From Taklimakanibacter lacteus (GTDB taxonomy: Bacteria; Pseudomonadota; Alphaproteobacteria; Rhizobiales; Aestuariivirgaceae): a DNA stretch of 64,000 nucleotides. Shown here in pieces: positions 1 to 64,000 of this stretch. The translations under genes were made by a program, and so were the position numbers. The stretch spans positions 62,001 through 126,000 of the forward strand of contig QOZQ01000004.1 of NCBI GenBank assembly GCA_003576695.1, in the 5' to 3' direction. The notes beneath the pieces are model-generated. The model was not told the DNA's origin and searched no databases. It saw nothing but the letters and a program-made list of their open reading frames with translations. How positions within the stretch are numbered: position 1 is the first letter of the stretch; every line of letters begins with the position of its first letter.

Positions 1-83
1 TTGGGATAGAAGGTGCCGCGCCAGGGCTCGAAGGTCCAGCCTCCGATGCCGACACGGATATTGCCGTTCTGAGTCTTGGCCAT
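1..83 (-). CDS. DUF72 domain protein (YecE family), N-terminal fragment
   Basis: Leftward gene cut by the window edge; only the first 27 codons are present. From the ATG at 83 they read MAKTQNGNIRVGIGGWTFEP and continue WRGTFYP, which is the typical start of DUF72 (TIM-barrel-like) proteins. A GGGAG sequence lies just upstream of the start. DUF72 has no firmly established biochemical role. It diverges from nothing visible; the TetR gene lies upstream in the same orientation. Confidence 0.75.
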   Translation of the reverse strand, partial: MAKTQNGNIRVGIGGWTFEPWRGTFYP

Positions 84-140
84 GACATGCTCCCGGAAAA
101 TTCGCCAGCTTCGGGAGAGGATACTTAAGTGCCCCTGCTG

Positions 141-803
141 TCAATGTTTGGCAGCAGTCGCGCCATAGGCCTTGAGGAAGGTCTTCACCGCCACGGCGGC
201 GGACTTCCGGACTTGCGCTTCCGACGGCTTGTCGCCGAGAAGCGTGCCGATATAGAGATCGGAATTGACCAGCGCCTGGAACTGGCGCGCGGCGATGTCG
301 GGATCATCGATCTCGAGATAGCCCGCATGGTGGAGCCTGGCGAAACGCGCGCCGATCGCGGTCCAGGCGCGCTCGGGCCCAAGCTCGCGCCAGGGGGCGA
401 AGAGCTCGGGATAGCGCCGGCCCTCGGCCTGGATCAGCTTACGCAACGCGATGCAGTCATTGTTGCACATGCAGTTGCAGGCGAGGCGCATGGCGAAATC
501 GACAAGCTCGGCCTCGAGATCGGCCGGGTTGTCGGGAAAGCTCGATATCGCCGCGAACAGGCCGGCATTGGCGCGCTCGGTCAGATCCTTGACGACCGCG
601 ATAAAGAGTTTCTCCTTGTCGCCATAATGATTGTAGATAGTCTGGCGCGAGACGCCCGCTTCCGCGGCAATAAGCTCGAGGCTGGCGCTCGCAAATCCAT
701 CCCGGCAGAAAACGATGGAAGCCGCTTCGAGGACCGAAAGCCGCTTGGCGATATGGCTCCGCGGATGTGGGGTCGCCTGGCTGATGCTGCCCGTATCTGT
801 CAT
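141..803 (-). CDS. TetR/AcrR family transcriptional regulator
   Basis: A 220-residue protein with an N-terminal TetR helix-turn-helix (around residues 20-65, with SLELIAAEAGVSRQTIYNHY followed by GDKEKLF) and a C-terminal ligand-binding domain. The ATG at 803 was chosen over the TTG at 854 because a GAGA-type ribosome site precedes it and the TTG lies inside a likely operator. It is transcribed away from the Bcr/CflA-type efflux gene at 992, so it probably represses that pump and itself. A CNCMCNND segment near the middle is cysteine-rich, as in a TetR subgroup with a C-terminal AefR-like domain; its ligand is unknown. Confidence 0.88.
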   Translation of the reverse strand: MTDTGSISQATPHPRSHIAKRLSVLEAASIVFCRDGFASASLELIAAEAGVSRQTIYNHYGDKEKLFIAVVKDLTERANAGLFAAISSFPDNPADLEAELVDFAMRLACNCMCNNDCIALRKLIQAEGRRYPELFAPWRELGPERAWTAIGARFARLHHAGYLEIDDPDIAARQFQALVNSDLYIGTLLGDKPSEAQVRKSAAVAVKTFLKAYGATAAKH

Positions 804-846
804 TTCGTCTCTGTATGTTGCACGGATGATAAAAGAGCTTGACTGT

Positions 847-883
847 TTTGACAACTATGTCCAATAATTTGGGCTAAGTTGTC
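847..883. promoter_or_regulatory. Candidate TetR operator/divergent promoter
   Basis: The gap between the TetR and MFS genes contains GACAACTATGTC (850-861; GACA/TGTC arms) and, 17 bases on, AGTTGTCC (878-884 region), which mirrors the ACAACT inside the first site. Inverted sites between a TetR gene and a divergent pump are the usual arrangement. Binding is inferred. Confidence 0.4.
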
Positions 884-991
884 CAGCGGTTTGCGAGCCA
901 GGCCCGCCGGCACCGATTTCAGATGGGAATTCAAGTGTTTCGACGACGCGAGAGGGAACGATCGCGTCTCAGGATATGGGAAGTGTCTGCC

Positions 992-2194
992 ATGCAAACG
1001 AGATTCGTCCGCAATGCCGTCATTCTGGGGCTGCTCTCGGCGATCGGTCCTTTCGCCATCGACATGTATCTGCCGGCGCTGCCCACGATCGGCCAGAACC
1101 TCAATGCCGATATCCGCTCGGTGCAGCTCAGCCTGATGCTGTTCTTCGTCTCCTTCGGCGCCTTCCAGCTCATCTTCGGGCCGATCTCCGACATGTTCGG
1201 GCGCAAGCTGCCGCTCTATATCGGCCTCATCCTGTTCGCCATCGGCGGCATAGGCTGCGCGCTGGCACCCGATATCACCACGCTCAATTTCTTCCGCTTC
1301 ATCCAGGGCATCGGCGCCTGCGCCGGCATGGTCATCCCGCGCGCGGTGGTGCGTGACCTCCATACCGGCATCGATGCGGCGCGCATGATGTCGCTGCTCA
1401 TGCTGGTGTTCAGCATCTCGCCGATCCTGGCCCCGGTCACCGGCAGCCTGGTCATCAGCCTCGCCGACTGGCGTGCCGTGTTCTGGGTGGTGACGGTCGC
1501 GGCCGTGCTCGGCTTCATCATGATCGCCACCATGCTGCCTGAGACGCGGCCCAAGGAATTGCGCGTCGCCAGCGGCGTCGGCACGGCGCTCTCCGGCTAC
1601 CGGCTGCTGCTCGGCGACTGGAATTTCCTGGCGCTCTCCTTCATCGGCGGCTTCGGCATAGCGAGCTTCTTCTCCTATCTCGCCAATTCGCCCTTCGTGC
1701 TCATCGGCCATTTCGGCCTGTCGCCGACGCTCTACAGCGTGTTCTTCTCGATCAACGCGGTGTCGTTCTTCACCGTCGCGCAGTTCACCGGCAAGCTCGC
1801 CGACCGCTTCGGCCTGCGCAAGGTGGTGCGCATCGCCGTGGTCGGCTATTTCGCCGCCATGGCCCTCCTGTTCGCACTCACCGCGTCGGGGGTCGACCGG
1901 CTCGACGTGCTCGCCGCCTGCCTGTTCGTGGGCTACGGCTTCCTCGGCCTCGTGATCCCGACCACCGCGGTGCTGGCCATGGAAGAGCATGGCGAGATCG
2001 CCGGCACGGCCTCGGCGCTGATGGGAACCCTGCATTTCGTCACCGGGGCGGTGGCGGTCGCCGTCATCGGCCTCTTTGCCGATGGGACGGTGCTGCCCAT
2101 GGTCACCGGCATTGCCGCCTGCGCGCTGATCACTTTCATCCTGTCGCAGGTGGCGTTGCGTCAAAGGCGTGTGGCGGAAGTTCCGGCCGAATAA
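992..2194 (+). CDS. Bcr/CflA-type MFS multidrug efflux transporter
   Basis: A 400-residue inner-membrane protein of the major facilitator superfamily with about twelve hydrophobic segments. The N-terminal AIDMYLPALP is characteristic of the Bcr/CflA drug-resistance branch, and the loop DMFGRK between helices 2 and 3 matches the MFS motif A. The ATG at 992 (MQTRFVRNAV) is preferred: the 23 residues upstream of it are highly charged and unlike a transporter N-terminus, and GGGAAG precedes it. Proton-driven export of a drug or metabolite is expected; the substrate is unknown. Divergent from, and probably repressed by, the TetR protein. Confidence 0.9.
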   Translation: MQTRFVRNAVILGLLSAIGPFAIDMYLPALPTIGQNLNADIRSVQLSLMLFFVSFGAFQLIFGPISDMFGRKLPLYIGLILFAIGGIGCALAPDITTLNFFRFIQGIGACAGMVIPRAVVRDLHTGIDAARMMSLLMLVFSISPILAPVTGSLVISLADWRAVFWVVTVAAVLGFIMIATMLPETRPKELRVASGVGTALSGYRLLLGDWNFLALSFIGGFGIASFFSYLANSPFVLIGHFGLSPTLYSVFFSINAVSFFTVAQFTGKLADRFGLRKVVRIAVVGYFAAMALLFALTASGVDRLDVLAACLFVGYGFLGLVIPTTAVLAMEEHGEIAGTASALMGTLHFVTGAVAVAVIGLFADGTVLPMVTGIAACALITFILSQVALRQRRVAEVPAE

Positions 2195-2386
2195 TTCGCG
2201 GGAGACACGGAACCACATTTGAGGCTTCGCGTTTTCAGGAAGTCTCAGCGGAAGGAGCCGTCCCGCAGCTGAGGCAGGGCTCGCTCCAGAGATCAGATCT
2301 GTGGAGCGGGCCTTTCATTTGGACTGGCTTTTGACAAACCTCCGGAATTCGACGAGCTTGGCGCGCCACCGAGCAAGGGAGCTGTC

Positions 2387-3322
2387 ATGCGGGCCAAGTC
2401 GAAAGCCATCATCACCTGTGCGATAACGGGATCCATCCACACGCCGTCCATGTCGCCGCATCTGCCGGTGACGCCGAGCGACATCGCCGAGCAGGCGGTC
2501 GATGCCGGCAAGGCGGGGGCCGCGATCCTGCATCTGCATGCGCGTGACCCCAAGGACGGGCGGCCCTCGCCCTCGCCCGAGCTGTTTCTCGACTTCCTGC
2601 CGCGGATCAAGCAGGGGACGGACGCCATCATCAACATCACCACCGGCGGTGGGCAGGGCATGTCGCTCGACGAGCGGCTGGCGGCGGCGGAGCGTGCCTC
2701 GCCTGAAATGACCTCGCTCAATATGGGCACGATGAATTTCGGCCTGTTCCCGATGCTCAACCGCTACAAGGATTTCGCCCATGAATGGGAGCGCCAGCAT
2801 CTCGACCGCTCGCGCGACTTCATCTTCCGCAACACTTTCGGCGATATCGAGCAGGTGCTGCAGCGGCTGGGCGAGGGGCACGGCGTCAAGTTCGAATTCG
2901 AATGCTATGATGTCGGCCATCTCTACACGCTCGCCCATTTCCTCGACCGCAAGCTGGTCAAGCCGCCGCTCTTCGTGCAGACGATCTTCGGCATTCTGGG
3001 CGGCATCGGTCCCGATCCGCAGAATGTGCTCGTCATGCGCGACACGGCCGAACGCCTGTTCGGCGATCAGTATCACTGGTCGGTGCTGGCGGCCGGGCGC
3101 TTCCAATTGCCCTTCTGCACCATGGCGGCGACCATGGGTGCCAATGTGCGCGTCGGGCTCGAGGACAATCTCTTCATCGGCAAGGGCAAGCTCGCCAAAT
3201 CGAATGCCGAGCTCGTCGCCAAGATGCGGCACATATTGGAGGAGCTGTCGATCGACGTCGCTTCAGCCGACGAGGCGCGCCAGATGCTCGACCTCAAGGG
3301 CCCGCAGAATGTGAAGTTCTGA
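2387..3322 (+). CDS. BKACE family beta-keto acid cleavage enzyme (DUF849)
   Basis: A 311-residue protein of the BKACE/DUF849 family (founding member Kce, 3-keto-5-aminohexanoate cleavage enzyme). The family condenses acetyl-CoA with a beta-keto acid to give a CoA ester and acetoacetate, using a divalent metal. The N-terminal AIITCAITGSIHTP, the metal-binding HLHAR segment and the GGIGPDP loop are visible, and length is normal for the family. It stands alone on the forward strand, so the keto-acid substrate cannot be deduced from neighbours. Family assignment is firm; specificity is not. Confidence 0.9.
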   Translation: MRAKSKAIITCAITGSIHTPSMSPHLPVTPSDIAEQAVDAGKAGAAILHLHARDPKDGRPSPSPELFLDFLPRIKQGTDAIINITTGGGQGMSLDERLAAAERASPEMTSLNMGTMNFGLFPMLNRYKDFAHEWERQHLDRSRDFIFRNTFGDIEQVLQRLGEGHGVKFEFECYDVGHLYTLAHFLDRKLVKPPLFVQTIFGILGGIGPDPQNVLVMRDTAERLFGDQYHWSVLAAGRFQLPFCTMAATMGANVRVGLEDNLFIGKGKLAKSNAELVAKMRHILEELSIDVASADEARQMLDLKGPQNVKF

Positions 3323-3345
3323 TGCTGACGATCACTTCTCCCATT

Positions 3346-3448
3346 CCGTCATCCCGGCGAAAGCCGGGATCCATTAAACTCGCGAAATAGAGCAGCGCCG
3401 CCCGGACGGCTCCTATTCAGTGGATCCCGGCTTTCGCCGGGATGACGG
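3346..3448. repeat. Palindromic repeat (REP-like), copy 1
   Basis: A perfect 28-base inverted repeat: left arm 3346-3373 begins CCGTCATCCCGGCG, and right arm 3421-3448 is its exact reverse complement, with a 47-base spacer. It lies between the convergent BKACE and GNAT genes and could also terminate both transcripts. A second copy with the same arm sequence is at 25850-25953. Confidence 0.85.
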
Positions 3449-3465
3449 AAAAGAGGGAAGGCTGA

Positions 3466-4080
3466 TCATTTCTCGATGATCGCCACATGCGGGGCGGCTT
3501 CGCGGGGCATATGGCCGGTGAGGCGCGGATCGGGATGGACCTCGACCTGCACGTCATAAGGCGTGAAGCCCGAGCGCCTGTAGAAGCCGATAGCCGCCGG
3601 GTGATCGAACGTGCAGGTATGCACCCAGAAGCGCTTGATCGGCCGCGCCCAGGCGCGGCGAATGGCTTGCGTCATCAGGAAACGGCCGGCGCCCTTGCCG
3701 ATCTCCTGCGGCACGAGACCGAAGAAGGAGAGCTCGCATTCGCCAGGGCTGGTGAAATCGAGCTCGAGCAGGCCGGCGACGGCCTCGGCGCGGAACAGGC
3801 GATAGATCTCGACATCGGGATTGCGGAAGATGCCCTGAAGCCTCTCATCCGCCATGAACAGGCGCGACTGCCATAGCCAGGCCTCGCCGACCGTCCTGAA
3901 GAGCGCGCGATAGGCGGCGGGATCGGGATCCTGCCATTGGCGGATCGACAGATCGTCTGCCTGAATTTGCGGCAGCATACCGGGTCTGGATTTCATCTCC
4001 AGGAAGGTCGCGACATTGGCGACATGGCCAGGGGGAAGGGGTGAATAGCCCGGGGGCAGCGGCGGATTGGCAGGCGTCAT
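3466..4080 (-). CDS. GNAT family N-acetyltransferase
   Basis: A 204-residue GNAT protein. The acetyl-CoA binding region (VPQEIGKGAGRFLM) and the following FYRRSGF segment are recognisable. The ATG at 4080 (MTPANPPLPPGYSP) was chosen because a longer reading would run into the SDR gene in a shadow frame. It is downstream of the SDR on the same strand with a 52-base gap, so it may be the last gene of the sugar operon. The substrate is unknown. Confidence 0.82.
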   Translation of the reverse strand: MTPANPPLPPGYSPLPPGHVANVATFLEMKSRPGMLPQIQADDLSIRQWQDPDPAAYRALFRTVGEAWLWQSRLFMADERLQGIFRNPDVEIYRLFRAEAVAGLLELDFTSPGECELSFFGLVPQEIGKGAGRFLMTQAIRRAWARPIKRFWVHTCTFDHPAAIGFYRRSGFTPYDVQVEVHPDPRLTGHMPREAAPHVAIIEK

Positions 4081-4132
4081 GGGCGTGTAACCAGCTGTTG
4101 CGCGCCGGCTTGTCAAGCCAAGGGATGCCGCA

Positions 4133-4882
4133 TCACAGGCTGACCGACAATCCGCCATCGACGGCGAGCACATGGCCGTTGACATAGGAGGCGGCATCGG
4201 AGGCGAGGAACACCACAGCACCGCCAAGCTCGGACGGCCTGGCCCAGCGTCCCGCCGGGGTGCGGCTTTCAACCCAGGCCGTGAAGGCCTTGTCCTCAAG
4301 CAAGGCGGTGTTGAGCTCGGTGGCGAAATAGCCGGGCGCCAGAGCATTCACCGTGACGCCGTGGCGTCCGATCTCGGCGGCCATGGAGCGGGTGAGTCCG
4401 TGAAGGCCGGCCTTCGCCGCCACATAGGCGTGAATCGTCGGGCGACCGAGGATCGCCGCCACCGATCCGGTATTGATGATGCGGCCGAATTTGTTGGGCA
4501 GCATCAGCTTCGCCGCATCACGCGCAAGGCGGAAGCAGGCGGAGAGATTGACGGCGATGACGCGGTCGAAATCCGCATCCTCCCACTCGGTGAGAGGCTT
4601 GCGGTGCTGGATGCCGGCATTGTTGACGAGGATGTCGAGCTTGCCATGTTTCGCGACGAGCTTCGCCAGGCCATCGCGGCATTGCGCCGCGTCGGTCACA
4701 TCGAAAGCCGAATGATCGGCGCCGAGCTTCTTCGCGGCATCGGCCAGCGATTTCGCATCGCGCGCATTGAGCACGACGGTGGCGCCATGCTCGGCCAGGG
4801 CTTCCGCCATGGCGAAGCCAAGCCCACGCGAGGCGCCGGTGACCAGGGCGACGCGTCCGGCGAGAGAGAAACGATCGGTCAT
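4133..4882 (-). CDS. SDR family oxidoreductase (gluconate 5-dehydrogenase-like)
   Basis: A 249-residue classical short-chain dehydrogenase. It has the TGASRGLG dinucleotide motif near residue 15, NNAG near 86, and the catalytic Y-x-x-x-K as YVAAK near 152. Overall it resembles gluconate 5-dehydrogenase/3-oxoacyl reductase types. It follows the sugar-binding protein gene by 70 bases on the same strand, so oxidation or reduction of the imported sugar or polyol is the likely job. The exact substrate is an inference. Confidence 0.85.
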   Translation of the reverse strand: MTDRFSLAGRVALVTGASRGLGFAMAEALAEHGATVVLNARDAKSLADAAKKLGADHSAFDVTDAAQCRDGLAKLVAKHGKLDILVNNAGIQHRKPLTEWEDADFDRVIAVNLSACFRLARDAAKLMLPNKFGRIINTGSVAAILGRPTIHAYVAAKAGLHGLTRSMAAEIGRHGVTVNALAPGYFATELNTALLEDKAFTAWVESRTPAGRWARPSELGGAVVFLASDAASYVNGHVLAVDGGLSVSL

Positions 4883-4952
4883 TTGCGGGATTTCGAAATG
4901 AGGGACATGAGAAAGCAGGCGGGATCACCCCGCCTGCTTCAGTTCATCGCGC

Positions 4953-5957
4953 TTATTTGCCGATACAGGTGTCGGCGGTCTCCGGCGTGCAGACATCGAG
5001 GCCGGTATAGGTCGGATCGGCGACCGACTTGCCGTCCTTGAGGTCCTTCAGGAAGAACATCGACTTGTAGCCCATCTCGAAGGGACGCTGGCCGACCTGG
5101 CCCTTGGAGAGGCCGTCCTTCATCAGCTCCATCTGCACGGGCAGCGTGTCGGCGACGACAAGGGCGAGAGCGCCGGAGGCGATCTTGTCCTTGTAGGGCT
5201 CGACCGCCTTGCGATAGGCCTCGGGCACGAATTGCGGGAAGCCGCCGGTCGGCACGAAGGCGTCGAGATCGGGATATTTCGCCAGCGTATCTTCGAGTTG
5301 CGCCACCGAGCGCGGGAAGTCGTCATCGGTGTAGAGCGGGCAGCCCTCCGCTTCCTTCCAGCCATTCTCGCCATTGAGCCGGTCGCCAGGAGAGGCGGCA
5401 CTCTGCTTGCCGGACAGCGTGTCGCGAATGCCCTGCATGCGCTCATTGTGGTTGGCGGCCGCCGCACCACCCGACTGGATGCAGATCGTGCCGCCCTTCG
5501 GCTTGATCTGCATCACGATCTTGGCGAGGTTGACGCCGATGTCATAGTTCTTCGTGCCGACATAGGCGACGCGCAGATCCTTGCTCTCGGGCAGGAGATC
5601 GGAGTCCCAGGTGAGGACCGGGATGCCGGCCGCCTTGGCCTGCTGCAGAGCGCCCGCCATGGCCGCCGCGTTGGACGGCGACACGGCGATGCCGGCGACG
5701 CCCTTGGCGATCAGGTCGTTGACGATCTGCACCTGCTCTTCGCCGCCGCCATGCTCGCCGGGGCCGATATACATGCATTCGAAGGCGCCGTTCGATTCAG
5801 CTTCCGCCTTCTTGCAGCCATCGCGCGCCTGGTCGAAGAACGGGTTGTTCATGTTCTTCGGCACAAGCGCCAAAGTCAGCTTGTCCGCGGCGGCGCCGGT
5901 GGCGCCGAGCGCCATGAGGCCGGCCACGATCGCGGTTCCCATCAGGTATTTCATCAT
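4953..5957 (-). CDS. Sugar ABC transporter periplasmic substrate-binding protein
   Basis: A 334-residue periplasmic-binding protein of the ribose/fructose (RbsB/FrcB) type with an N-terminal Sec signal peptide (MMKYLMGTAIVAGLMALGA, cleavage near GAAA-DK). The ATG at 5957 is preferred over 5963 because GGAGGA sits six bases upstream of 5957 but abuts 5963. The protein has the family's VSPSNA and TWDSD segments and two C-terminal cysteines (VCTPETADTC), possibly a disulfide. It is the third gene of the transporter operon after ATPase and permease, most like the rhizobial frc fructose/mannose/ribose system. Confidence 0.9.
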   Translation of the reverse strand: MMKYLMGTAIVAGLMALGATGAAADKLTLALVPKNMNNPFFDQARDGCKKAEAESNGAFECMYIGPGEHGGGEEQVQIVNDLIAKGVAGIAVSPSNAAAMAGALQQAKAAGIPVLTWDSDLLPESKDLRVAYVGTKNYDIGVNLAKIVMQIKPKGGTICIQSGGAAAANHNERMQGIRDTLSGKQSAASPGDRLNGENGWKEAEGCPLYTDDDFPRSVAQLEDTLAKYPDLDAFVPTGGFPQFVPEAYRKAVEPYKDKIASGALALVVADTLPVQMELMKDGLSKGQVGQRPFEMGYKSMFFLKDLKDGKSVADPTYTGLDVCTPETADTCIGK

Positions 5958-5988
5958 GCTCATTCCTCCAATGTTCATTCTGGTCAGG

Positions 5989-7005
5989 CTAGGCACGTGA
6001 GCGTCCGCGGATCCGTTCCAGATAGACCGCGAGGACGATAAACAGGCCGACAAAGGCGCCCTGCCAATTGGCATCGACGCCCGCCATCAAGAGGCCGTTG
6101 CGGATGACTTCGATCAAGGCGGCGCCGATGAAGGCGCCATAGGCGGTGCCGGCGCCGCCCATGAGATCGGCGCCGCCAATGACGGTCGAGGCGATGACGC
6201 GCAGCTCATAGCCGATGCCGAGCGCATTGATGGCCGAGCCCTGCCAGCCGAGGATCAGGATGGAAGACAGCGCCGCCATGCAGGCCGAGAGCACATAGAC
6301 CTGGAACTTCATGCGCTTGACCGGCACGCCGGTGAGCTGGGCTGCCTGCTCATTGCCGCCGATGGCGAAGAGCCGGCGCCCCCAGGATGTGTAATTGAAC
6401 ACGAAGCCGAAGATGAAGGTGAGAAGGATCAGCACCCAGACCGGATTGGCGATGCCGAGGATCTGACCGCCGCCGATCTCCAGCACCACCGCCTTGTCGG
6501 GGCCGAAATCGGTGATCATGCGGTTGCCGGAGAGGATCTGGGCGAAGGACCGCCCGGCGGCCAGCATGCCCAGAGTGACGACGAAAGGCGGCAGGCCGAT
6601 ATAGGCGATGATATAGCCGTTGATGGCGCCCAGCGCGGCGCCGGCCAGCATTCCGGCGGGGAGCGCGACCCACCAGGGATAATGCGCTTCCAGGATGACG
6701 CCGGCGACGATGCTGACGAAGCCCATGATCGAGCCGACCGAGAGATCGATGCCGCCGGTGATGATGACGGCCAGCATGCCCATCGCCATGATGCCGATGA
6801 AGGCGAAATTGCGCGTGATGTTGTAGAAATTGCGCTCCGTCGCATAGGCTGGCTCATAGAAGCTCATGAAGGCGATGATGGCGAACAGCGCCATGGTGAT
6901 CCAGAAGGGCTGGCTGGCGAACAGCCGCTGAATGAAGGTCGTCTGCTGGATGCCGACGACATCCTGGATCGAGACATTGGCGGCTTCGGCTTTTTCAGGC
7001 GGCAC
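5989..7005 (-). CDS. Sugar ABC transporter permease (RbsC/FrcC type)
   Basis: A 338-residue inner-membrane permease of the branched-chain/ribose type (BPD_transp_2), with many hydrophobic helices. The conserved GGIDLSVGS segment is present around residue 85, and the C-terminal GGAGTAYGAFIGA loop is typical. It overlaps the upstream ATPase gene by 11 bases and is followed after 31 bases by the binding protein, so it forms the transmembrane homodimer of this importer. Confidence 0.92.
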   Translation of the reverse strand: MPPEKAEAANVSIQDVVGIQQTTFIQRLFASQPFWITMALFAIIAFMSFYEPAYATERNFYNITRNFAFIGIMAMGMLAVIITGGIDLSVGSIMGFVSIVAGVILEAHYPWWVALPAGMLAGAALGAINGYIIAYIGLPPFVVTLGMLAAGRSFAQILSGNRMITDFGPDKAVVLEIGGGQILGIANPVWVLILLTFIFGFVFNYTSWGRRLFAIGGNEQAAQLTGVPVKRMKFQVYVLSACMAALSSILILGWQGSAINALGIGYELRVIASTVIGGADLMGGAGTAYGAFIGAALIEVIRNGLLMAGVDANWQGAFVGLFIVLAVYLERIRGRSRA

Positions 7006-7735
7006 GGATCGCTCCTGTGATGAGGCCGGTCACCTCTTCGGGGGTTGTGTGCTTGATCTCCTTGTCGGCCACCTTGGCGCCGCGGCGCATGACGATGACG
7101 CGGTCGGAGACGGCGAACACGTCGGGCATGCGGTGGCTGATGAGGACCACCGATATGCCCTGCTGCTTGAGGCGGCGGATGAGCGCCAAAACCTGCTCGA
7201 CCTGGCGCACGCTGATGGCGGCGGTCGGCTCATCCATGAGGACGAGCTTCGCCCTGGACAGGCGGGTGCGCGCGATGGCGACGGCCTGGCGCTGGCCGCC
7301 CGACATGCGGCGCACGATATCGCGCGGCCGGGTCTCCGACTGCAGCTCCTCGAAAAGCTCGCCCGCCTTCTTGAACATCGCGTCGTAGTTCATGACGCGG
7401 AAGGGCCAGATGCCCTTGCGGATCTCACGCCCGAGGAAGAGGTTCTCGGCCGCCGTGAGATTGTCGCACAGAGCGAGATCCTGATAGACGATCTCGATAC
7501 CCTTGGCGCGGGCGTCGAGCGGCTGGTTGAAATGCACCGTCTCGTCGCTGAGCACGATCTCGCCCGTGGTGGGCGGAAAATTGCCGGCGATGATCTTGAC
7601 CAGGGTCGACTTGCCGGCGCCATTGTCGCCCATGAGGCCGACGATCTCGCCCGGATGGATCTCGATATCCACCCCGTTCAGCGCATGGATCGCGCCGAAG
7701 GATTTGGTGATGCCCTTGAGCCTGAGCAGTGCCAT
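6995..7735 (-). CDS. Sugar ABC transporter ATP-binding protein, single domain (FrcA type)
   Basis: A 246-residue ABC ATPase with Walker A GDNGAGKST, signature MSGGQRQ and Walker B VLMDEPTAA. Unlike RbsA or XylG it has a single nucleotide-binding domain, as in rhizobial FrcA. The residues after Walker B read AISVRQ instead of the usual ALD/ALS D-loop, a feature of this sugar-importer branch. The ATG at 7735 was selected because GGAGGA lies nine bases upstream. First gene of the leftward operon ATPase-permease-binding protein-SDR. Confidence 0.9.
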   Translation of the reverse strand: MALLRLKGITKSFGAIHALNGVDIEIHPGEIVGLMGDNGAGKSTLVKIIAGNFPPTTGEIVLSDETVHFNQPLDARAKGIEIVYQDLALCDNLTAAENLFLGREIRKGIWPFRVMNYDAMFKKAGELFEELQSETRPRDIVRRMSGGQRQAVAIARTRLSRAKLVLMDEPTAAISVRQVEQVLALIRRLKQQGISVVLISHRMPDVFAVSDRVIVMRRGAKVADKEIKHTTPEEVTGLITGAIRAA

Positions 7736-7881
7736 TCCGGAGGGTCCTCCCATCACGCAGCGCTCTGCCGGCCTGCTTTACGAAAAACTACCCGGCCGGA
7801 ATTTTGCATGGCTTATGCGGACTTGTCGAGCGCCTTTGCGGCGGGTCCGGCATATTTGTCATACTAAAGACAACTCCCTCT

Positions 7882-7951
7882 CGTCATGGCCGGGCTTGAC
7901 GAGTTGGGGCAGAGCGCGCAACCCGGTTGTTGGATGGCCGGGGCCGTGACG
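7882..7951. repeat. Degenerate palindromic intergenic repeat
   Basis: In the gap between the sugar ATPase start and the hydroxylase stop, CGTCATGGCCGGGCTTGAC (from 7882) is mirrored imperfectly by GGATGGCCGGGGCCGTGACG (ending 7951). This resembles the CGTCATGGCCGGGCTTG-type dispersed repeats of Hyphomicrobiales. The arms no longer pair perfectly, so it is probably decayed. Confidence 0.45.
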
Positions 7952-7972
7952 AATGGGTAGGGCGGCGTCCGT

Positions 7973-8785
7973 CTAGTCGTCCGTATCCGACAGTTTTTCC
8001 AGATTCTGGTCGGCGCGGCGCGTGGCCGCCTCGAAGCGCTCTTCCATCGACTGCATGTTCTTCTTCGGCTCCTGATAGTAAGCCGTCATCTTGATCAAAG
8101 ACACGAAGGTCCTGTTGAGCACGCGTCCCCAGAATTTCATCGGACGGTCGAAGTCGAACAGCAGGATGACGCGTTCCTCATCCGTGTCGTTCCACACTTC
8201 ATGCTCATAGGTGTCGTCGAAGACGAAGATCTCGCCCGGGCGCCAGACCTGGACCTTGTCGGCGACGCGGATGCGGCACTTCTCCGCATCCTTCGGGATG
8301 ATCAAGCCGAGATGCGAGCGCAGGATGCCCTTGGATACGCCGCGATGGGCGGGAATGTGATAGCCCGGCCCCAGGATCGAGAACCAGGCGGTCTGCAGGT
8401 TGGGAATGCTCTCGAGGATCCGGGTGGAGAGCGGCGCCTGCTTGCAGTTCTTCTCGAGCTTGGTGCCGAAGCCGTAGAGAATGAAGGTGCGCCAGTTGTT
8501 GCCCTTGGCGATGCGCATCTGGTCGGGGGACACGTCCTGGAACAGCGGCACGGCTTCGCGGTGCTTCAGAATTTCCACGACCTCGGCGCGAATGCCTTCC
8601 CAATTGTCGACAAAGGGCTTGAGGAAGGGAAAATCCTTGTTGTCATGGATCGGCATGTCGCCGACCAGCGACTGACGGCCAAGGAAGTCGGCCAGCCCAC
8701 GGATCATGTTCTTGCCGAATTTCTTGATCTTCCTGCGGCGCTGCTTCTTAAGCTTCTGGCCCAGCGTCAAGTCGGTATTGGCCAT
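7973..8785 (-). CDS. Aspartyl/asparaginyl beta-hydroxylase domain protein (LpxO-like)
   Basis: A 270-residue Fe(II)/2-oxoglutarate dioxygenase-type protein of the aspartyl/asparaginyl beta-hydroxylase family. The iron/2OG core is visible as PAHRGVSKGILRSHLGL near residues 147-163 and FDDTYEHEVWN near 192-202. A strongly basic N-terminus (KKQRRRKIKKFGK) suggests membrane or nucleic-acid association. Bacterial members include LpxO, which 2-hydroxylates the acyl chains of lipid A. Because this window also encodes sphingolipid synthesis, a 2-hydroxylase for lipid acyl chains is possible, but nothing here proves it. Divergent from the DegT-type gene at 8946. Confidence 0.85.
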   Translation of the reverse strand: MANTDLTLGQKLKKQRRRKIKKFGKNMIRGLADFLGRQSLVGDMPIHDNKDFPFLKPFVDNWEGIRAEVVEILKHREAVPLFQDVSPDQMRIAKGNNWRTFILYGFGTKLEKNCKQAPLSTRILESIPNLQTAWFSILGPGYHIPAHRGVSKGILRSHLGLIIPKDAEKCRIRVADKVQVWRPGEIFVFDDTYEHEVWNDTDEERVILLFDFDRPMKFWGRVLNRTFVSLIKMTAYYQEPKKNMQSMEERFEAATRRADQNLEKLSDTDD

Positions 8786-8945
8786 TCTGTCCTCTTAAAC
8801 CATTGAAGGCATCCTTGCGGATGCCCCTCCATATAACATTCCAACCCGGTCATTCACCTTAAACTGTGTAACGGAAGTTGGCACACGGGCTGGCTTCGAG
8901 CTGGCTCTGGCGCTATGGGATGTCCGTCGAAAGGTATTTAGGCAA

Positions 8946-10163
8946 ATGTGGGTCAGAACGCAACTCAAGATCGGCTGGATGGACCTTCTCGCCGGAGCCT
9001 GGAATTGTATTAATTCCAAGGACCGCGAGGCGCTCAAGCGCTCGGTCGAGAGCTTCTTCTCGGACAATGATGACACGATTGTAACCTATTCGGTGCGCTC
9101 GGGCTTCGACCTCCTGATCCAGGCGCTCGATCTCAAGCCCGGCGATGAGGTGATCTTCTCGGCCCTCAATGTGAAGGGCATGGTGCGCGTGGTGCGCGAT
9201 GCGGGCCTGGTGCCGGTGCCGGTCGATCTCGACCCCGGCTCCATGGGGCCAAGCCTCGAGAAGCTCGAAAAGGCCATCACGCCCCGATCGCGCATTTTCG
9301 TCGCCGCCCATCTTTTCGGCACCAGGCTCGATCTCGATCCCTTGTTCGATCTCTGCCGGGACCGGGGGATCGTCACGGTCGAGGATTGCGCCCAGGCCTT
9401 CAATGGCCGGGCCTATCCGGGCAGCACCAAGGCCGACCTCAACATGTTCTCCTTCGGGCCGATCAAGACCTCGACGGCGCTGGGCGGCGCCCTGATCCGG
9501 GTGCGCGACGGCACGCTGCGCGGGCGCATGCGCGCCATCCAGGCCAACTATCCGGTGCAGCCCGACAGCAAGCAGCTGAAGCGCGTCCTGCAGTTCATGG
9601 GGCTCAAGCTCATCACGTCGCGCTTCGTGCTCGGCGCCATCTATCGCTACTATCATTCGCGCGGCCAGGACTACGAGGACTCGCTCGCCGACCGGGTGCG
9701 CGACGTGGCGCCGCTCAAGACGGCGAAGAACCTGCGCTTCCAGCCCTCGACCGCGATGCTGGCGCTGCTCAACCGCCGGCTCGAGGAATTCGACATCCAG
9801 GCGATCCGTGTGCGGACGAACAAGGGCGAGACCTTGCGCGACCTGATCGGGGCGACGGTGACGATGCCGGCGCAGACCAACAGCCATCATGACTACTGGG
9901 TGTTCCCGCTCATCGTCGATGAGCCGCGCAAGTTCATCGATGGCCTGCGGGCGGAGGGCTTCGATGCCGCCGACCTGCCGCGCTCGCAGCATATCGCAGC
10001 GCCCAAGGACCGCCCCGAGCTCGAGCCCGAAATTGCGGCCCATGTCATGCGCGATCTGGTCGTCATTCCCTGCTACGACACGATGCCTGATGCCGAGCTC
10101 AGGCGGCAGGCGGAGGTGATCAAGCGGCTCGCCGGCGCCACGCCGGCAATCGCAAAAGCCTGA
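8946..10163 (+). CDS. DegT/DnrJ/EryC1/StrS family PLP-dependent aminotransferase
   Basis: A 405-residue PLP enzyme of the sugar-aminotransferase family. YSVRSGFDLLIQAL (near residue 45), the PLP-ring motif VEDCAQAF (near 145) and the lysine region FSFGPIKTSTALGG (near 172) are all seen. Such enzymes usually aminate nucleotide-linked keto-sugars; no sugar-nucleotide genes are adjacent, so the role is open. The start is uncertain: ATG at 8979 (MDLLAGAW) is an alternative, and AAAGG eleven bases before 8946 is a weak ribosome site. It shares a 160-base divergent control region with the hydroxylase. Confidence 0.82.
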   Translation: MWVRTQLKIGWMDLLAGAWNCINSKDREALKRSVESFFSDNDDTIVTYSVRSGFDLLIQALDLKPGDEVIFSALNVKGMVRVVRDAGLVPVPVDLDPGSMGPSLEKLEKAITPRSRIFVAAHLFGTRLDLDPLFDLCRDRGIVTVEDCAQAFNGRAYPGSTKADLNMFSFGPIKTSTALGGALIRVRDGTLRGRMRAIQANYPVQPDSKQLKRVLQFMGLKLITSRFVLGAIYRYYHSRGQDYEDSLADRVRDVAPLKTAKNLRFQPSTAMLALLNRRLEEFDIQAIRVRTNKGETLRDLIGATVTMPAQTNSHHDYWVFPLIVDEPRKFIDGLRAEGFDAADLPRSQHIAAPKDRPELEPEIAAHVMRDLVVIPCYDTMPDAELRRQAEVIKRLAGATPAIAKA

Positions 10164-10226
10164 ATCAAATCAGTATTTTGCGAGAAATCGCTGAGAAAAC
10201 GATTCAAATACGATCGGTTCCGAGCC

Positions 10227-10283
10227 TGTCAAATCCCGCCGCTCTTCTGTCAAGCCGCCGGGCCGCCGCCCGGCTAGTGTGAG
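10227..10283 (+). promoter_or_regulatory. Candidate AraC-type activator site and promoter, class III PLP enzyme operon
   Basis: TGTCAA at 10227 and again at 10248 form direct repeats 21 bases apart, and CTAGTGTGAG (10274-10283) begins 26 bases after the second repeat. The same elements with identical spacing lie upstream of the BMC operon (16394, 16415, 16441). Two-turn direct repeats overlapping a -35 region are typical for AraC-family activators. The start codon is 34 bases beyond the putative -10. Confidence 0.6.
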
Positions 10284-10316
10284 ATCACCGCAGAATTTGC
10301 CTTTGGGGTCTCGCCG

Positions 10317-11627
10317 ATGAGCAAGAAAAAAGACGATTTCATCGCCAGGTCGAAGGAATACTGGAATCCCGGCAAGACATCCGACTGGCAGCGCATGGGC
10401 GTCGATCTCGTCATCGACCGGCGCGAGGCCTATTATCTCTGGGACGTCGATGGACGGCGCCTCATCGATGTGCATCTCAATGGCGGCACGTATTCGCTGG
10501 GCCACCGCAATCCGGAAGTGGTCGAGGCGGTGCGCGAGGGCATGGCCTATTTCGATATCGGCAATCATCACTTCCCATCGATCATGCGCACCCATGTCGC
10601 CGAGATGCTGGAGCGGCTGACGCCCCAAGGCCTCAAGCGCACGATATTCGCCTCGGGCGGAGCCGAGGCGATCGACATCGCGCTCAAGAGTGCGCGCAAT
10701 GCCACCAAGCGGCGCAAGATCATCTGCATCGAGCGCTGCTATCACGGCCATACGGGCCTTGCGGTGCAGGTCGGCGATGACCGCTTCTCCAAGCTCTTCC
10801 TGTCGGATGCCCCGACCCAGGAGGTGGTCAAGGTGCCGTTCAACGATCTCGACCGGATGCTGTCGGCCATTGCGGTCGGCGATGCGGCCTGCGTGATCAT
10901 GGAGACGATCCCGGCGACCTATGGCTTCCCGATGCCGAAGCCGGGCTACCTCAAGGCCATCAAGCAGGCCTGCGAGAAAGTGGGCACGCTCTATATCGCG
11001 GATGAGGTGCAGACCGGTCTCATGCGCACCGGCGAGATGTGGGGCATCGAGACCTATGGCGTCAGTCCGGACATGCTGGTCACCGGCAAGGGCCTGTCGG
11101 GCGGCATCTATCCGATCGCCGCAGTGGTGGTGAGCGAGACGGCGGGCAAGTGGCTGAGCGAGGATGGCTTCGGCCACATGTCGAGCTTCGGCGGCGCCGA
11201 GCTTGGATGCCTCGCGGCCGCCAAGGTGCTGGAAATCTGCTCGCGCCCCGAGACCCGCTCGCAGGTCCACTATATTTCGGCCTATCTCGCCAATGGCCTG
11301 CGCCAGGTCCAGGCCAATTACCCCGATTTCTTCACCGGCATCCGCCAGCGCGGCATCGTCATGGGGCTCGAATTCAACCATGACCAGGGTGCCGTCCATG
11401 TGATGAAGCATCTCTACCAGAACGGCATCTGGGCGATCTTCTCGACCCTCGACAAAAGGGTGTTGCAGTTCAAGCCGGGCCTGCTTATCGATCGCGAGAT
11501 GTGCGATGAGATCCTGACCCGGCTCGATACCTCGGTCGCCCAGGCTCAGGCGGAAGTCATGGGCGGGCGGGCGAAGAGCTATATGACGACGTCCAGGCCA
11601 GCCCATTCGCGCCAGTCGGCGGCCTGA
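10317..11627 (+). CDS. Class III PLP-dependent aminotransferase/phospho-lyase, BMC-linked
   Basis: A 436-residue class III (ornithine/GABA) PLP enzyme. FASGGAEAIDIALKSAR marks the cofactor phosphate region, IADEVQTG the PLP-contacting aspartate, and K258 in VTGKGLSGG the internal aldimine lysine. The kinase gene follows after 3 bases. In the actinobacterial aminoacetone/1-amino-2-propanol microcompartment locus, a class III enzyme beside an APH-fold kinase acts as a phospho-lyase, turning 1-amino-2-propanol phosphate into propionaldehyde. The same role is inferred here from the pair, the nearby BMC operon with an aldehyde dehydrogenase, and the shared promoter element. A plain omega-aminotransferase is the alternative. 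Confidence 0.85.
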   Translation: MSKKKDDFIARSKEYWNPGKTSDWQRMGVDLVIDRREAYYLWDVDGRRLIDVHLNGGTYSLGHRNPEVVEAVREGMAYFDIGNHHFPSIMRTHVAEMLERLTPQGLKRTIFASGGAEAIDIALKSARNATKRRKIICIERCYHGHTGLAVQVGDDRFSKLFLSDAPTQEVVKVPFNDLDRMLSAIAVGDAACVIMETIPATYGFPMPKPGYLKAIKQACEKVGTLYIADEVQTGLMRTGEMWGIETYGVSPDMLVTGKGLSGGIYPIAAVVVSETAGKWLSEDGFGHMSSFGGAELGCLAAAKVLEICSRPETRSQVHYISAYLANGLRQVQANYPDFFTGIRQRGIVMGLEFNHDQGAVHVMKHLYQNGIWAIFSTLDKRVLQFKPGLLIDREMCDEILTRLDTSVAQAQAEVMGGRAKSYMTTSRPAHSRQSAA

Positions 11628-11630
11628 TGC

Positions 11631-12626
11631 ATGTCGTCGCCTGATGCCGCCCACCAGCAGAAGCTGAAGGAACTGCAGCAGATCGCCGAGTCAGCCCTTG
11701 CCCGCTACGACCTGCCGGCGGGCGCCACGGCGACGATGATCAACCTGTCGGAGAACGCCACCTACCGCATCGATGGCGGCGGGCAAAAATGGGCGCTGCG
11801 CGTCCATCGCGAATTCTATCATTCGAAGACAGCCATCGGGTCCGAGCTCGCCTGGCTGCAGGCGCTGCGCCGGGACGATGCGGTCATCACGCCGGTGCCG
11901 CGCAAGGGCAGGGATGGCGATCTCATCCAGAGCATCCAACCTAAAAGCGGCGCGCTGCGACATGTGGTGCTGTTCGACTGGGAAACGGGCGCGGAACCGT
12001 CGGAAGCCGAACTGCTCGGCCCCTTCGAGGTGCTGGGGGCGGCGACGGCGCGCATGCACCTGCATGCGCGGGCGTGGAAGCGGCCACAGAATTTCGAGCG
12101 CTTGACCTGGGATTTCGATGGCGCCTTCGGCAAGGTGCAGCATTGGGGCTCCTGGCGGCAGGGCATGGGGCTCGATGCCGACAAGACCAGGCTGTTCCAG
12201 CGCACGGTCGACCTCATCGAAAGGCGCCTGGCCGCCTTCGGCAAGGGACCTGAACGCTATGGCCTCATCCATTGCGACATGCGGCTCGCCAATCTCCTGA
12301 TCGACGGGGATGAGACCAAGGTCATCGATTTCGACGATTGTGGCTTCAGCTGGTATCTCTATGACGGGGCGACGGCGCTGTCCTTCATCGAGCATCGCCC
12401 CGACGTGCCGGCGCTCATCGAGGCCTGGGTGAAAGGCTACCGCACGGTGGCGCCGCTCCCGGCCGAGGATGAGCATGAGATCCCAACCTTCGTGATGTTC
12501 CGAAGGCTCCTGCTCGTCGCCTGGATCGGCTCGCATGCGGAGACCGATCTCGCCAAGTCGATGGGTGTTCCCTATACGCGGGATACCGTTGCGCTGTGCG
12601 AGAATTACCTGCGCAAATTCGGCTAG
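11631..12626 (+). CDS. APH-fold kinase, probable amino-alcohol kinase
   Basis: A 331-residue aminoglycoside phosphotransferase-fold kinase. The catalytic loop LIHCDMRLANLL (HxD....N) lies near residue 217 and the metal-binding VIDFDDCGF near 236. Its close coupling to the class III PLP enzyme matches the kinase/phospho-lyase pair of the actinobacterial amino-alcohol microcompartment, where (S)-1-amino-2-propanol is phosphorylated with ATP. Substrate here is inferred, with homoserine-kinase-like or other amino-alcohol activity as alternatives. Its last 4 bases overlap the convergent GST gene. Confidence 0.82.
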   Translation: MSSPDAAHQQKLKELQQIAESALARYDLPAGATATMINLSENATYRIDGGGQKWALRVHREFYHSKTAIGSELAWLQALRRDDAVITPVPRKGRDGDLIQSIQPKSGALRHVVLFDWETGAEPSEAELLGPFEVLGAATARMHLHARAWKRPQNFERLTWDFDGAFGKVQHWGSWRQGMGLDADKTRLFQRTVDLIERRLAAFGKGPERYGLIHCDMRLANLLIDGDETKVIDFDDCGFSWYLYDGATALSFIEHRPDVPALIEAWVKGYRTVAPLPAEDEHEIPTFVMFRRLLLVAWIGSHAETDLAKSMGVPYTRDTVALCENYLRKFG

Positions 12627-13294
12627 TGAATGAAGCTGCGATCGAGTCCCATCTGATCGGCAAAAGGCGCTTCTTCCGCCAGCGCGGCACGCAAAGCGGG
12701 TGTGTCGATATGGCGCCGGAAATAGCGATCGAGCCTGGGAAACTGCGGCGCGATCCGATAGCCGAGATAGTGGAACAGGATCAGATTCGAAATCACCGCG
12801 AGATCGGCGATGGTCAGCCTGTCGCCAACAAGGAAATCCCGGAGGTCGAGATTTTCGAGGTAGCCGAATGCCTCAGGCGCAGCCTTGTCCCTTGCCGCTT
12901 CAATGACGGCCGAATCGCCCGGGACGTTGCGGATTTTCGGCCCCACGATCTGATTGTGGAAAATGGGGTGGATCACACTGCGAAACAGCGCCGAGCCCGC
13001 CCAGGCATCAAGTGCCAGTGCTGCGGCATACTCCCTGTCGTCGGCGGGAAGAAGCGCCGGCGTCGGCTGCTTGCGCTCGAGATAGCAGATGATCGCCGTC
13101 GAATCGGCAAGGCGGAAGCCATTGTCCTCGATTGCCGGGATGAGGCCGGTCGGGCTTATGTCGCGCCAGTTCGATGGCGGATTGCCCGGGACGACCGGGA
13201 TGACGATCTCGGACTCGAGGGGAATTCCCTTGAGCCTGGCAGCGAGGATCACCTTTCTCGTATGGACCGATAGCGGCACGCCATAGACTTTCAT
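12623..13294 (-). CDS. Glutathione S-transferase family protein
   Basis: A 223-residue GST. The N-terminal thioredoxin-like half has SVHTRKV in place of the usual catalytic Ser/Cys turn, the cis-proline segment GLIPAIEDNG, and the ADSTAIICYLE glutathione contact. The all-helical C-terminal half contains LTIADLAVISNL. No partner gene defines a substrate. It lies between the kinase and the MerR gene on the opposite strand and splits the putative BMC regulon. Confidence 0.87.
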   Translation of the reverse strand: MKVYGVPLSVHTRKVILAARLKGIPLESEIVIPVVPGNPPSNWRDISPTGLIPAIEDNGFRLADSTAIICYLERKQPTPALLPADDREYAAALALDAWAGSALFRSVIHPIFHNQIVGPKIRNVPGDSAVIEAARDKAAPEAFGYLENLDLRDFLVGDRLTIADLAVISNLILFHYLGYRIAPQFPRLDRYFRRHIDTPALRAALAEEAPFADQMGLDRSFIH

Positions 13295-13343
13295 TTTCCA
13301 CTCCTGTGATCGAGTTCGGACGACAAATTCCGGGATGGTGGGT

Positions 13344-14180
13344 TCAGGCTGCGCGGCGCACCGGAAACTGGATTTCCACCAGCGCCTTCTCGAATCCGGA
13401 CTGGCCGGTAAAGGATTCGAGAAAGACTTCGCGGCAGGGGCCGGCGATCTCGTATCTGTTGGCGTCTATCCAGCTTCCGATGGCGGCGAAGGACGAGTGG
13501 CTCGCCGCATTGGTCCCCGGTCTGACGATGGTCGCCATTGTCGGCACGGCGGGAAGCTCGCCTGCCAGCAACAGGCCGCCGCCCGAAAGACTGAGGCTTG
13601 CATTCGAGGGGCGCGTCAAGGTGAAGCCTATTTCGAGATCGAGCTTTTCGTCCTCCGTGTCGTTGCGGGCGACGACGATGAGCTTGTCGCGCAGGCCGGC
13701 GCGGATCTGCTTCGCTCCTTCCTCGGCTATGGAGCAGAGCACGCCGGGCACGTCTTCGATGCCGTCGAAGGATTGGCGCAGGGCGAGAAAGGGAGCCGCC
13801 GCCACGGACTTCACCACCACATCATAGCCCTCGATGCGACCCTGGCGATCGATCTCGGCAATGCGCGATTCGATGTGACGCAGACGCGCCTCCTCCGCCT
13901 GCAGCGTCTGCTCGACCTGCGCCCGCCTCATGGTCAGCATGCCGCGCAGCTCCGCTGCAGGTATGTCGCCATCGAGGAGAGGTCTTATCTGGTCCAGTGA
14001 GAGGCCGAGCTCCTTCAGGGCCAGGATGCGGTTGAGGGTCTGGAGCTGCCGAATGTTGTAATAGCGGTAGCCGCTGCGCTGGTCCGTATGGTCCGGCTGC
14101 AGCAATCCCAGCTGGTCGTAGTGGCGCAGCTGCCTTGTCGACACCTGGGCGATCTGAGCGAATTCACCAATCCTGAACAT
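13344..14180 (-). CDS. MerR family regulator with GyrI-like effector-binding domain
   Basis: A 278-residue regulator with an N-terminal MerR winged helix (RIGEFAQIAQVSTRQLRHYD at residues 3-22), a coiled-coil dimer helix (around 85-115) and a C-terminal GyrI/SoxS-like small-molecule-binding domain, as in BltR/BmrR-type drug sensors. The ATG at 14180 is chosen because AAGGAAG precedes it; the upstream 13-residue extension is not typical of MerR. No transporter is divergent from it; the GST downstream (49-base gap) is the most likely target besides itself. Confidence 0.88.
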   Translation of the reverse strand: MFRIGEFAQIAQVSTRQLRHYDQLGLLQPDHTDQRSGYRYYNIRQLQTLNRILALKELGLSLDQIRPLLDGDIPAAELRGMLTMRRAQVEQTLQAEEARLRHIESRIAEIDRQGRIEGYDVVVKSVAAAPFLALRQSFDGIEDVPGVLCSIAEEGAKQIRAGLRDKLIVVARNDTEDEKLDLEIGFTLTRPSNASLSLSGGGLLLAGELPAVPTMATIVRPGTNAASHSSFAAIGSWIDANRYEIAGPCREVFLESFTGQSGFEKALVEIQFPVRRAA

Positions 14181-14211
14181 CTGCACTTCCTTTGTGCCAA
14201 GGTTGTGCGGG

Positions 14212-14234
14212 CTTGACACAGTGTTAAAGTCAAG
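14212..14234. promoter_or_regulatory. Candidate MerR operator
   Basis: CTTGACACAGTGTTAAAGTCAAG is a 23-base dyad (CTTGAC/GTCAAG arms) lying 32 bases upstream of the MerR gene start. MerR proteins bind such dyads placed between -35 and -10 boxes, so self-regulation is likely. Binding is inferred. Confidence 0.5.
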
Positions 14235-14280
14235 CGGAAAAATTCACCGGGCGCCGTTCTGGCATCCTGGCGCGGATTAT

Positions 14281-15192
14281 TCAGCGTGCAGAGATGACCC
14301 CGGCTACGACGATCATGATTCCGCCGGCCAGCAGCCCCCGTGTCGGGCTGGCGAAGCCCGCGGCGATCAGGATCAGGGCGCTCACCAAGGGCGTGGCATA
14401 GGCCAAGACGGAGAGCAAGACACGGTCGCCGCGGCGAATGCCGTAATCCCAGGCGAGGTTGCCGAGCGCCAGGGGAATGATCCCGACCAGCACGGAGCAG
14501 ATCAAGGTGCCGGCGGGCGGGATCATCGTCGTTTCGAAGAGGAGATGCAGGCCTAAGGCAATGATGGCGGACAGGGCAAATCCCCGCATCAGGGCATCGG
14601 GCGCGTTCTCACCCTGCCACAGGCGGAAGACGACGAAGATGGCCCAAGCCAGGCCACCGGCAGCCGCCAGAGCGACTCCGAGCCAGTCGATCGTGGTCAC
14701 CTCGGCGCCAATGACCAGCGCAGCCCCGGCAAGGCCGATCGCGACGCTCATCAGATGATTTGCCTTGAGCGCGAAGAGGCCGAGCATGACGCCGAGCAGG
14801 ACCACCATCAGCGGCCAGAGATAGAGGATGAGATTGGCTTGCGCCGGCGGGATGTAGCCAAGCGCCCAGATGAAGAAGACATCCGATACGAGAAGGCCCA
14901 AAGCGACCATGAAAGCCGGCAACCACGCTGTGAGCCAGCTCCGGTTGTCGCTCGTCTCGGTGGCTTGCGGAGAAGCCTTGGGCAGACAGAAGAGAAAGAC
15001 TGCGCCGACGGCGAATATAATGGCCAGGAACTGAAAGAGGGGAACCGAGGTCGAGAGGACGGCGAGCAGCGGCCAGGTTGCCCAGAGCGGGATGGCCGTC
15101 ACCCCGACAATGGTCCAGAGCGTGCGCGGCTTCAGCGGGAGCCCGAGGACCCTTGGCGCCGGAAGCGAAAACACCGTGGTCGTGCCGTTCAT
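14281..15192 (-). CDS. EamA/DMT superfamily transporter
   Basis: A 303-residue inner-membrane protein with about ten hydrophobic helices in two EamA repeats; LGYIPPAQANLILYLWPLMV is the typical conserved stretch of the first repeat. The ATG at 15192 has GGGAAAG upstream; a longer reading would overlap the AraC gene. It starts 16 bases after the AraC stop codon and is almost certainly co-transcribed with it. Export or import of a small amine or metabolite tied to the BMC pathway is an inference from that linkage. Confidence 0.87.
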   Translation of the reverse strand: MNGTTTVFSLPAPRVLGLPLKPRTLWTIVGVTAIPLWATWPLLAVLSTSVPLFQFLAIIFAVGAVFLFCLPKASPQATETSDNRSWLTAWLPAFMVALGLLVSDVFFIWALGYIPPAQANLILYLWPLMVVLLGVMLGLFALKANHLMSVAIGLAGAALVIGAEVTTIDWLGVALAAAGGLAWAIFVVFRLWQGENAPDALMRGFALSAIIALGLHLLFETTMIPPAGTLICSVLVGIIPLALGNLAWDYGIRRGDRVLLSVLAYATPLVSALILIAAGFASPTRGLLAGGIMIVVAGVISAR

Positions 15193-15208
15193 GTCTTTCC
15201 CTATGATT

Positions 15209-16240
15209 TCAGGCCGTTGCCTTTGCCCGGTAGCTGCGCGGCGAGGTGCCGGTCCAGCGATGGAAGGCGCGCGAAAAGGCCGACAGCTCCGAATAGCCGA
15301 GCAGGAAGGCGATCTCCGAGAAGGGCAGTTCGCGCTGGCGGACATAGACGAAAGCGAGATCGCGGCGCGTCTCCTCGACCAGATCCTTGTAATTGAGATT
15401 GTCGCGCGCCAGCTCGCGCTGGATGGCGGCCGGCGATGACTTGATCGCCTCCGCCACATGCTCGAGCGCCGGATAGCCCTCGGCAAGACGGGCGCGCACC
15501 GCCGACCTGATCTGATCCTTGAGAGTCTGGCGCGGCACGGGGCGGGTCGCGACGCTCATCAGGCACATGCGGGTGATGGACAGCAGCTTCAGATCGGGCG
15601 CCGGCATCGGGCGCTGGAACAGATCGCGGCGGAAGACCAGCGCGTTGGTCGACTGCGAGAAGAAGACCGGCGCATCGAAAGCGCTCTCATGCTCGCGCCA
15701 GGCCTCGGGCTTGGGATGCTCGAAATGGACTTCTTCCGGCGCCCATGAGCTTCCCAGGCCTTCGCGCATGATGTTGAGGAACATGCCGAGGGAGAGCTCG
15801 GCGTCCTGGCGGCGCGCCAGGATATCGGGCATGCGGATCTGGTATTCGAGACGGACCAGGCCGCGGCCGGCATCGGCGATCGCCATATGGGTCGATTGCT
15901 GGTGCAGGCCGAACAGCCCGACGAAGTTCTCGAGCGCCGCACCCAGGGTCGGCGACGAGATGGCGGTATAGCCAATGAGTCCCAGGTCGCGCGGCTTGAA
16001 GCTGTTGCCGAACCACAGGCCGAAATTGGGATTGCGGGTGTTGCGCGCGGCTTCCTCGAAAAGCGAGCAGAAGGCCGAGAGCTCGAGGCTCAGGGTAGGC
16101 TGGCCGACCGAAGCCGGGTCGACGCCGGCTTCGCCACAGACGCGGTCGATGTCGCCGCCCCAGCGGGCAACGTGATCGGCCAGGCCGGTCGCGGCTGAGG
16201 CCAGGATCCCGGGATTGGCGCTGTCTTCCCCAGGCTGCAT
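15209..16240 (-). CDS. AraC family transcriptional regulator, probable BMC operon regulator
   Basis: A 343-residue regulator with an N-terminal Arabinose_bd/OruR-type sensor domain (about residues 15-200) and a C-terminal AraC DNA-binding domain with two helix-turn-helices, ending with ELPFSEIAFLLGYSELSAFS and RAFHRWTGTSPRSYR. It diverges from the BMC operon across 213 bases that hold TGTCAAGCGC direct repeats 21 bases apart. The same repeats precede the class III PLP enzyme operon, so it is the best candidate activator for both. The inducer is unknown but could be an amino alcohol or aminoketone. Confidence 0.9.
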   Translation of the reverse strand: MQPGEDSANPGILASAATGLADHVARWGGDIDRVCGEAGVDPASVGQPTLSLELSAFCSLFEEAARNTRNPNFGLWFGNSFKPRDLGLIGYTAISSPTLGAALENFVGLFGLHQQSTHMAIADAGRGLVRLEYQIRMPDILARRQDAELSLGMFLNIMREGLGSSWAPEEVHFEHPKPEAWREHESAFDAPVFFSQSTNALVFRRDLFQRPMPAPDLKLLSITRMCLMSVATRPVPRQTLKDQIRSAVRARLAEGYPALEHVAEAIKSSPAAIQRELARDNLNYKDLVEETRRDLAFVYVRQRELPFSEIAFLLGYSELSAFSRAFHRWTGTSPRSYRAKATA

Positions 16241-16314
16241 GCGAAGCCCCTGTTAGAGAATGCAGCCTTGCACGGAAAGCCAGGCGACGCAACTTTCCGG
16301 CTGTAGAAAGAGTT

Positions 16315-16377
16315 AAATAGGAGACATCTTAAATAATTCTTCTCAGTAGCGGTCGGATAGTTATGATGTCCCTATTT
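16315..16377. promoter_or_regulatory. AT-rich divergent promoter region with inverted repeat
   Basis: Between the AraC gene and the BMC operon an AT-rich stretch carries AAATAGGAGACATC (16315-16328) and GATGTCCCTATTT (16365-16377), an inverted pair differing by one inserted base. It may hold the AraC gene's own promoter or an upstream operator allowing looping. Function is inferred from position only. Confidence 0.4.
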
Positions 16378-16389
16378 TATATGAACAAG

Positions 16390-16450
16390 GTGATGTCAAG
16401 CGCATCCCATGTGGTGTCAAGCGCCGGCTGGCGCCAAGGCCTAGTTTCAG
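16390..16450 (+). promoter_or_regulatory. Candidate AraC-type activator site and promoter, BMC operon
   Basis: GTGATGTCAAGCGC (16390-16403) and GTGGTGTCAAGCGC (16411-16424) are direct repeats with 13 of 14 bases identical, 21 bases apart. CTAGTTTCAG (16441-16450) begins 26 bases after the second TGTCAA, exactly as upstream of the gene at 10317. If TAGTTT is the -10 box, transcription would begin at or next to the A of the ATG at 16454. Confidence 0.65.
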
Positions 16451-16453
16451 CCC

Positions 16454-18022
16454 ATGGCCATACATCCTCTTCTCGAAGACAGGGGCTTCACCGGTTTTCA
16501 CGCCAAGCAAATGGTGGAGAAAGCGCGCTGGGCGGCGGAAGCCTTCTCGACCTATGGCCGGCCTGAGGTCCTGAGAATTGCCAAGGCGGTCGCGGAAGCC
16601 GGATACGCCAAGGCCCAGAATTATGCCCAATGGGCGGTCGAGGAAACGGGCTTCGGCGTCGTCGAGCACAAGGCGATCAAGAACCAGGCCTGCTCGCGCG
16701 GCCTCTACGAGCTCTATCAGGACGAGGACTTCACCGGTACCAGGCTCGATGCGGAGCGCAAGATCCTGGAGATCGCGCGGCCGGCCGGCGTCGTCTTCGC
16801 GCTGACGCCCTCGACCAATCCGGTCGCCACCGTCTTCTACAAGATCATGCTGTGCCTGCTGACCCGCAATGCCATCATCATCTCGCCCCATCCGATGGCC
16901 AAGGCCTGCTGCGCCGATGCGGCGAAGCATCTCGCCCAGGCGGCCGAGGATGCGGGCGCCCCCGATGGTGTCATCCAGGTCATCAAGGAGCCCTCGCTCG
17001 CCATCGTCGAGACGGTGATGAAGTCCGACCGCATCGATGTGATCCTCGCCACCGGCGGCACGCCGGTGGTGCGCGCGGCCTATAGTTCCGGCAATCCGGC
17101 CATCGGCGTCGGGCCCGGCAATGTGCCGGCCTATGTCGATGAAACCGCCGATGTCGCGCAGGCGGCCAAAGCGATCGCCGACTCGAAGTCCTTCGACAAC
17201 GGCATATTGTGCACCAATGAGAGCGCCATCATTGCCCATGGCGCCATTGCAGCCGCGCTCGAGCAGGAGCTCAAGCGCAATGGCTGCCATGTGTGCAGCA
17301 CGGAGGAACGCGACCTCCTCGAAAAGACCCTGTTTCCGGGGGCTAAGTTCGACATCGCATTGATCGGCAAGAATGCCGAGATCATCGCGCAGCAGGCCGG
17401 GTTCCGGGTGGCGCCGCGCACCAGGGTCCTGGTGGCGCCGCTCGAGCGCATCGGCGACGACTATCCTCTGAGCCGCGAAAAGCTCTGCCCGGTCATCGGC
17501 CTTTATGTGGCGGCGACGCGCGAAGCGGCGATGATCGCCTGCCGGGCGATGACGCGGCGCTCGGGCGGCGGGCATTCGGCGGCGATCCATGCGAAGGACG
17601 CCAGCATCATCCGGCGCTTCGGCGAAGAGATGAATGTGCTGCGCATCAGCGTCAATGTCGGCAACAGCCTGGGCGCTTCCGGCTTCGAGACGCATCTGGC
17701 GCCGACCATGACGATCGGCACCGGCTATTTCGGCCGAAGCTCGGTGGCCGAGAATGTCGGGCCGCAGCATCTGGTGCAATGGGTGAAGATGGCGTGGAAC
17801 AAGGACGAGCGCGTCGCGATGCCGTCCTTCGCTGACGTCCATCCAAACGAGAAGCCGCATATCGGCACGCCGCCCAAGGGCGATATCGACTATGATTTCG
17901 GCAATCACCCGCCGGGTGTCGCCTCGCCAACCGTCGCGAGAGCGTCGGGAGAGGGCGATGACATCAGAGCCGAGATCCGCCGCATCATCCTCGAAGAGCT
18001 CAAGGAGCTGACGAGGCGCTGA
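16454..18022 (+). CDS. Acylating aldehyde dehydrogenase with C-terminal encapsulation peptide
   Basis: A 522-residue CoA-acylating aldehyde dehydrogenase of the PduP/EutE type, oxidising an aldehyde such as propionaldehyde to its acyl-CoA with NAD. The nucleophile is C253 in DNGILCTNES; LTPSTNPVAT and GVGPGNVPAY are family segments. After a Gly/Pro/Ala-rich linker (about 484-498) the last 24 residues (DDIRAEIRRIILEELKELTR) form a short amphipathic helix like the encapsulation peptides that target cargo to BMC shells. No good ribosome site precedes the ATG. First gene of the shell operon; its stop overlaps the next ATG (TGATG). Confidence 0.93.
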   Translation: MAIHPLLEDRGFTGFHAKQMVEKARWAAEAFSTYGRPEVLRIAKAVAEAGYAKAQNYAQWAVEETGFGVVEHKAIKNQACSRGLYELYQDEDFTGTRLDAERKILEIARPAGVVFALTPSTNPVATVFYKIMLCLLTRNAIIISPHPMAKACCADAAKHLAQAAEDAGAPDGVIQVIKEPSLAIVETVMKSDRIDVILATGGTPVVRAAYSSGNPAIGVGPGNVPAYVDETADVAQAAKAIADSKSFDNGILCTNESAIIAHGAIAAALEQELKRNGCHVCSTEERDLLEKTLFPGAKFDIALIGKNAEIIAQQAGFRVAPRTRVLVAPLERIGDDYPLSREKLCPVIGLYVAATREAAMIACRAMTRRSGGGHSAAIHAKDASIIRRFGEEMNVLRISVNVGNSLGASGFETHLAPTMTIGTGYFGRSSVAENVGPQHLVQWVKMAWNKDERVAMPSFADVHPNEKPHIGTPPKGDIDYDFGNHPPGVASPTVARASGEGDDIRAEIRRIILEELKELTRR

Positions 18023-18633
18023 TGGCCAAGCTCCGTTCCTATATCTTCATCGATCAATTGCAGTCCGGCACCATGTGCTATCTGGGCTCGTTCTGCCGGG
18101 GGTTCCTGCCGCGCGCCAATATGGCGGCGATCGTCATCGAAGTGGCGCCAGGCCTCGATATCGAGCCTTTGACCGATATCGCGGTCAAGACCGTCGATGT
18201 GAAGCCCGGCATCCTGGTGGTCGAAAGGCAGTTCGGCTATCTCGAATTCCATTCGCATTCGACCGCTTCGGTCAGGGCGGCCGGCGATGCCATACTGGCG
18301 GAGCTCGGCTCGAACGAGAAGGATGCGCTGAAGCCGGAGATCCTGGCATCCAAGATCGTCAAGCGCGTCGACAATTATCATGCGCTCCTCATCAACCGGA
18401 ACAAGTCGGGCTCGATGATCCTGCCGAGCGAATCGCTCTTCGTCCTTGAGATGCAGCCGGCAGCCTATGCCATCCTCGCCGCCAACGAGGCGGAGAAGGC
18501 GGCCAATGTCAAAGTCGTCGACTACCGGATGATGGGCGCCACCGGGCGGGTCTATCTCTCGGGCGAGGAAAGCAATATCAGAGCCGCCGCGCACGCGGCC
18601 GAGCAGGCCCTTGAGCTCCGGAGGGCAGCATGA
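18022..18633 (+). CDS. BMC shell protein, tandem-domain (BMC-T) 1
   Basis: A 203-residue protein with two BMC folds in one chain, forming pseudohexameric trimers in the shell. MAAIVIEVAPGLDIEPLTD and RQFGYLEFHSH mark the first domain; SESLFVLEMQPAAYAILAAN and GATGRVYLSGEE mark the second. It is paralogous to the protein at 19699 (shared PGIL-x-x-ERQFG-x-LE-x-HS). It starts inside the ALDH stop codon and overlaps the next gene by 4 bases, so translation is coupled. Likely a gated pore for larger substrates or cofactors; that role is inferred. Confidence 0.9.
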   Translation: MAKLRSYIFIDQLQSGTMCYLGSFCRGFLPRANMAAIVIEVAPGLDIEPLTDIAVKTVDVKPGILVVERQFGYLEFHSHSTASVRAAGDAILAELGSNEKDALKPEILASKIVKRVDNYHALLINRNKSGSMILPSESLFVLEMQPAAYAILAANEAEKAANVKVVDYRMMGATGRVYLSGEESNIRAAAHAAEQALELRRAA

Positions 18634-19109
18634 GCGGCATTTCCTCGGACGAGATCCGCCAGCTGGTGCGCGATGCCTTGCGCGAGCTGCTGCCGGGGGT
18701 GGGCAAGGCGAGGCCCGAAACCGGGGGCGGCGGCACGCTGCTCGCCCGTCTCAGATCGGCCCTGCTCGATCCCAAATCGGCGCGCGTCGACGTCAAGCTC
18801 GACACCGCGGCGGATCTCAGGAGCTTCGCGCGCGATCTTCTGCAGGCGCCGGAAGACATCAAGACCGGCATACTGTCGGGCCGGATCGAGCTCGGCATCG
18901 CCTCCCAAGGCGCCGTGAGTGCTGCCGTACCAGTGGCGGCGCGCCGGAGCCAGCATCAGATTTCGAAAGGGGTGGTGACGGAGATCATGGTGGCCGAGAT
19001 CGGCAAGAGCCATGACCGCCTCGTCATCGGCAAGGGCGTCGTCGTGACGCCGCTCGCGCGCGACAGAGCGCGCGAGGTGAAGCTTGAAATCGTGAGGGAC
19101 CGCTCATGA
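18630..19109 (+). CDS. BMC-associated protein of unknown function with N-terminal encapsulation-like helix
   Basis: A 159-residue protein I do not recognise as a named family. Residues 6-20 (SDEIRQLVRDALRELLPG) form an amphipathic helix strikingly like the ALDH C-terminal targeting helix, followed by a Gly-rich linker (around 26-34). The middle (50-95) is mixed alpha/beta, and the C-terminus has GKGVVVTPLARDRARE, a G-x-x-VTP-x-ARD motif that recurs in several BMC-associated proteins. It overlaps both neighbours by 4 bases inside the shell operon. It is likely a lumenal or shell-bound component (enzyme, scaffold or cofactor-related); no catalytic residues can be assigned. Confidence 0.75.
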   Translation: MSGISSDEIRQLVRDALRELLPGVGKARPETGGGGTLLARLRSALLDPKSARVDVKLDTAADLRSFARDLLQAPEDIKTGILSGRIELGIASQGAVSAAVPVAARRSQHQISKGVVTEIMVAEIGKSHDRLVIGKGVVVTPLARDRAREVKLEIVRDRS

Positions 19110-19384
19110 AGACAGGAATAGTCGTTGGAAAAGTCTGGGCCACGAAGCGCCTGGCCGAACTGCCGGGGGGCGCGCTGCTCGAAGTCGCCGGCGAGGAAGA
19201 GGGCGGCGCGGGCGAGCGTATGATCGCGTTCGATCCGCTGGGCGCCGGCGTGGGGGAGCGCGTGCTGGTCACGCAGGGCTCCGTCGCCAAAGCATGGTTC
19301 AGGGACGGCAACAATGTCGTCGATGCGCTGGTCATCGGCATTCTCGATGAGCAGGCTTCGTCAAAGCCATCCCGGAAAACTTGA
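19106..19384 (+). CDS. BMC vertex protein (EutN/CcmL, BMC-P)
   Basis: A 92-residue EutN/CcmL-family protein that caps shell vertices as a pentamer. The N-terminal MKTGIVVGKVWATKR and the AFDPLGAGVGERVLVTQGS segment are the family signature, and DALVIGILD closes the barrel. It overlaps the upstream unknown protein by 4 bases. Standard length for the family. Confidence 0.93.
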   Translation: MKTGIVVGKVWATKRLAELPGGALLEVAGEEEGGAGERMIAFDPLGAGVGERVLVTQGSVAKAWFRDGNNVVDALVIGILDEQASSKPSRKT

Positions 19385-19413
19385 TTTAGTCAGATTGCGA
19401 AAAGGAGGACAAC

Positions 19414-19689
19414 ATGTCTAACGCAATTGGTTTTGTCGAAACGCGTGGCTTCGTCGCGGCCTTTGCCGCCGGCGATGCGATGGTGAAGGCCGCGAATGTC
19501 ACGATCATCGGACGCGAGCAGGTCGGCGCCGGCCTCGTCTCGGTGCAGGTGCAAGGCGATGTCGGCGCCGTGAAGGCGGCGACGGAAGCCGGCGCCGAAG
19601 CCGCGCGCAATGTCGGCGAAGTGGTGTCGGTGCATGTCATTCCGCGTCCGCATCCCGATGTCATCAAGCATTTCGGCACCGCGAAGTAA
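19414..19689 (+). CDS. BMC shell hexamer protein (BMC-H)
   Basis: A 91-residue single-domain BMC protein that tiles shell facets as hexamers. [20 protein letters not shown] is the typical start, and [15 protein letters not shown] carries the central pore loop with small residues (GAG). A strong ribosome site (AAAGGAGG) precedes the ATG, consistent with the high expression of a major shell protein. 29 bases separate it from the vertex protein gene. Confidence 0.95.
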
Positions 19690-19698
19690 TCTTTCGCC

Positions 19699-20325
19699 GT
19701 GGCGGAGCTGCGCGTCTATCTCAAGCTTGTTGCCCTCAAGCGGCAGTTCGCCGCCTATATGGGATCGCCGACCCGCGCGCGGGGCTATGTGCCGCTCGAG
19801 GGCATGCATTCGCTGATCATCGAGATAGCCCCGGCGCTCGCCATCCATCATGTGAGCGATGTGGCGCTGAAGTCGGTGCCGGAGGCGGAGCCCGGCATTC
19901 TCTATACCGAGCGGCAGTTCGGCATCCTCGAGCTGCATTCCTTCGACATGGACCATGTCGACAAAGCGGGTGCTGCGGTGCTGAAGGCGATCGGCCGGAA
20001 GCCTGAGGACCAGCTCAAGCCGCAGCTGCTGTTCGCCGAGATCGTGCCGGAAGTGACCGACAGCCACGCCGTCATCCTCAACCGCAACCGCGAAGCCTCG
20101 ATGATCCTGCCGGGCCAGTCGCTGCTCCTGGTCGAGATGATGCCGGCACTCTTCGCCGCCTATGCGGCGAACGAGGCCGAGAAGGTGGCGCCCGACGCTA
20201 CGCTGGTCGATTGCCAGATGATCGGCGCCTCGGGGCGGCTGTTCATGGCGGGCGAGAAGGCTGAGCTCGAAAAGGCACGCGAGCATATCGTCGGCATGCT
20301 GGGGACGATCAAGGGACGCGGTTGA
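19699..20325 (+). CDS. BMC shell protein, tandem-domain (BMC-T) 2
   Basis: A 208-residue tandem BMC-domain protein paralogous to the one at 18022: the stretches SLIIEIAPALAIHHVSD, PGILYTERQFGILELHS and ASMILPGQSLLLVEMMP align with it through both domains. It starts with GTG 9 bases after the hexamer gene. With one pentamer, one hexamer and two trimers the operon has a complete minimal shell set. Its N-terminal 35 residues differ most from the paralogue, suggesting a different pore or partner. Confidence 0.9.
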   Translation: MAELRVYLKLVALKRQFAAYMGSPTRARGYVPLEGMHSLIIEIAPALAIHHVSDVALKSVPEAEPGILYTERQFGILELHSFDMDHVDKAGAAVLKAIGRKPEDQLKPQLLFAEIVPEVTDSHAVILNRNREASMILPGQSLLLVEMMPALFAAYAANEAEKVAPDATLVDCQMIGASGRLFMAGEKAELEKAREHIVGMLGTIKGRG

Positions 20326-20407
20326 CCCAACAACAATAGGAAAGTCCGACGAACTCATGCTATTCATCCGGCTGATCGCGACGATCGGATTTCGGGAGTT
20401 GATGAGC

Positions 20408-21439
20408 ATGCGGCTGAATTCGAAGATCCTCTGGCTTTTCTGTTTCCTGATCGCCGTGCCGAGCCTGCTGACCGCGGCAAGCGCGCGCGCCGAGGTTGCC
20501 CTCGATGGTTCCTTTGTCGCGGGCGCGAATTGCAGCGCCTTCCAGTCGATCAAGAAGCAGGCAAATCCGGTGGCGCTCGAGGCCGGGCGTTCCTATCAGA
20601 TCGTCGCCGGCAACAAGGACGCCGCCACCCACTTCCTCATCATCGTGCCCGGCGCCTCGCCGGAACGGCGCTGGGCGCCGGTCGGCTGTGGCACACGTCA
20701 GGGCGGTGAGCCCATGGATCAGGCGACGGCGCCTGAGCCCAAGCCGGATGACGGCCAGGTATCCGGCAAGAAACAGGGCGATCTGCGCACGCAATATGTG
20801 CTGGCGGCGAGTTGGCAGCCGGCTTTCTGCGAGACCAAGCCCGACAAGGTGGAATGCCGGACGCAGACGGCGGAACGCTTCGATGCCAGCCATTTCGCGC
20901 TGCATGGCCTGTGGCCGCAACCGCGCAACCAGGCTTATTGCAATGTCGATCGCGCGGATATCGAGGACGACAAGTCCGGCCGCTGGGCCGATCTGCCGGA
21001 AGTGACATTGTCTGCGCCGGTGAGCGATGAGCTCAAATCCGTGATGCCGGGCACCCAGTCGCATCTCGAGCGGCATGAATGGATCAAGCACGGCACCTGC
21101 TATGGCGCGCCCATGGAAGAATATTTCGCCGATGCGCTTGGGGTCATGCGGGCGCTCAACGGGTCCGCCGTGCAGGAGTTGTTCGCCAGCCGCATCGGCC
21201 AGTTCCTGTCCTTCGACGATATCCGCAAGGCCTTCGACCAGAGCTTCGGCGAGGGCGCCGGCAGGCGTGTGCGCATGCAATGCGCACGCGACAAGGGCCG
21301 GCTTGTCATCTCCGAGCTCACCATCGGCCTCACCGGCAACATCACGCCCGACTCGCCGCTGAAGGACCTGATCGCCGCCGCCGCGCCGACCAAATCGGAA
21401 TGCCCGGGCGGCATCGTCGACGTGGCGGGGCAGCAATAG
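20408..21439 (+). CDS. RNase T2 family secreted ribonuclease
   Basis: A 343-residue protein with a Sec signal peptide (ILWLFCFLIAVPSLLTAASA then RAE) and a ribonuclease T2 domain. Both catalytic signatures are intact: FALHGLWPQ (CAS I) and HEWIKHGTC (CAS II), with several cysteines for disulfides. About 95 residues precede the catalytic domain. GGGAG nine bases before 20408 favours that ATG; 20402 is the alternative. Expected to act in the periplasm or outside as a non-specific RNase. It follows the BMC operon by 82 bases but has no functional link. Confidence 0.9.
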   Translation: MRLNSKILWLFCFLIAVPSLLTAASARAEVALDGSFVAGANCSAFQSIKKQANPVALEAGRSYQIVAGNKDAATHFLIIVPGASPERRWAPVGCGTRQGGEPMDQATAPEPKPDDGQVSGKKQGDLRTQYVLAASWQPAFCETKPDKVECRTQTAERFDASHFALHGLWPQPRNQAYCNVDRADIEDDKSGRWADLPEVTLSAPVSDELKSVMPGTQSHLERHEWIKHGTCYGAPMEEYFADALGVMRALNGSAVQELFASRIGQFLSFDDIRKAFDQSFGEGAGRRVRMQCARDKGRLVISELTIGLTGNITPDSPLKDLIAAAAPTKSECPGGIVDVAGQQ

Positions 21440-21455
21440 GAAGACGAGAGCTTTA

Positions 21456-21824
21456 TTAATCCTCGTGAAAGCCTGAATGCTTCGATGTATCTGCCGAGGA
21501 TGTATTTCCCGACAGCTCGGCAAAGTTGGTGATCTTGACGGTATGATTGCGGAAGCGTGCAACGATCTCCAACTCGCCACCCATGGCCTCGATGAACCGA
21601 CGAAGCGTGCTGACATACATATCAGCGCGTTTCTCAATTTTGGCGACCGATCCTTGCCCTATCTGAAGCGTCTGTCCGATTTCCTCCTGTGACAGCTTGA
21701 GGGCGCGGCGGATTTCGGCAAGGTCCATTTCCTCATCGAGACGCAATGCCTCTGCTTCGGCCTTGGCCTTTGCCTCAGGCGACATGCGGGCGCGCAATTC
21801 CGCGAATGAATGTCTACCTGCCAT
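21456..21824 (-). CDS. XRE family antitoxin (HigA-like)
   Basis: A 122-residue protein with an XRE helix-turn-helix (LKLSQEEIGQTLQIGQGSVA around residues 43-62) followed by a short acidic and Ser/Thr-rich tail. It overlaps the toxin gene by 11 bases and follows it, the toxin-first order of HigBA-type systems. It should neutralise the RelE-like toxin and repress the operon, probably through the 35-base palindrome at 22174-22208. Confidence 0.85.
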   Translation of the reverse strand: MAGRHSFAELRARMSPEAKAKAEAEALRLDEEMDLAEIRRALKLSQEEIGQTLQIGQGSVAKIEKRADMYVSTLRRFIEAMGGELEIVARFRNHTVKITNFAELSGNTSSADTSKHSGFHED

Positions 21825-22155
21825 CGTCTTTCTCCTTTTCCAATTCCACCAGATGTATGTCGTAGAGAGCGTCAGCTATTGGAATCATCCGGTGATAGAA
21901 ACGTTTGTCGCCGGTCTTATCGCCACCAATGAGCAATATCGCCATGCGACGCGGATCGAAGGCGTAAAACACCCGCAAGGGTCTGCCGCCGCTCTGCACA
22001 CGCAATTCCCGCATATGGGCGTGGCGTGATCCGGTGACGCCGCTCGAATAGGGAAAAGGCAGGTTGGGGCCACGCTGCTCCAGTTTGCGGACATGGGCGG
22101 CGATGCTGATCTGCTCGGCTTCGGTCAGGGTTTCCCCACCACTCGCCGAACTCAT
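21814..22155 (-). CDS. RelE/HigB-like toxin, N-terminus altered by a frameshift
   Basis: As read from the ATG at 22155 the product is 113 residues, with the toxin core LTEAEQISIAAHVRKLEQRG, HMRELRVQSGGRPLRVFYAF and LLIGGDKTG. The family normally starts MEWPVEYTDEFGEWW, and exactly this is encoded from an ATG at 22180 but one frame off. Removing one G from the GGGG run (22134-22137) joins the two as EWWETLTEAEQ. The gene therefore carries a +1 frameshift, or the read has a homopolymer error. The shortened form lacks the first beta strand and may be inactive as an mRNA endonuclease. Confidence 0.82.
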   Translation of the reverse strand: MSSASGGETLTEAEQISIAAHVRKLEQRGPNLPFPYSSGVTGSRHAHMRELRVQSGGRPLRVFYAFDPRRMAILLIGGDKTGDKRFYHRMIPIADALYDIHLVELEKEKDDGR

Positions 22156-22173
22156 CGGTGTATTCGACCGGCC

Positions 22174-22208
22174 ATTCCATTAAAGGAATAGTATTCCTTT
22201 AATGGAAT
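22174..22208. promoter_or_regulatory. Perfect 35-base palindrome, toxin-antitoxin operator
   Basis: ATTCCATTAAAGGAATA (22174-22190) and its exact reverse complement (22192-22208) flank one central base. Each half is itself a near-palindrome (TTCC-N6-GGAA), so there may be two operator sites 19 bases apart. It covers the ancestral toxin start codon at 22180, fitting autorepression by the antitoxin. Confidence 0.75.
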
Positions 22209-22232
22209 AAGTCAAGGATTATCCTCGAGGTG

Positions 22233-23012
22233 TCACGCCTGGTTTATGGCGTCCATAGACTCAGGGAGGATCTGCCCGCCATCGACGATGATCGTCTGGC
22301 CGGTCACATAGCCCGCTTCCCGGGTCGCGAAATAAAGCGCGGCATAGCCGATGTCCTCCACGACGCCGAGGCGCTTCAAGGGGATCGACGCCGCCATGGA
22401 CTTCTCATAGTCGGGACCGAGATCGGTGAGGCCCTCGGTCTTGATATTGCCCGGCAGGACGGCATTGACGGTGATGCCGTATTTGGCGAGCTCGATGCAG
22501 GCGGTGCGCATGAAGCCGAGCTGGCCGGCTTTGGTGGCGCCATAATGCGTCCAGCCGGGAAAGCCCGTCACCGGGCCGGTGATCGAGGAGGTGAGGATGA
22601 TGCGGCCCTCGCCGCTTTTCTTGAGCGCCGGGAGGCAGGCTTTCACCGACAGGAAGGTGCCCTTGAGATTGGTGTCGACGGTGATGTCCCAGGTCTCGTC
22701 CGACATGTCCTCGATCTTCACCTGCGGGAAGATGCCGGCATTGGCGCACAGCACGTCGAGGCCGCCATGCACCTTGACCGCGTAGTCGGCCGCCTTCTGC
22801 ATGCTCCTGAAGTCGGTGACGTCGGCGGCGAAGGCGGCAGCCTTGCCGCCGGCCTTCACCAGCTCATCGGCGCAGGCCCTGGCGCCATCCTCGTGGCGTG
22901 CGGTGATCAGCACCTTGCAGCCCGACTTGGCGAAGACGCGCGCAATGCCCTTGCCGATGCCCTTGCTGCCGCCGGTGACGAGTACCGATTTGTCCTTCAG
23001 TGACGAAAACAT
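22233..23012 (-). CDS. SDR family oxidoreductase (FabG-like)
   Basis: A 259-residue classical SDR: TGGSKGIG near residue 13, CANAGIF in place of NNAG, the S-Y-K triad with YGATK near 162, and C-terminal IIVDGGQ. It is downstream of and on the same strand as the polyamine-type ABC permease genes (72-base gap), so it may act on that transporter's substrate. It resembles sugar/polyol dehydrogenases; specificity is unknown. Confidence 0.86.
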   Translation of the reverse strand: MFSSLKDKSVLVTGGSKGIGKGIARVFAKSGCKVLITARHEDGARACADELVKAGGKAAAFAADVTDFRSMQKAADYAVKVHGGLDVLCANAGIFPQVKIEDMSDETWDITVDTNLKGTFLSVKACLPALKKSGEGRIILTSSITGPVTGFPGWTHYGATKAGQLGFMRTACIELAKYGITVNAVLPGNIKTEGLTDLGPDYEKSMAASIPLKRLGVVEDIGYAALYFATREAGYVTGQTIIVDGGQILPESMDAINQA

Positions 23013-23045
23013 GAATGAGCCCTCTCTATTACGTTCATTTTACGC

Positions 23046-23085
23046 GCTTCCTTGTCGCGAAAGTCGAGCAACTTTCGCGGGAAGC
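23046..23085. repeat. Small palindromic repeat with CGC-AAAGT core, copy A
   Basis: GCTTCC-N4-CGCGAAAGT (23046-23064) pairs with ACTTTCGCG-GGAAGC (23071-23085) around a 6-base loop. Related palindromes with core C-CAAAGT/ACTTTGG lie at 28161-28209 and 55340-55383. Between the SDR start and the permease stop. Confidence 0.6.
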
Positions 23086-23876
23086 TAAGACTGCGCCCGC
23101 CGGCGCAAGGTGATCAGCCAGTAGCCGCCGAGCAGGAGCAAGGCGGCCCCGAAGGTCGACACGGTGCCGAGCACCGGCACGCCCGGCGTGTAGCCCGCCA
23201 CCATCTTGGCATAGAGATATTCGGGGATCGTCGTGTCGGCGCCGTCGGTGTAGAGCGAGAGCGGGAAGTTGCCCCAGGAGAGCAGGAAGGCGAAGAGCGA
23301 GCCCGACACGATGCCGGGGAGCAGCACGGGCAAGGTCACTTCGCGGAAGACCTGGAAACGCGAGGCGCCCAGATCGAAGGCCGCTTCCTCGAGCGCCGGA
23401 TCGAAGCTGTAGACCTGGATCGAGATGACGAGCGTCACCACCGGAATGATCCAGACGAGATGGGCGAAGACCGCCGTCATCCATGACATCTGGAGCCCGA
23501 TGGCGTTGAACCACAGGAGAAGCGCCAGGCCCAGCACCGATTGCGGGAAGAAGATCGGCAGCAGCACGATCTTCTGGAACAGCGTGCGGCCCTTCCAGTT
23601 GTAGCGCGCAAAAGCCAGCGCGCCGAAGAAGGCGATGGCGACGGCAATCACCGTGACGCAGAGCGCAATGGTGATCGAGGTCTTGAACAATTGGTGGATC
23701 TCGATCGAATCGAAGGTCTTGCGCCACCAGTCGAGACCCCATTTCTGGATCGGGAACAGGAAATAGCGGCTCGAAGTCAGCGAGGCGAGCAGAATGCACA
23801 TAGCCGGGAGATAGATGAAAACCAGGACCGCCAGGGTCCAGGCCCAGATCAAGGCATGGCGTGAACGTTCGCTCAT
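23085..23876 (-). CDS. Polyamine/opine-type ABC transporter permease (PotC-like)
   Basis: A 263-residue inner-membrane permease with about six helices and the EAA cytoplasmic loop (EEAAFDLGASRFQVFREVTLP) that contacts the ATPase. The start at 23876 is chosen because GGTGAGG precedes it and it lies 4 bases past the upstream permease stop; the longer form would overlap that gene. Partner of the permease at 23881. Confidence 0.9.
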   Translation of the reverse strand: MSERSRHALIWAWTLAVLVFIYLPAMCILLASLTSSRYFLFPIQKWGLDWWRKTFDSIEIHQLFKTSITIALCVTVIAVAIAFFGALAFARYNWKGRTLFQKIVLLPIFFPQSVLGLALLLWFNAIGLQMSWMTAVFAHLVWIIPVVTLVISIQVYSFDPALEEAAFDLGASRFQVFREVTLPVLLPGIVSGSLFAFLLSWGNFPLSLYTDGADTTIPEYLYAKMVAGYTPGVPVLGTVSTFGAALLLLGGYWLITLRRRAQS

Positions 23877-23880
23877 GGCC

Positions 23881-24747
23881 TCACCTTCTCCCCAATATCG
23901 CATCGAGATCGAAGCGCTTGAGCACGAGCAGGACCAGCGTGCCGACGACGATCATCAGGAGCACGGCCAAGGCGGCGCCGAGCGGCCAGTTCTGCGCATA
24001 GGTGAAGGCGATCTCTATGTCATGGGTGATGGGGATGATGGTCTGGCCGCCCAGCACCTTCGCTTCGGCAATGGCGCCGACGGCGAGCACGAAGGTCAGC
24101 AGCAGGCCGATCATGATGCCGGGCATGGAGAGGGGCAATTCGACCTCACGGAACACCTGGAAGCGCGAGGCGCCGAGATCGCGGGCGGCTTCACGCGTCT
24201 CGTTGGGCACCATGGAGACGCCGAGCGTCATCGGGAACAGCATGAAGGGCAAATAGACATAGACCATGCCGAGCAGCACCATGCCGCGCGTGAACAGCCA
24301 GCTTTCAAGCTCGACGCCGAACCAGCTCTTCAGCGTGCCGAGCAGCACGCCGTTCTTGATGAAGAACAGGATCCAGCCATAGAGCCTGACATTCTCGGAG
24401 ACGAAGAGCGGGATGGTGAAGAGCAGCGTCAGGAGCGGTGCCCAGCGGCCGAAGACGCGCGACAGGCCATAGGCGATCGGGTAGCAGACCACCGCCAATA
24501 TGCAGACGGTGAAGGCGGCGAAGGACAGCGACCACCCGAAGGAAATGTAGCTGTTGCCGGTGAATATCCCGGCATAGTTGATAAGGGTGGGCGAATGAAC
24601 CAGGCCGAAGGAGCGTTCCGGCATGAAGCTGTAGGCAATGACCGCGAGGAGCGGCGCGGCGAAGCCGACCAGCAGGAAGATGAGGAGCGGCAGCGCGTTG
24701 CGCGCACCTTGCGACAGGCCCTTGCCCGTTTCATGGAGCGCCGCCAT
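23881..24747 (-). CDS. Polyamine/opine-type ABC transporter permease (PotB-like)
   Basis: A 288-residue inner-membrane permease with six or more helices and the EAA loop EAARDLGASRFQVFREVELP. Its ATG touches the stop codon of the upstream ATPase gene (one-base overlap), so the two are translationally coupled. Forms the translocation pore with the PotC-like subunit. Confidence 0.9.
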   Translation of the reverse strand: MAALHETGKGLSQGARNALPLLIFLLVGFAAPLLAVIAYSFMPERSFGLVHSPTLINYAGIFTGNSYISFGWSLSFAAFTVCILAVVCYPIAYGLSRVFGRWAPLLTLLFTIPLFVSENVRLYGWILFFIKNGVLLGTLKSWFGVELESWLFTRGMVLLGMVYVYLPFMLFPMTLGVSMVPNETREAARDLGASRFQVFREVELPLSMPGIMIGLLLTFVLAVGAIAEAKVLGGQTIIPITHDIEIAFTYAQNWPLGAALAVLLMIVVGTLVLLVLKRFDLDAILGRR

Positions 24748-25814
24748 CAGCCGGTCACCAGAATGCCGTCCTTCGCGTCCCAGCCGATCAGCACGGTCTG
24801 GTCGCGGCGGAGCGTGGAAGATTGCTGGCGCAGCTTCTCGACAATGAACACATTCTCGCCGACGCGCACCTGGTACTGGATGCGCGAGCCCAGCGCATAT
24901 TCATTGTAGAGCTTGCCCTCCAGCACATTGTCGGCGTCCTTCGCCTTGTCGACGAAGCGGATGAATTCCGGCCGGATCACTAGGTGGCCGGCGCTGAAGG
25001 CCTCCGGGATGGCGGCGACGGCGAACTCCTTGTCGAAGCTGTCGGCGGTGACCTTGCGGCTGCCATTCATGCTGACCGGGATGACATTGACGTCGCCCAT
25101 GAATTCGGAAACGAATTTGTCCCGGGGCGCCGAATAGATCTCGTTCGGCGTGCCGACCTGCACCAGCTTGCCGGCGCGCATGACGCCGATGCGGTCCGAC
25201 ATCACCATGGCTTCCTCGAGGGAGTGGGTGATGTAGACAAAGGTCTTGCCGGTCTCGCGGTGAATGTCCTTGAGCTCCTTCTCCAGGGTCTTGCGCAATT
25301 TGTAGTCGATGGCCGACAGCGGCTCGTCGAAGAACAGGATCTGCGGATCGAAAGCGAGCGCCCGGGCGAGCGCCACACGCTGGCGCTCACCGCCCGAGCA
25401 GCGCAGCACCGACTTGCCATAGTAATTCTGCGGCAGGCGCAGCTGGTCGAGCAAAGCGAGCGCCCTTGTCCTGCGCTTGGCCGGGTCGACGCCCTTGATC
25501 TTGAGGGGAAACTCGATGTTCTCGCCAACGGTCCGGTGGGGAAACAGAGCCAGCGACTGGAAGACCATGCAGGTCGGACGCTTGTTGGCGGGCATGTCGT
25601 TGATGCGCGTGCCGGACAGGATGATGTCGCCGCTTGATGCCTGTTCCATGCCGGCGAGCATGCGGATGAGGGTGGTCTTGCCCGAGCCCGAAGGGCCGAC
25701 GATGGTGAAGAACTCGCCTTCGGCGATGTCGAGATCGATGCCGTCCACGGCGTTGAAGGTGCCGAAGGACTTGGTGAGGGATTTCAGCTGCAGAATAGGC
25801 GGGCGCTTTGACAT
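24747..25814 (-). CDS. Polyamine/opine-type ABC transporter ATP-binding protein (PotA-like)
   Basis: A 355-residue ABC ATPase with Walker A GPSGSGKTT, signature CSGGERQR (Cys instead of the usual Leu), Walker B ILFFDEP and a C-terminal TOBE/regulatory domain (about 245-355), the layout of PotA. The ATG at 25814 (MSKRPPIL) is used; the 14-residue longer form would begin inside the repeat-bearing leader. Follows the binding-protein gene after 199 bases that contain a repeat. Confidence 0.91.
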   Translation of the reverse strand: MSKRPPILQLKSLTKSFGTFNAVDGIDLDIAEGEFFTIVGPSGSGKTTLIRMLAGMEQASSGDIILSGTRINDMPANKRPTCMVFQSLALFPHRTVGENIEFPLKIKGVDPAKRRTRALALLDQLRLPQNYYGKSVLRCSGGERQRVALARALAFDPQILFFDEPLSAIDYKLRKTLEKELKDIHRETGKTFVYITHSLEEAMVMSDRIGVMRAGKLVQVGTPNEIYSAPRDKFVSEFMGDVNVIPVSMNGSRKVTADSFDKEFAVAAIPEAFSAGHLVIRPEFIRFVDKAKDADNVLEGKLYNEYALGSRIQYQVRVGENVFIVEKLRQQSSTLRRDQTVLIGWDAKDGILVTG

Positions 25815-25849
25815 GCGATCCTTGTGAATGGTCAGGGAATCTCCCCAAT

Positions 25850-25953
25850 CCGTCATCCCGGCGAAAGCCGGGATCCCCTGAATAGAACCAGACTGGGCAG
25901 CAGTTCCTGCGCCTCACCAATTCAATGGACCCCGGCTTTCGCCGGGGTGACGG
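25850..25953. repeat. Palindromic repeat (REP-like), copy 2
   Basis: Left arm 25850-25876 (CCGTCATCCCGGCGAAAGCC and on) is identical to that of the element at 3346; the right arm 25927-25953 has two base changes (CCCCGG for TCCCGG, GGTGACGG for GATGACGG). It separates the binding-protein and ATPase genes of one operon and could attenuate expression of the downstream genes. Confidence 0.85.
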
Positions 25954-26013
25954 TATTTGGGTGATCCCTCCGGTTCAGGGGAGGGATCCGGTCGTCATTT
26001 ATGTTCTTCGACT

Positions 26014-27177
26014 CTATCCCGCCGAGGCTTCTTTCTTGGCCGCGGTCATGATGTCGAGCAGCTTGTCATAATCCGGAACGATATCGTACTCGACCGAGCG
26101 CGCCATTTCCTCCTCGAGCGAATCCCATTGGATCGCGTCGAGCTCATCGGCCGTGAAGAGGTCGAAGCATTCCTTGTTGCCCATCTGGGCCACGGGATTG
26201 AAGGTACCCTCGGCGAAGGCGACGACATGCGCAGTCTTGGGATCCTGCACATAATGCAGGAATTCGGTGGCGAGCGGCGACAATTCGGGATTGTTCACCG
26301 TCGAGGTGATCTCGATCCAGGAGATGCCACCCTTGCCACCCTCCATCGGCCCGGATTTGGGCGTGATGGCGCGGATGTTCTTGGCGCCATCGGCGCGGGC
26401 CGGCGAGGCGGAATAGGTGCCGCCGGTCATGTGGAAGTCGATCTCGCCCGAGACCAGCGACTGGTTCATGGTCGCGATGTCGCCGACGAGCTTGGCGCCC
26501 TTGAAGACCTGCTTCGCCGTCTCGGTGAATTTCTCGACCTCGTCGTCGGAATGCACCTTGAAGGGATCGAAACCGGCGATGCAGCAGATATTGAAGACAT
26601 TCCAGTCGTCCGATTCGAGAATGCCGTATTTCTTGGCATTGGCCGGATCGGCAAAGAGGCTCCAGCCCTGATCCTCGGCGGCCTCGCGGCTGATCTTGTC
26701 GGTGTTGACGACATAGGAGTAAGGCCCAAAGCGCTGCGCCATGCCGATGAGCTGCTCGCCCTTGTCGTCCATCGCCCATTTATAGGGCGCCTTGAAGGCC
26801 GGCATCATCTTCTCGAAATAGGGTTCGAAAGCGGCTCGGTCGAGCGGCTTGATCAGGCCTTCGGGCAGCATGATCTTGCGCGCCCAGGGATTGTTCACAT
26901 TGATGAGATCCCACACTTTCGTCTCGCCGGCGCGCAACCGGTTGATCATGGTGGGATCGTTGGTCAGCGACTCGGCCTTGACGGTGGCGCCCTTCGACTG
27001 GCGGAAGGGATCGAGCACCTGGGCGGAATTATATCCCTCCCAGCACAGGATGTTCAGCTCCTTCTCGCGGGCGGCCTCAGCCTCTCCGATGGTGAATTTG
27101 CCGCCGGCCGCGAACGCTGCCGCAAGGGCGGTCGAGCGCTGCATGAAGTTGCGGCGGGACAAGGGTGATTTCAGCAT
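26014..27177 (-). CDS. ABC transporter substrate-binding protein with Tat signal (PotD-like)
   Basis: A 387-residue periplasmic-binding protein of the spermidine/putrescine family. The N-terminus SPLSRRNFMQRSTALAAAFA has a twin-arginine (SRRNFM) signal, so it is probably exported folded. ILCWEGYNSAQVLDPF, GGTYSASPARADG and NPVAQMGN are family-like stretches. GGAGG precedes the ATG at 27177. First gene of the leftward importer operon. Polyamine is the default guess, but opine, amine or sugar-phosphate substrates are possible given the neighbours. Confidence 0.88.
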   Translation of the reverse strand: MLKSPLSRRNFMQRSTALAAAFAAGGKFTIGEAEAAREKELNILCWEGYNSAQVLDPFRQSKGATVKAESLTNDPTMINRLRAGETKVWDLINVNNPWARKIMLPEGLIKPLDRAAFEPYFEKMMPAFKAPYKWAMDDKGEQLIGMAQRFGPYSYVVNTDKISREAAEDQGWSLFADPANAKKYGILESDDWNVFNICCIAGFDPFKVHSDDEVEKFTETAKQVFKGAKLVGDIATMNQSLVSGEIDFHMTGGTYSASPARADGAKNIRAITPKSGPMEGGKGGISWIEITSTVNNPELSPLATEFLHYVQDPKTAHVVAFAEGTFNPVAQMGNKECFDLFTADELDAIQWDSLEEEMARSVEYDIVPDYDKLLDIMTAAKKEASAG

Positions 27178-27347
27178 GCGACTTCCTCCGTGTTCAGTGC
27201 CCATCATTCGTGTGGTGTAGGGGCTTTTCTGGCGTTTCCCATTTGTAAGTCTAAAGCACGTTCATTGTAATGGCTTGACTTTTGACGATCCCGACTTGAC
27301 ACCCTCCTTCCCGGCGCGATGGCTTCACATCCACATTGCCTTAGCGC

Positions 27348-28100
27348 TTAGCTTTTTGTTTGCGCATGATCTTTTCGGAAAACCGGCGTCCACTTCTCCG
27401 GATCATGCGTGAGGCCCATCATCGCCACAAGCTCGGCGCTCGAGACGACGTGGCAGTAGATCATGTTGATGATCTCGAGCTCCTTGCGGTGAAGCTCGTC
27501 CGAGCCCGCGGCACAGCAATCCTCGACAACGACGACATTGTAGCTCTCATCCGCCAGGCTGCGCACCGTGGACGACACGCACTGGTCGGTGAAGATGCCG
27601 GTGCAGACGACATTCCTGACCCCCAGATTATGCAGGATCAGTCGCAGGTTAGTGCCGGTGAGCGCCGAATCCGTGGTCTTGGTGACGACGATCTCGTCAC
27701 CCACCGGTGCCAATTCAGGGACAAGTTGGGAGGAGGCCTCATCCTTTGGCAAAAGCAGGTTGTTCCAGCCGGGCATCTTCTGGCTGAGGGAGCGGTCGCG
27801 GCCATCTTTGGTGTGGCAGGCGATGCGGGCGAAGAGCCGCTCTATGCCCCGGCGGCGAAAGAGATCGAGCAGATGGCGGGTGCGCGGGATGACCGTGTCG
27901 CGCATGCGGGTATGGAAGGGCGTCCAGGCATCGTAGCGGCGCTGCTCCCCGGGTGCGAGCGACGCCCGGTCCGGCCGGGCCAGATAGGTGTTCTGAACAT
28001 CGATGACGAGGAGGGCGGTCTCGGCCCAGGCAAGATCGAGGTCCGCCGGTTCCGGCGCTCCGTCATAATAGATCGAGCGGAAAGATTTCTTCCAATTCAT
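27348..28100 (-). CDS. Isochorismatase-family cysteine hydrolase
   Basis: A 250-residue cysteine hydrolase. The catalytic triad is visible as D in LLVIDVQNTY, K in VVTKTTDSAL and the nucleophile C in FTDQCVSSTV. Members hydrolyse N-carbamoyl amides, nicotinamide or ureido compounds; the precise substrate is unknown. The ATG at 28100 replaces an upstream TTG. Its last 20 codons coincide with a dispersed rhizobial palindrome (27363-27409), which seems to have supplied the C-terminus (DPEKWTPVFRKDHAQ). Confidence 0.85.
   Translation of the reverse strand: MNWKKSFRSIYYDGAPEPADLDLAWAETALLVIDVQNTYLARPDRASLAPGEQRRYDAWTPFHTRMRDTVIPRTRHLLDLFRRRGIERLFARIACHTKDGRDRSLSQKMPGWNNLLLPKDEASSQLVPELAPVGDEIVVTKTTDSALTGTNLRLILHNLGVRNVVCTGIFTDQCVSSTVRSLADESYNVVVVEDCCAAGSDELHRKELEIINMIYCHVVSSAELVAMMGLTHDPEKWTPVFRKDHAQTKS
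27363..27409. repeat. Rhizobial-type GCATGATC palindrome inside a coding end
   Basis: CGCATGATC (27363-27371) and GATCATGCG (27401-27409) flank CTTTTCGGAAAACCGG and following bases, the pattern of the abundant GCATGATC-TTTTCCGAAAACCGG repeats of Hyphomicrobiales. It overlaps the 3' end of the cysteine hydrolase gene in frame. Confidence 0.7.
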
Positions 28101-28160
28101 CGCCAACTCTATGCACTTCCCAGCGAGTGCTTCGCCGGGAGGACGCGCGTCGAATCCAGT

Positions 28161-28209
28161 TGGGGCAAATCCTCATCGCCAAAGTCTCCAACTTTGGCGG
28201 GATGTGCCC
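28161..28209. repeat. Small palindromic repeat with CGCCAAAGT core, copy B
   Basis: CGCCAAAGT (28177-28185) and ACTTTGGCG (28191-28199) form a 9-base stem with a 5-base loop; outer bases GGGGCA and TGCCC extend it. It lies in the divergent region between the cysteine hydrolase and the TIM-barrel gene. Related to the copies at 23046 and 55340. Confidence 0.55.
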
Positions 28210-28280
28210 TAGAAATAGCTTGCGCCAGATATGTCAGCTATGCAACATGTTTGTTGTAAGTCCAACATTGAGGCGGGAAC

Positions 28281-28955
28281 ATGGATTTCATCTTTATGCT
28301 GACCCATCACGACAGGACGGTCCAGAACTGTCTCGACGTGTATGATTCACTTTCCGGTGTCGGCCTGAAGCATGTGGGGTTCAAGGATGTGGGGGTCGAC
28401 AAGGCGACGCTGAAGGAGCTGACCCGGCGCATCAAGGCCGACGGCTCGATCGCCTATGTCGAGGTCGTCAGCCAAACCCCCGATACCATCCGCCAGTCGA
28501 TCAAGGCCTCGGCCGAGCTCGGTGTCGACCGGGTCCTGGGCGGGCAGGACATCAAGCTCGCCATGGAGACCTTCAAGGGCGGCGCGCCGACCTACTATCC
28601 CTTTCCGGGCCGCCCCGTCGGCCATCCGACCAAGCTCGGCGGCACGGCCGCTGATGTCGAGACCGATTGCCGCAACGCGGTGGCTTCCGGCTGCCCGGGC
28701 GTGGATCTCCTGGCTTATCGGGCAACCGATGCCGATCCGTTGGACCTGATCCGCGCGGCGCGGCGCGGGGTGGGTGAGAAGGGCTATCTCATCGTGGCGG
28801 GCAGCATCGATTCGCCCGAGCGCATCAAGGCGGTGGCGGCCGCAGGCGCCAATGCCTTCACCATTGGCTCGGCGGTGTTCGAGGACGCCTTTGCCCAGGG
28901 TGTGCAAGGCGTGCGCGAGCAATGCAAGGCGGTGCTGCGCGCGGTCGGAATGTGA
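28281..28955 (+). CDS. TIM-barrel protein, aldolase/HisA-like fold, function unknown
   Basis: A 224-residue protein that reads as a phosphate-binding TIM barrel: strands such as HVGFKDVG, AYVEVVS and LIVAGSIDSPERIKAVAA, and GANAFTIGSAVFE near the C-terminus, where such barrels bind a substrate phosphate. I cannot assign an enzyme name. It is the first gene of a six-gene operon (barrel, AraM-type dehydrogenase, HAD, DeoR, FGGY kinase, AbrB) that suggests handling of a phosphorylated polyol or sugar. The next gene begins one base after its stop. Confidence 0.75.
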   Translation: MDFIFMLTHHDRTVQNCLDVYDSLSGVGLKHVGFKDVGVDKATLKELTRRIKADGSIAYVEVVSQTPDTIRQSIKASAELGVDRVLGGQDIKLAMETFKGGAPTYYPFPGRPVGHPTKLGGTAADVETDCRNAVASGCPGVDLLAYRATDADPLDLIRAARRGVGEKGYLIVAGSIDSPERIKAVAAAGANAFTIGSAVFEDAFAQGVQGVREQCKAVLRAVGM

Positions 28956-28956
28956 G

Positions 28957-30273
28957 ATGGGTCGTCTGCGCCAGATGGAAAATCTGAGAAAACTGCTGGC
29001 CGGCACCTATCGCGATCCCGATACGGGTGAATTCCTGCATGTACCGATGAGGATGCTCAAGATCGAGCCGTCGCTCGCCGGATGCGAGGGCGATCTCATC
29101 AAGGCGCTCGACCTGCCGGGGCCTTTCGCTGTCCTCTCCGACGACAACACCCATGAGGCGCTGGGCCACCGGATCGAAGCCGCGCTCAAGCCCCTGGGCG
29201 AGGTCGTGGCAATCAGGCTGGGCAAGCGTCCGCATCCCGACGACAAGACAGCCGCGCGGGTGATGCGCGAGGGGGAGAAAGCGGGGTCCTATATCGCGGT
29301 CGGATCGGGCAGCATCACCGATCTCGCCAAATATTCCGCCGCCCGGCAGGGCAAGAGATGCGCCGTGTTCGCCACGGCGCCGTCGATGAACGGCTATACG
29401 TCGGTCAATGCCGCCATCACCGTCAACGGCCACAAGAAATCCCTGGCGGCGGTCTCGCCCGATGGCGTGTTCATCGATCTCGATGTGCTCGCCAAGGCGC
29501 CGAAGCGGCTCATCCAGGCGGGTTTCGGCGATGCGATCTGCCGATCGACAGCGCAGGCCGACTGGCTGCTGGCCAGCCGGCTTCTCGGCCAGACCTATCG
29601 CCTGGCGCCTTTCGCCTTCATCGCCGATCTCGAAAACGAGCTCATCGCCGATCCGGCGGCACTGCTCAAGGGCGACCGCGCGGCGCTGAGCTGCCTCATC
29701 CAGATCCTGCTGCTCTCGGGCTTCGGCATGACGATCTGCGGCGGATCCTACCCGGCGAGCCAGGGCGAGCACCTGATCAGCCATCATGTCGAGATGATGC
29801 CGCCTGAAGGCTGGGAGCCGGCTTTGCATGGCGAGCAGATCGCCGTCACCACGCTGGTCATGGCCAAGCTTCAGGACGACATCCTCGAGCGCGATGTTCC
29901 GCCCGAGCTCGGCGCCAGCAGGCTCAGCGTCCATAGGCTGCGCTCGCATTTCGGCGAGGATGTAGGCCTCGCCTGCTGGAAGGACATCCAGCCGAAGCTT
30001 GCCGACGACACGAGTGCCGCACGGCTCAACGAGCGCCTGCAGGCGCTCTGGCCGCGGCTCAGATCCGAGATCAACCTGGTGCGACGCCCGGCGGCCCAGA
30101 TCGACAAGGCGCTCCGCGATATCGAGGCTCCGCGCCGCTATGGCGACATCGGTCTCACCCGCACGGCCTTCACCGATGCGATCCTGCATGCGCGCGAAAT
30201 CCGCAACCGCTATACCTTCCTCGACCTCGCGGCCGATTCAGGCCTCCTGGAACCGGAAAGACTGATCGATTGA
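28957..30273 (+). CDS. sn-glycerol-1-phosphate dehydrogenase family protein (AraM/EgsA-like)
   Basis: A 438-residue iron-containing-alcohol-dehydrogenase-fold protein of the glycerol-1-phosphate dehydrogenase branch. YIAVGSGSITDLAKYSA near residue 107 is the NAD(P) site, TAPSMNGYTS follows, and the metal ligands are expected in GEHLISHHVEMM and HGEQIAVT. Bacterial AraM reduces dihydroxyacetone phosphate to glycerol-1-phosphate. A longer reading upstream overlaps the barrel gene and is rejected. In this operon the substrate may be a related ketose phosphate rather than DHAP. Confidence 0.85.
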   Translation: MGRLRQMENLRKLLAGTYRDPDTGEFLHVPMRMLKIEPSLAGCEGDLIKALDLPGPFAVLSDDNTHEALGHRIEAALKPLGEVVAIRLGKRPHPDDKTAARVMREGEKAGSYIAVGSGSITDLAKYSAARQGKRCAVFATAPSMNGYTSVNAAITVNGHKKSLAAVSPDGVFIDLDVLAKAPKRLIQAGFGDAICRSTAQADWLLASRLLGQTYRLAPFAFIADLENELIADPAALLKGDRAALSCLIQILLLSGFGMTICGGSYPASQGEHLISHHVEMMPPEGWEPALHGEQIAVTTLVMAKLQDDILERDVPPELGASRLSVHRLRSHFGEDVGLACWKDIQPKLADDTSAARLNERLQALWPRLRSEINLVRRPAAQIDKALRDIEAPRRYGDIGLTRTAFTDAILHAREIRNRYTFLDLAADSGLLEPERLID

Positions 30274-31082
30274 CGCAAACCCTGCTGCCGCTCGCTTCCT
30301 TCGCCCGTCCCGACATGCGGGGCGTGAAAGTGATACTCACCGACATCGACGACACGCTCACTTTGCACGGCCGGCTGCCGGCCAGCGCCTACAAGGCGCT
30401 GGAAGACCTGCGCAAGGCGGGCTTCATCGTCATCCCGATCACCGGCCGGCCGGCCGGATGGTGCGATCACATTGCGCGCATGTGGCCGGTCGACGGGATC
30501 GTCGGCGAGAACGGCGCGTTCTACTTCCGCTACGATGACGAGCATCGCCGGATGCTGCGCGTCTATGGCCAGCCGTCGGAAGAACGGCGCATCAACAGCG
30601 GCAAGCTCGAAAGCATCGCCGCGCGCGTCCTGAAGGAATTCCCGGGCACGGCCATCGCCTCCGACCAGGCCTATCGCGAGATCGATATCGCCATCGACTT
30701 CTGCGAGGACGTGCCGGCCCTGCCGCTCGCCACCGCCGAAAGCATCCGGCAATTCTTCGAAAAGGAAGGAGCGGTCGCCAAGGTCAGCTCCATCCATGTG
30801 AATGCCTGGTTCGGCCGGCATGACAAGCTCACCATGACCCGGCGGATGCTGGCTGAATGCTTCCGCATCGATGTGGATCAGGCGCGCCAGCATGTTGTCT
30901 ATGCGGGCGATTCCCCCAATGATGCGCCGATGTTCGCTTTCTTCCCGAATTCGGTCGGTGTCGCCAATGTGGTTCCCTACAAGGAGATCATGGCGCATCT
31001 GCCGCGCTATGTGACCCAGACCGAGGGCGGCGATGGATTCGCCGAGCTCGCCAAAGCCCTGCTGGAGGCCCGCCATGGATAA
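30270..31082 (+). CDS. HAD-superfamily hydrolase (type IIB)
   Basis: A 270-residue HAD phosphatase: nucleophile motif LTDIDDTLT, ITGRPAGW, a Cof-type cap domain in the middle, and GDSPNDAPMF for magnesium. The start is a TTG overlapping the previous stop codon; an ATG at 30315 just before the catalytic motif is a less likely alternative. Probably dephosphorylates the operon's polyol or sugar phosphate. Overlaps the DeoR gene by 8 bases. Confidence 0.86.
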   Translation: MTQTLLPLASFARPDMRGVKVILTDIDDTLTLHGRLPASAYKALEDLRKAGFIVIPITGRPAGWCDHIARMWPVDGIVGENGAFYFRYDDEHRRMLRVYGQPSEERRINSGKLESIAARVLKEFPGTAIASDQAYREIDIAIDFCEDVPALPLATAESIRQFFEKEGAVAKVSSIHVNAWFGRHDKLTMTRRMLAECFRIDVDQARQHVVYAGDSPNDAPMFAFFPNSVGVANVVPYKEIMAHLPRYVTQTEGGDGFAELAKALLEARHG

Positions 31083-31869
31083 GCTGTCGAAGCGCGAGAG
31101 GCAGGACCGCATCGTCAACCGCCTCAACACCACGGTCGCGGTGCGCATTTCCGATCTCGCCGAGGAATTCGACGTCACGACCGAAACGATCCGGCGCGAC
31201 CTCGATGCGCTCGCCGTGCGCGGCCTCCTGGCGCGGACCTATGGCGGTGCGGCGATGCGGGCGCTGACGGACGAGCCCGGCATTGCGGCGCGAGCCCAGA
31301 CCTATGTCGCCGAGCGCGAGCGCATCGGCCTCAAGGCGGCAACCCTGGTCAAGTCGGGCGATGTCCTCATCATCGATGCGGGATCGACGACGGCGCATCT
31401 CGCCAAGGTGCTGGCGCAGCTGCCGCTCGAATTCAAGGTGATCACCAATTCGATCGGCGTGGCGCGCGTGCTCGGCCAGTCCGATACCGCCTCGGTCCTG
31501 CTCTGCCCCGGCGATGTCAGGCTCACCGAGGAAGGCGTGTTCGGCGCCGAGACGCTCGATTTCCTCGACCGCTACCATGCCAACATGGCCTTCATCGGGG
31601 CCGGCGGCTTCACCGCCAAGGAGATCAGCGACGCCGACGCGGCAGGCGTCGCCATCAAGCGCAAGATCATCACGCGCTCCGAGCGGGTCTATCTGCTGGC
31701 CGATCACACCAAGGCCGGCATCACGCAATTCGCGACGATCTGTCCGTTGAGCGCCATGGACGGCCTGATCACCGATGCGATGGCGGATGACGGAATGCGG
31801 CAGGCGCTGGCGGAAGCGCAGGTCGAGCTCATGATCGCCGAACAGGGAAAAGCCGGCCTCGCCGCATGA
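31075..31869 (+). CDS. DeoR/GlpR family transcriptional regulator
   Basis: A 264-residue DeoR regulator: N-terminal winged helix (VRISDLAEEFDVTTETIRRD near residues 23-42 then LDAL) and a C-terminal sugar-phosphate-sensing DeoRC domain (IDAGSTTAHLA, ADHTKAG). The ATG at 31075 has GGAGG upstream; the longer reading overlaps HAD. As such regulators respond to phosphorylated sugars, it likely controls this operon and perhaps the nearby ABC importer. Confidence 0.9.
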   Translation: MDKLSKRERQDRIVNRLNTTVAVRISDLAEEFDVTTETIRRDLDALAVRGLLARTYGGAAMRALTDEPGIAARAQTYVAERERIGLKAATLVKSGDVLIIDAGSTTAHLAKVLAQLPLEFKVITNSIGVARVLGQSDTASVLLCPGDVRLTEEGVFGAETLDFLDRYHANMAFIGAGGFTAKEISDADAAGVAIKRKIITRSERVYLLADHTKAGITQFATICPLSAMDGLITDAMADDGMRQALAEAQVELMIAEQGKAGLAA

Positions 31870-33308
31870 TCGTCGGCGTCGATATCGGCACGCAGAGCCT
31901 GAAGGCTGTGGTGCTGGCGCCGGAGATGAAGATTCTCGGCGAGCATGCGGTGCCTTATGCCCCAAGCTTTCCCCAGCCCGGATGGGCGGAACAGGACCCG
32001 CTCCTGTGGGAGAAGGCGCTCGGGCCCGCCATCGCCGGGGCGCTTGGCAAGGCTGGCGCCGGAGCTGCCGATGTGAGGGCGTTGGCCTTTGCCGGCCAGC
32101 TCGACGGCTGCATCGCCATCGACCGGGAAAGCCGGCCGCTTCATCCCTGTCTCATCTGGATGGACCGGCGCGCCGATATTGCCGGCATCGATGCCGACCT
32201 GGTGCATGAAACCTGCGGCGTGGTGCTCGATGCGACGCATCCCGCGGCCAAGATCCGCTGGCTCAAGACCCATGTGCCGGCCGTGACGCAAGCGGTGAAA
32301 TTCCATGTGCCGGTGTCATACCTGGTGGCGCGCGTCACCGGCGCCCATGTCATCGATCACGCCACGGCCTCGACCAGCATGGTCTATGGGTTGAAGGCGC
32401 AGTCCTATGACGATGCGCTGCTCGAGGCTTTCAACATCAGCCGGGACGAGCTGCCGCAGGCGATGGATGCGGACGCGGTGGCCGGACTTCTCTCGAAAGC
32501 CGGAGGCGCCTTGACCGGGCTCAGCCCCGGCATCCCGGTAGCGGTCGGCACCGGAGATGATTTTTCATCCGCTCTTGGCGCCGGCCTCGTCGATACCAGC
32601 CGTTTCCTCAATGTGCTGGGCACGGCGGAAGTCACCGGCGCGCTCCACGACAAGCCCGTCATCGATCCGGACCGGCTGGTGGAGACCCATGCCTTTCCGG
32701 GCGGGCACTATTATATCGAGAATCCGGGCTGGCTCTCGGGTGGCGCGCTGGTGTGGTTCCGCGACACATTCAGGCTCGAGAGCTTCGAGCATCTGACCGC
32801 GCTCGCCGACCAGGCGCCGCCCGGGGCAGGCGGCGTCATCTTCATCCCGGCCCTGTCGGGCGCCATGGCCCCCGAATGGATCGCCTCGGCGCGCGGCGCC
32901 TTCTATGGCCTCACCCCTTCGCACGGCACGCCACATCTGGCGCGGGCGCTGCTCGAGGGGCTCGCTTTCGCAATGCGCGATGTGTTTGAGCGAACACAGG
33001 CGCTGGGCGTCCGGACGCAGGCCCTGCGGATCGCCGGCGGCGGGGCGCGCAGCGCCTTGTGGACGCAGATCCGGGCCGATCTCGTGGGCCTTCCGGCCGA
33101 AACGCCACTTCACATCGATACCTCGGCCATTGGGGCGGCGCTGCTTGCCGCTAAGGCAGCCGGGCATATTGGCGATATAGCCTCGGCGGCCATTACCCTC
33201 AATCCGCCGGCCAATGTGACCTCACCGCTTGCCGGGCACCGCGAAGCCTATGACAATGCGTATCGGCGCTATCGCCAGGTTTTCTCGTCGTTGAGGCCAT
33301 TGTTCTGA
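31866..33308 (+). CDS. FGGY family carbohydrate kinase (xylulokinase-like)
   Basis: A 480-residue two-domain FGGY kinase. VGVDIGTQSLKAVVL is the N-terminal phosphate-1 motif, LIWMDRRA the sugar-contacting segment, GTGDDFSSALG carries the catalytic aspartate, and RIAGGGARSALW is the C-terminal adenosine motif. Phosphorylates a ketose or polyol with ATP. Overlaps DeoR by 4 bases (ATGA). The sugar is undetermined; xylulose or a tetritol/pentitol are plausible. Confidence 0.9.
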   Translation: MIVGVDIGTQSLKAVVLAPEMKILGEHAVPYAPSFPQPGWAEQDPLLWEKALGPAIAGALGKAGAGAADVRALAFAGQLDGCIAIDRESRPLHPCLIWMDRRADIAGIDADLVHETCGVVLDATHPAAKIRWLKTHVPAVTQAVKFHVPVSYLVARVTGAHVIDHATASTSMVYGLKAQSYDDALLEAFNISRDELPQAMDADAVAGLLSKAGGALTGLSPGIPVAVGTGDDFSSALGAGLVDTSRFLNVLGTAEVTGALHDKPVIDPDRLVETHAFPGGHYYIENPGWLSGGALVWFRDTFRLESFEHLTALADQAPPGAGGVIFIPALSGAMAPEWIASARGAFYGLTPSHGTPHLARALLEGLAFAMRDVFERTQALGVRTQALRIAGGGARSALWTQIRADLVGLPAETPLHIDTSAIGAALLAAKAAGHIGDIASAAITLNPPANVTSPLAGHREAYDNAYRRYRQVFSSLRPLF

Positions 33309-33331
33309 TCCGCATCCTGTTTACGCTTGCA

Positions 33332-34354
33332 TTGGGCGCTGCCGGTGGTGCCCTGTTCGCCGTGATCCATTTCCCGGCTCCGTGGCTTGCCGGCAGCATG
33401 ATCGCTGCAATTCTTGCCGTGCTTGCCGGGCTGAAGCTGTCGGTGCCGACCTATTTGCGGACCGCGGCCTTCATCGTGCTCGGCGTGCAGATCGGCAGCA
33501 GCGTCACGATGGAGACGCTCATGGGCGCTGTGCGCTGGCCGCTCAGCCTCGCCATGCTGGCGGCGACCGTGACCGTGGTGACGGTCGCCTGCTATCTCTT
33601 CTACAGCCGGGTGCGCGGCTGGCCCACGGTCGATGCGTTGTTCTCGAGCCTGCCGGGCGCGCTCGGCCTGGTCGTGGCGCTCGCCGATGATGCGAAGGCC
33701 GACATGCGCCGGGTGATCATCGCGCAAAGCATCAGGTTGTTCTTCCTCGTCGCCGCCTTGCCGATCGTGATCAACAGCCTCTCGGCGTCGCCCGCCGGCA
33801 CCGCTGCCACGCCGACAGGGGTATGGTGGGAGATCGCCCTCGTGCTTGCGGCGGGTGCCGGCGCTGCCCTGCTGCTCGAACGGCTCAAGGTGCCGGCCGG
33901 GCTGTTCATCGGCGCGATCTTCGTCAGCGCCGCCTTCTATGTCGGCGGCATCGCCCATGGCGCGCTGCCGCAACCCTTCCTCATCCTGGCGAATGTGATT
34001 CTGGGGACGGCGCTGGCAAGCCGCTTCCAGGACTTCACCCTGGGCGAGCTGATGCATGCGCTCGGCGACGGCGTCGCCGGCTTCGCCATCGCGCTGGCGC
34101 TTTCCGTCATCGGAGCGGCGCTGGCCAGCTGGCTCGCCGGCTTGCCGTTCACCCTGACGCTGCTCGCTTTCGCGCCCGGCGGTCTCGATGTGATGACCAT
34201 CATCGCGCTGGCGCTGCATCTCGATCCCGCCTATGTCGGCGCCCATCAGCTGGCGCGCTATCTCGCCATGTGCGTCGTCATTCCCCCGCTCACCGCCTGG
34301 CTGATGCGCCGCCGGCCGCTGCCGCCTGAAAAGAGCGATTCCAGCGAGTTTTAG
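33332..34354 (+). CDS. AbrB family membrane protein (AbrB duplication transporter)
   Basis: A hydrophobic protein (340 residues from the TTG at 33332) with about ten helices and two AbrB-duplication repeats (SSLPGALGLVVALADDAKAD; FAPGGLDVMTIIALALHLD). The first helix is also encoded further upstream (LIRILFTLALG from CTG at 33305, overlapping the kinase stop), so the true start may be there. Members have been linked to regulation or transport of small carboxylates; function is unproven. Last gene of the polyol operon. Confidence 0.8.
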   Translation: MGAAGGALFAVIHFPAPWLAGSMIAAILAVLAGLKLSVPTYLRTAAFIVLGVQIGSSVTMETLMGAVRWPLSLAMLAATVTVVTVACYLFYSRVRGWPTVDALFSSLPGALGLVVALADDAKADMRRVIIAQSIRLFFLVAALPIVINSLSASPAGTAATPTGVWWEIALVLAAGAGAALLLERLKVPAGLFIGAIFVSAAFYVGGIAHGALPQPFLILANVILGTALASRFQDFTLGELMHALGDGVAGFAIALALSVIGAALASWLAGLPFTLTLLAFAPGGLDVMTIIALALHLDPAYVGAHQLARYLAMCVVIPPLTAWLMRRRPLPPEKSDSSEF

Positions 34355-34426
34355 CGGTCCGATGCTTGGCCACCGTTCCGCCGCAATGCGGTGGTGGAAG
34401 GCACGCGTTTCCATCGGAGCCCATCA

Positions 34427-35140
34427 ATGTCCACGGCACGACCCATGCGCGATCTCCTGGTCCAGGTCGCGGCGACCGTCATGATCCCGCTGACGGTGGC
34501 CGGAACCGGCCTCTACTATACGAGCTGGCAGCAGAATGTGAGCGATCTGAAGACCATGATCGATCTGGTCAGCGACGAGAACAGCGAGAAGCGCAAATTC
34601 GGCATCGCCATGCTCGAATATCTGCTCAAGAACAACAAGGTGCCGGTCGAGTTCGTCGCCGCCCAGCTTGAATATGCCAATTCGTCCTCCGACAAGCAGA
34701 TGCTGCCGATGATGGAGAACGCGTTGATGAAGGCGGCGGATGAGAATGCCTCTGTCGCCGAGACGTTCCGCAAAGCGCTCGAGCGCCTGCCAAGCCGGCT
34801 CTTCGTCCATGCGATGACCGATCAGCAGCGCGCCTGCATTGCCACCATGCTGCTGTCGCTGAAAGACGGCGATCGCGCCCAGCTCTCGGTACCGCTCATC
34901 GCCCAGGTGAACTGGGACGGCAAGCAGCATGAATTGCGCGTGCTCAAGGACAGCGACATGGAGCGCGGGCAGGCGATCGCCAATATATTCGGCAGCCTCG
35001 GCCTCGAACTCAAGGTCATCAACCTGACGACCATCTGGGAAGGCGCAAAGAAGGTCCGGCCGAACACATTCGAATTGTGGTTCGGCAATGCCCCGCTGCC
35101 GACGGTCTGCGGCGGCACTGCCGTGCCGAAAACTCATTAG
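34427..35140 (+). CDS. Hypothetical membrane-anchored protein
   Basis: A 237-residue protein not assigned to a family. It has one N-terminal membrane segment (around VAATVMIPLTVAGTGLYY), then a helical region rich in charged residues (about 35-125) and a mixed C-terminal domain with two close hydrophobic strands (LELKVINLTTIW; FELWFGNAP). GGAG eight bases upstream supports the ATG at 34427. It ends 4 bases into the convergent YbaK gene. The layout (anchor plus cytoplasmic or periplasmic repeat-like helices) gives no function. Confidence 0.7.
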   Translation: MSTARPMRDLLVQVAATVMIPLTVAGTGLYYTSWQQNVSDLKTMIDLVSDENSEKRKFGIAMLEYLLKNNKVPVEFVAAQLEYANSSSDKQMLPMMENALMKAADENASVAETFRKALERLPSRLFVHAMTDQQRACIATMLLSLKDGDRAQLSVPLIAQVNWDGKQHELRVLKDSDMERGQAIANIFGSLGLELKVINLTTIWEGAKKVRPNTFELWFGNAPLPTVCGGTAVPKTH

Positions 35141-35622
35141 ACGCTGATCTGTATCGCGCCTGTCTTCGCCTGCAGATCCCGTGACGCAAGCTGCATCACG
35201 CAGTTCGGTGTTCCCGCCGCGGCCCACACATCGGCATAATCGAGAAGATCGGCGTCCATGAAAGTCTTGAGCGGCTGATCATGGCCGAAGGGCGGTATGC
35301 CGCCGATCGCGAAGCCGGTGGCGGCGCGCACGTAAGCCGCGTCCGGTCGCAGCAGGGCTTCGCCGATCGCCTGGGCGGCTTTCTGCTCGTCGACCCTATT
35401 CTTGCCGGAAACCAGAAGCAGATAGGGCATGCCGGAACTGGCCCCCCGGAAGACAAGCGACTTGACGATCTGGCCCACTTCGCAGCGGCAGGCCGCGGCG
35501 GCTTCCTCGGCGGTACGTGTGCTCGACGCCATGGTGACGATATGGGGCGAAAGACCCAGCTTGCGCGCCGCTGCGGCGACACGCCCGGCACTCGAAGGCA
35601 GTGGATTGTCCAAATCGGTCAT
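35137..35622 (-). CDS. YbaK/EbsC family aminoacyl-tRNA deacylase
   Basis: A 161-residue YbaK/prolyl-tRNA-editing-domain protein. CEVGQIVKSLVFRG holds the conserved lysine of the active site, and GFAIGGIPPFGHDQP is the GXXXP loop signature. Such proteins hydrolyse mischarged Cys-tRNA(Pro) or related tRNAs. The ATG at 35622 is used; the longer form extends into the upstream control region. Confidence 0.88.
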   Translation of the reverse strand: MTDLDNPLPSSAGRVAAAARKLGLSPHIVTMASSTRTAEEAAAACRCEVGQIVKSLVFRGASSGMPYLLLVSGKNRVDEQKAAQAIGEALLRPDAAYVRAATGFAIGGIPPFGHDQPLKTFMDADLLDYADVWAAAGTPNCVMQLASRDLQAKTGAIQISV

Positions 35623-35728
35623 GGCGTGGCTGGTGCGGGAGTTGCAAGATGAGGGAAAAGCCGGAGTATTAGAGTCTAATTCCGGCCTATTTTGGCACAG
35701 ATTGTTCATTTTTCAGGAGTCTTTTTGA

Positions 35729-36271
35729 GTGGTTTCCCCTCTGTCGACGAGATTGCCGGGAGATCAGGGCTTCAGCGGGGCGCTGCGCCAAGCGCGCCTG
35801 GCCGAGGCGGCGCATTTCGAGGCCGTTCTCGACATCAGGGACGCGCAGACGCTCAGACTCCAGGTGCTCAAGGACGAGCTCGCGCCTGATCTGCTGGCCA
35901 ATGTGGACGCGGCGGCATTTGTCGATCTGGCGCTGGTGCCGGGTGACCCGCCGCGGCTGTGGATCGATCTCATCACCTCCGTCGTCATGGCGCCCGATCC
36001 GCGCACCTACCGGCTGGTTCAGGATGGACCGGCAGGGCGCCAGACGTTGCTCGAAACGCCCAACAGGGCCGAGATGATCGGCACCATCAAGCAGCATATC
36101 GCGCATCGCCTCATCAGCCGCGAGCGTGAGAAGACCGCTGCTGCCCCGCCCAAGCCCGTCGTCATGGGCTATTCCACCGGCGCCTTGATCCTTGCCTGGC
36201 TGTCGGGCTTTTCGATCGGCGCGCTCGCGCTCTTCGTTGCCGGCATCCTGATCAGCAGGCTCACGGGCTGA
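35729..36271 (+). CDS. Hypothetical protein with C-terminal membrane anchor
   Basis: A 180-residue protein starting with GTG right after an in-frame TGA; AGGAG lies ten bases upstream. Residues 1-125 look like a soluble alpha/beta domain (RLWIDLITSVVMAPDPRTYR, a beta-rich centre), and the C-terminus (about 148-178) is one or two membrane helices (GALILAWLSGFSIGALALFV). I do not recognise the family. It directly precedes the sphingolipid operon with a 159-base gap. Confidence 0.65.
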   Translation: MVSPLSTRLPGDQGFSGALRQARLAEAAHFEAVLDIRDAQTLRLQVLKDELAPDLLANVDAAAFVDLALVPGDPPRLWIDLITSVVMAPDPRTYRLVQDGPAGRQTLLETPNRAEMIGTIKQHIAHRLISREREKTAAAPPKPVVMGYSTGALILAWLSGFSIGALALFVAGILISRLTG

Positions 36272-36430
36272 TCCCTTTACAAATCGGGGGCGTTTGCCCC
36301 GTTATATTCTGAAATACCTTTTGATTTTAAGCTTGCGGGTTGCGCTGTTAGCTAAGGACTCGGAAATACAGCGAGTCCGGGCGGGTGCGGGCGCGCATTA
36401 CAAAAGCTTATATAAAACAAGAGGTTAGTT
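36272..36430. promoter_or_regulatory. Intergenic region upstream of the sphingolipid operon
   Basis: Holds a short GC hairpin (GGGGC-GTTT-GCCCC, 36287-36300) that may end the upstream transcript, a second hairpin GACTC/GAGTC, and an AT-rich stretch with TATAAAA (about 36411-36417) just before the operon's AAGAGG ribosome site. The promoter is inferred. Confidence 0.35.
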
Positions 36431-38272
36431 TTGCACGGCACGGTGGCAAAGGGGAACATCAGACAGGATGACGGAGAATTCGTCCTGAGGCCTACCCCGC
36501 ATCAGAATCCGGTGCTGGCGAAAGTGCTTGGTGGCTTTGCCACTTTGACCGCCGGTCTTGACTACGCGGCCCGCGGTGTGACCGGGTTCAATTTCTATTC
36601 CTCGCGCGGCCAGCTCGAGCATGTCCTGCCCTATCGGGAGCTCAGGACGCGCGCGATCGCGACGGCGCGCAAGCTGCTGACGACCGGCCTCAAGCGCGGC
36701 GAGCGCGTCGCCATCGTGGCCGAGACCAGCCCGGATTTCATGGCCGTCTTCTTCGGCTGCCAATATGCCGGCCTGGTGCCGTGCCCGATGCCCTATTCGA
36801 TGTATATCGGTGGCAAGGACGCCTATGTGTCGCGCATCGCCGGAATGCTGAAGACGGCGCGCGCCCGCGCGGTCATCCTGTCGAGCGACCTCGCCTCGCA
36901 TATCGGTGAAGCGGCCAGGATCGCCGAGACGACCATCGTCAAGACATTCGGCGAGCTGCAGGCGCAGCCCGAAAGCATCGAGAAGCTCAGGCCCTTCGAC
37001 GTCGACGATGTCGCCTATATCCAGTATTCCTCCGGCTCGACCTCGAGCCCGAAGGGCGTGCTGATCACCCAGAAGGCCATCGTCGCCAATACGCGGGGTA
37101 TTCTGCGCGACGGCCTCAAGATCACCAATGACGATCGCGCCTTTTCGTGGCTGCCGCTCTATCACGACATGGGGCTCGTCGGCTTCTGCCTGTCGCCGAT
37201 GATGGGTCAGGTGACAGTCGACTACCTGTCGACGACGTCCTTCGCCCGCCGCCCGGCGCTGTGGCTCAAGCTGATGTCGGAGAACCGCAATACCATCGCC
37301 TATTCGCCGTCCTTCGGCTTCGACCTCGCGGCGCGGCGCATCAATGGCGAGGCGGCGACGCTCGACCTGACGGCCTGGCGGGTTGCCGGCATCGGCGGCG
37401 ACATGGTGCGTGCCGACGTGCTCAACCTGTTCAGCGAGAAGATGTCGGTCGCGCGCTTCGATTCGAAGGCCTTCACGCCGAGCTACGGCATGGCCGAATC
37501 GACGCTGGCGATCACCTTCGCCGACCTCAGCAAGCCGGTTAAGATCGACGTCGTTGATCGCCTCCACTACAAGCTGGCCCAGAAAGCGGTGCCGGCCAGC
37601 GAAGAGCTCAGGCAATCGCCGGAAAAAGTGCGCAGCTTCGTCGTGTGCGGCAGGCCGATCGCCGGCCACGAGATCGTCGTGCGCGACGACAATGGCAAGG
37701 ATCTCGGCGAACGCGACATCGGCCATATCCTGTTCAAGGGCCCGAGCCTCATGGCGGGCTATTTCGAGAATGTCGAGGCGACCCAGGCGATCATGACCGC
37801 CGATGGTTATATGGATACCGGCGACATGGGCTATTGGCTCGACGGCGAGATCGTCATCACCGGCCGCGCAAAGGATCTCATTTTGCACAACGGCCGCAAC
37901 ATCTGGCCGCAGGATATCGAATGGGCGGCGGAGCGGATCGAGCCGTTGCGCAGCGGCGATGCCGCGGCCTTCGCGGTCGAGGGCCCGGATGGCGATGATG
38001 ATGTCGTCGTGCTGATCCAGTGCCGCGTCATGGAAGGCGCCGAAATGGAAGAGCTTCGGCGCAAAGTCGCCGCAGTCGTCCATCAGACAGCCGGTGTCGA
38101 ATGCGAAGTCGTGCTGGTGGCGCCCAAGAGCCTGCCCTTCACCTCGTCCGGCAAGCTTTCCCGGGCGGGCGCCAAGGATGGCTATCTGACGGGCGAGATC
38201 GCCGAGATTTCGCCGGTTGCGCGCGTGCCGCATCGTCCTTCGGGTGAAGCGCGGCTTCACGCGGCCGAGTAA
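36431..38272 (+). CDS. Acyl-AMP ligase/acyl-ACP synthetase for sphingolipid synthesis
   Basis: A 613-residue adenylating enzyme of the fatty-acyl-AMP ligase (FAAL) type. IQYSSGSTSSPKGVL is the P-loop, LPLYHDMGLVGF the FAAL-typical core, SYGMAEST and DTGDMGYWLDGEIVITGR follow, and the late lysine is in SSGKLSR. It starts with TTG after AAGAGG. Upstream of CerR, ACP and Spt, it corresponds to the Caulobacter acyl-ACP synthetase of ceramide synthesis, which loads a fatty acid on the dedicated ACP to supply Spt. Role is inferred from the conserved operon. Confidence 0.9.
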   Translation: MHGTVAKGNIRQDDGEFVLRPTPHQNPVLAKVLGGFATLTAGLDYAARGVTGFNFYSSRGQLEHVLPYRELRTRAIATARKLLTTGLKRGERVAIVAETSPDFMAVFFGCQYAGLVPCPMPYSMYIGGKDAYVSRIAGMLKTARARAVILSSDLASHIGEAARIAETTIVKTFGELQAQPESIEKLRPFDVDDVAYIQYSSGSTSSPKGVLITQKAIVANTRGILRDGLKITNDDRAFSWLPLYHDMGLVGFCLSPMMGQVTVDYLSTTSFARRPALWLKLMSENRNTIAYSPSFGFDLAARRINGEAATLDLTAWRVAGIGGDMVRADVLNLFSEKMSVARFDSKAFTPSYGMAESTLAITFADLSKPVKIDVVDRLHYKLAQKAVPASEELRQSPEKVRSFVVCGRPIAGHEIVVRDDNGKDLGERDIGHILFKGPSLMAGYFENVEATQAIMTADGYMDTGDMGYWLDGEIVITGRAKDLILHNGRNIWPQDIEWAAERIEPLRSGDAAAFAVEGPDGDDDVVVLIQCRVMEGAEMEELRRKVAAVVHQTAGVECEVVLVAPKSLPFTSSGKLSRAGAKDGYLTGEIAEISPVARVPHRPSGEARLHAAE

Positions 38273-38292
38273 GCCTTGAAGCGGCCCGGCCC

Positions 38293-39273
38293 ATGAAGGG
38301 GCCAATAGCAGTCACCGGCAGCACCGGCTTCGTCGGCCGGCATATCGTCAAGGCGCTCGATGAAGCGGGCTTTGCGCTGCGTCTCCTGGTGCGCGCCGGA
38401 CCCCGCGATTGCGGTTTCGGCTCGGCCGAGACCATCATTGGCGGACTTGATGACGAGGCGGCCCTCAAGCAGCTGGTCGAAGGCGCTTCGGCGGTCATCC
38501 ATCTCGCCGGCGCCATTGCCGCGCCCGACCGTGCCACCTTCTTCGCCGTCAATGCGCAAGGCAGCGAGAATGTCGCGAAGGCGGCGCTGACGGCGGGGGT
38601 GGAGCGCTTCATCCATGTGTCGAGTCTCGCGGCGCGCGAGCCGCAGCTTTCCGATTATGGCGCCAGCAAGCGGGCGGCCGAGGATGCGCTCGCCGCGCTC
38701 GGCCCCAAGGGACTCATCACGGTGCGGCCGCCTGTCATCTATGGGCCGGGCGACCGCGCCACGCTGCCGCTGCTGGGCCAGCTCACTCGGCGGATGGCCG
38801 TCATTCCGGGCTCGCGCCGGGCGCGCTTCTCGCTTCTCTATGTCGAGGATCTCGCCAAATTCATCCTGGCGCGGCTCGCCGATGACGCGCAAGGAGTGTG
38901 CGAGATCGATGACGGCCGGCCGCGCGGCTATGGCTGGCCCGATCTTCTCGACCTCGCCGCGACGGTCGAGGGGCGCAGGGCGCGACCGGTCTTTCTGCCG
39001 CAATGGCTGCTCGAAGGCCTGGCCTGGCCAGCATCGCTGCTGGGATCGGCATTGAATCTGCGCGTACCGCTGACGCCGGGAAAGGTGCGCGAGCTCTATC
39101 ATCCTGACTGGGTCGTCTCCGGCAGGGCCCCGAGCCATCCCCATTGCCTTCCATTCGCCGAAGGTTTTCGCCTCACGATCGCCTGGTATCGCGAGCAAGG
39201 GTGGTTGCCCGCCAGGGACGGTGCCGATACAAGGCGGCAGTCTACCAAGCTTTATGGAGAAAACAGCAAATGA
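38293..39273 (+). CDS. cerR: NAD(P)-dependent ketosphinganine reductase (CerR)
   Basis: A 326-residue extended SDR/epimerase-fold protein with TGSTGFVG at residue 8, an IHLAGAI segment, VSSLAA and the YGASK catalytic Y-x-x-x-K near residue 120. In Caulobacter an epimerase-fold protein in the same operon position (CerR) reduces the 3-keto group during ceramide synthesis. Position between acyl-ACP synthetase and ACP/Spt supports the same role. Its stop overlaps the ACP start (ATGA). Confidence 0.85.
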   Translation: MKGPIAVTGSTGFVGRHIVKALDEAGFALRLLVRAGPRDCGFGSAETIIGGLDDEAALKQLVEGASAVIHLAGAIAAPDRATFFAVNAQGSENVAKAALTAGVERFIHVSSLAAREPQLSDYGASKRAAEDALAALGPKGLITVRPPVIYGPGDRATLPLLGQLTRRMAVIPGSRRARFSLLYVEDLAKFILARLADDAQGVCEIDDGRPRGYGWPDLLDLAATVEGRRARPVFLPQWLLEGLAWPASLLGSALNLRVPLTPGKVRELYHPDWVVSGRAPSHPHCLPFAEGFRLTIAWYREQGWLPARDGADTRRQSTKLYGENSK

Positions 39274-39518
39274 GCGCCGGCGAAGACACATTCACTGTCC
39301 TGTGTCAGCTGCTTGAGCCGTTCAACACGGCCAAGATCGCCCTCAAGCCGGGGACCGACATCTCGGCCGACCTCAATATTGATTCCGTTTCGGTGATGGA
39401 TTTCGTCATGGAAGTGGAGGATCATTTCAACATCGATATCCCGCTCAATGTCCTTTCCGAAACACGCTCCATCGCCGACCTCGTTAAAGTCGTCGATGGC
39501 CGGTTGGTAAAGGGATGA
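39270..39518 (+). CDS. Acyl carrier protein dedicated to sphingolipid synthesis
   Basis: An 82-residue ACP; the phosphopantetheine serine is S39 in LNIDSVSVMDFVMEVED, with the acidic helix II typical of carrier proteins. Overlaps cerR by 4 bases and precedes spt by 4. It should present the acyl chain to Spt instead of acyl-CoA, as in Caulobacter. Confidence 0.92.
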   Translation: MSAGEDTFTVLCQLLEPFNTAKIALKPGTDISADLNIDSVSVMDFVMEVEDHFNIDIPLNVLSETRSIADLVKVVDGRLVKG

Positions 39519-39522
39519 CGCC

Positions 39523-40728
39523 ATGACCGATCTCTTCGACAAGCACCGCCACACCGCCGAACGCCATGAGCGGATGTTGTCGCTCGGCGCCAATGCCGTC
39601 GGCCTTACCAATGACCGCATCCTGTCGCCGACGCGCGCCATCATCGATGGCCGCGAGACGGTGCTGGCCGGCACCAACAACTATATGGGCATCACTTTCG
39701 AGGCCGATTGCATCGCCGCCGGGCAGGAGGCGCTCGCCCTCTATGGCACGGGCACGACGGGATCGCGCATCGCCAACGGCTCCTATGCCATGCATCGCGA
39801 GCTCGAGCGCGAGCTGGCGGGCTTCCTCAACCGCCGGCATTGCATCATGTTCACCACCGGTTATCAGGCCAATCTCGGCATGCTGGCGGGACTGGCAGGA
39901 CCCAAGGACACGATCTATCTCGACGCCGACTCGCATTCCTCGATCTATGACGGCTGCACGCTGTCCGGCGCCAAGCTGGTACGCTTCCGTCACAATGACG
40001 CAAGCGATCTCGACAAGCGGCTGACGCGCTCGGAGGACGAGGGCGGCGGCAGGCTTGTCGTCGTGGAGGGCATCTATTCGATGCTGGGCGACCGCGCACC
40101 GCTCGCCGATTTCGTCGCGGTCAAGAAGAAGCACGGCTTCCAGCTTCTGGTCGATGAGGCGCATTCCTTCGGCGTCCTCGGCAAGAACGGCCGCGGCCTC
40201 GCGGACGAAGCCGGGCTCGAGGATGATGTCGATTTCGTCGTCGGCACCTTTTCAAAGAGCATCGGCGCCATTGGCGGTTTTGGCGCCGGCAATCACCCCC
40301 TCTTCAACATGCTGCGCTACGCCTCGCGGCCCTATATGTTCACCGCCTCGCCGTCGCCCGCGACCGTCGCGACATCGCTGGCGGCGGTCCGCAAGCTCAA
40401 GGCCGAGCCTGAGCGACGCGAAAAGCTCGCGGTCAATTCCGCCCGGCTGTTCAACGGGTTCAAGGCGCTGGGCCTGGCGCTCGGCTGCGACGCCGTCAGC
40501 CCGATCGTGGCCGTGAACTGCCCGGATGAAGTGTCCACCATCGCCATGTGGAACGCGCTGCTGAAGGCCGGGGTCTATGTCAATATCGCGCTGCCGCCCG
40601 GCACGCCCGGCAAGCAATGCCTGCTGCGCTGCTCAGTGTCGGCGGCGCATTCATTCGAGGACATCGACCGCATCATCACGCTGTTTGGCGAGGTCGTCGC
40701 CCAGGGCCATTACAAGAAGGCCGGGTAG
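39523..40728 (+). CDS. spt: Serine palmitoyltransferase (alpha-oxoamine synthase)
   Basis: A 401-residue class II PLP alpha-oxoamine synthase, the family of serine palmitoyltransferase, KBL and AONS. GTGTTGSRIANGSY, VDEAHSFGVLG and the PLP lysine K245 in GTFSKSIGAIGG are visible. It condenses serine with an acyl thioester to give 3-ketosphinganine. The operon with ACP, CerR and acyl-ACP synthetase is the diagnostic bacterial sphingolipid set, which argues against KBL or AONS. Confidence 0.9.
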   Translation: MTDLFDKHRHTAERHERMLSLGANAVGLTNDRILSPTRAIIDGRETVLAGTNNYMGITFEADCIAAGQEALALYGTGTTGSRIANGSYAMHRELERELAGFLNRRHCIMFTTGYQANLGMLAGLAGPKDTIYLDADSHSSIYDGCTLSGAKLVRFRHNDASDLDKRLTRSEDEGGGRLVVVEGIYSMLGDRAPLADFVAVKKKHGFQLLVDEAHSFGVLGKNGRGLADEAGLEDDVDFVVGTFSKSIGAIGGFGAGNHPLFNMLRYASRPYMFTASPSPATVATSLAAVRKLKAEPERREKLAVNSARLFNGFKALGLALGCDAVSPIVAVNCPDEVSTIAMWNALLKAGVYVNIALPPGTPGKQCLLRCSVSAAHSFEDIDRIITLFGEVVAQGHYKKAG

Positions 40729-40736
40729 GCTTCAGC

Positions 40737-42716
40737 TCAGCCGACCTCGCGGATCGTCGAGGCCTGGCGCGCCGCGAGCGGGCTCCATCTCTCGATCATG
40801 GCGAGGCAGGCGAGCCGGCTGACCGGCCTGCTATAGAGATAGCCTTGCCCGTAAGCGCAGCCGAGCCGATGAAGCTCCGCGGCCTGCTCTTCCTGCTCGA
40901 TCCCCTCGGCGGTGGTTTTCATGCCGAGGCTCGCGGCAAGGCCCAGCATCGAGCGGACGATCTTTGCGTTCTGTTGCGGATCGACCGACGGGCGAATGAA
41001 GGACTTGTCGATCTTGATCTTGTTGATCAGGAGTTCGGAAAGATGCTGCATGCTCGAATAGCCAGTGCCGAAATCATCGAGCGCTATCGAAATGCCGAGC
41101 TTGCGCAGATCGGTCAGAGGCTGGCGAACCGAGGTGAAGTTCGCGGCAAGCGCATTCTCGGTGATCTCGATCTCTAGCCGGCCGGGCGAAATGCCGGCTT
41201 CCTCCACGATAGCGCGAATGCGGGACGAGATGTTCGGGTTGGCGAGCTGGGTGGGTGAGAGGTTAACCGAGACCGATAGGTGCTGCGGCCACATGCGGGC
41301 ATTGGCGCATGCCTGCTGCAGGATGGCGAAGAACAGGTCATCGATGAGTCCGGCTTCCTCGGCGACGGAAATGAAGGCGTCCGGCGCGATCAGGCCTTGG
41401 TCGGGATGCTCCCAGCGCGCCAGCGCCTCGAAGCCGACAAGGCGACCGGTCGAAAGCTCGACCACCGGCTGGAAATAGGGAACGATGAAGCCACGCTCGA
41501 TGGCGCCGGGCAACTCCGTCTCGATGCGGGCGCGCGACCGGATGCGGTCGTCCATCGACGTGTTGTAGTGGACGGCACCCTCGGCCTGCTCGCTGCGCGC
41601 CTGCTGCAGCGCGATGTCGGCCTTGCGATAGAGGGACTGCGGATCGGTCGCGTCCTGCGGCGCCTTGGCGATCCCAAGCCTGGCATTGAGGGAAATGGTG
41701 CCGGACGCCGCGGCAATAGGCTTCTCGAGATGCCGGATGAGCGTATTGCACTGATCCTCGAGCTCTGCGTCATTGGCGAATTCGCTGAGGACGACGAATT
41801 CGTCGCCACCGACGCGGAACGCGCTCGTCCCGCTGTCCTCATCCGCCCGCAGCCGCTTGGCCAGCGCCACGAGGATAGTGTCGCCGGCGACATGGCCATA
41901 GAGACTGTTCACCTTCCTGAAGCCGGCCATGTCGATCGCGATCAAGGCCAGTTTCCTGCCGGCGATGGAAATGTCATGCAGCTTGTCGTTCAGCACCTCG
42001 ACGCAACTGCGGCGATTGCCGAGCCCGGTCAGCTCGTCATGCATCGCCAGGTAGCGGATATCGTCCTCTGCCTCGGCGAAGACATCCTCCGAGCGGCGCA
42101 AGTTGCGATAGAGCGCGGCCCACAAGATGCCGATGCCGATCAGTACCAGACAGAATTTCGACAGTTGGGAAAACCTGACGACCGAGAAGAAGTCGGATTG
42201 CAGGCTCTGGCGCGTCGCCTCGACGAGCCGCCCCGTCTCGCTGGCGAGCGTCGCCTTTTCGGTCGCGTAGGTGCGGGAATTGAGAATGGCCTCGGCTTCC
42301 GACTTCTGGCCTTTCTGCACCAGGCCCATGGCCTGACGCTCCATGTTCATCGTCGCATCATTGGCGATCTTGCCATAGGTGGCGAAGCGCCCGGCAGCGG
42401 CATCCGGCGCCATCGCGGTGGCGTCGGCAATCGCGCGGCCGAGCAGGGGGGCCGCATTCTCATAGCGGATCACCCAGCGCCAGTCGCTGCTGGCGACGGC
42501 CATATTGGCGAACATGGAGAGGCGCTCGTCGAAGAGCGAAATCTGGTTGGCGATGTGGCTCGCCCGCTGCAGCCGGGCGTCGATCTGGCGCGACCAGCTC
42601 TCGAATATGGAACGCTCGATCATGCCGGCGACCGCGAGGAGGAAAGCACCGAACAATGCTATCACGACACTGCGGTGCGCGACCGAGATAGCCCGCTTGA
42701 CGATCGAGTGTTTCAT
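40737..42716 (-). CDS. GGDEF-EAL bifunctional c-di-GMP protein, membrane-bound
   Basis: A 659-residue protein: an N-terminal membrane helix (about 13-35), a periplasmic sensory region (to about 165), a second helix (about 176-195), a GGDEF domain with intact GGDEF at 303-307 and an EAL domain with intact EAL at 430-432 (also the DDFGTGYSS metal/catalytic loop). Both cyclase and phosphodiesterase residues are present. It lies convergent to spt with an 8-base gap, between the two sphingolipid operons; a functional link to envelope lipids is only suggested by position. Confidence 0.92.
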   Translation of the reverse strand: MKHSIVKRAISVAHRSVVIALFGAFLLAVAGMIERSIFESWSRQIDARLQRASHIANQISLFDERLSMFANMAVASSDWRWVIRYENAAPLLGRAIADATAMAPDAAAGRFATYGKIANDATMNMERQAMGLVQKGQKSEAEAILNSRTYATEKATLASETGRLVEATRQSLQSDFFSVVRFSQLSKFCLVLIGIGILWAALYRNLRRSEDVFAEAEDDIRYLAMHDELTGLGNRRSCVEVLNDKLHDISIAGRKLALIAIDMAGFRKVNSLYGHVAGDTILVALAKRLRADEDSGTSAFRVGGDEFVVLSEFANDAELEDQCNTLIRHLEKPIAAASGTISLNARLGIAKAPQDATDPQSLYRKADIALQQARSEQAEGAVHYNTSMDDRIRSRARIETELPGAIERGFIVPYFQPVVELSTGRLVGFEALARWEHPDQGLIAPDAFISVAEEAGLIDDLFFAILQQACANARMWPQHLSVSVNLSPTQLANPNISSRIRAIVEEAGISPGRLEIEITENALAANFTSVRQPLTDLRKLGISIALDDFGTGYSSMQHLSELLINKIKIDKSFIRPSVDPQQNAKIVRSMLGLAASLGMKTTAEGIEQEEQAAELHRLGCAYGQGYLYSRPVSRLACLAMIERWSPLAARQASTIREVG

Positions 42717-42843
42717 TTCCCCACTGGAGCCTGAAACGCCGATAATGCTTACGACAGAACGCCGTAAGAAGTGCCTAATCCCGAATATCTGGTGGCGGCG
42801 TGGTTAACAAAGGGTTAAGCGATTCACTCAAATGCCGTGCAAC

Positions 42844-43716
42844 TCACTTGAGGGCGCCGCGGCGCAACAGGCGCGGCAGCAGCATGAGGCCGGCAAGAAC
42901 CGGATGGCGTTGCTGCCAAGGGGTGAGGGTGATCTTCTCGCCGCTGTGACGCTCGATCTTCCAGGCGGCATAGGAGGCGCCGCCTTCGAAAGTGAAGCCT
43001 GCCTTGATCAGTCGGGCCAGCGACAGAAACTTGCCGGCCAGTCGCCGTTGCGACCAGGACACGGGCCGGACATGCGCGCGGCCGATGAGGCGGGCAGCCT
43101 CTTCATAGAAGGAGGCGTTGGCGGCAGCGATCTCGCCCGCCCGTTGATCGGCCTCCGGCCTGAGCTCGGTGCGGTAGGTTTCCTCGAAGCCGCGGCGCCA
43201 GATATCCACAGGCGCCGCGTCCTCGGGCGCGGTGGCCAGGGCAACGCCATACATGGTGGCGACGGCATCGGCGACCGCCGCGACGACGCGTTTGCGGCTC
43301 GCCTCATCCGAGGCATGGACAAGGATGGCCGGCTGGGAGAAACGTGCCCAGAAATAAGGGTTGGTCGTCCCGGGCTTCATCCGCTCGGCAAAGGCGCCGA
43401 GCGTCATCACTGCATATTTGCAGCGCAATGTCCGGCCGGAGTGGCTCATCTCGGCATAATAGACATTGGGCGGCAGCAGGCGGGCGGCGATGCGGCTGAG
43501 CGGGCTGGCGCTGATGCCCTCGTCACGCTCCACCAGCAGATAGAGGTCGATCAAGCTGTCCTGCGTGCTGACGCCCCTGAGGCAGGAGCCATAGGCGAGG
43601 ATGGCCGCGGTGCCCGCATGGCGCCCGCGCACGTGATCGGCGATAGCCTGGACGTCGGCTGGCGTCCGGCGATCGAGATTCCTGGCGACGAGGGCGGCGA
43701 GATCCATCAGCCGCAA
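42844..43716 (-). CDS. Nucleotidyltransferase-fold protein of the sphingolipid head-group operon
   Basis: A 290-residue protein with a nucleotidyltransferase-superfamily core: LAYGSCLRG (G43-S44) followed by SLIDLYLLV, where the usual D-x-D is D57-L-Y59, so one carboxylate is changed. The C-terminal half is basic and helical. It overlaps the ceramide-kinase-like gene by 10 bases and is last in the HIT-lptF-lptG-CDP-AP-kinase operon. The order next to spt parallels the Caulobacter ceramide-phosphoglycerate genes, where a nucleotidyltransferase-like protein is needed. The reaction is unknown. Confidence 0.78.
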   Translation of the reverse strand: MRLMDLAALVARNLDRRTPADVQAIADHVRGRHAGTAAILAYGSCLRGVSTQDSLIDLYLLVERDEGISASPLSRIAARLLPPNVYYAEMSHSGRTLRCKYAVMTLGAFAERMKPGTTNPYFWARFSQPAILVHASDEASRKRVVAAVADAVATMYGVALATAPEDAAPVDIWRRGFEETYRTELRPEADQRAGEIAAANASFYEEAARLIGRAHVRPVSWSQRRLAGKFLSLARLIKAGFTFEGGASYAAWKIERHSGEKITLTPWQQRHPVLAGLMLLPRLLRRGALK

Positions 43717-44660
43717 ATATAAGTGAATTCGGGGCCGGTTTCGAGCCGAAGCGGCTCGGCTTCCGGCGCCTCGAAGAATTCTCCGTCGATGACGAAGGGT
43801 GTCGCCGTGTCGATATGGAAGGTGCTTCCCGAGACGCTGTACGAGCCGGCCGGAACCTTGCGGTCCTCGTCGCCATACATCAGCGGCAACAGCCAGCGCA
43901 TGATACTGGGAACCGGATAGGGAATGGTGGTGATGCGTATAGGCCCGTTCTTGCCGTTCCAGAACGGGCGGGTGCCGAGAATGAGCTTGTCGAGGGTGGT
44001 GGCCATCAGGAGAAGTTGCTGTCCATCAACGATGTGGCCGCCGCTTCCTGACAGCCCGATCCGATAGGGCCGGTCGATGCGCGTCTGATCGTCCGGGTTG
44101 GCCGGCGTGAACAGCGATTTACCGATCGCCGATGCCAGCGTCGCAAAAGTAGCAAGATCGCCTTTCAGGCCGACACCATGAATGGCGTCCTGACAATAGA
44201 GCGTCGCCTGCCAGACCGCGCCGGTACCGAGAAACATGCCGTGACGCACCTTGCCGTCCCGGGGATTGGCTACCCGCAAGGTGGGCCGCACGAGCAGAAA
44301 ACGCGCCTCGCGATGGGCGATGAAATCAGCCTGAACCTTCACATTGCGGTTGCGGAAGCCGAGGTCGGCCGCCGTCATGTTGGTGGTCCCATGCGGCAGG
44401 AGGGCCAGGCGCGGAAAGAAAGAGGGGCTGAGGCGCTCGGCGATCTCGGTCTGAACGGCCTGGACCGTGCCATCGCCCGAGCTGATGAACAGCTCGCTGA
44501 CCCGGGCCTCGGCCATCTCGTCGAGAAAGCCGTCGAGCTGGCCAAAATTATCCAGCACGCGCACCAGGACCTGCTTGTGCGGCGCAAGCTGCGAAGCAAG
44601 CGCCAATCCCTTTCCGCTTGTCTTGCCGGACTTCGGGTTGACGATGAGGCCGCGCATCAT
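43707..44660 (-). CDS. cpgB: Diacylglycerol/ceramide kinase-like lipid kinase
   Basis: A 317-residue DAGK_cat-fold lipid kinase: IVNPKSGKTSGKG at the N-terminus, the nucleotide motif SGDGT at 61-65 (in place of GGDGT) and LPHGTTNMTAADLG. In Caulobacter the equivalent gene between the nucleotidyltransferase and CDP-alcohol genes is the ceramide kinase CpgB, which makes ceramide-1-phosphate. The start at 44660 overlaps the preceding stop (TGATG); the longer reading is a shadow. The symbol is assigned by context and fold. Confidence 0.8.
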   Translation of the reverse strand: MMRGLIVNPKSGKTSGKGLALASQLAPHKQVLVRVLDNFGQLDGFLDEMAEARVSELFISSGDGTVQAVQTEIAERLSPSFFPRLALLPHGTTNMTAADLGFRNRNVKVQADFIAHREARFLLVRPTLRVANPRDGKVRHGMFLGTGAVWQATLYCQDAIHGVGLKGDLATFATLASAIGKSLFTPANPDDQTRIDRPYRIGLSGSGGHIVDGQQLLLMATTLDKLILGTRPFWNGKNGPIRITTIPYPVPSIMRWLLPLMYGDEDRKVPAGSYSVSGSTFHIDTATPFVIDGEFFEAPEAEPLRLETGPEFTYICG

Positions 44661-45991
44661 CAGCTTTTCGCCATCCAGGATTCGAGGGGCGCGCTGCGCC
44701 TGGCGATCAACGCGTGGGCGAGTTGCAGCCCATGCAGAACGAGACAGATGACCGTCCACCAGGCCACCGCGATAAGCCCCCAATCCGGACGTCCGATAAA
44801 GGTAAAGGCGGTGAGGATGACCAGGTTGGGATTGCGCCGTGCCGTGATCTGGCGGAAGAACGTGTCGACCTTGCGCCAGATATGGATCTCAAGGCCCAGC
44901 CATTTGATGGCGATGCCTTCCATGATGCGCTGGAGGATGTAACCGCCAAGGATCGCGGCGATCATGATCCAGAAGGTGCGGGCGTCGAGCGCGTAGGCGG
45001 TCTTGCCCAAGCCCAGCCCCCAGGCGACATACCAGAAGGGCGGGTGCACCAGATCGAGACCATGGTCGAAGATGTCGCCCCATTTGCTGGAGGTGAGCGT
45101 GGTGCGGGCGAGCTTGCCGTCGACCGTATCAAGGAACGTCATCAACCAGGCGGCGGCGAGGCCCAGCGCGAACTGGCCCTGCAGGAAGAACCAGAAAGCC
45201 AGGAACACCATGACCGCGCCGACCATGGTCACCATGTTGGGCGTGATGCCGCGCGGCGCCAGCCATCTGGTCACCAGGAAAGCGGGGCGGGGCCAGACAT
45301 GCTTGGTGACCAGGTCGGTGGCGCCTTTATAGGTGCCCATGAACATGCGCCATTCGACATCGGGCCGGTTGTCCGCGGTCAGGCGGATGGCATAGGGCGT
45401 CTCGCGCTTGCGCAGCGCCTTCCAGAATTTGGCGTCGAGCTGATCGGGCGTGCGCGCCAGCAATTGCAGGTCGGACGGCGGCTCGCCGCCCTTGTCGAGC
45501 AGCTCGGCGATAGCATCGGCATGGCGTCCCAGAGCCTGCACGGCAAGGCCTTGGCCGGGGGCGCCCATCATCAGCAGGTTCGGCCGCTTCACCAGGATCG
45601 GAATAAGCGGCTGGTCGATGACTGCGTCCGCCCGGATGAAGATCACCGGCCCATTATGGCTTCTTGCCTCTTCGAGGGAGAGCTCTCGCGTGATCGCTTC
45701 GCGGGCAAACTGACGGCGCAGCCGCTCAACCGGCGTCAACGACCACAAGCGGATGTCGCCCGAACCGATGAAGCAAAGGACGGGCGTGAAGGTGCGATCG
45801 GCGATCGGCTCGGCCGCCGTCTTTTCGGCAACGGGCTCTTCCGGCCGAGGCTGGGCCGCGCTCCGTTTGATCGCCATCTTTCGTGCAGCGGGCTTCTTCA
45901 CAGCGGCCTCTTTCGCGGCAGGCTTGTCAAGCGCCTTGCTTGCGCCGGCCTTCGGCGAGGCCGTCTTCCTCTTGCGTGGCTTGGTTGTCAT
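44660..45991 (-). CDS. CDP-alcohol phosphotransferase with N-terminal nucleotidyltransferase-like domain
   Basis: A 443-residue protein. Residues 1-60 are Lys/Ala/Pro-rich (KKPAARKMAIKRSAAQPRPE), histone-H1-like and probably disordered. Residues about 65-200 look like a degenerate NTP-transferase domain (VIFIRADAVIDQPLIP, LLARTPDQLD). From about 230 comes a membrane CDP-alcohol phosphatidyltransferase with the full signature DG-x2-AR-x8-G-x3-D-x3-D at 291-310. It should join a phosphoalcohol from a CDP carrier to a lipid phosphate, fitting ceramide phosphoglycerate-type head groups. Start overlaps LptG stop by 4 bases. Confidence 0.85.
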   Translation of the reverse strand: MTTKPRKRKTASPKAGASKALDKPAAKEAAVKKPAARKMAIKRSAAQPRPEEPVAEKTAAEPIADRTFTPVLCFIGSGDIRLWSLTPVERLRRQFAREAITRELSLEEARSHNGPVIFIRADAVIDQPLIPILVKRPNLLMMGAPGQGLAVQALGRHADAIAELLDKGGEPPSDLQLLARTPDQLDAKFWKALRKRETPYAIRLTADNRPDVEWRMFMGTYKGATDLVTKHVWPRPAFLVTRWLAPRGITPNMVTMVGAVMVFLAFWFFLQGQFALGLAAAWLMTFLDTVDGKLARTTLTSSKWGDIFDHGLDLVHPPFWYVAWGLGLGKTAYALDARTFWIMIAAILGGYILQRIMEGIAIKWLGLEIHIWRKVDTFFRQITARRNPNLVILTAFTFIGRPDWGLIAVAWWTVICLVLHGLQLAHALIARRSAPLESWMAKS

Positions 45992-47064
45992 ATGTGCTCG
46001 GTGCGGAATGAGACGACGCCGGCGATGGCGGCAAGGCCGAGGACCGGCGCCCAGGCGGCGAACCACGGGGTGACAAAACCGAGCTCGCCCATGGTCAGCG
46101 AAATGCCATCGACGATGAAGAAGAGGAAGCCCAGCGAGATTCCGACCGCGAACATCACCCCGATGCCGCCGCCGCGGCGGAAGCGCACGGCGAGCGGTAT
46201 GCATAAGGCGACCATCGCCAGTGCCGTCACGAAGAGCGTCAGGCGCTTGTGCCACCAGGTCTGGTAGACCCAGGTCGGGCGGATGCCGAAACCTGAATTC
46301 TCGATGAAGTAACCGAGGTCGTTCATGCTCATTTCCTCGGGATCGCCGGAACGCGCGCCGGCCGCGGCGGGACGGAAGGAGCCGGAATAGATCATCTGGT
46401 CGAGCCGGTTGGGCGGAAGGTTGTCGCGGTAGTAGACGAGCACGTTCGACAGATGCCAGCGGTCCTGGTTGAGCACCGCGTGTTTCGCCATGATCTGCTC
46501 GCGCAGGAGGCCGGATTCGTCGCGGCGGAATATGATCACGTCTTCGAGTTCGGTGGCCTGCGCATTGGCGTTCCCGGCGCGCAGGATGTCGCGCCCGGCG
46601 CGCATCCAAATCGGGTCTCGCTCGCCGCCCACCTTGAGTTTCTTCTCGCCATAGTCGCCGATGCCCCATTCGCGCAAGGTCGGCGCCGCGTCCGGCACCG
46701 CCCGGTCGTTGAGGAGGAAGTTGAGGCCGCCTGCGAGAAGGGCAAAGGGCAGGAGCATGAGCACGATGCGGAAAGGCGACAGGCCGGCCGACCAGAGGGC
46801 CGGCATCTCATTGCGGTAACTCAGTTCCATCAGGACGAGAAGCAAAGCGAGCAGCACGCTGATGGGCAGGAAGGTCGACAAGGTGCCGGGTGCGCGCATC
46901 AGGAAATAGGTGAACACCACTGCGGGGCTGCCGTTATCCAGCGCCAGGATTTCCTTGGCGTAGGTCACGACGTCCAGTGTGATGACGAAAATGGATATGC
47001 CGAGGAGAATGAAGATGAAGCGTATGAGGAGCATACGCGTGAGCATCCAGCCGATGATCTTCAT
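45988..47064 (-). CDS. lptG: LptG family permease, sphingolipid-operon paralogue
   Basis: A 358-residue LptF/LptG-family permease: helices at the N-terminus (LLIRFIFILLGISIFVITLD; LSTFLPISVLLALLLVLMEL), a periplasmic jellyroll domain (about 130-265), and C-terminal helices (LTLFVTALAMVALCIPLAVR). It is coupled to LptF (4-base overlap) and to the CDP-alcohol phosphotransferase (4-base overlap). In the canonical pathway LptFG with LptB lift lipopolysaccharide to LptC. Here the linkage to ceramide head-group genes suggests a sphingolipid cargo. Confidence 0.88.
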   Translation of the reverse strand: MKIIGWMLTRMLLIRFIFILLGISIFVITLDVVTYAKEILALDNGSPAVVFTYFLMRAPGTLSTFLPISVLLALLLVLMELSYRNEMPALWSAGLSPFRIVLMLLPFALLAGGLNFLLNDRAVPDAAPTLREWGIGDYGEKKLKVGGERDPIWMRAGRDILRAGNANAQATELEDVIIFRRDESGLLREQIMAKHAVLNQDRWHLSNVLVYYRDNLPPNRLDQMIYSGSFRPAAAGARSGDPEEMSMNDLGYFIENSGFGIRPTWVYQTWWHKRLTLFVTALAMVALCIPLAVRFRRGGGIGVMFAVGISLGFLFFIVDGISLTMGELGFVTPWFAAWAPVLGLAAIAGVVSFRTEHI

Positions 47065-48281
47065 ACCGGATCTCCGTGCAGAATGCGTCGCATGATGCCC
47101 CTGAAGAACCGGCGTAGCGTAACCGCGATACGGTCGATGATGATGTCGAGCCCACCGGCCTTGAGCGTAAAGCTCGCTGACCAGAACCGCCAGGCGGCAA
47201 AGGCCGTGACGGACAGGAAGGGCAGCCACATTGTGAGCAAGGGCGATGCGCCATTGGCGGCGGTGGCGATGGCGCCTTGCTCGATGATTTCATGCAGTGC
47301 GACCAGCAGGATGAGGGCCACGCCGAAGCGGTAGTTGCGCTGGTTGCGACGCCGGCCGAGCGCGAAGGGAACGGCAAGGAAGGGCAGCATCGGCAAAGTG
47401 AGCATGGCGATCAGCCGCTTGTGCAGCTCCGAGCGCATCTGGTCCTTCGTCGTGCCCTTGGGCGGGGTATCCTGTCGGGCGATGAGCTCGGGCAGCGTCA
47501 ACTCGCGCTCATCGTCGCCGCGCGGCCGGAAAGTCTTGTCGGTCACCTGGCCGAGTGGCGTATCGGCAACCTCGAAATTGCTGACGGTCGATTTGGGCGG
47601 CTCCTGGCCGGCATCGAGGCTCGGCATGCGCTCGAGCTGCAGGCGGTGCCCGTTCTGCAGGCGCAGCACCGGCAAGGGCGTGTTGGGATTCTCGATCAGC
47701 TTGCCGGATGACGCGGTCACGGTCTCTATGCCGCCGGCGCCGCGGTTGTCGAAGAGGAATATGCGCTCGAACGAGCCGGCCGAGCGGTCAAGCTTGTCGA
47801 GGATGAAGGTGCGCGTGCCGGCTTGCATGAAAATGCCTTCCTCGGCCAGATAAAACACATCGACATTCTGCACATCGAAAACGACGGCACGATAGGCATA
47901 GCGCGTGTGCGGCTGCAGCCAGCCGACGATCAGCACCGAGAAGGCGGCCAGGATGAGCGAGAGGATGGCGACCGGCTGGGCGATGCGATGCAGGCCGATG
48001 CCGGAAGCGAGAAAGGCGTCGATCTCGCTGTCGCGCGACATCTTGTTGAAGCTGAACAGCAGGCCGAGGAACAGGGCGGCGGGGAGCGCCACACCCAGGT
48101 AATGCGGCACCAGATAGGCCAGCATCTCGAAGACGACCCCGAAGGAGTTCTTCTTGCCAAGGGTCGTGTCGAGCAGACGAACCATGCGTTCGGCCAGCAG
48201 CACGAGCAGGCCGATGGCGATCGAGGTCACCAAAGGTTTGGCGAGCTGACGCAGGACGTAGCGATCGACGATGCGGAACAC
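47061..48281 (-). CDS. lptF: LptF family permease, sphingolipid-operon paralogue
   Basis: A 406-residue LptF/LptG-family permease beginning with GTG (VFRIVDRYVLRQLAKPLV), 7 bases after the HIT stop, with GAGG upstream. It has N-terminal helices, the SRDSEIDAFLASGIG cytoplasmic coupling segment that contacts the ATPase, a periplasmic domain (about 130-290) and C-terminal helices. No lptB, lptC or lptD is adjacent, so an ATPase must come from elsewhere. The longer reading to 48434 is a shadow of the HIT gene. Confidence 0.88.
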   Translation of the reverse strand: MFRIVDRYVLRQLAKPLVTSIAIGLLVLLAERMVRLLDTTLGKKNSFGVVFEMLAYLVPHYLGVALPAALFLGLLFSFNKMSRDSEIDAFLASGIGLHRIAQPVAILSLILAAFSVLIVGWLQPHTRYAYRAVVFDVQNVDVFYLAEEGIFMQAGTRTFILDKLDRSAGSFERIFLFDNRGAGGIETVTASSGKLIENPNTPLPVLRLQNGHRLQLERMPSLDAGQEPPKSTVSNFEVADTPLGQVTDKTFRPRGDDERELTLPELIARQDTPPKGTTKDQMRSELHKRLIAMLTLPMLPFLAVPFALGRRRNQRNYRFGVALILLVALHEIIEQGAIATAANGASPLLTMWLPFLSVTAFAAWRFWSASFTLKAGGLDIIIDRIAVTLRRFFRGIMRRILHGDPV

Positions 48282-48288
48282 CGGCGCC

Positions 48289-48726
48289 TCAGTTCGTCGG
48301 CCAGTGGCGGCGCAATTCGTCGCGCAAGCGGGCCTGGATCTCGGGGGAAGTCGCGGTGGCGGCAGCCAGATTGGGCTGACCGGGCCAGCCGGCATCGGCG
48401 AACTCCACGCCGGCGAAACGCTGCGGCTTCGCATAACGCGGAATGACGTGGAAATGAACGTGCGGATCGACCATCATGAGCATCAGATAATTGATCTTGT
48501 CATAGGCACTGAAATTCCTGAGGCCGGTCTCGATAGAATGGGTTATGTCGGCCAATTCCGCAAAAGCCTGGGGTGGAATTTGGGAGAATGCCACCCAGTC
48601 TCCTTTGGCCCCCAGGATCAATGATCCCAAGGTGGCCTGCGCCGGGCGCAGCAAAACAACCCAGTGCTTGTAGTCTGCGATCAAGGTGGCGGGAAGGCCA
48701 AATTTGACGAGGGTCGCGTTCGACAT
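48289..48726 (-). CDS. HIT family protein
   Basis: A 145-residue histidine-triad protein; the catalytic loop reads DPHVHFHVIPRY (H-x-H-x-H). HIT enzymes hydrolyse or transfer nucleotides (phosphoramidases, Ap4A hydrolases). The start at 48726 (MSNATLV) or 48738 cannot be decided. It is 7 bases upstream of lptF, so it probably belongs to the sphingolipid head-group operon, perhaps acting on a nucleotide by-product. Confidence 0.88.
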   Translation of the reverse strand: MSNATLVKFGLPATLIADYKHWVVLLRPAQATLGSLILGAKGDWVAFSQIPPQAFAELADITHSIETGLRNFSAYDKINYLMLMMVDPHVHFHVIPRYAKPQRFAGVEFADAGWPGQPNLAAATATSPEIQARLRDELRRHWPTN

Positions 48727-48774
48727 AATTTGTAACATGCCCTAGCGTGAGAGTGTAAGCGATTTCTCGCTTCT

Positions 48775-49683
48775 TTACAGGGTAAAGGCTGTTTGGGCCA
48801 CAAAAGCCCCCTTTACACCATCCCAGTTGCGGATCGTGACCTGGGTGGTCCAGGCACCGTCGAGACGGCGGATTTTATATAGGTACCAGGCTGCGGGATC
48901 GTAATGGCTCCCGGCTGGTGAAGTGGCAGACGGCACACCGATGATATGGGCAGGGCCGGAGCGGGTCGGCAGAGCCATCCGCCCGTGGCGATGATTGTGC
49001 CCATAGAGCACGAGGTCGGCGCCGTTTGCCTCAAGGACCTGCTTCAGTTTCGCATCGTCATCCAAAGCGCGCCGCCGCGATGTGAGGCCTGGGATCGGCG
49101 GGTGATGGATGAGCACGATCCTGTAAAAGCCGCGCTGGTGCAGGTCGTGGAGGAGGCCCCCCAATCTGTCGAGTTGATCGGCGCCGAGCCGTCCGCCGGC
49201 CCTGAACAGCGAAGTGGGGACAGCAGTGGACAGGCCGATCAGCGCGATATTGCGGCGCTGGCGGACGAAGGGAAATGCAGGTTCGGCCGCCTCGCCAGAG
49301 CGCGCCAGCCTGATGTCGCCCTTCATATAGTCGGCCCACAGGCCGGCGCCCTGATCCCAGGGGAAGGGGCGGTAGGCGTCATGGTTACCCGGCACCAGCG
49401 TGATCCAGTCCGGCGGCCCGAAGGCCTTGAGCCAGTGCGCCGCTTCGACGAATTCCTGCCTGAGAGCGATGTTGATCAGATCGCCAGTTACCGCCACGTG
49501 ATCGGGGGAATGGGCCTTGATGTCGGCGACCATCGCCATGGCGATCGCCGGGTCATGCAGGAAGCGGCGGCGGCGATGCCAGTTGATCTTGCCGAGGGCC
49601 CGCTTGCCCCAATAGTCGCGCCATGATTCCGCCCTGGGCAAAGGCCCGATATGGACATCGGAAAGATGGGCAAGGGTGAACAT
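48775..49683 (-). CDS. Calcineurin-like metallophosphoesterase
   Basis: A 302-residue metallophosphoesterase with the full metal set: LSDVHIG, TGDLIN, PGNHDAY, LIHHPPIPG and YGHNHRHG. The family includes cAMP phosphodiesterase CpdA and lipid pyrophosphatases. The ATG at 49683 fits the domain start. It precedes the HIT gene by 48 bases on the same strand, so it may be co-transcribed with the sphingolipid genes; a lipid-linked or nucleotide substrate is an inference. Confidence 0.88.
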   Translation of the reverse strand: MFTLAHLSDVHIGPLPRAESWRDYWGKRALGKINWHRRRRFLHDPAIAMAMVADIKAHSPDHVAVTGDLINIALRQEFVEAAHWLKAFGPPDWITLVPGNHDAYRPFPWDQGAGLWADYMKGDIRLARSGEAAEPAFPFVRQRRNIALIGLSTAVPTSLFRAGGRLGADQLDRLGGLLHDLHQRGFYRIVLIHHPPIPGLTSRRRALDDDAKLKQVLEANGADLVLYGHNHRHGRMALPTRSGPAHIIGVPSATSPAGSHYDPAAWYLYKIRRLDGAWTTQVTIRNWDGVKGAFVAQTAFTL

Positions 49684-49776
49684 AGGGCTTGTGGACAGTT
49701 TCGTTGACTTCCGACGAATCGGATGCAATTGAGGTTCGCCGTTAATAGGCGTGTGTGATCAGCGAGTTCAAGCATC

Positions 49777-50505
49777 GTGAAAGTCATCATTCTTGGAGCC
49801 GGGCAGGGCAAGCGCCTGCTGCCTTTGACCGCCGAAGTCCCCAAAGCGCTGCTCGATATCGGCGGGCGCCCATTGATCGGCCGGCAGATCGATGCCTTTG
49901 CCGCTTGCGGCATCAGCGAGTTCGTCGTGGTGACCGGCTATGCGGCGGCGCGCGTCGAAGAGGCGCTGGCCAAGATCGCGCGCGAAAAGCACATCACCAT
50001 CCGGACCATCTTCAACCCGTTCTTCAGCGTCGCCGACAATCTCGCCAGCTGCTGGATGGCACGCCACGAAATGAAGGGCGAGTTCATCCAGGTCAATGGC
50101 GACAACCTGTTCCAGGCCGATCTGGTGAAGGTGCTGCTCGCCGCGCCGGAAGCGCCGGTCACCGTCGCCATCAACCATAAGCCGGCCTATGACGCCGACG
50201 ACATGAAGGTGATGATGGATGGCGAACGCCTGACCGAGATCGGCAAGACACTGCCCACCGAAACCGTCAATGCCGAAGCGATCGGCTTCTATGTGTTTCG
50301 CAGCGACGGCGGCAAGGTCTATGTCGAGACGCTCGACCGGGCGATGCGCGAGCCGTCCGGACTCAAGCAATGGTTCCCGGCCGCCATCGGCATGCTGGCG
50401 AAGCGCATCGCGATCAAGACGGTGGCGCTTGACGGCGTGCAGTGGTGCGAGGTCGATTTCCCCGTCGATCTGCAGCAGGCGCGCCAGCTGGTTTCAAGCT
50501 GGTAG
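49777..50505 (+). CDS. NTP transferase (LicC/CpgD-like cytidylyltransferase candidate)
   Basis: A 242-residue GT-A-fold nucleotidyltransferase: VIILGAGQGKRLLPLTAEVP and KALLDIGGRPL form the G-x-G-x-R...PK activation site, QVNGDNLF the metal DxD-like motif, and EVDFPVDL the second metal site near the C-terminus. It begins with GTG. In Caulobacter a phosphoglycerate cytidylyltransferase (CpgD) supplies the CDP donor for ceramide phosphoglycerate; this gene is a candidate because it sits among head-group genes. It converges with and overlaps the next gene by 12 bases. Confidence 0.82.
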   Translation: MKVIILGAGQGKRLLPLTAEVPKALLDIGGRPLIGRQIDAFAACGISEFVVVTGYAAARVEEALAKIAREKHITIRTIFNPFFSVADNLASCWMARHEMKGEFIQVNGDNLFQADLVKVLLAAPEAPVTVAINHKPAYDADDMKVMMDGERLTEIGKTLPTETVNAEAIGFYVFRSDGGKVYVETLDRAMREPSGLKQWFPAAIGMLAKRIAIKTVALDGVQWCEVDFPVDLQQARQLVSSW

Positions 50506-51282
50506 GGCTCTTTCCGCCAATATCCTCTCGGCCAGCTCCTTGTCCGCCGGCTTGTCGACATCGACGGCGGCTTCGGCGAAAGGCATGAGCACGGGCCGCG
50601 CGGTGAGACCGAGCCGGCGCGAGGCGAGCGCGAAGGCGCTGTCCAGCGTCAGCATGCCTGTGGCGAAGCGCACAAGCGCCACCGGCCCGAAGGCACCGAT
50701 GAGCCGCCAGGGCTTCTTGCGCACAGTTTCCAGATGATGCCAGAAGTCGAGCGCCACAAGCGCGCGCGGCGACATCAAGGCGAAGAGATTGCAACCCGAG
50801 GCGCGGTCGCGCCCGAAGGTCAGGAATGTCCGTTGCGCTTCGGGAAAGCGCGCCAGGATCGTCTCGGCCGTCGCCAGCCCGGCGCAGAGATCTGCGCCCG
50901 AGGCCTCAGCCAGGGTGAGGAAATGCTGCAGCATCTCCCGGGTAAGGAGCGGATGATCGCCCGTGGTGATGAGCCAGGGATAATCCTCGCGACCCTTGAG
51001 AGCGGCGAGAGCCGAGCGGGCAGCACTTTCCTGCGTCGGCTGGAAACTCACCCTGGCGGCCAACGGACCAAGGGCATCGTCCAGAAGCTCACGCCTTTCG
51101 ATGCAGACGCTGATCGACCCGATGTCAGGATGGCCGGCGAGGGTACGGATGACGCGTCTCAGCATCGGCTCGCCGCCCACCGCGACGAGGCACTTATGGG
51201 TGACATGATAAGCCTTAGCCATGGGATCGTCGGGACCGCGGCCGGCGGCCAGCACGAGCACATTCCAGGCGGAAGGCGTCAC
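50494..51282 (-). CDS. MobA-like NTP transferase
   Basis: A 262-residue MobA-like NTP transferase: VLVLAAGRG with D-D-P-M-A-K, LVAVGGEPMLRRVIRTL, and the metal-binding LITTGDHPLLT. It is co-directional with bCerS and the ABC exporter (start overlaps bCerS stop by 4 bases), so it probably makes an activated head-group or sugar for the ceramide product. Which nucleotide it uses is unknown. Confidence 0.82.
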   Translation of the reverse strand: MTPSAWNVLVLAAGRGPDDPMAKAYHVTHKCLVAVGGEPMLRRVIRTLAGHPDIGSISVCIERRELLDDALGPLAARVSFQPTQESAARSALAALKGREDYPWLITTGDHPLLTREMLQHFLTLAEASGADLCAGLATAETILARFPEAQRTFLTFGRDRASGCNLFALMSPRALVALDFWHHLETVRKKPWRLIGAFGPVALVRFATGMLTLDSAFALASRRLGLTARPVLMPFAEAAVDVDKPADKELAERILAERALPA

Positions 51283-52415
51283 GTCAGGCTCTTCTCATAG
51301 ATGCGATAGGTCTTGTAGGTCACGCCGCCCATGGCCTCGATCATGCGGCGCATCGGCATGTTGTCTTCGAGGATCCAGGACAGCTCGGCGTGGCGGGTGC
51401 CGCGGCCGACATGATAGGAGCGGACCGCATCGATGACGGCCAAGGCCAGTGCCGAGCCGACAGCGGTGCCGTGATAGCTCCGCTTGACGCCCATCAGCGG
51501 CATGCGCACCGACTGTGGCGGCCTGGCCAGGAGACGCCAGGCAAGCTTGGCCCAGCCGAGCGGCAGGAGCTTGCCGTCCAGATCCCTGATCCACTCGTTG
51601 AGATTGGGGAGCGATACCGCCATCGCCGCGGGCTCGCCCTTGTAGGTGGCGATCGAGATGTAGTCCTCCGCCACCAGCATCTTGAGATTCTTGCCGAGGG
51701 CGGTGATCTCTTCGCGGGTCATCGGCACGAAGCCCCAATTGCCGGACCAGGCGTCGTTGAAGATGTCGATGATGATGGCCAGATCGCGGTCGAGGTTCTT
51801 CTTGCTGAGCGGCCTGATCTCCAGATCGCCCGCCGCCTTGACCTTGTCGATCATGGCCTGCATCGGGCGGGGCAGCGGCTTGAGCCCGTTGTAGTCGTAA
51901 GCGAACACATCCTTCGCCTTGCCATAGCCCTGCGCTTCGAGATGGCGGGCGAAATAGGGCAAGGCGTGGCCCATCATCATCGAGGGCGGTGTTTCGAAGC
52001 CCGAAACCAGAAGGCCCATCTCGTCATTGATGGAAAAATTGAACGGGCCATGTGCCTTCTTCATGCCCCTGTCGCGCAGCCAGCCTTCCACTTTTGCCAG
52101 GAGCGCTGCAAACACCAGGGGGTCGTCGACAGCATCGAGAAAGCCGAACTGCCCGTTGGCGTCGGGATGGTGCTCGAGCCGCAGGCGGTCCAGCTGCGCG
52201 GAAATCCTGCCGACCGGGCGATCGTCCTCATAAGCGACGAAGAGAGCGACATCGGCATGCCGGAAGTAGGGATTCTTCCTGGGATCGAGATGCTCGGTCC
52301 GCTCGAGGTCGAGGGGCGCCACCCAGTTCGGGTCGTTGGCGAAGACGAGATGCGGAACGCGCAGGAAAGCCTGCTTGTCCCGCTTGCTGGTGGCCTCGAC
52401 GACATTGAGGCTCAT
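51279..52415 (-). CDS. bcerS: Bacterial ceramide synthase (bCerS, GNAT-like acyltransferase)
   Basis: A 378-residue protein resembling the GNAT-fold bacterial ceramide synthase of Caulobacter. It starts like that family (VFANDPNWVAPLDLER), with NFSINDEMGLLVSGFETPPS and MMMGHALPYFARHLE in the middle and a GNAT-like acyl-donor loop at the end (VGSALALAVIDAVR, ELSWILEDNMPMRRMIE). It N-acylates the long-chain base. It is coupled by 4-base overlaps to the ABC exporter upstream and the NTP transferase downstream. Confidence 0.85.
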   Translation of the reverse strand: MSLNVVEATSKRDKQAFLRVPHLVFANDPNWVAPLDLERTEHLDPRKNPYFRHADVALFVAYEDDRPVGRISAQLDRLRLEHHPDANGQFGFLDAVDDPLVFAALLAKVEGWLRDRGMKKAHGPFNFSINDEMGLLVSGFETPPSMMMGHALPYFARHLEAQGYGKAKDVFAYDYNGLKPLPRPMQAMIDKVKAAGDLEIRPLSKKNLDRDLAIIIDIFNDAWSGNWGFVPMTREEITALGKNLKMLVAEDYISIATYKGEPAAMAVSLPNLNEWIRDLDGKLLPLGWAKLAWRLLARPPQSVRMPLMGVKRSYHGTAVGSALALAVIDAVRSYHVGRGTRHAELSWILEDNMPMRRMIEAMGGVTYKTYRIYEKSLT

Positions 52416-54139
52416 GCCCGGACCTTTTTCCTGGATTGGTTGGTCACTTTGCTGACATGGCCCTTTTCGACCTTGTAGAGATGGGTCGCAATCTCGGTCC
52501 AGGCCGGGCGGTGGGTGATGGCGACGGTCGTGTACTGGCCGCGCAACGTGGCGATGTTCTGGCAGATTCCGGCCTCGGTCTCGGGATCGAGCGCGCTCGT
52601 CACCTCATCGAGAATGAGCAACTTCGGCTTCACCACCAGAGCCCGCGCGAGGGCGATACGCTGGCGCTGGCCGCCCGAGAGCTTCGAGCCCATGGCGCCG
52701 ACTTCGGTATCGAGTCCCTTCTCCATCGCCAGGATGAAATCGCGGGCGCCCGCCTGGTCGAGGGCCGATTCAATGTCGGCATCGCTGATCCCGTCATCGC
52801 CCAAGGTGAGATTTTCCCTGATCGTCGCATGCAGCAGGCTCAGCTCCTGGGGGACATAGCCGATCGACCGGCGCCACTGCCGGATGTCAATTTCGGTGAG
52901 CGGCACGCCGTCCAGCGTGATCGAGCCCTTATCCGGTTTGTGCAGGCCGATGAGCAGATCTATCAGGGTCGTCTTGCCGGCGCCCGAAGGGCCTTGCAGC
53001 ACGGTGATGGAGCCCGCCTCGATGGCAAGGCTGGCGTTCTTGACGATCGGCGTCTTGCCATGGGCAAAGCTGACATTGTCGAAACGGCATTCCTTGCCGA
53101 GGGTGGCGGGGCGGGTTCCGGTGTGGACCTCACGCTGCGCCCGGGCGCTGAGAATCAGTTCTTCGGTGCGGATATAGGCGCTTTCCAGCTCGGCGGCCTG
53201 CTGGAGGAACTTCTGCAGCTTGTTGACGATCGACACGACCTGGAAGAACACGATGCCGAGCACGACGAGCTCGCCGAGCGACACCTTGGCATAGATGACG
53301 GCCAGATAGACGCCAAGGCCAAGGGCCACGGTGATGAGGAGCTCGCCGCCCTGAACCAGCCCGTTGCGCGCGATCTCGCGGGTGATGAGCGCCTTGCGCA
53401 GGCGCTTCAGGATCACCCGCATCTGACCGACGAGCTTGCCATAGCGGTCCATCGTCTTCAGCGGCTTGATGTTGTTCATCATGTCGGTGATGAAACGGGT
53501 GAGGTCGGAGGTCCGGTCGGACCGCTTGTAGCCGGCGCGTTTGGATATCTTCACCAGCCAGTTGAGCGCGCCGGCGATGCCGAGCCCGGTGGCGATGCCG
53601 ACGAGCGCCAGCCGCCAGTCGACCAGGAAGGCGATGAGGCAATAGACGAGGCCCTGCACCGAATATGCCACAACCTGGGCGGCGAGGTTATAGGCCGCAC
53701 CGGCATAGGACGCATCGCCGCTCATGACGTTCGCGACACGGCCGGCATGCAATTGCGTGTAGAAGCTCCAGCGCGCATCGAACAATGCGGTGATCAGCTG
53801 GCGACGCAGATTGGCGGAGACCCGCGCCACCGCGATGCTGGCATAGGAGAGCGCCACGAAGGAGAGCATGGCCTTCAGTGAGAAGAAGAACACCACGATC
53901 AGGATCAGGTTCGGCAGGGTCGGCGGGATGCCGAAAAACGCGATGGCCTGGTGGAAGATCTGCATCGCCGGCGAGGACTGGTTCGCCGTCTGCGCGTCAC
54001 CTGCGGCGATGGACTGGATGGTCGGCAGCAAAGCCGTAATGCTCACCGCTTCCGCAAAGCCGGCGAGAAGGAGGCAAAGAAGAACCGACCAGGGCCTGGT
54101 ATCCTCGGCCGTAAAAAAGATGCGGAAGACCTGTCTCAT
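52412..54139 (-). CDS. ABC exporter/lipid flippase (MsbA-like half transporter)
   Basis: A 575-residue half-transporter: six N-terminal membrane helices (about 1-320) and an ATPase domain with Walker A QGPSGAGKTTLID, signature LSGGQRQRIALARAL and Walker B LILDEVTSALD. First gene of the leftward ABC-bCerS-NTP transferase operon. Because bCerS follows with a 4-base overlap, it is a good candidate for flipping the ceramide lipid across the inner membrane before LptFG-type extraction. Drug or peptide export is the alternative. Confidence 0.88.
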   Translation of the reverse strand: MRQVFRIFFTAEDTRPWSVLLCLLLAGFAEAVSITALLPTIQSIAAGDAQTANQSSPAMQIFHQAIAFFGIPPTLPNLILIVVFFFSLKAMLSFVALSYASIAVARVSANLRRQLITALFDARWSFYTQLHAGRVANVMSGDASYAGAAYNLAAQVVAYSVQGLVYCLIAFLVDWRLALVGIATGLGIAGALNWLVKISKRAGYKRSDRTSDLTRFITDMMNNIKPLKTMDRYGKLVGQMRVILKRLRKALITREIARNGLVQGGELLITVALGLGVYLAVIYAKVSLGELVVLGIVFFQVVSIVNKLQKFLQQAAELESAYIRTEELILSARAQREVHTGTRPATLGKECRFDNVSFAHGKTPIVKNASLAIEAGSITVLQGPSGAGKTTLIDLLIGLHKPDKGSITLDGVPLTEIDIRQWRRSIGYVPQELSLLHATIRENLTLGDDGISDADIESALDQAGARDFILAMEKGLDTEVGAMGSKLSGGQRQRIALARALVVKPKLLILDEVTSALDPETEAGICQNIATLRGQYTTVAITHRPAWTEIATHLYKVEKGHVSKVTNQSRKKVRA

Positions 54140-54186
54140 TTGTGGTTGGCTTTACTGTGATTGCCCGCCCGACTCAAGGATAGCCC

Positions 54187-54642
54187 ATGACAAGCCGCCT
54201 TCTCCTGCTCTTGATGCAGCCCTGGTTCAGGTTCCGCCGCGGCATGACGCTGGGGGTGCGGGCCGTCATCCTCAACGGGCAAAATGAGGTCTTTTTGGTG
54301 CGGCACAGCTACGCACCGGGCTGGCTCCTGCCCGGCGGAGGGGTCGAGCGCGGCGAGACCATCCACGACGCGCTGGCCCGCGAGCTCCAGGAAGAAGGGG
54401 GGATCGTCGCAACCGGCCGGCCCGAGCTGCATGGCTTCTTCTCGAACGAGGCCAAATTCCGCGGCGACCATGTCGCCTGTTTCGTCGTGCGAAGCTTCAG
54501 CCGGGAGGCCTGGAAGCCGACCATCGAGATCAAGGAAGCCCGGTTTTTCCCCGTCGATGCGCTGCCGGAAGGGACGACAGGCGGGACGCGGCGGCGGATC
54601 GCGGAGATCGTTAACGGCATGGAGGCGCCGGCAGACTGGTAG
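54187..54642 (+). CDS. NUDIX hydrolase
   Basis: A 151-residue NUDIX protein with a complete box, GGGVERGETIHDALARELQE followed by EGG. An N-terminal hydrophobic patch (LLLLLMQPWF) may aid membrane contact. Divergent from the ABC exporter with a 47-base gap. Substrate unknown; the closeness to nucleotide-activated head-group genes is suggestive only. Confidence 0.88.
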   Translation: MTSRLLLLLMQPWFRFRRGMTLGVRAVILNGQNEVFLVRHSYAPGWLLPGGGVERGETIHDALARELQEEGGIVATGRPELHGFFSNEAKFRGDHVACFVVRSFSREAWKPTIEIKEARFFPVDALPEGTTGGTRRRIAEIVNGMEAPADW

Positions 54643-54818
54643 AGATAGGTGTTTACGCGCGGCCGCCTTCATGATAGAGCGCGGCGATGAAGTGGACCCT
54701 GCACAAGCCCTGCCGCTTGCGACGACGAGACCGATCGGCGCTTCCGCGCGTCTGAATCGCTCCGCTGCGGGCTGTTTCCGCTGCCGGGGCCCGTGCAGTC
54801 TCAAATCCCGGATCCATC
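54643..54818. other. Intergenic stretch without recognisable features
   Basis: 176 bases between the NUDIX and GNAT genes, both forward. No gene, clear promoter or repeat was seen. Confidence 0.5.
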
Positions 54819-55400
54819 ATGTTCACCATTGACGTTCAAGCGGCGCAGGCCGCCGATCATCCCGCCATCGAACAGTTGCTCGACCAGGCCTTCGGCCTGA
54901 GCCGCTGGACCAAGACATCCTATCGGCTGCGCGAGGGCAACACCGCCATCGAGGGCCTTTCGCTCGTCACCCGCGAAGCGGGTTTCGGGCTGACCGGGGC
55001 CATCAGCTTCTGGCCGCTCAAGATCGGCGATGCGGGCACCGACGCGCTACTGCTGGGGCCGCTCGCGGTTCACCCCGACCGGCAGAATATCGGCATCGGG
55101 CGCGCCCTGATGCATGCGGGCCTCGACCGTGCGAAAGCCCTCGGCCACCGCCTCGTCATCCTCGTCGGCGATGCGCCTTATTATGCCAGGGTCGGCTTCA
55201 AGAAGGCGCCTTACGGCCAGATCGAGCTGCCCGGCCCCGTCGATCCTGATCGCCTGCTTTACCTGGAACTGGCTCCGGGATCGCTGACGCTGGCGAAGGG
55301 TCTTGCGCTGGCGCCTCACCGCTTCGCTGAGATATCAGGGCGCTTCCTGCCAAAGTTGCGCGACTTTGGCGATAAGGAAGCGCTCAACAGATATATGTAG
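54819..55400 (+). CDS. GNAT family N-acetyltransferase (YhbS-like)
   Basis: A 193-residue GNAT protein of the YhbS-like type: AVHPDRQNIGIGRALM is the acetyl-CoA pyrophosphate loop, and LVGDAPYYARVGF follows. The last 20 codons (FLPKLRDFGDKEALN) are encoded by a palindromic repeat at 55340-55383, so the C-terminus seems to be repeat-derived. The target amine is unknown. Confidence 0.88.
   Translation: MFTIDVQAAQAADHPAIEQLLDQAFGLSRWTKTSYRLREGNTAIEGLSLVTREAGFGLTGAISFWPLKIGDAGTDALLLGPLAVHPDRQNIGIGRALMHAGLDRAKALGHRLVILVGDAPYYARVGFKKAPYGQIELPGPVDPDRLLYLELAPGSLTLAKGLALAPHRFAEISGRFLPKLRDFGDKEALNRYM
55340..55383. repeat. Small palindromic repeat with GCCAAAGT core, copy C, inside a coding end
   Basis: GCGCTTCC-T-GCCAAAGT (55340-55356) pairs with ACTTTGGC-N5-GGAAGCGC (55363-55383). 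The outer arms equal those of copy A (GCTTCC/GGAAGC). It is in frame within the 3' end of the GNAT gene. Confidence 0.65.
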
Positions 55401-55450
55401 CTGAGCCTTTTTATCCCGATTGGCCTGAAGGCCAATCGCGAAAGGCTCAG
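55401..55450. terminator. Bidirectional terminator between convergent genes
   Basis: CTGAGCCTTT (55401-55410) pairs with AAAGGCTCAG (55441-55450), and inside it CGATTGGCC-TGAA-GGCCAATCG (417-438) gives a 9-base stem with a tetraloop. The T run on one strand and A run on the other fit termination in both directions. It begins immediately after the GNAT stop. Confidence 0.75.
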
Positions 55451-57510
55451 CGGCCTTCGCGGTACCACATGGCGGCGAAACCCATCAGCAGCAAAGCCAG
55501 GCTGCCCAGGGTTGAGAACAGCGGGAGCTCGTGCACGGCGCGCACACGATGCGCTTTGTTGGCCTTGAGAGCGAGCCAGCCCGAGCCCGCCATCTGCCGG
55601 CCGGCATCGGCCTTGCTGATACGGGGCAGGCCTGAATAGTCCTCGAGCCAGTAGAGGCCGCCCCCTGTGGCTCTCGCCACAGGGGCGAGCTTGGCGTCGG
55701 TCGCCACCGGGTCGGCCGTCTCCTTGGGATCGGCGCTGCCGATCGCCACGGCGGCGGTGAGCTTGCCGTCGGCAAGGCGGTGGATGCCGGGTTCGGTCAC
55801 CGGCAGGCCGGCGCGCCAGACACCCGGGGTCACCTGCCTGAGCTCGACTTCCTTCGTGCCGCCCGAGGGCAAGGTGACCATCACCGGATTGGCGGTGTCG
55901 GCCATGGTGCGCCGCTCGATCACGATATTGTCGTTGTCCTGCTTGCCGCTCAGATATTCCTCCTCGAGATCGGGTTCCTTCATCAGCCAATGCGCGAGGC
56001 GGCGCAGCAATTCGGTCTGCGGGCCGCCCCCCTCATAGCCGCGCGCCCACAGCCAGCCGTGATCGGACAGCAACAGAGCCAGGCGGCCTTGCTCCTCGCG
56101 CGACAGAACGAGGAGCGGCTTGTTGTCGAGACCGGACATCACGACTTCGCCCGCCTGGGCCTCGGCATCGACGAGGCGGAACCAGCGGCCCCAATTGGGC
56201 GTGGTGCCCTCAGCACCCGGCAGCCCGCGTGTCACCGGATGGCGCTGGCCGCGATCGGTGACCTGCGGCTTGAAACCGCCTTCGAGGATCTGCCCAGAGG
56301 GCGCGACCTGCAGGACGGCATTGAGCGGGGTGTTGTAGAGACCGTCCTCGGCTGCGAAATCGGGGCCGGCGGCGACCAGCACGGCGCCGCCGCGCTTCAC
56401 ATAGTCGGCGATGTTGGCGAGATACATCATCGGCAGGATGCCGCGCCGCTGATAACGGTCGAAGATGATGAGATCGAACTCGTCGAGCTTTTCCACGAAC
56501 AGCTCGCGGGTCGGAAACGCAATCAGCGACAGCTCCTTGATCGGCGTGCCGTCCTGCTTCTCGGGCGGGCGCAGGATGGTGAAGTGGACGAGGTCGACGG
56601 AAGCGTCCGCCTTCAGCAGATTGCGCCAGGTGCGCTCGCCCGGATGCGGCTCACCGGAGACCAGCAGCACGCGCAAGCGGTCGCGAATGCCTTCGATGAT
56701 CGAGATCGCCCGGTTGTTCTGCTCGGTGATCTCGCCCGGCAATGCATCGGCGATGATCTCGGTGATGTTCTGGCCGCCATGGTCGACCAATACCGGCAGC
56801 GAGACGCTCTGGCCGGGCGTCACGTCGATCGTCTGCTCCTCGCCATTGTTGAGGCGGATAGTGACACCGATGGGGCTCGCCTGACTGCCGGTCTGCTCGA
56901 CCCGGAAGCGGACGGTCTGCTCCTTGCCGACGATGCCGAAGCGCGGCGACTGCTCGAGGATGATGCGCCGGTCGATCTCCTTGCGGCTGCCGGTGATGAG
57001 ACCGTGGATGGGCGCGTTCAGTCCGAGCTTGCCGGGCTCGGCCGGCACGTCGTGGACCTCGCCGTCGGTGATGAAGACGGCGCCGGCAAAACGCTCGGGC
57101 GGCACTTCCGAAAGGGCTTCGTTGAGGGCGCCGAACAGGCGGGTGCCGTCATTCTCGGCCGATACATTCGAGGTCACGGTGACGACGCGCAGCTCGGTGT
57201 TACCGAGGCGCGCCACCGCCTGCTTGAGATCGTTGAGGGCACGCTCGGTGCGCTGCGTGCGGTCGCCAAAGCCCTGGCTGCGGCTGTGGTCGACGACGGC
57301 GATGGCGATGTCGGAGAGATTCTCGCGGTCTTCGTTGCGCAGGCTCGGATTGACGAGGGCGGCGAGCAGGAGGGCCAAGGCAAGGCCGCGCAGAATCCAG
57401 CCGCGGCCGCGCGTCATCACGGTGATGGCGATGAAAGCGAGCCCGACCACGGCAAGGGCGACGAGGACCGGCCAGGGCACGATGGGGGCGAAGGTGATGT
57501 CCCAGTTCAT
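55447..57510 (-). CDS. Glutamine-amidotransferase-like membrane protein of the MoxR/DUF58 operon
   Basis: A 687-residue protein with two N-terminal membrane helices (VLVALAVVGLAFIAITVM; LRGLALALLLAALVNPSL), a vWA-like segment (IAIAVVDHSRS, VFITDGEVHDV), a class I GATase-like fold without an obvious catalytic triad (LIIFDRYQRRG, GGAVLVAAGPDF), and a C-terminal helix (LGSLALLLMGFAAMWY). The ATG at 57510 is 1 base past the DUF4159 stop. The operon MoxR-DUF58-DUF4159-this gene is common in Alphaproteobacteria; molecular function is unknown, possibly envelope-related. Confidence 0.82.
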   Translation of the reverse strand: MNWDITFAPIVPWPVLVALAVVGLAFIAITVMTRGRGWILRGLALALLLAALVNPSLRNEDRENLSDIAIAVVDHSRSQGFGDRTQRTERALNDLKQAVARLGNTELRVVTVTSNVSAENDGTRLFGALNEALSEVPPERFAGAVFITDGEVHDVPAEPGKLGLNAPIHGLITGSRKEIDRRIILEQSPRFGIVGKEQTVRFRVEQTGSQASPIGVTIRLNNGEEQTIDVTPGQSVSLPVLVDHGGQNITEIIADALPGEITEQNNRAISIIEGIRDRLRVLLVSGEPHPGERTWRNLLKADASVDLVHFTILRPPEKQDGTPIKELSLIAFPTRELFVEKLDEFDLIIFDRYQRRGILPMMYLANIADYVKRGGAVLVAAGPDFAAEDGLYNTPLNAVLQVAPSGQILEGGFKPQVTDRGQRHPVTRGLPGAEGTTPNWGRWFRLVDAEAQAGEVVMSGLDNKPLLVLSREEQGRLALLLSDHGWLWARGYEGGGPQTELLRRLAHWLMKEPDLEEEYLSGKQDNDNIVIERRTMADTANPVMVTLPSGGTKEVELRQVTPGVWRAGLPVTEPGIHRLADGKLTAAVAIGSADPKETADPVATDAKLAPVARATGGGLYWLEDYSGLPRISKADAGRQMAGSGWLALKANKAHRVRAVHELPLFSTLGSLALLLMGFAAMWYREGR

Positions 57511-57511
57511 G

Positions 57512-60307
57512 CTACTGCCCCAGTCTTTCGAGCAAAGCGGGGACATGCACCTGGTCAGCCTTGTAGTTGCCGGTCAGCGCATACATGACGATGTTGACGC
57601 CGGTGCGATAGGCGAATTCGCGCTGCCGGTCGCCGCCCGGCATCGTCGCATAGAGCGGCTGGCCGCGGGTATCCTGCGCCCAGGCCGCGGCATAGTCATT
57701 GGCCCCGATGATGACCGAGGTCACGCCGTCGGCGTTGCCGGAACCGGTTCCGCCTTCACCCGATTCGACCCAGAGCTGGCCCCGCTCATAGCGGCCGGGG
57801 AAGGCCTGCAGGAGATAGAAGGCCTTGGTCAGCACGTGATCGGGCGGCACCGGCTCGAGCGGCGGGATGTCGAGCTTCTCGACCACGCGGCGCAGCGCCA
57901 GCGTGGCGCCCGAGACCTCGCCCATGAGGCTGTTCAGGTCAGCACCGTCCTCGCGCGTGTCGAAGAAGATGGTGCCGCCATTCTTGATATAGGTGTTGAG
58001 CTTGGCGAGGGCGGCGGGCGAGGGTGCCTGCGCATCGGGCAGGATCGGCCAGTAGATCAGCGGGAAGAACACGATCTCGTCGCGCTCGAGATTGACGGCC
58101 ACAGGCTCGCCCGGCTCGACGGAGGTGCGCTCGACCAGGATATTGCCGAGGCCGGCGAGGCCCTGGCGGCTGGTCTCGTCGACCTGCGCGTCGCCCGTCT
58201 CGACGTAAGCGAGCCTGGTCTGCAACGTGTTGCTCAGGGCAAACTGGTCGGAAGCGGCGTCCTGGGCGCGAGCCATGTCCGGCGCTGCAGCGGCGCCGAG
58301 CACCAGCAGGATGACGATGGCGGCTCCGGCGCGGCGTGTCTTCAGCCTTTGCCAGCTGCCGGCAAGCCACAGAGCGGCGATGCAGTCGAGGAGGAAGAGG
58401 GCGGCGGCAAGGCCGAAGAGATAGGGAGCCAGGGGTATGGCGGGCGCACGCTCCATGCCGCGCAGTTGCGCGCCGCCTGGCAGGGCACCCATGGGCTTCA
58501 GGTCGTCCTGGGCGAGTGTCAGATTGATGGCGCGCTCGAGGCCGCCACGATTATAGAGGCCGGCCGGATGTGTCGGTGAGGGTTTGGCCGTGTCGATATC
58601 GGCGGCGGCGATGGGCTCGGCATCGGGCGAAGGATCGGCAAAATCACCCGTACCGGTCAGCACGCGACGGGGCGTGAAGGCCGCCTGGCTTGTCGCCACC
58701 TGAGTACCCGCATTGGCGCCGCTGCCGGCGCTCGGGGCGAGGTCGAGTATGCGCCGCAACATCTCGACAAACATGCCAGATAACGGAAGATTCGACCAAT
58801 CGGCATTTGCGGTGACGTGGAAGAGGACGATGAGGCCCTTGCCGCGCTGCTCGGCGGTCACCAGGGGCGTGCCGTCGGCGAGGCTCGCCCATACTTTGGG
58901 CGTGAGATCGGCGGCGGGCTCGGCCAGCACCTGGCGATTGACGACGACGGCGGTATCGAGAGTGAGGCCCGCAAAGGGGCTGGTCTCGGCGAAAGGCTGC
59001 AATGCCTGGGGCGTCTCCCAGGACAGCGCCGAGCCCAGAGCGCGGCCGCCTTCGCGCAAGGTGACGGGGATCAGCGGATCCTGGGCCGCCGCCATGCGGG
59101 GACCTGCGAAACGCAGGAGCAGGCCGCCGCGTTCGACCCAGCCCTGGATCATGTCCTGCTCGTCCTGCGGCAGCACGCCGATATCGGCCAGAGCGAGGAC
59201 GGACAATCCGGCATCGAGCTCGTTCTTGAGATCGGAAGCCTGCTTGGGCTCCGAGATCTCGGTGTATGGCTCGAGAGCGCGCGAGACATAATAAAGCGGC
59301 GAGAGCAAGGGTTGTGCCGATTCGAGCGTGCTGCCCGCCATCAGGCTCACCGTCTTGCGGCGCCAGCGGTCATCGAGAAGATAGATGGCGGCGGCGCTGC
59401 GCTCATTCGTCAGTTCGACGCGCTCGACCTCGTTGCGCAATTCGAGGGGCAGGTCGATGAAGCCTTCGGCGCGCTGCGAACCGGGACGCAGCGCGAGCGT
59501 CGTCTCGGCCAGGCTGCGGCCATTGCCGGCAAGGGCCCGGGCGACGACCTTGGTGTCTTCGGACGAGGGCGTCCGCAGGGCCGCGATCTTCATGCGGCCG
59601 CCTTCGATTTCAGGTGCGGCGAGGGCCAAGGGAATCGCGGTCGACGGGCCTGAGATCACCTCAAGATCAGCCTGTCCGCCATTGAGTGCCAGCAGTCCCC
59701 GCGCGAAGGCCGCAGCCGAACCGTGATCGAGGCCGTCGGAGAGCCAGACCACCGTGAGACCGCTATTGTCGGTGAAGGTCGTTTTCAGACGCTCAAGCAG
59801 GCCGAGGCGGTCGGGCTGCAGTGCCCTGGGGGTCAGCGCGGTGAGACGGCTCAGTGCATCATGAGCGGCCTGCGGGGCGAGATCGCCCGGGCGGGCCGAG
59901 GGTGAGGTTGCGGCCACCGCCACGGGCACGCCCGCCTGCTGCGCCGAGGCGGCGAGGTCCTGCAGCACGGCAAGGCGCGTGTCCCAGTCCTTGGCGGCGG
60001 CCCAGCTGTCATCGACGACGATGAGCAGCGGATTGCCGGCAAGCCTGGCCGCGTCACGCGGCGACAGCAGCGGATGGGCGACGGCGAGGATGAGAAGGGC
60101 TGCGAGCGCAAGCCGCAGAAGCAGGAGCCACCAGGGTGTCTTGTCCGGCTGTTCCTCGCGCGGCACCAGCTCGAGCAGCAGGCGCAATGGCGGGAAGCGC
60201 ACATGCTGGGGCTTGGGCGGCGTGAAGCGCAGCAGCCACCAGATGACGGGCAAGGCGGCAAGGCCGGCCAGCGCCCAGGGGGTGAGGAAGGAAAGGCCCT
60301 GCAGCAT
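57512..60307 (-). CDS. BatA/DUF4159 domain membrane protein
   Basis: A 931-residue protein: an N-terminal BatA-type membrane region (FLTPWALAGLAALPVIWWLL, RLALAALLILAVAHPLL), a large vWA/GATase-like middle, further membrane helices near 640-700 and a C-terminal DUF4159 domain (about 715-931). Its start overlaps the DUF58 stop (TGATG). Partner of the MoxR ATPase system; role unproven. Confidence 0.86.
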   Translation of the reverse strand: MLQGLSFLTPWALAGLAALPVIWWLLRFTPPKPQHVRFPPLRLLLELVPREEQPDKTPWWLLLLRLALAALLILAVAHPLLSPRDAARLAGNPLLIVVDDSWAAAKDWDTRLAVLQDLAASAQQAGVPVAVAATSPSARPGDLAPQAAHDALSRLTALTPRALQPDRLGLLERLKTTFTDNSGLTVVWLSDGLDHGSAAAFARGLLALNGGQADLEVISGPSTAIPLALAAPEIEGGRMKIAALRTPSSEDTKVVARALAGNGRSLAETTLALRPGSQRAEGFIDLPLELRNEVERVELTNERSAAAIYLLDDRWRRKTVSLMAGSTLESAQPLLSPLYYVSRALEPYTEISEPKQASDLKNELDAGLSVLALADIGVLPQDEQDMIQGWVERGGLLLRFAGPRMAAAQDPLIPVTLREGGRALGSALSWETPQALQPFAETSPFAGLTLDTAVVVNRQVLAEPAADLTPKVWASLADGTPLVTAEQRGKGLIVLFHVTANADWSNLPLSGMFVEMLRRILDLAPSAGSGANAGTQVATSQAAFTPRRVLTGTGDFADPSPDAEPIAAADIDTAKPSPTHPAGLYNRGGLERAINLTLAQDDLKPMGALPGGAQLRGMERAPAIPLAPYLFGLAAALFLLDCIAALWLAGSWQRLKTRRAGAAIVILLVLGAAAAPDMARAQDAASDQFALSNTLQTRLAYVETGDAQVDETSRQGLAGLGNILVERTSVEPGEPVAVNLERDEIVFFPLIYWPILPDAQAPSPAALAKLNTYIKNGGTIFFDTREDGADLNSLMGEVSGATLALRRVVEKLDIPPLEPVPPDHVLTKAFYLLQAFPGRYERGQLWVESGEGGTGSGNADGVTSVIIGANDYAAAWAQDTRGQPLYATMPGGDRQREFAYRTGVNIVMYALTGNYKADQVHVPALLERLGQ

Positions 60308-61209
60308 CAGAAGGCCCTTGCCTGATTGGCGCGGCTCTTCTCGCCACCGATGAGCCCGTGCAGCGCATGCAGGATGCGCAAGGGCGCCTCATCGGTGCGA
60401 TGGACGGCGAAGCTCCAGCCGATGCGCCGCGTGATGTCGCGGACCCGCGCGCGCTGCTCCGCGAACTTCGCCTGATAGGCCTCGCGCAGGCTTTCGGTCT
60501 TGCCCGCCACATAAGTGAGCGGCCCCGCCATTTCCTCGAACTGGACGCGGCCCTGATAGGGCAAGGTCTCTTCGGCCGGATCGCAGACCTGGACGATGTG
60601 CCCGGCAACGCCATTGGCGGCGATCGATCCGAGCGACCGGGCGATGCGCTCGGGCGGCTCGAGGAAGTCGCCGAACATCAGCACGGTCGAGAATTTCGGC
60701 AGCCGGATAGCGCGTGGCAAGGTATCCGAGGCAGGTGCGGTGATGAGCGTCTGCGCCAGGCGCAACAGCGCCGGGCGCGAATGGGCCGGGGCCAGATCGC
60801 TGCCCAGAAGCGAGACGCGCTCATTGGCGCGCACCGCAAGGCTCGCCACCGCCAAAGCGAGGAGCCTGGCGCGTTCGCCCTTGGAGACCGTCGCCAGATG
60901 CGACTGGAAAGTCATGGCGACCGCCGGGGATACCCACAGCCACAGTGTGTTGGCCGCCTCCCATTCATTCTCGCGGATGAAGACGCGATCGGAGCGCGCC
61001 GAGCGGTGCCAGTCGATCTGCTGGACATTGTCGCCGAAGGAATAGGGCCGGTATTGCCAGAAGGTCTCGCCGGGGCCCGAGCGCTTACGGCCATGCACGC
61101 CGATGATCACCGTGGCCGCGATCCGGTGCGCCTCGACAAGCAAGGCCGGAAGCGCGCCCGACAGGTTCCCGGCGCGGTCATTGAGGGCAAGGGCAGCCCG
61201 TTCCTGCAT
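60307..61209 (-). CDS. DUF58 domain protein (vWA-like)
   Basis: A 300-residue DUF58 protein. GRKRSGPGETFWQYRPYSFG followed by DNVQQIDWHRSAR is the family signature. It follows the MoxR gene with a 6-base gap. DUF58/vWA proteins work with MoxR AAA+ ATPases as a chaperone-like pair; the client is unknown. Confidence 0.9.
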   Translation of the reverse strand: MQERAALALNDRAGNLSGALPALLVEAHRIAATVIIGVHGRKRSGPGETFWQYRPYSFGDNVQQIDWHRSARSDRVFIRENEWEAANTLWLWVSPAVAMTFQSHLATVSKGERARLLALAVASLAVRANERVSLLGSDLAPAHSRPALLRLAQTLITAPASDTLPRAIRLPKFSTVLMFGDFLEPPERIARSLGSIAANGVAGHIVQVCDPAEETLPYQGRVQFEEMAGPLTYVAGKTESLREAYQAKFAEQRARVRDITRRIGWSFAVHRTDEAPLRILHALHGLIGGEKSRANQARAF

Positions 61210-61215
61210 AAGGCT

Positions 61216-62214
61216 TCAGCTCAATCGCGTTTTTAAACGGTCGATCACACTGTCGATCGTCTCGCCATCGGCGCGCGCACTGAAAGTCAGCGCCATGCGG
61301 TGGCGGAAGACGGGTCCGACAAGGGCCAGCACATCATCGATCGAGGGCGACAGCCGGCCACCGAGCAAAGCGCGGGCGCGGGCGCCCAGCATCAAGGCCT
61401 GGCTGGCGCGGGGCGATGGACCCCAGCCGATCGTCTTGTTGACGAAATCATCCGCATCAGGTCCCGGCCGCGCCGTGCGCACGATGCTCAGGATCGCATC
61501 GGCAACCTGCTCGCCGACCGGCATCAGGCGGACGAGATGCTGGATCTTCATCAACTCGCCGGAGGTGAGAACGGCCGGCACCTCCTCTTCATCGGTGCCG
61601 GTCGTGGCGAAGAGCATGCGCCGCTCGGCATCGAGCGCCGGATAAGGGATATCGATCTCGACCAGGAAACGGTCAAGCTGCGCTTCCGGCAGCGGATAAG
61701 TGCCTTCCTGCTCGATCGGGTTCTGGGTGGCGAGCACGTGGAAAGGCCGCGGCAGATCGTGACGCACGCCGGCAATGGTGATGTGATGTTCCTGCATCGC
61801 CTGCAGCAGCGCCGATTGCGTGCGCGGGCTGGCGCGGTTGATCTCGTCGGCCATCAGGAGCTGGCAGAAGACCGGACCCGGCACGAAGCGGAACTGTCGG
61901 CGCCCGCTGTCGCTCTCATCCAGCACTTCGGAGCCCAGGATGTCGGCCGGCATCAGATCGGGGGTGAACTGGATGCGCTTCTCCTCAAGCCCCAGCACAC
62001 GGCCGAGCGTGGTTGCGAGCTTGGTCTTGGCAAGGCCGGGGGCGCCGACCAGAAGACCATGGCCGCCGGCCAGGATGGCGGTGAGGGAGAGATCGATGAC
62101 CTCGGATTGGCCGAAAATCACCTTGCCGATGGCTTCGCGCACCTTCTCGAGGCGGCCGGCCATCTGGTCGAGTTCGGAGACGATATGCTTGTCAGCTTCA
62201 TTGATGCTTGCCAT
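61216..62214 (-). CDS. MoxR family AAA+ ATPase
   Basis: A 332-residue MoxR ATPase: Walker A LLVGAPGLAKTKLA, Walker B LLMADEINRASPRTQSALLQ, sensor 1 ATQNPIEQEGTYPLPEAQLD and the C-terminal lid. The ATG at 62214 (MASINEADKHIV) is used; a longer reading overlaps the divergent DUF1285 gene. First gene of the four-gene leftward operon. Confidence 0.93.
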   Translation of the reverse strand: MASINEADKHIVSELDQMAGRLEKVREAIGKVIFGQSEVIDLSLTAILAGGHGLLVGAPGLAKTKLATTLGRVLGLEEKRIQFTPDLMPADILGSEVLDESDSGRRQFRFVPGPVFCQLLMADEINRASPRTQSALLQAMQEHHITIAGVRHDLPRPFHVLATQNPIEQEGTYPLPEAQLDRFLVEIDIPYPALDAERRMLFATTGTDEEEVPAVLTSGELMKIQHLVRLMPVGEQVADAILSIVRTARPGPDADDFVNKTIGWGPSPRASQALMLGARARALLGGRLSPSIDDVLALVGPVFRHRMALTFSARADGETIDSVIDRLKTRLS

Positions 62215-62316
62215 GGGGCTCACTATAGTTTGGGCCGAACCGGTTACGAAACCAAATCTGGTGGGCCAAAGGCCGATTCCGTTAATGAAATCCTTGTGAA
62301 CAAGCATGGCCTTATC

Positions 62317-62910
62317 ATGACCAAGCCGGAGCGCGATCCGGGCAATCCCCTGGCCGGGCTCAAGGAGGCGGAGAAAGCCTCGGGCAGGAAGGGCATGCCG
62401 CCGGTTCATCTGTGGAACCCGCCCTTCTGCGGCGACATCGACATGCGCATCGCACAGGACGGCCTGTGGTACTATCTGAACTCCCCGATCGGCCGCAAAC
62501 CCTTGATGAAGCTCTTCGCTTCGGTGCTGCGCCATGACGAGGACGGTAAATATTACCTGGTCACGCCGGTCGAGAAATGCGGCATCAGGGTCGATGACGC
62601 GCCTTTCGTCGCCATCCGGATGGCTGTCTCGGGCAAGGGACGCGACCAGGCGATCACCTTCGAGACCAATACGGACGACATTGTCGCAATTGACGCGGCG
62701 CATCCCTTGCGCGTGGCGGTGGAGGAAGGAACCGACGGGTTGAAACCCTATGTGCTGGTGCGCGGCAGGCTCGAGGCTCTCGTGGCGCGGGCGCTCTTCT
62801 ATGATCTGGTGGCGCTGGGCGTGGTCGAGGGCGAATGGTTCGGCGTCTGGTCAGGGGGGCAATTCTGGCCGATGCAGCGCGCCGCCGAGATCGGCGCCCT
62901 CCCCACATGA
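62317..62910 (+). CDS. DUF1285 domain protein
   Basis: A 197-residue protein of the DUF1285 family: WNPPFCGDIDMRIAQDGLWY, then SPIGRKPLMKLFASVLRHD and EKCGIRVDDAPFVA. Typical alphaproteobacterial length. The ATG at 62317 gives a normal N-terminus. It is 102 bases divergent from moxR and overlaps the NUDIX gene by 4 bases. Function unknown. Confidence 0.88.
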   Translation: MTKPERDPGNPLAGLKEAEKASGRKGMPPVHLWNPPFCGDIDMRIAQDGLWYYLNSPIGRKPLMKLFASVLRHDEDGKYYLVTPVEKCGIRVDDAPFVAIRMAVSGKGRDQAITFETNTDDIVAIDAAHPLRVAVEEGTDGLKPYVLVRGRLEALVARALFYDLVALGVVEGEWFGVWSGGQFWPMQRAAEIGALPT

Positions 62911-63539
62911 ACGGGTTCCGGTTCGACGAGGCCGAATTCCGGGCGCGCGCCGCGACGCGGCTGCTCAAAAGCGCCACGGAAGCCGTGGGGCGCAGCGATG
63001 ACGATCTCAATCCCGATCTCAGGGCGATCGACCATTCGGCCCCCATCCGGGCAGCGGCGGTGCTCGTCCCCATCGTGCTGCATGAGCCGGAACTCACCGT
63101 GCTCCTCACCCAGCGAACCGACCACCTCAAGAGCCATGCCGGTCAAGTAGCCTTTCCGGGCGGCAAGATCGACCACGGCGATGCCGACGCGCTGGCTGCT
63201 GCCTTGCGGGAGACGCGGGAAGAGACCGGGCTCGACCAGACCTATATCGAGCCGATCGGCTTTCTCGACGCCTATCTGACCCGCACTTCGTTCCGCATCG
63301 TGCCGGTGGTGGCGCTGGTGCGCCCGGGCTTCGTGCTGGCCCCGCATGAAGATGAGGTCGCCGCCGTCTTCGAGGTGCCGCTGCGCTTTTTGATGAGCGG
63401 GGAGAATCATCTCCGGCACAGCCGCGAGTGGCAGGGCAGGGAAAGATATTTTTATGCCATGCCCTATGGCGACAGGTATATCTGGGGCGCCACTGCCGGC
63501 ATGATCATGAATCTCTATGACCGCCTCTATCACTCATGA
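62907..63539 (+). CDS. CoA pyrophosphatase, NUDIX (NudL-type)
   Basis: A 210-residue NUDIX protein of the CoA-pyrophosphatase type. The UPF0035-like LLTQRTDHLKSHAGQVAFPG segment precedes the NUDIX box (GGKIDHGDADALAAALRETR then EETG). It should cleave CoA to 4'-phosphopantetheine and adenosine bisphosphate. Overlaps DUF1285 and the CCA enzyme gene by 4 bases each. Confidence 0.9.
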   Translation: MNGFRFDEAEFRARAATRLLKSATEAVGRSDDDLNPDLRAIDHSAPIRAAAVLVPIVLHEPELTVLLTQRTDHLKSHAGQVAFPGGKIDHGDADALAAALRETREETGLDQTYIEPIGFLDAYLTRTSFRIVPVVALVRPGFVLAPHEDEVAAVFEVPLRFLMSGENHLRHSREWQGRERYFYAMPYGDRYIWGATAGMIMNLYDRLYHS

Positions 63540-64000
63540 AGACACCGCCTTCGCTTGCCCATGAAGCCTGGCTGATCGATCCGGCACTGCGCCGCGTCTT
63601 CGCCGCGATCGCGGCGGCGGGTGGCGAGGCGCGCGTCGCCGGTGGCGCAGTGCGGAATTCGCTGCTCGGCGAGCCGGTGAACGACATCGACATCGCGACG
63701 ACGCTGACTCCCGATCGCATCATGGCGGCGGGCGAGAAGGCGCGGCTTGGCGTGCATCCGACCGGCCTCGATCACGGCACCGTCACGCTGGTCGCCGCCG
63801 GCAAGCCGTTCGAAGTGACGTCGCTGCGCGTCGATGTCGAGACCTTCGGGCGCAAAGCGCGCGTCGCCTTCACCGACGACTGGGAGGCCGATGCCCGCCG
63901 GCGCGACTTCACCATGAACGCGCTCTATTGTTCTGGTGATGGAAAAATATATGATCCTACAAAGGGTTATCGAGATATCCTAAGAAAGAGAGTCAAGTTC
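63536..64000 (+). CDS. cca: CCA tRNA nucleotidyltransferase, N-terminal part
   Basis: The first 155 codons of a polyA-polymerase/CCA-adding enzyme head domain; the window ends inside it. GEARVAGGAVRNSLLGEPVN and DIDIATT hold the GGxVR and DxD nucleotidyltransfer residues, followed by RRRDFTMNALY. The last 70 bases (63931-64000) are strongly AT-rich (25 of 70 are G or C by my count) and use codons such as AAA, ATA, TAT and AGA. They still continue the family's sequence (IYDPTKGYRDIL). Confidence 0.9.
   Translation, partial: MKTPPSLAHEAWLIDPALRRVFAAIAAAGGEARVAGGAVRNSLLGEPVNDIDIATTLTPDRIMAAGEKARLGVHPTGLDHGTVTLVAAGKPFEVTSLRVDVETFGRKARVAFTDDWEADARRRDFTMNALYCSGDGKIYDPTKGYRDILRKRVKF

Follow-up and report, generated by a model that had tools for sequence, protein, structure and literature searches.

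A TGTCAA direct repeat as the probable operator of an AraC-controlled, three-operon amino-alcohol microcompartment regulon in Taklimakanibacter lacteus

Are the separate operons of a putative microcompartment pathway in Taklimakanibacter lacteus governed by one control element and, if so, by which regulator? The locus lies in a stretch of 64,000 nucleotides of contig QOZQ01000004.1 (hereafter the window), for which a first-pass annotation had proposed that one AraC-type element, TGTCAA-15 nt-TGTCAA, precedes two operons and ties them into one regulon. Reading the sequence places the TGTCAA hexamers exactly where they had been reported, starting at 10227 and 10248 (site 1) and at 16394 and 16415 (site 2), and the genome holds no other exact copy. 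The second element that had been claimed, CTAGTnTnAG at 26 bases past the second TGTCAA, is reproduced as well, as CTAGTGTGAG at 10274 and CTAGTTTCAG at 16441.

A mismatch-tolerant scan of the genome added a third copy that the earlier work had overlooked: TGTCAAG-N14-AGTCAAG, with one mismatch, on the minus strand (27301-27274). The shared element of the proposed regulon thus stands, while the number of operons rises from two to three, so that the earlier interpretation was largely right but incomplete. We propose the three sites as direct-repeat operators of the PLP enzyme-kinase operon (site 1, TGTCAA-N15-TGTCAAG, 10227-10254, plus strand, PWM score 34.9), the aldehyde dehydrogenase-shell operon (site 2, same form, 16394-16421, plus strand, 27.6) and a transporter operon (site 3, 27274-27301, minus strand, 30.0). 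A PWM scan of the window returned exactly these three scores of at least 12.

The genes under the sites suggest a common pathway. Site 1 is followed on the plus strand by a class III PLP-dependent enzyme (10317-11627; PF00202), a proposed O-phospho-amino-alcohol phospho-lyase, and by an APH-fold kinase (11631-12626; PF01636), a proposed amino-alcohol kinase whose best solved relative is 6ef6 (304 bits). Site 2 is followed, also on the plus strand, by a microcompartment aldehyde dehydrogenase (16454-18022; PF00171), nearest at scores below cut-off to models of CoA-acylating acetaldehyde dehydrogenases, and by shell genes: a CcmP-like BMC-T protein recognised by profile matches (18022-18633), a EutN/CcmL pentameric vertex protein (19106-19384; PF03319), a BMC-H protein (19414-19689; PF00936) and a second BMC-T-like protein (19699-20325), which lacks a Pfam match and is assigned by place, resemblance and conservation. 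The same operon holds an unnamed plus-strand gene (18630-19109) whose 159-residue product has no Pfam match, a weak TIGR02536 match to its end, and 28-41% identity in part of the relatives. Site 3 precedes, on the minus strand, an ABC transporter solute-binding protein (26014-27207; weak PotD match, SBP_bac_8, TAT signal), the remainder of a PotDABC-like transporter (23085-25856), consisting of an ATPase (24747-25856) and two permeases (23881-24747 and 23085-23903) that are PotA/B/C-like at scores below cut-off, and a short-chain dehydrogenase (SDR; 22233-23012), whose best solved relatives are 6ci8 and 6ci9 (303 and 302 bits). The SDR and transporter genes lie 2-7 kb beyond the shell genes. 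We take 6ef6 to be the aminopropanol kinase, and 6ci8/6ci9 the aminopropanol dehydrogenase, of a mycobacterial microcompartment; from the closeness to these structures and general biochemistry we infer an amino-alcohol pathway (kinase, phospho-lyase, propionaldehyde, propionyl-CoA), whose substrate is probably 1-amino-2-propanol.

Upstream of site 3 and beside the regulon lies a conserved neighbour, an isochorismatase-like hydrolase (27348-28106, minus strand), which has 61-79% identity in eight of the nine relatives' stretches that contain it, and may release the amino alcohol from an amide.

Which protein might read these sites? The AraC gene claimed to be divergent from site 2 is indeed there (15209-16240, minus strand), and domain searches confirm its family: matches to PF12833 (HTH_18; 1.5e-12) and PF00165 (8e-07) indicate the AraC-type C-terminal helix-turn-helix pair, and the sensor domain is of the Arabinose_bd type (PF12625). 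We propose this protein as the activator.

To examine conservation, we used the aldehyde dehydrogenase as a guide. At E <=1e-150 it occurs in 18 of 397 genomes of the order, the genome of T. lacteus included, and 13 of these genomes have an exact repeat no more than about 20 kb away from it. Two more have the repeat in other form or place (one-mismatch copies in G013, copies on the contig with AraC in G038), and in three (G372, G228 and G120) it was not found. The set for wider comparison consisted of 84 loci, that is, 80 dehydrogenase loci kept from the genome scan plus 15 of 16 added stretches (L157 left out), minus 11 redundant loci removed before counting (L074, L076, L088, L108, L116, L118, L120, L126, L140, L144 and L145). 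We then counted, without naming any motif beforehand, every direct repeat of a hexamer with a spacer of 2-30 in the upstream regions of seven genes, namely the pathway genes and AraC, leaving out hexamers with fewer than three different letters. TGTCAA-N15-TGTCAA ranked first. The exact form is present in 25 of 32 loci with an AraC match versus 4 of 52 without; when one mismatch is allowed, these proportions become 29/32 and 9/52.

The 84 loci contain 72 sites with at most one mismatch. For 64 of these, a pathway gene follows at a distance of 20-420 bp and encodes a solute-binding protein (23 sites), PLP enzyme (21), kinase (12), aldehyde dehydrogenase (7) or SDR (1); the other eight are inside coding sequence before shell genes (3) or elsewhere (5). 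In related genomes, where the first-pass annotation had proposed to look for it, the repeat recurs upstream of pathway genes in 29 of the 32 AraC-bearing loci, and the annotation's claim that one element before both operons makes one regulon is supported by separate copies before the PLP-kinase and the dehydrogenase-shell operons in G126 (L142), G015 (L143), G307 (L144/L145) and L064. Variant sites also exist: L062 and L067 have GGTCAA versions (PWM 22.5 and 21.2) and L138 a version with a spacer of 14 (PWM 31.3). In L152, where the AraC is only a 25% relative, a site was not found in the locus. Three loci counted as lacking both AraC and site (L069, L110 and L112) have an AraC outside the piece examined, together with sites in L110 and L112 and a weaker one in L069 (PWM 22.1).

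Two observations concern the loci themselves. In the Olavius algarvensis Gamma 3 symbiont (L124, 7518-9885), the match to the PLP enzyme gene is split into two parts with 1.6 kb between them, which looks like an interrupted gene. L092 and L109 are RMM-type loci in records titled Bifidobacterium breve, titles that may be misassigned.

What kind of promoter do the sites belong to? All three window sites have TAGnnT at the same offset, index 48 from the first T: TAGTGT at 10275-10280 (plus strand), TAGTTT at 16442-16447 (plus) and TAGACT at 27248-27253 (minus), with predicted transcription starts near 10287, 16454 and 27241, respectively. CTAGTnTnAG, which sites 1 and 2 share, is best read as a -10 hexamer, TAGnnT. 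Conservation of TGTCAA itself proves nothing, because the relatives' sites were chosen by it, but the base that follows and TAnnnT played no part in that choice. A G just after the second TGTCAA (index 27) is present in 60 of the 64 relatives' sites, and 46 of the 64 have TAnnnT at index 46-49, where 2000 shuffles give 2.9 on average and never more than 9; the other 18 lack it at this register. The half-site itself apart, no -35 hexamer is kept among the aligned sites, while the -10 stands at a fixed register. With the -10 at index 48, the inner half-site would occupy about -39 to -33, which is a class II layout. Class II activators of the AraC/XylS family use two direct half-sites about 21 bp apart that overlap -35. 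The window resembles these in regulator domain, in its 21 bp direct repeat and in having the inner half-site at the -35 position; as judged from sequence, the layout would be that of a class II operator, two direct half-sites with the inner one over the -35 position and a fixed -10. The element differs from these in its half-site sequence, TGTCAAG.

In the window, the start predicted for site 2 (16454) is the ATG of the aldehyde dehydrogenase gene, and a leaderless mRNA could be guessed. Six relatives carry a site ahead of this gene, and in these the earliest usable start codon is 4 to 66 bases past the predicted start of transcription, so that leaderless mRNA is only a window-specific guess.

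We therefore favor, with a probability of roughly 85%, the reading that the repeat is the operator of the AraC protein encoded at 15209-16240, acting as class II activator of a three-operon regulon for an amino-alcohol microcompartment, the amino alcohol probably being 1-amino-2-propanol. An AraC dimer, probably loaded with such an amino alcohol, would bind both TGTCAA half-sites, which are 21 bp apart, at about -60 and -39, and would face the same side of the helix. With the inner half-site overlapping the place of the -35 box, AraC would recruit RNA polymerase to a poor promoter that offers only the TAGnnT -10 box, which is class II activation. The three sites would turn on three operons jointly: that of site 3 for uptake and dehydrogenation (ABC transporter and SDR), that of site 1 for conversion of the amino alcohol by kinase and PLP lyase through a phospho-ester to propionaldehyde, and that of site 2 for the step from propionaldehyde to propionyl-CoA by the aldehyde dehydrogenase inside the microcompartment. 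What has been observed is where the sites lie, that they are conserved together with the regulator and the genes, and that the -10 keeps its register; from this we infer that AraC binds, what the inducer is, that the protein activates instead of repressing, and which reactions the enzymes carry out.

The alternative that keeps best is that AraC binds the element but represses, or is mainly an anti-repressor. A protein bound over the -35 position by its inner half-site could also block the polymerase. However, activators of the AraC/XylS family usually bind direct repeats that overlap -35, and a -10 kept at fixed register with no conserved -35 besides the half-site suits activation, so that we regard repression as improbable.

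Slightly less probable still is that another transcription factor, encoded elsewhere, binds the element and that the adjacent AraC is a bystander. Direct repeats by themselves do not name the protein bound to them, and four site-bearing genomes lack a clear AraC relative: among the nine AraC-less loci with a site, the genome search gave no AraC match for L063, L139 and L141 and only a 28% relative for L070. As for the others, the genomes of L064, L066 and L097 encode an AraC at another place, L153 shares its genome with the AraC-bearing L154, and the ninth, L065, lay outside the search. On the other side, site and AraC group co-occur in many proteobacterial loci, including some outside microcompartment loci, and most of the site-free loci sampled carry a DeoR or GntR regulator and lack a close AraC relative. 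Of five such loci, three have a DeoR-type regulator divergent from the PLP gene (L098, L105 and L149) and the actinobacterial L127 has a GntR-UTRA regulator; the regulator of L087 was not recognised, as two proteins tried matched nothing. Searches of 11 site-free genomes (L078, L084, L087, L096, L098, L105, L121, L127, L128, L133 and L135) found no AraC relative at E 1e-30 in ten, and in L078 only relatives with 26-28% identity. We tie AraC to the site because of the association (29/32 versus 9/52), the other regulators in four of the five site-free loci sampled, the absence of a close AraC relative from all 11 site-free genomes searched, and the AraC tree.

In this tree of 53 AraC proteins, whose root serves for drawing only, all 42 proteins labelled as site-linked, whether the site is in the locus itself, in another part of the genome or was recognised by PWM, fall in one group of 46 with support 100/100. 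Seven of the 11 unlinked proteins are outside this group and four inside: L210, which is a 4.8 kb contig only; L220, which does carry a one-mismatch site before a EutB gene; and L216 and L218, in whose loci a site was not found. The window AraC scores 313.5 bits with the QhpR model NF049968 (cut-off 250), a cut-off passed in 32 of 397 genomes, from which 30 QhpR-type loci were taken. The neighbours scanned belong to the microcompartment and the amino-alcohol pathway rather than to a quinohemoprotein amine dehydrogenase, so that the window AraC resembles QhpR in score and differs in neighbour genes and element. In L214, the gene for the alpha subunit of the amine dehydrogenase is 1.6 kb away from a regulator near which a TGTCAA-type site was looked for and not found, and this regulator is in a separate branch of the tree. 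As the site group stands apart from it, the automatic name QhpR is probably wrong for the site-linked AraC proteins. A family-wide QhpR element is ruled out: none of 13 QhpR-type loci with no known tie to the pathway (L166-L170, L174 and L189-L195) has a site with at most one mismatch within 1.5 kb. In three other genomes of this sampling, a site precedes the kinase (L185, from G001) or lies just outside the first piece examined (G331 and G368). The model NF049968 passes its cut-off on an AraC group without amine dehydrogenase neighbours, and may over-reach.

That the repeats arose by chance or from duplicated DNA is hardly credible and is rejected on their rarity in window and genome and their conservation in relatives, even though TGTCAA dyads and some longer-pattern matches do arise by chance in other genomes. 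The window contains two TGTCAA-N15-TGTCAA matches versus 0.00 expected and none in 100 shuffles, and these are the only ones in the whole genome (5,779,501 bases in 24 contigs), where the reversed pattern gives none. Both lie at pathway operons, and the spacers differ between sites, in agreement with the annotation's claim that this is not duplicated DNA. The longer pattern NGTCAA-N16-GTCAAG-N20-TANNNT, searched with up to one mismatch, finds exactly sites 1-3 genome-wide, each with none, versus two matches for the reversed control. Further one-mismatch copies on C9, C18 and C22 were discounted as sites, none having TAnnnT at register; those on C9 and C18 fall within open frames.

Specificity was also assessed in other genomes. 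The bare repeat has at least one copy in 114 of 397 genomes of the order, so its occurrence alone is not to be over-read. All 64 relatives' sites score at least 18.8 with the PWM, a value obtained on its own training sites. The negatives were 374 kb from 19 RMM-type loci that lack AraC, 18 of them in records with actinobacterial titles and one, L123, in a record titled uncultured bacterium; here three matches reach 12, the best of them 14.9, and none reaches 15. A class-wide scan with the exact pattern including the -10 found 28 matches in 19 of 385 genomes. In five genomes (G000, G456, G583, G680 and G756; 14 matches) the pattern is beside pathway genes or AraC; the other 14 have one match each with no pathway gene near (G461 having only a 30% AraC relative), which suggests that single matches outside clusters are mostly chance.

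If the repeat is the operator of AraC, how far does its regulon extend? In G001, G331 and G368 a site precedes the kinase and no dehydrogenase match was found at E of 1e-60. Because it is present where no microcompartment dehydrogenase was found, the element is best described as belonging to the amino-alcohol pathway as such, not to the microcompartment alone. G680, G456 and G756 have a second AraC, 55-56% identical, beside a further copy of the element, which in G680 and G756 is directly followed by a diol dehydratase gene; the clusters of these two genomes run on into transporter, kinase, PLP enzyme, dehydrogenase and shell genes with more sites. In L255 (site 8282, AraC 7160-8158) and L257 (site 16734), a second AraC of this kind and the element before a diol dehydratase stand in one cluster with microcompartment genes, which by analogy with the actinobacterial RMM2 perhaps represents a two-substrate compartment. 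In L220 (10787) and L258, a one-mismatch site with an AraC relative (40%) lies before the gene for ethanolamine ammonia-lyase (EutB), and the stretches examined gave no match to the window's shell genes.

A bolder extension, which we hold only tentatively and think rather doubtful, is that a single AraC group with a single type of operator coordinates several ways into C3/C2 aldehyde breakdown across Proteobacteria, with or without a microcompartment: amino-alcohol kinase and lyase, diol dehydratase (in G680 and G756, with a second AraC that is a paralogue) and, in G235, ethanolamine ammonia-lyase. The shell would then be a module recruited into a regulon that existed before it, and all routes may share an aldehyde or acyl-CoA product as signal rather than each responding to its own substrate.

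How does the system compare with known ones? The PDU microcompartment handles propionaldehyde. The cited passages describe a PocR-type AraC regulator for PDU loci (PMC4207490); the window is similar in placing a microcompartment under AraC-type control, and differs in its sensor domain (Arabinose_bd) and in entry by kinase and lyase, although G680 and G756 add diol dehydratase under the same element as the kinase-lyase route. The closer likeness is to the RMM/AUT (1-amino-2-propanol) loci of Actinobacteria: class III PLP enzyme, APH kinase, SDR, aldehyde dehydrogenase and shell proteins are all in the window, and the aldehyde dehydrogenase is 47-66% identical across the 80 loci kept, actinobacterial RMM loci among them. 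In contrast to these loci, the window combines AraC and its proposed direct-repeat sites with a division into three operons and a PotDABC-like ABC transporter. In the passages cited, RMM/AUT loci are GntR-regulated (PMC4207490, PMC6620236), whereas the window operon is adjoined by AraC. The actinobacterial loci have an amino-acid permease, whereas the regulon's transporter here is of ABC type.

In the open PMC literature, the matches listed gave no AraC regulator with a TGTCAA direct repeat (best 20 of 137) and no description of this regulon (best 20 of 137, 15 of 36 and 12 of 39); nor did open PMC papers yield a description of binding by QhpR-type AraC proteins, or a paper on the aminopropanol kinase of the Mycobacterium smegmatis microcompartment. 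The kind of mechanism is known; the element, regulator group and span were not met among the papers listed in that literature.

An amino-alcohol regulon under AraC, with a microcompartment as one of its parts, is the most fitting description of the system. For a proteobacterial type of microcompartment, control of which is described in the cited passages only for the actinobacterial GntR version, the analysis provides an operator that can be searched for, together with a regulator and a regulon of three operons. Site 3 brings a transporter and a dehydrogenase into the pathway and points to the class of inducer. Moreover, related microcompartments go with three regulator families in the sampled loci: AraC, GntR and DeoR.
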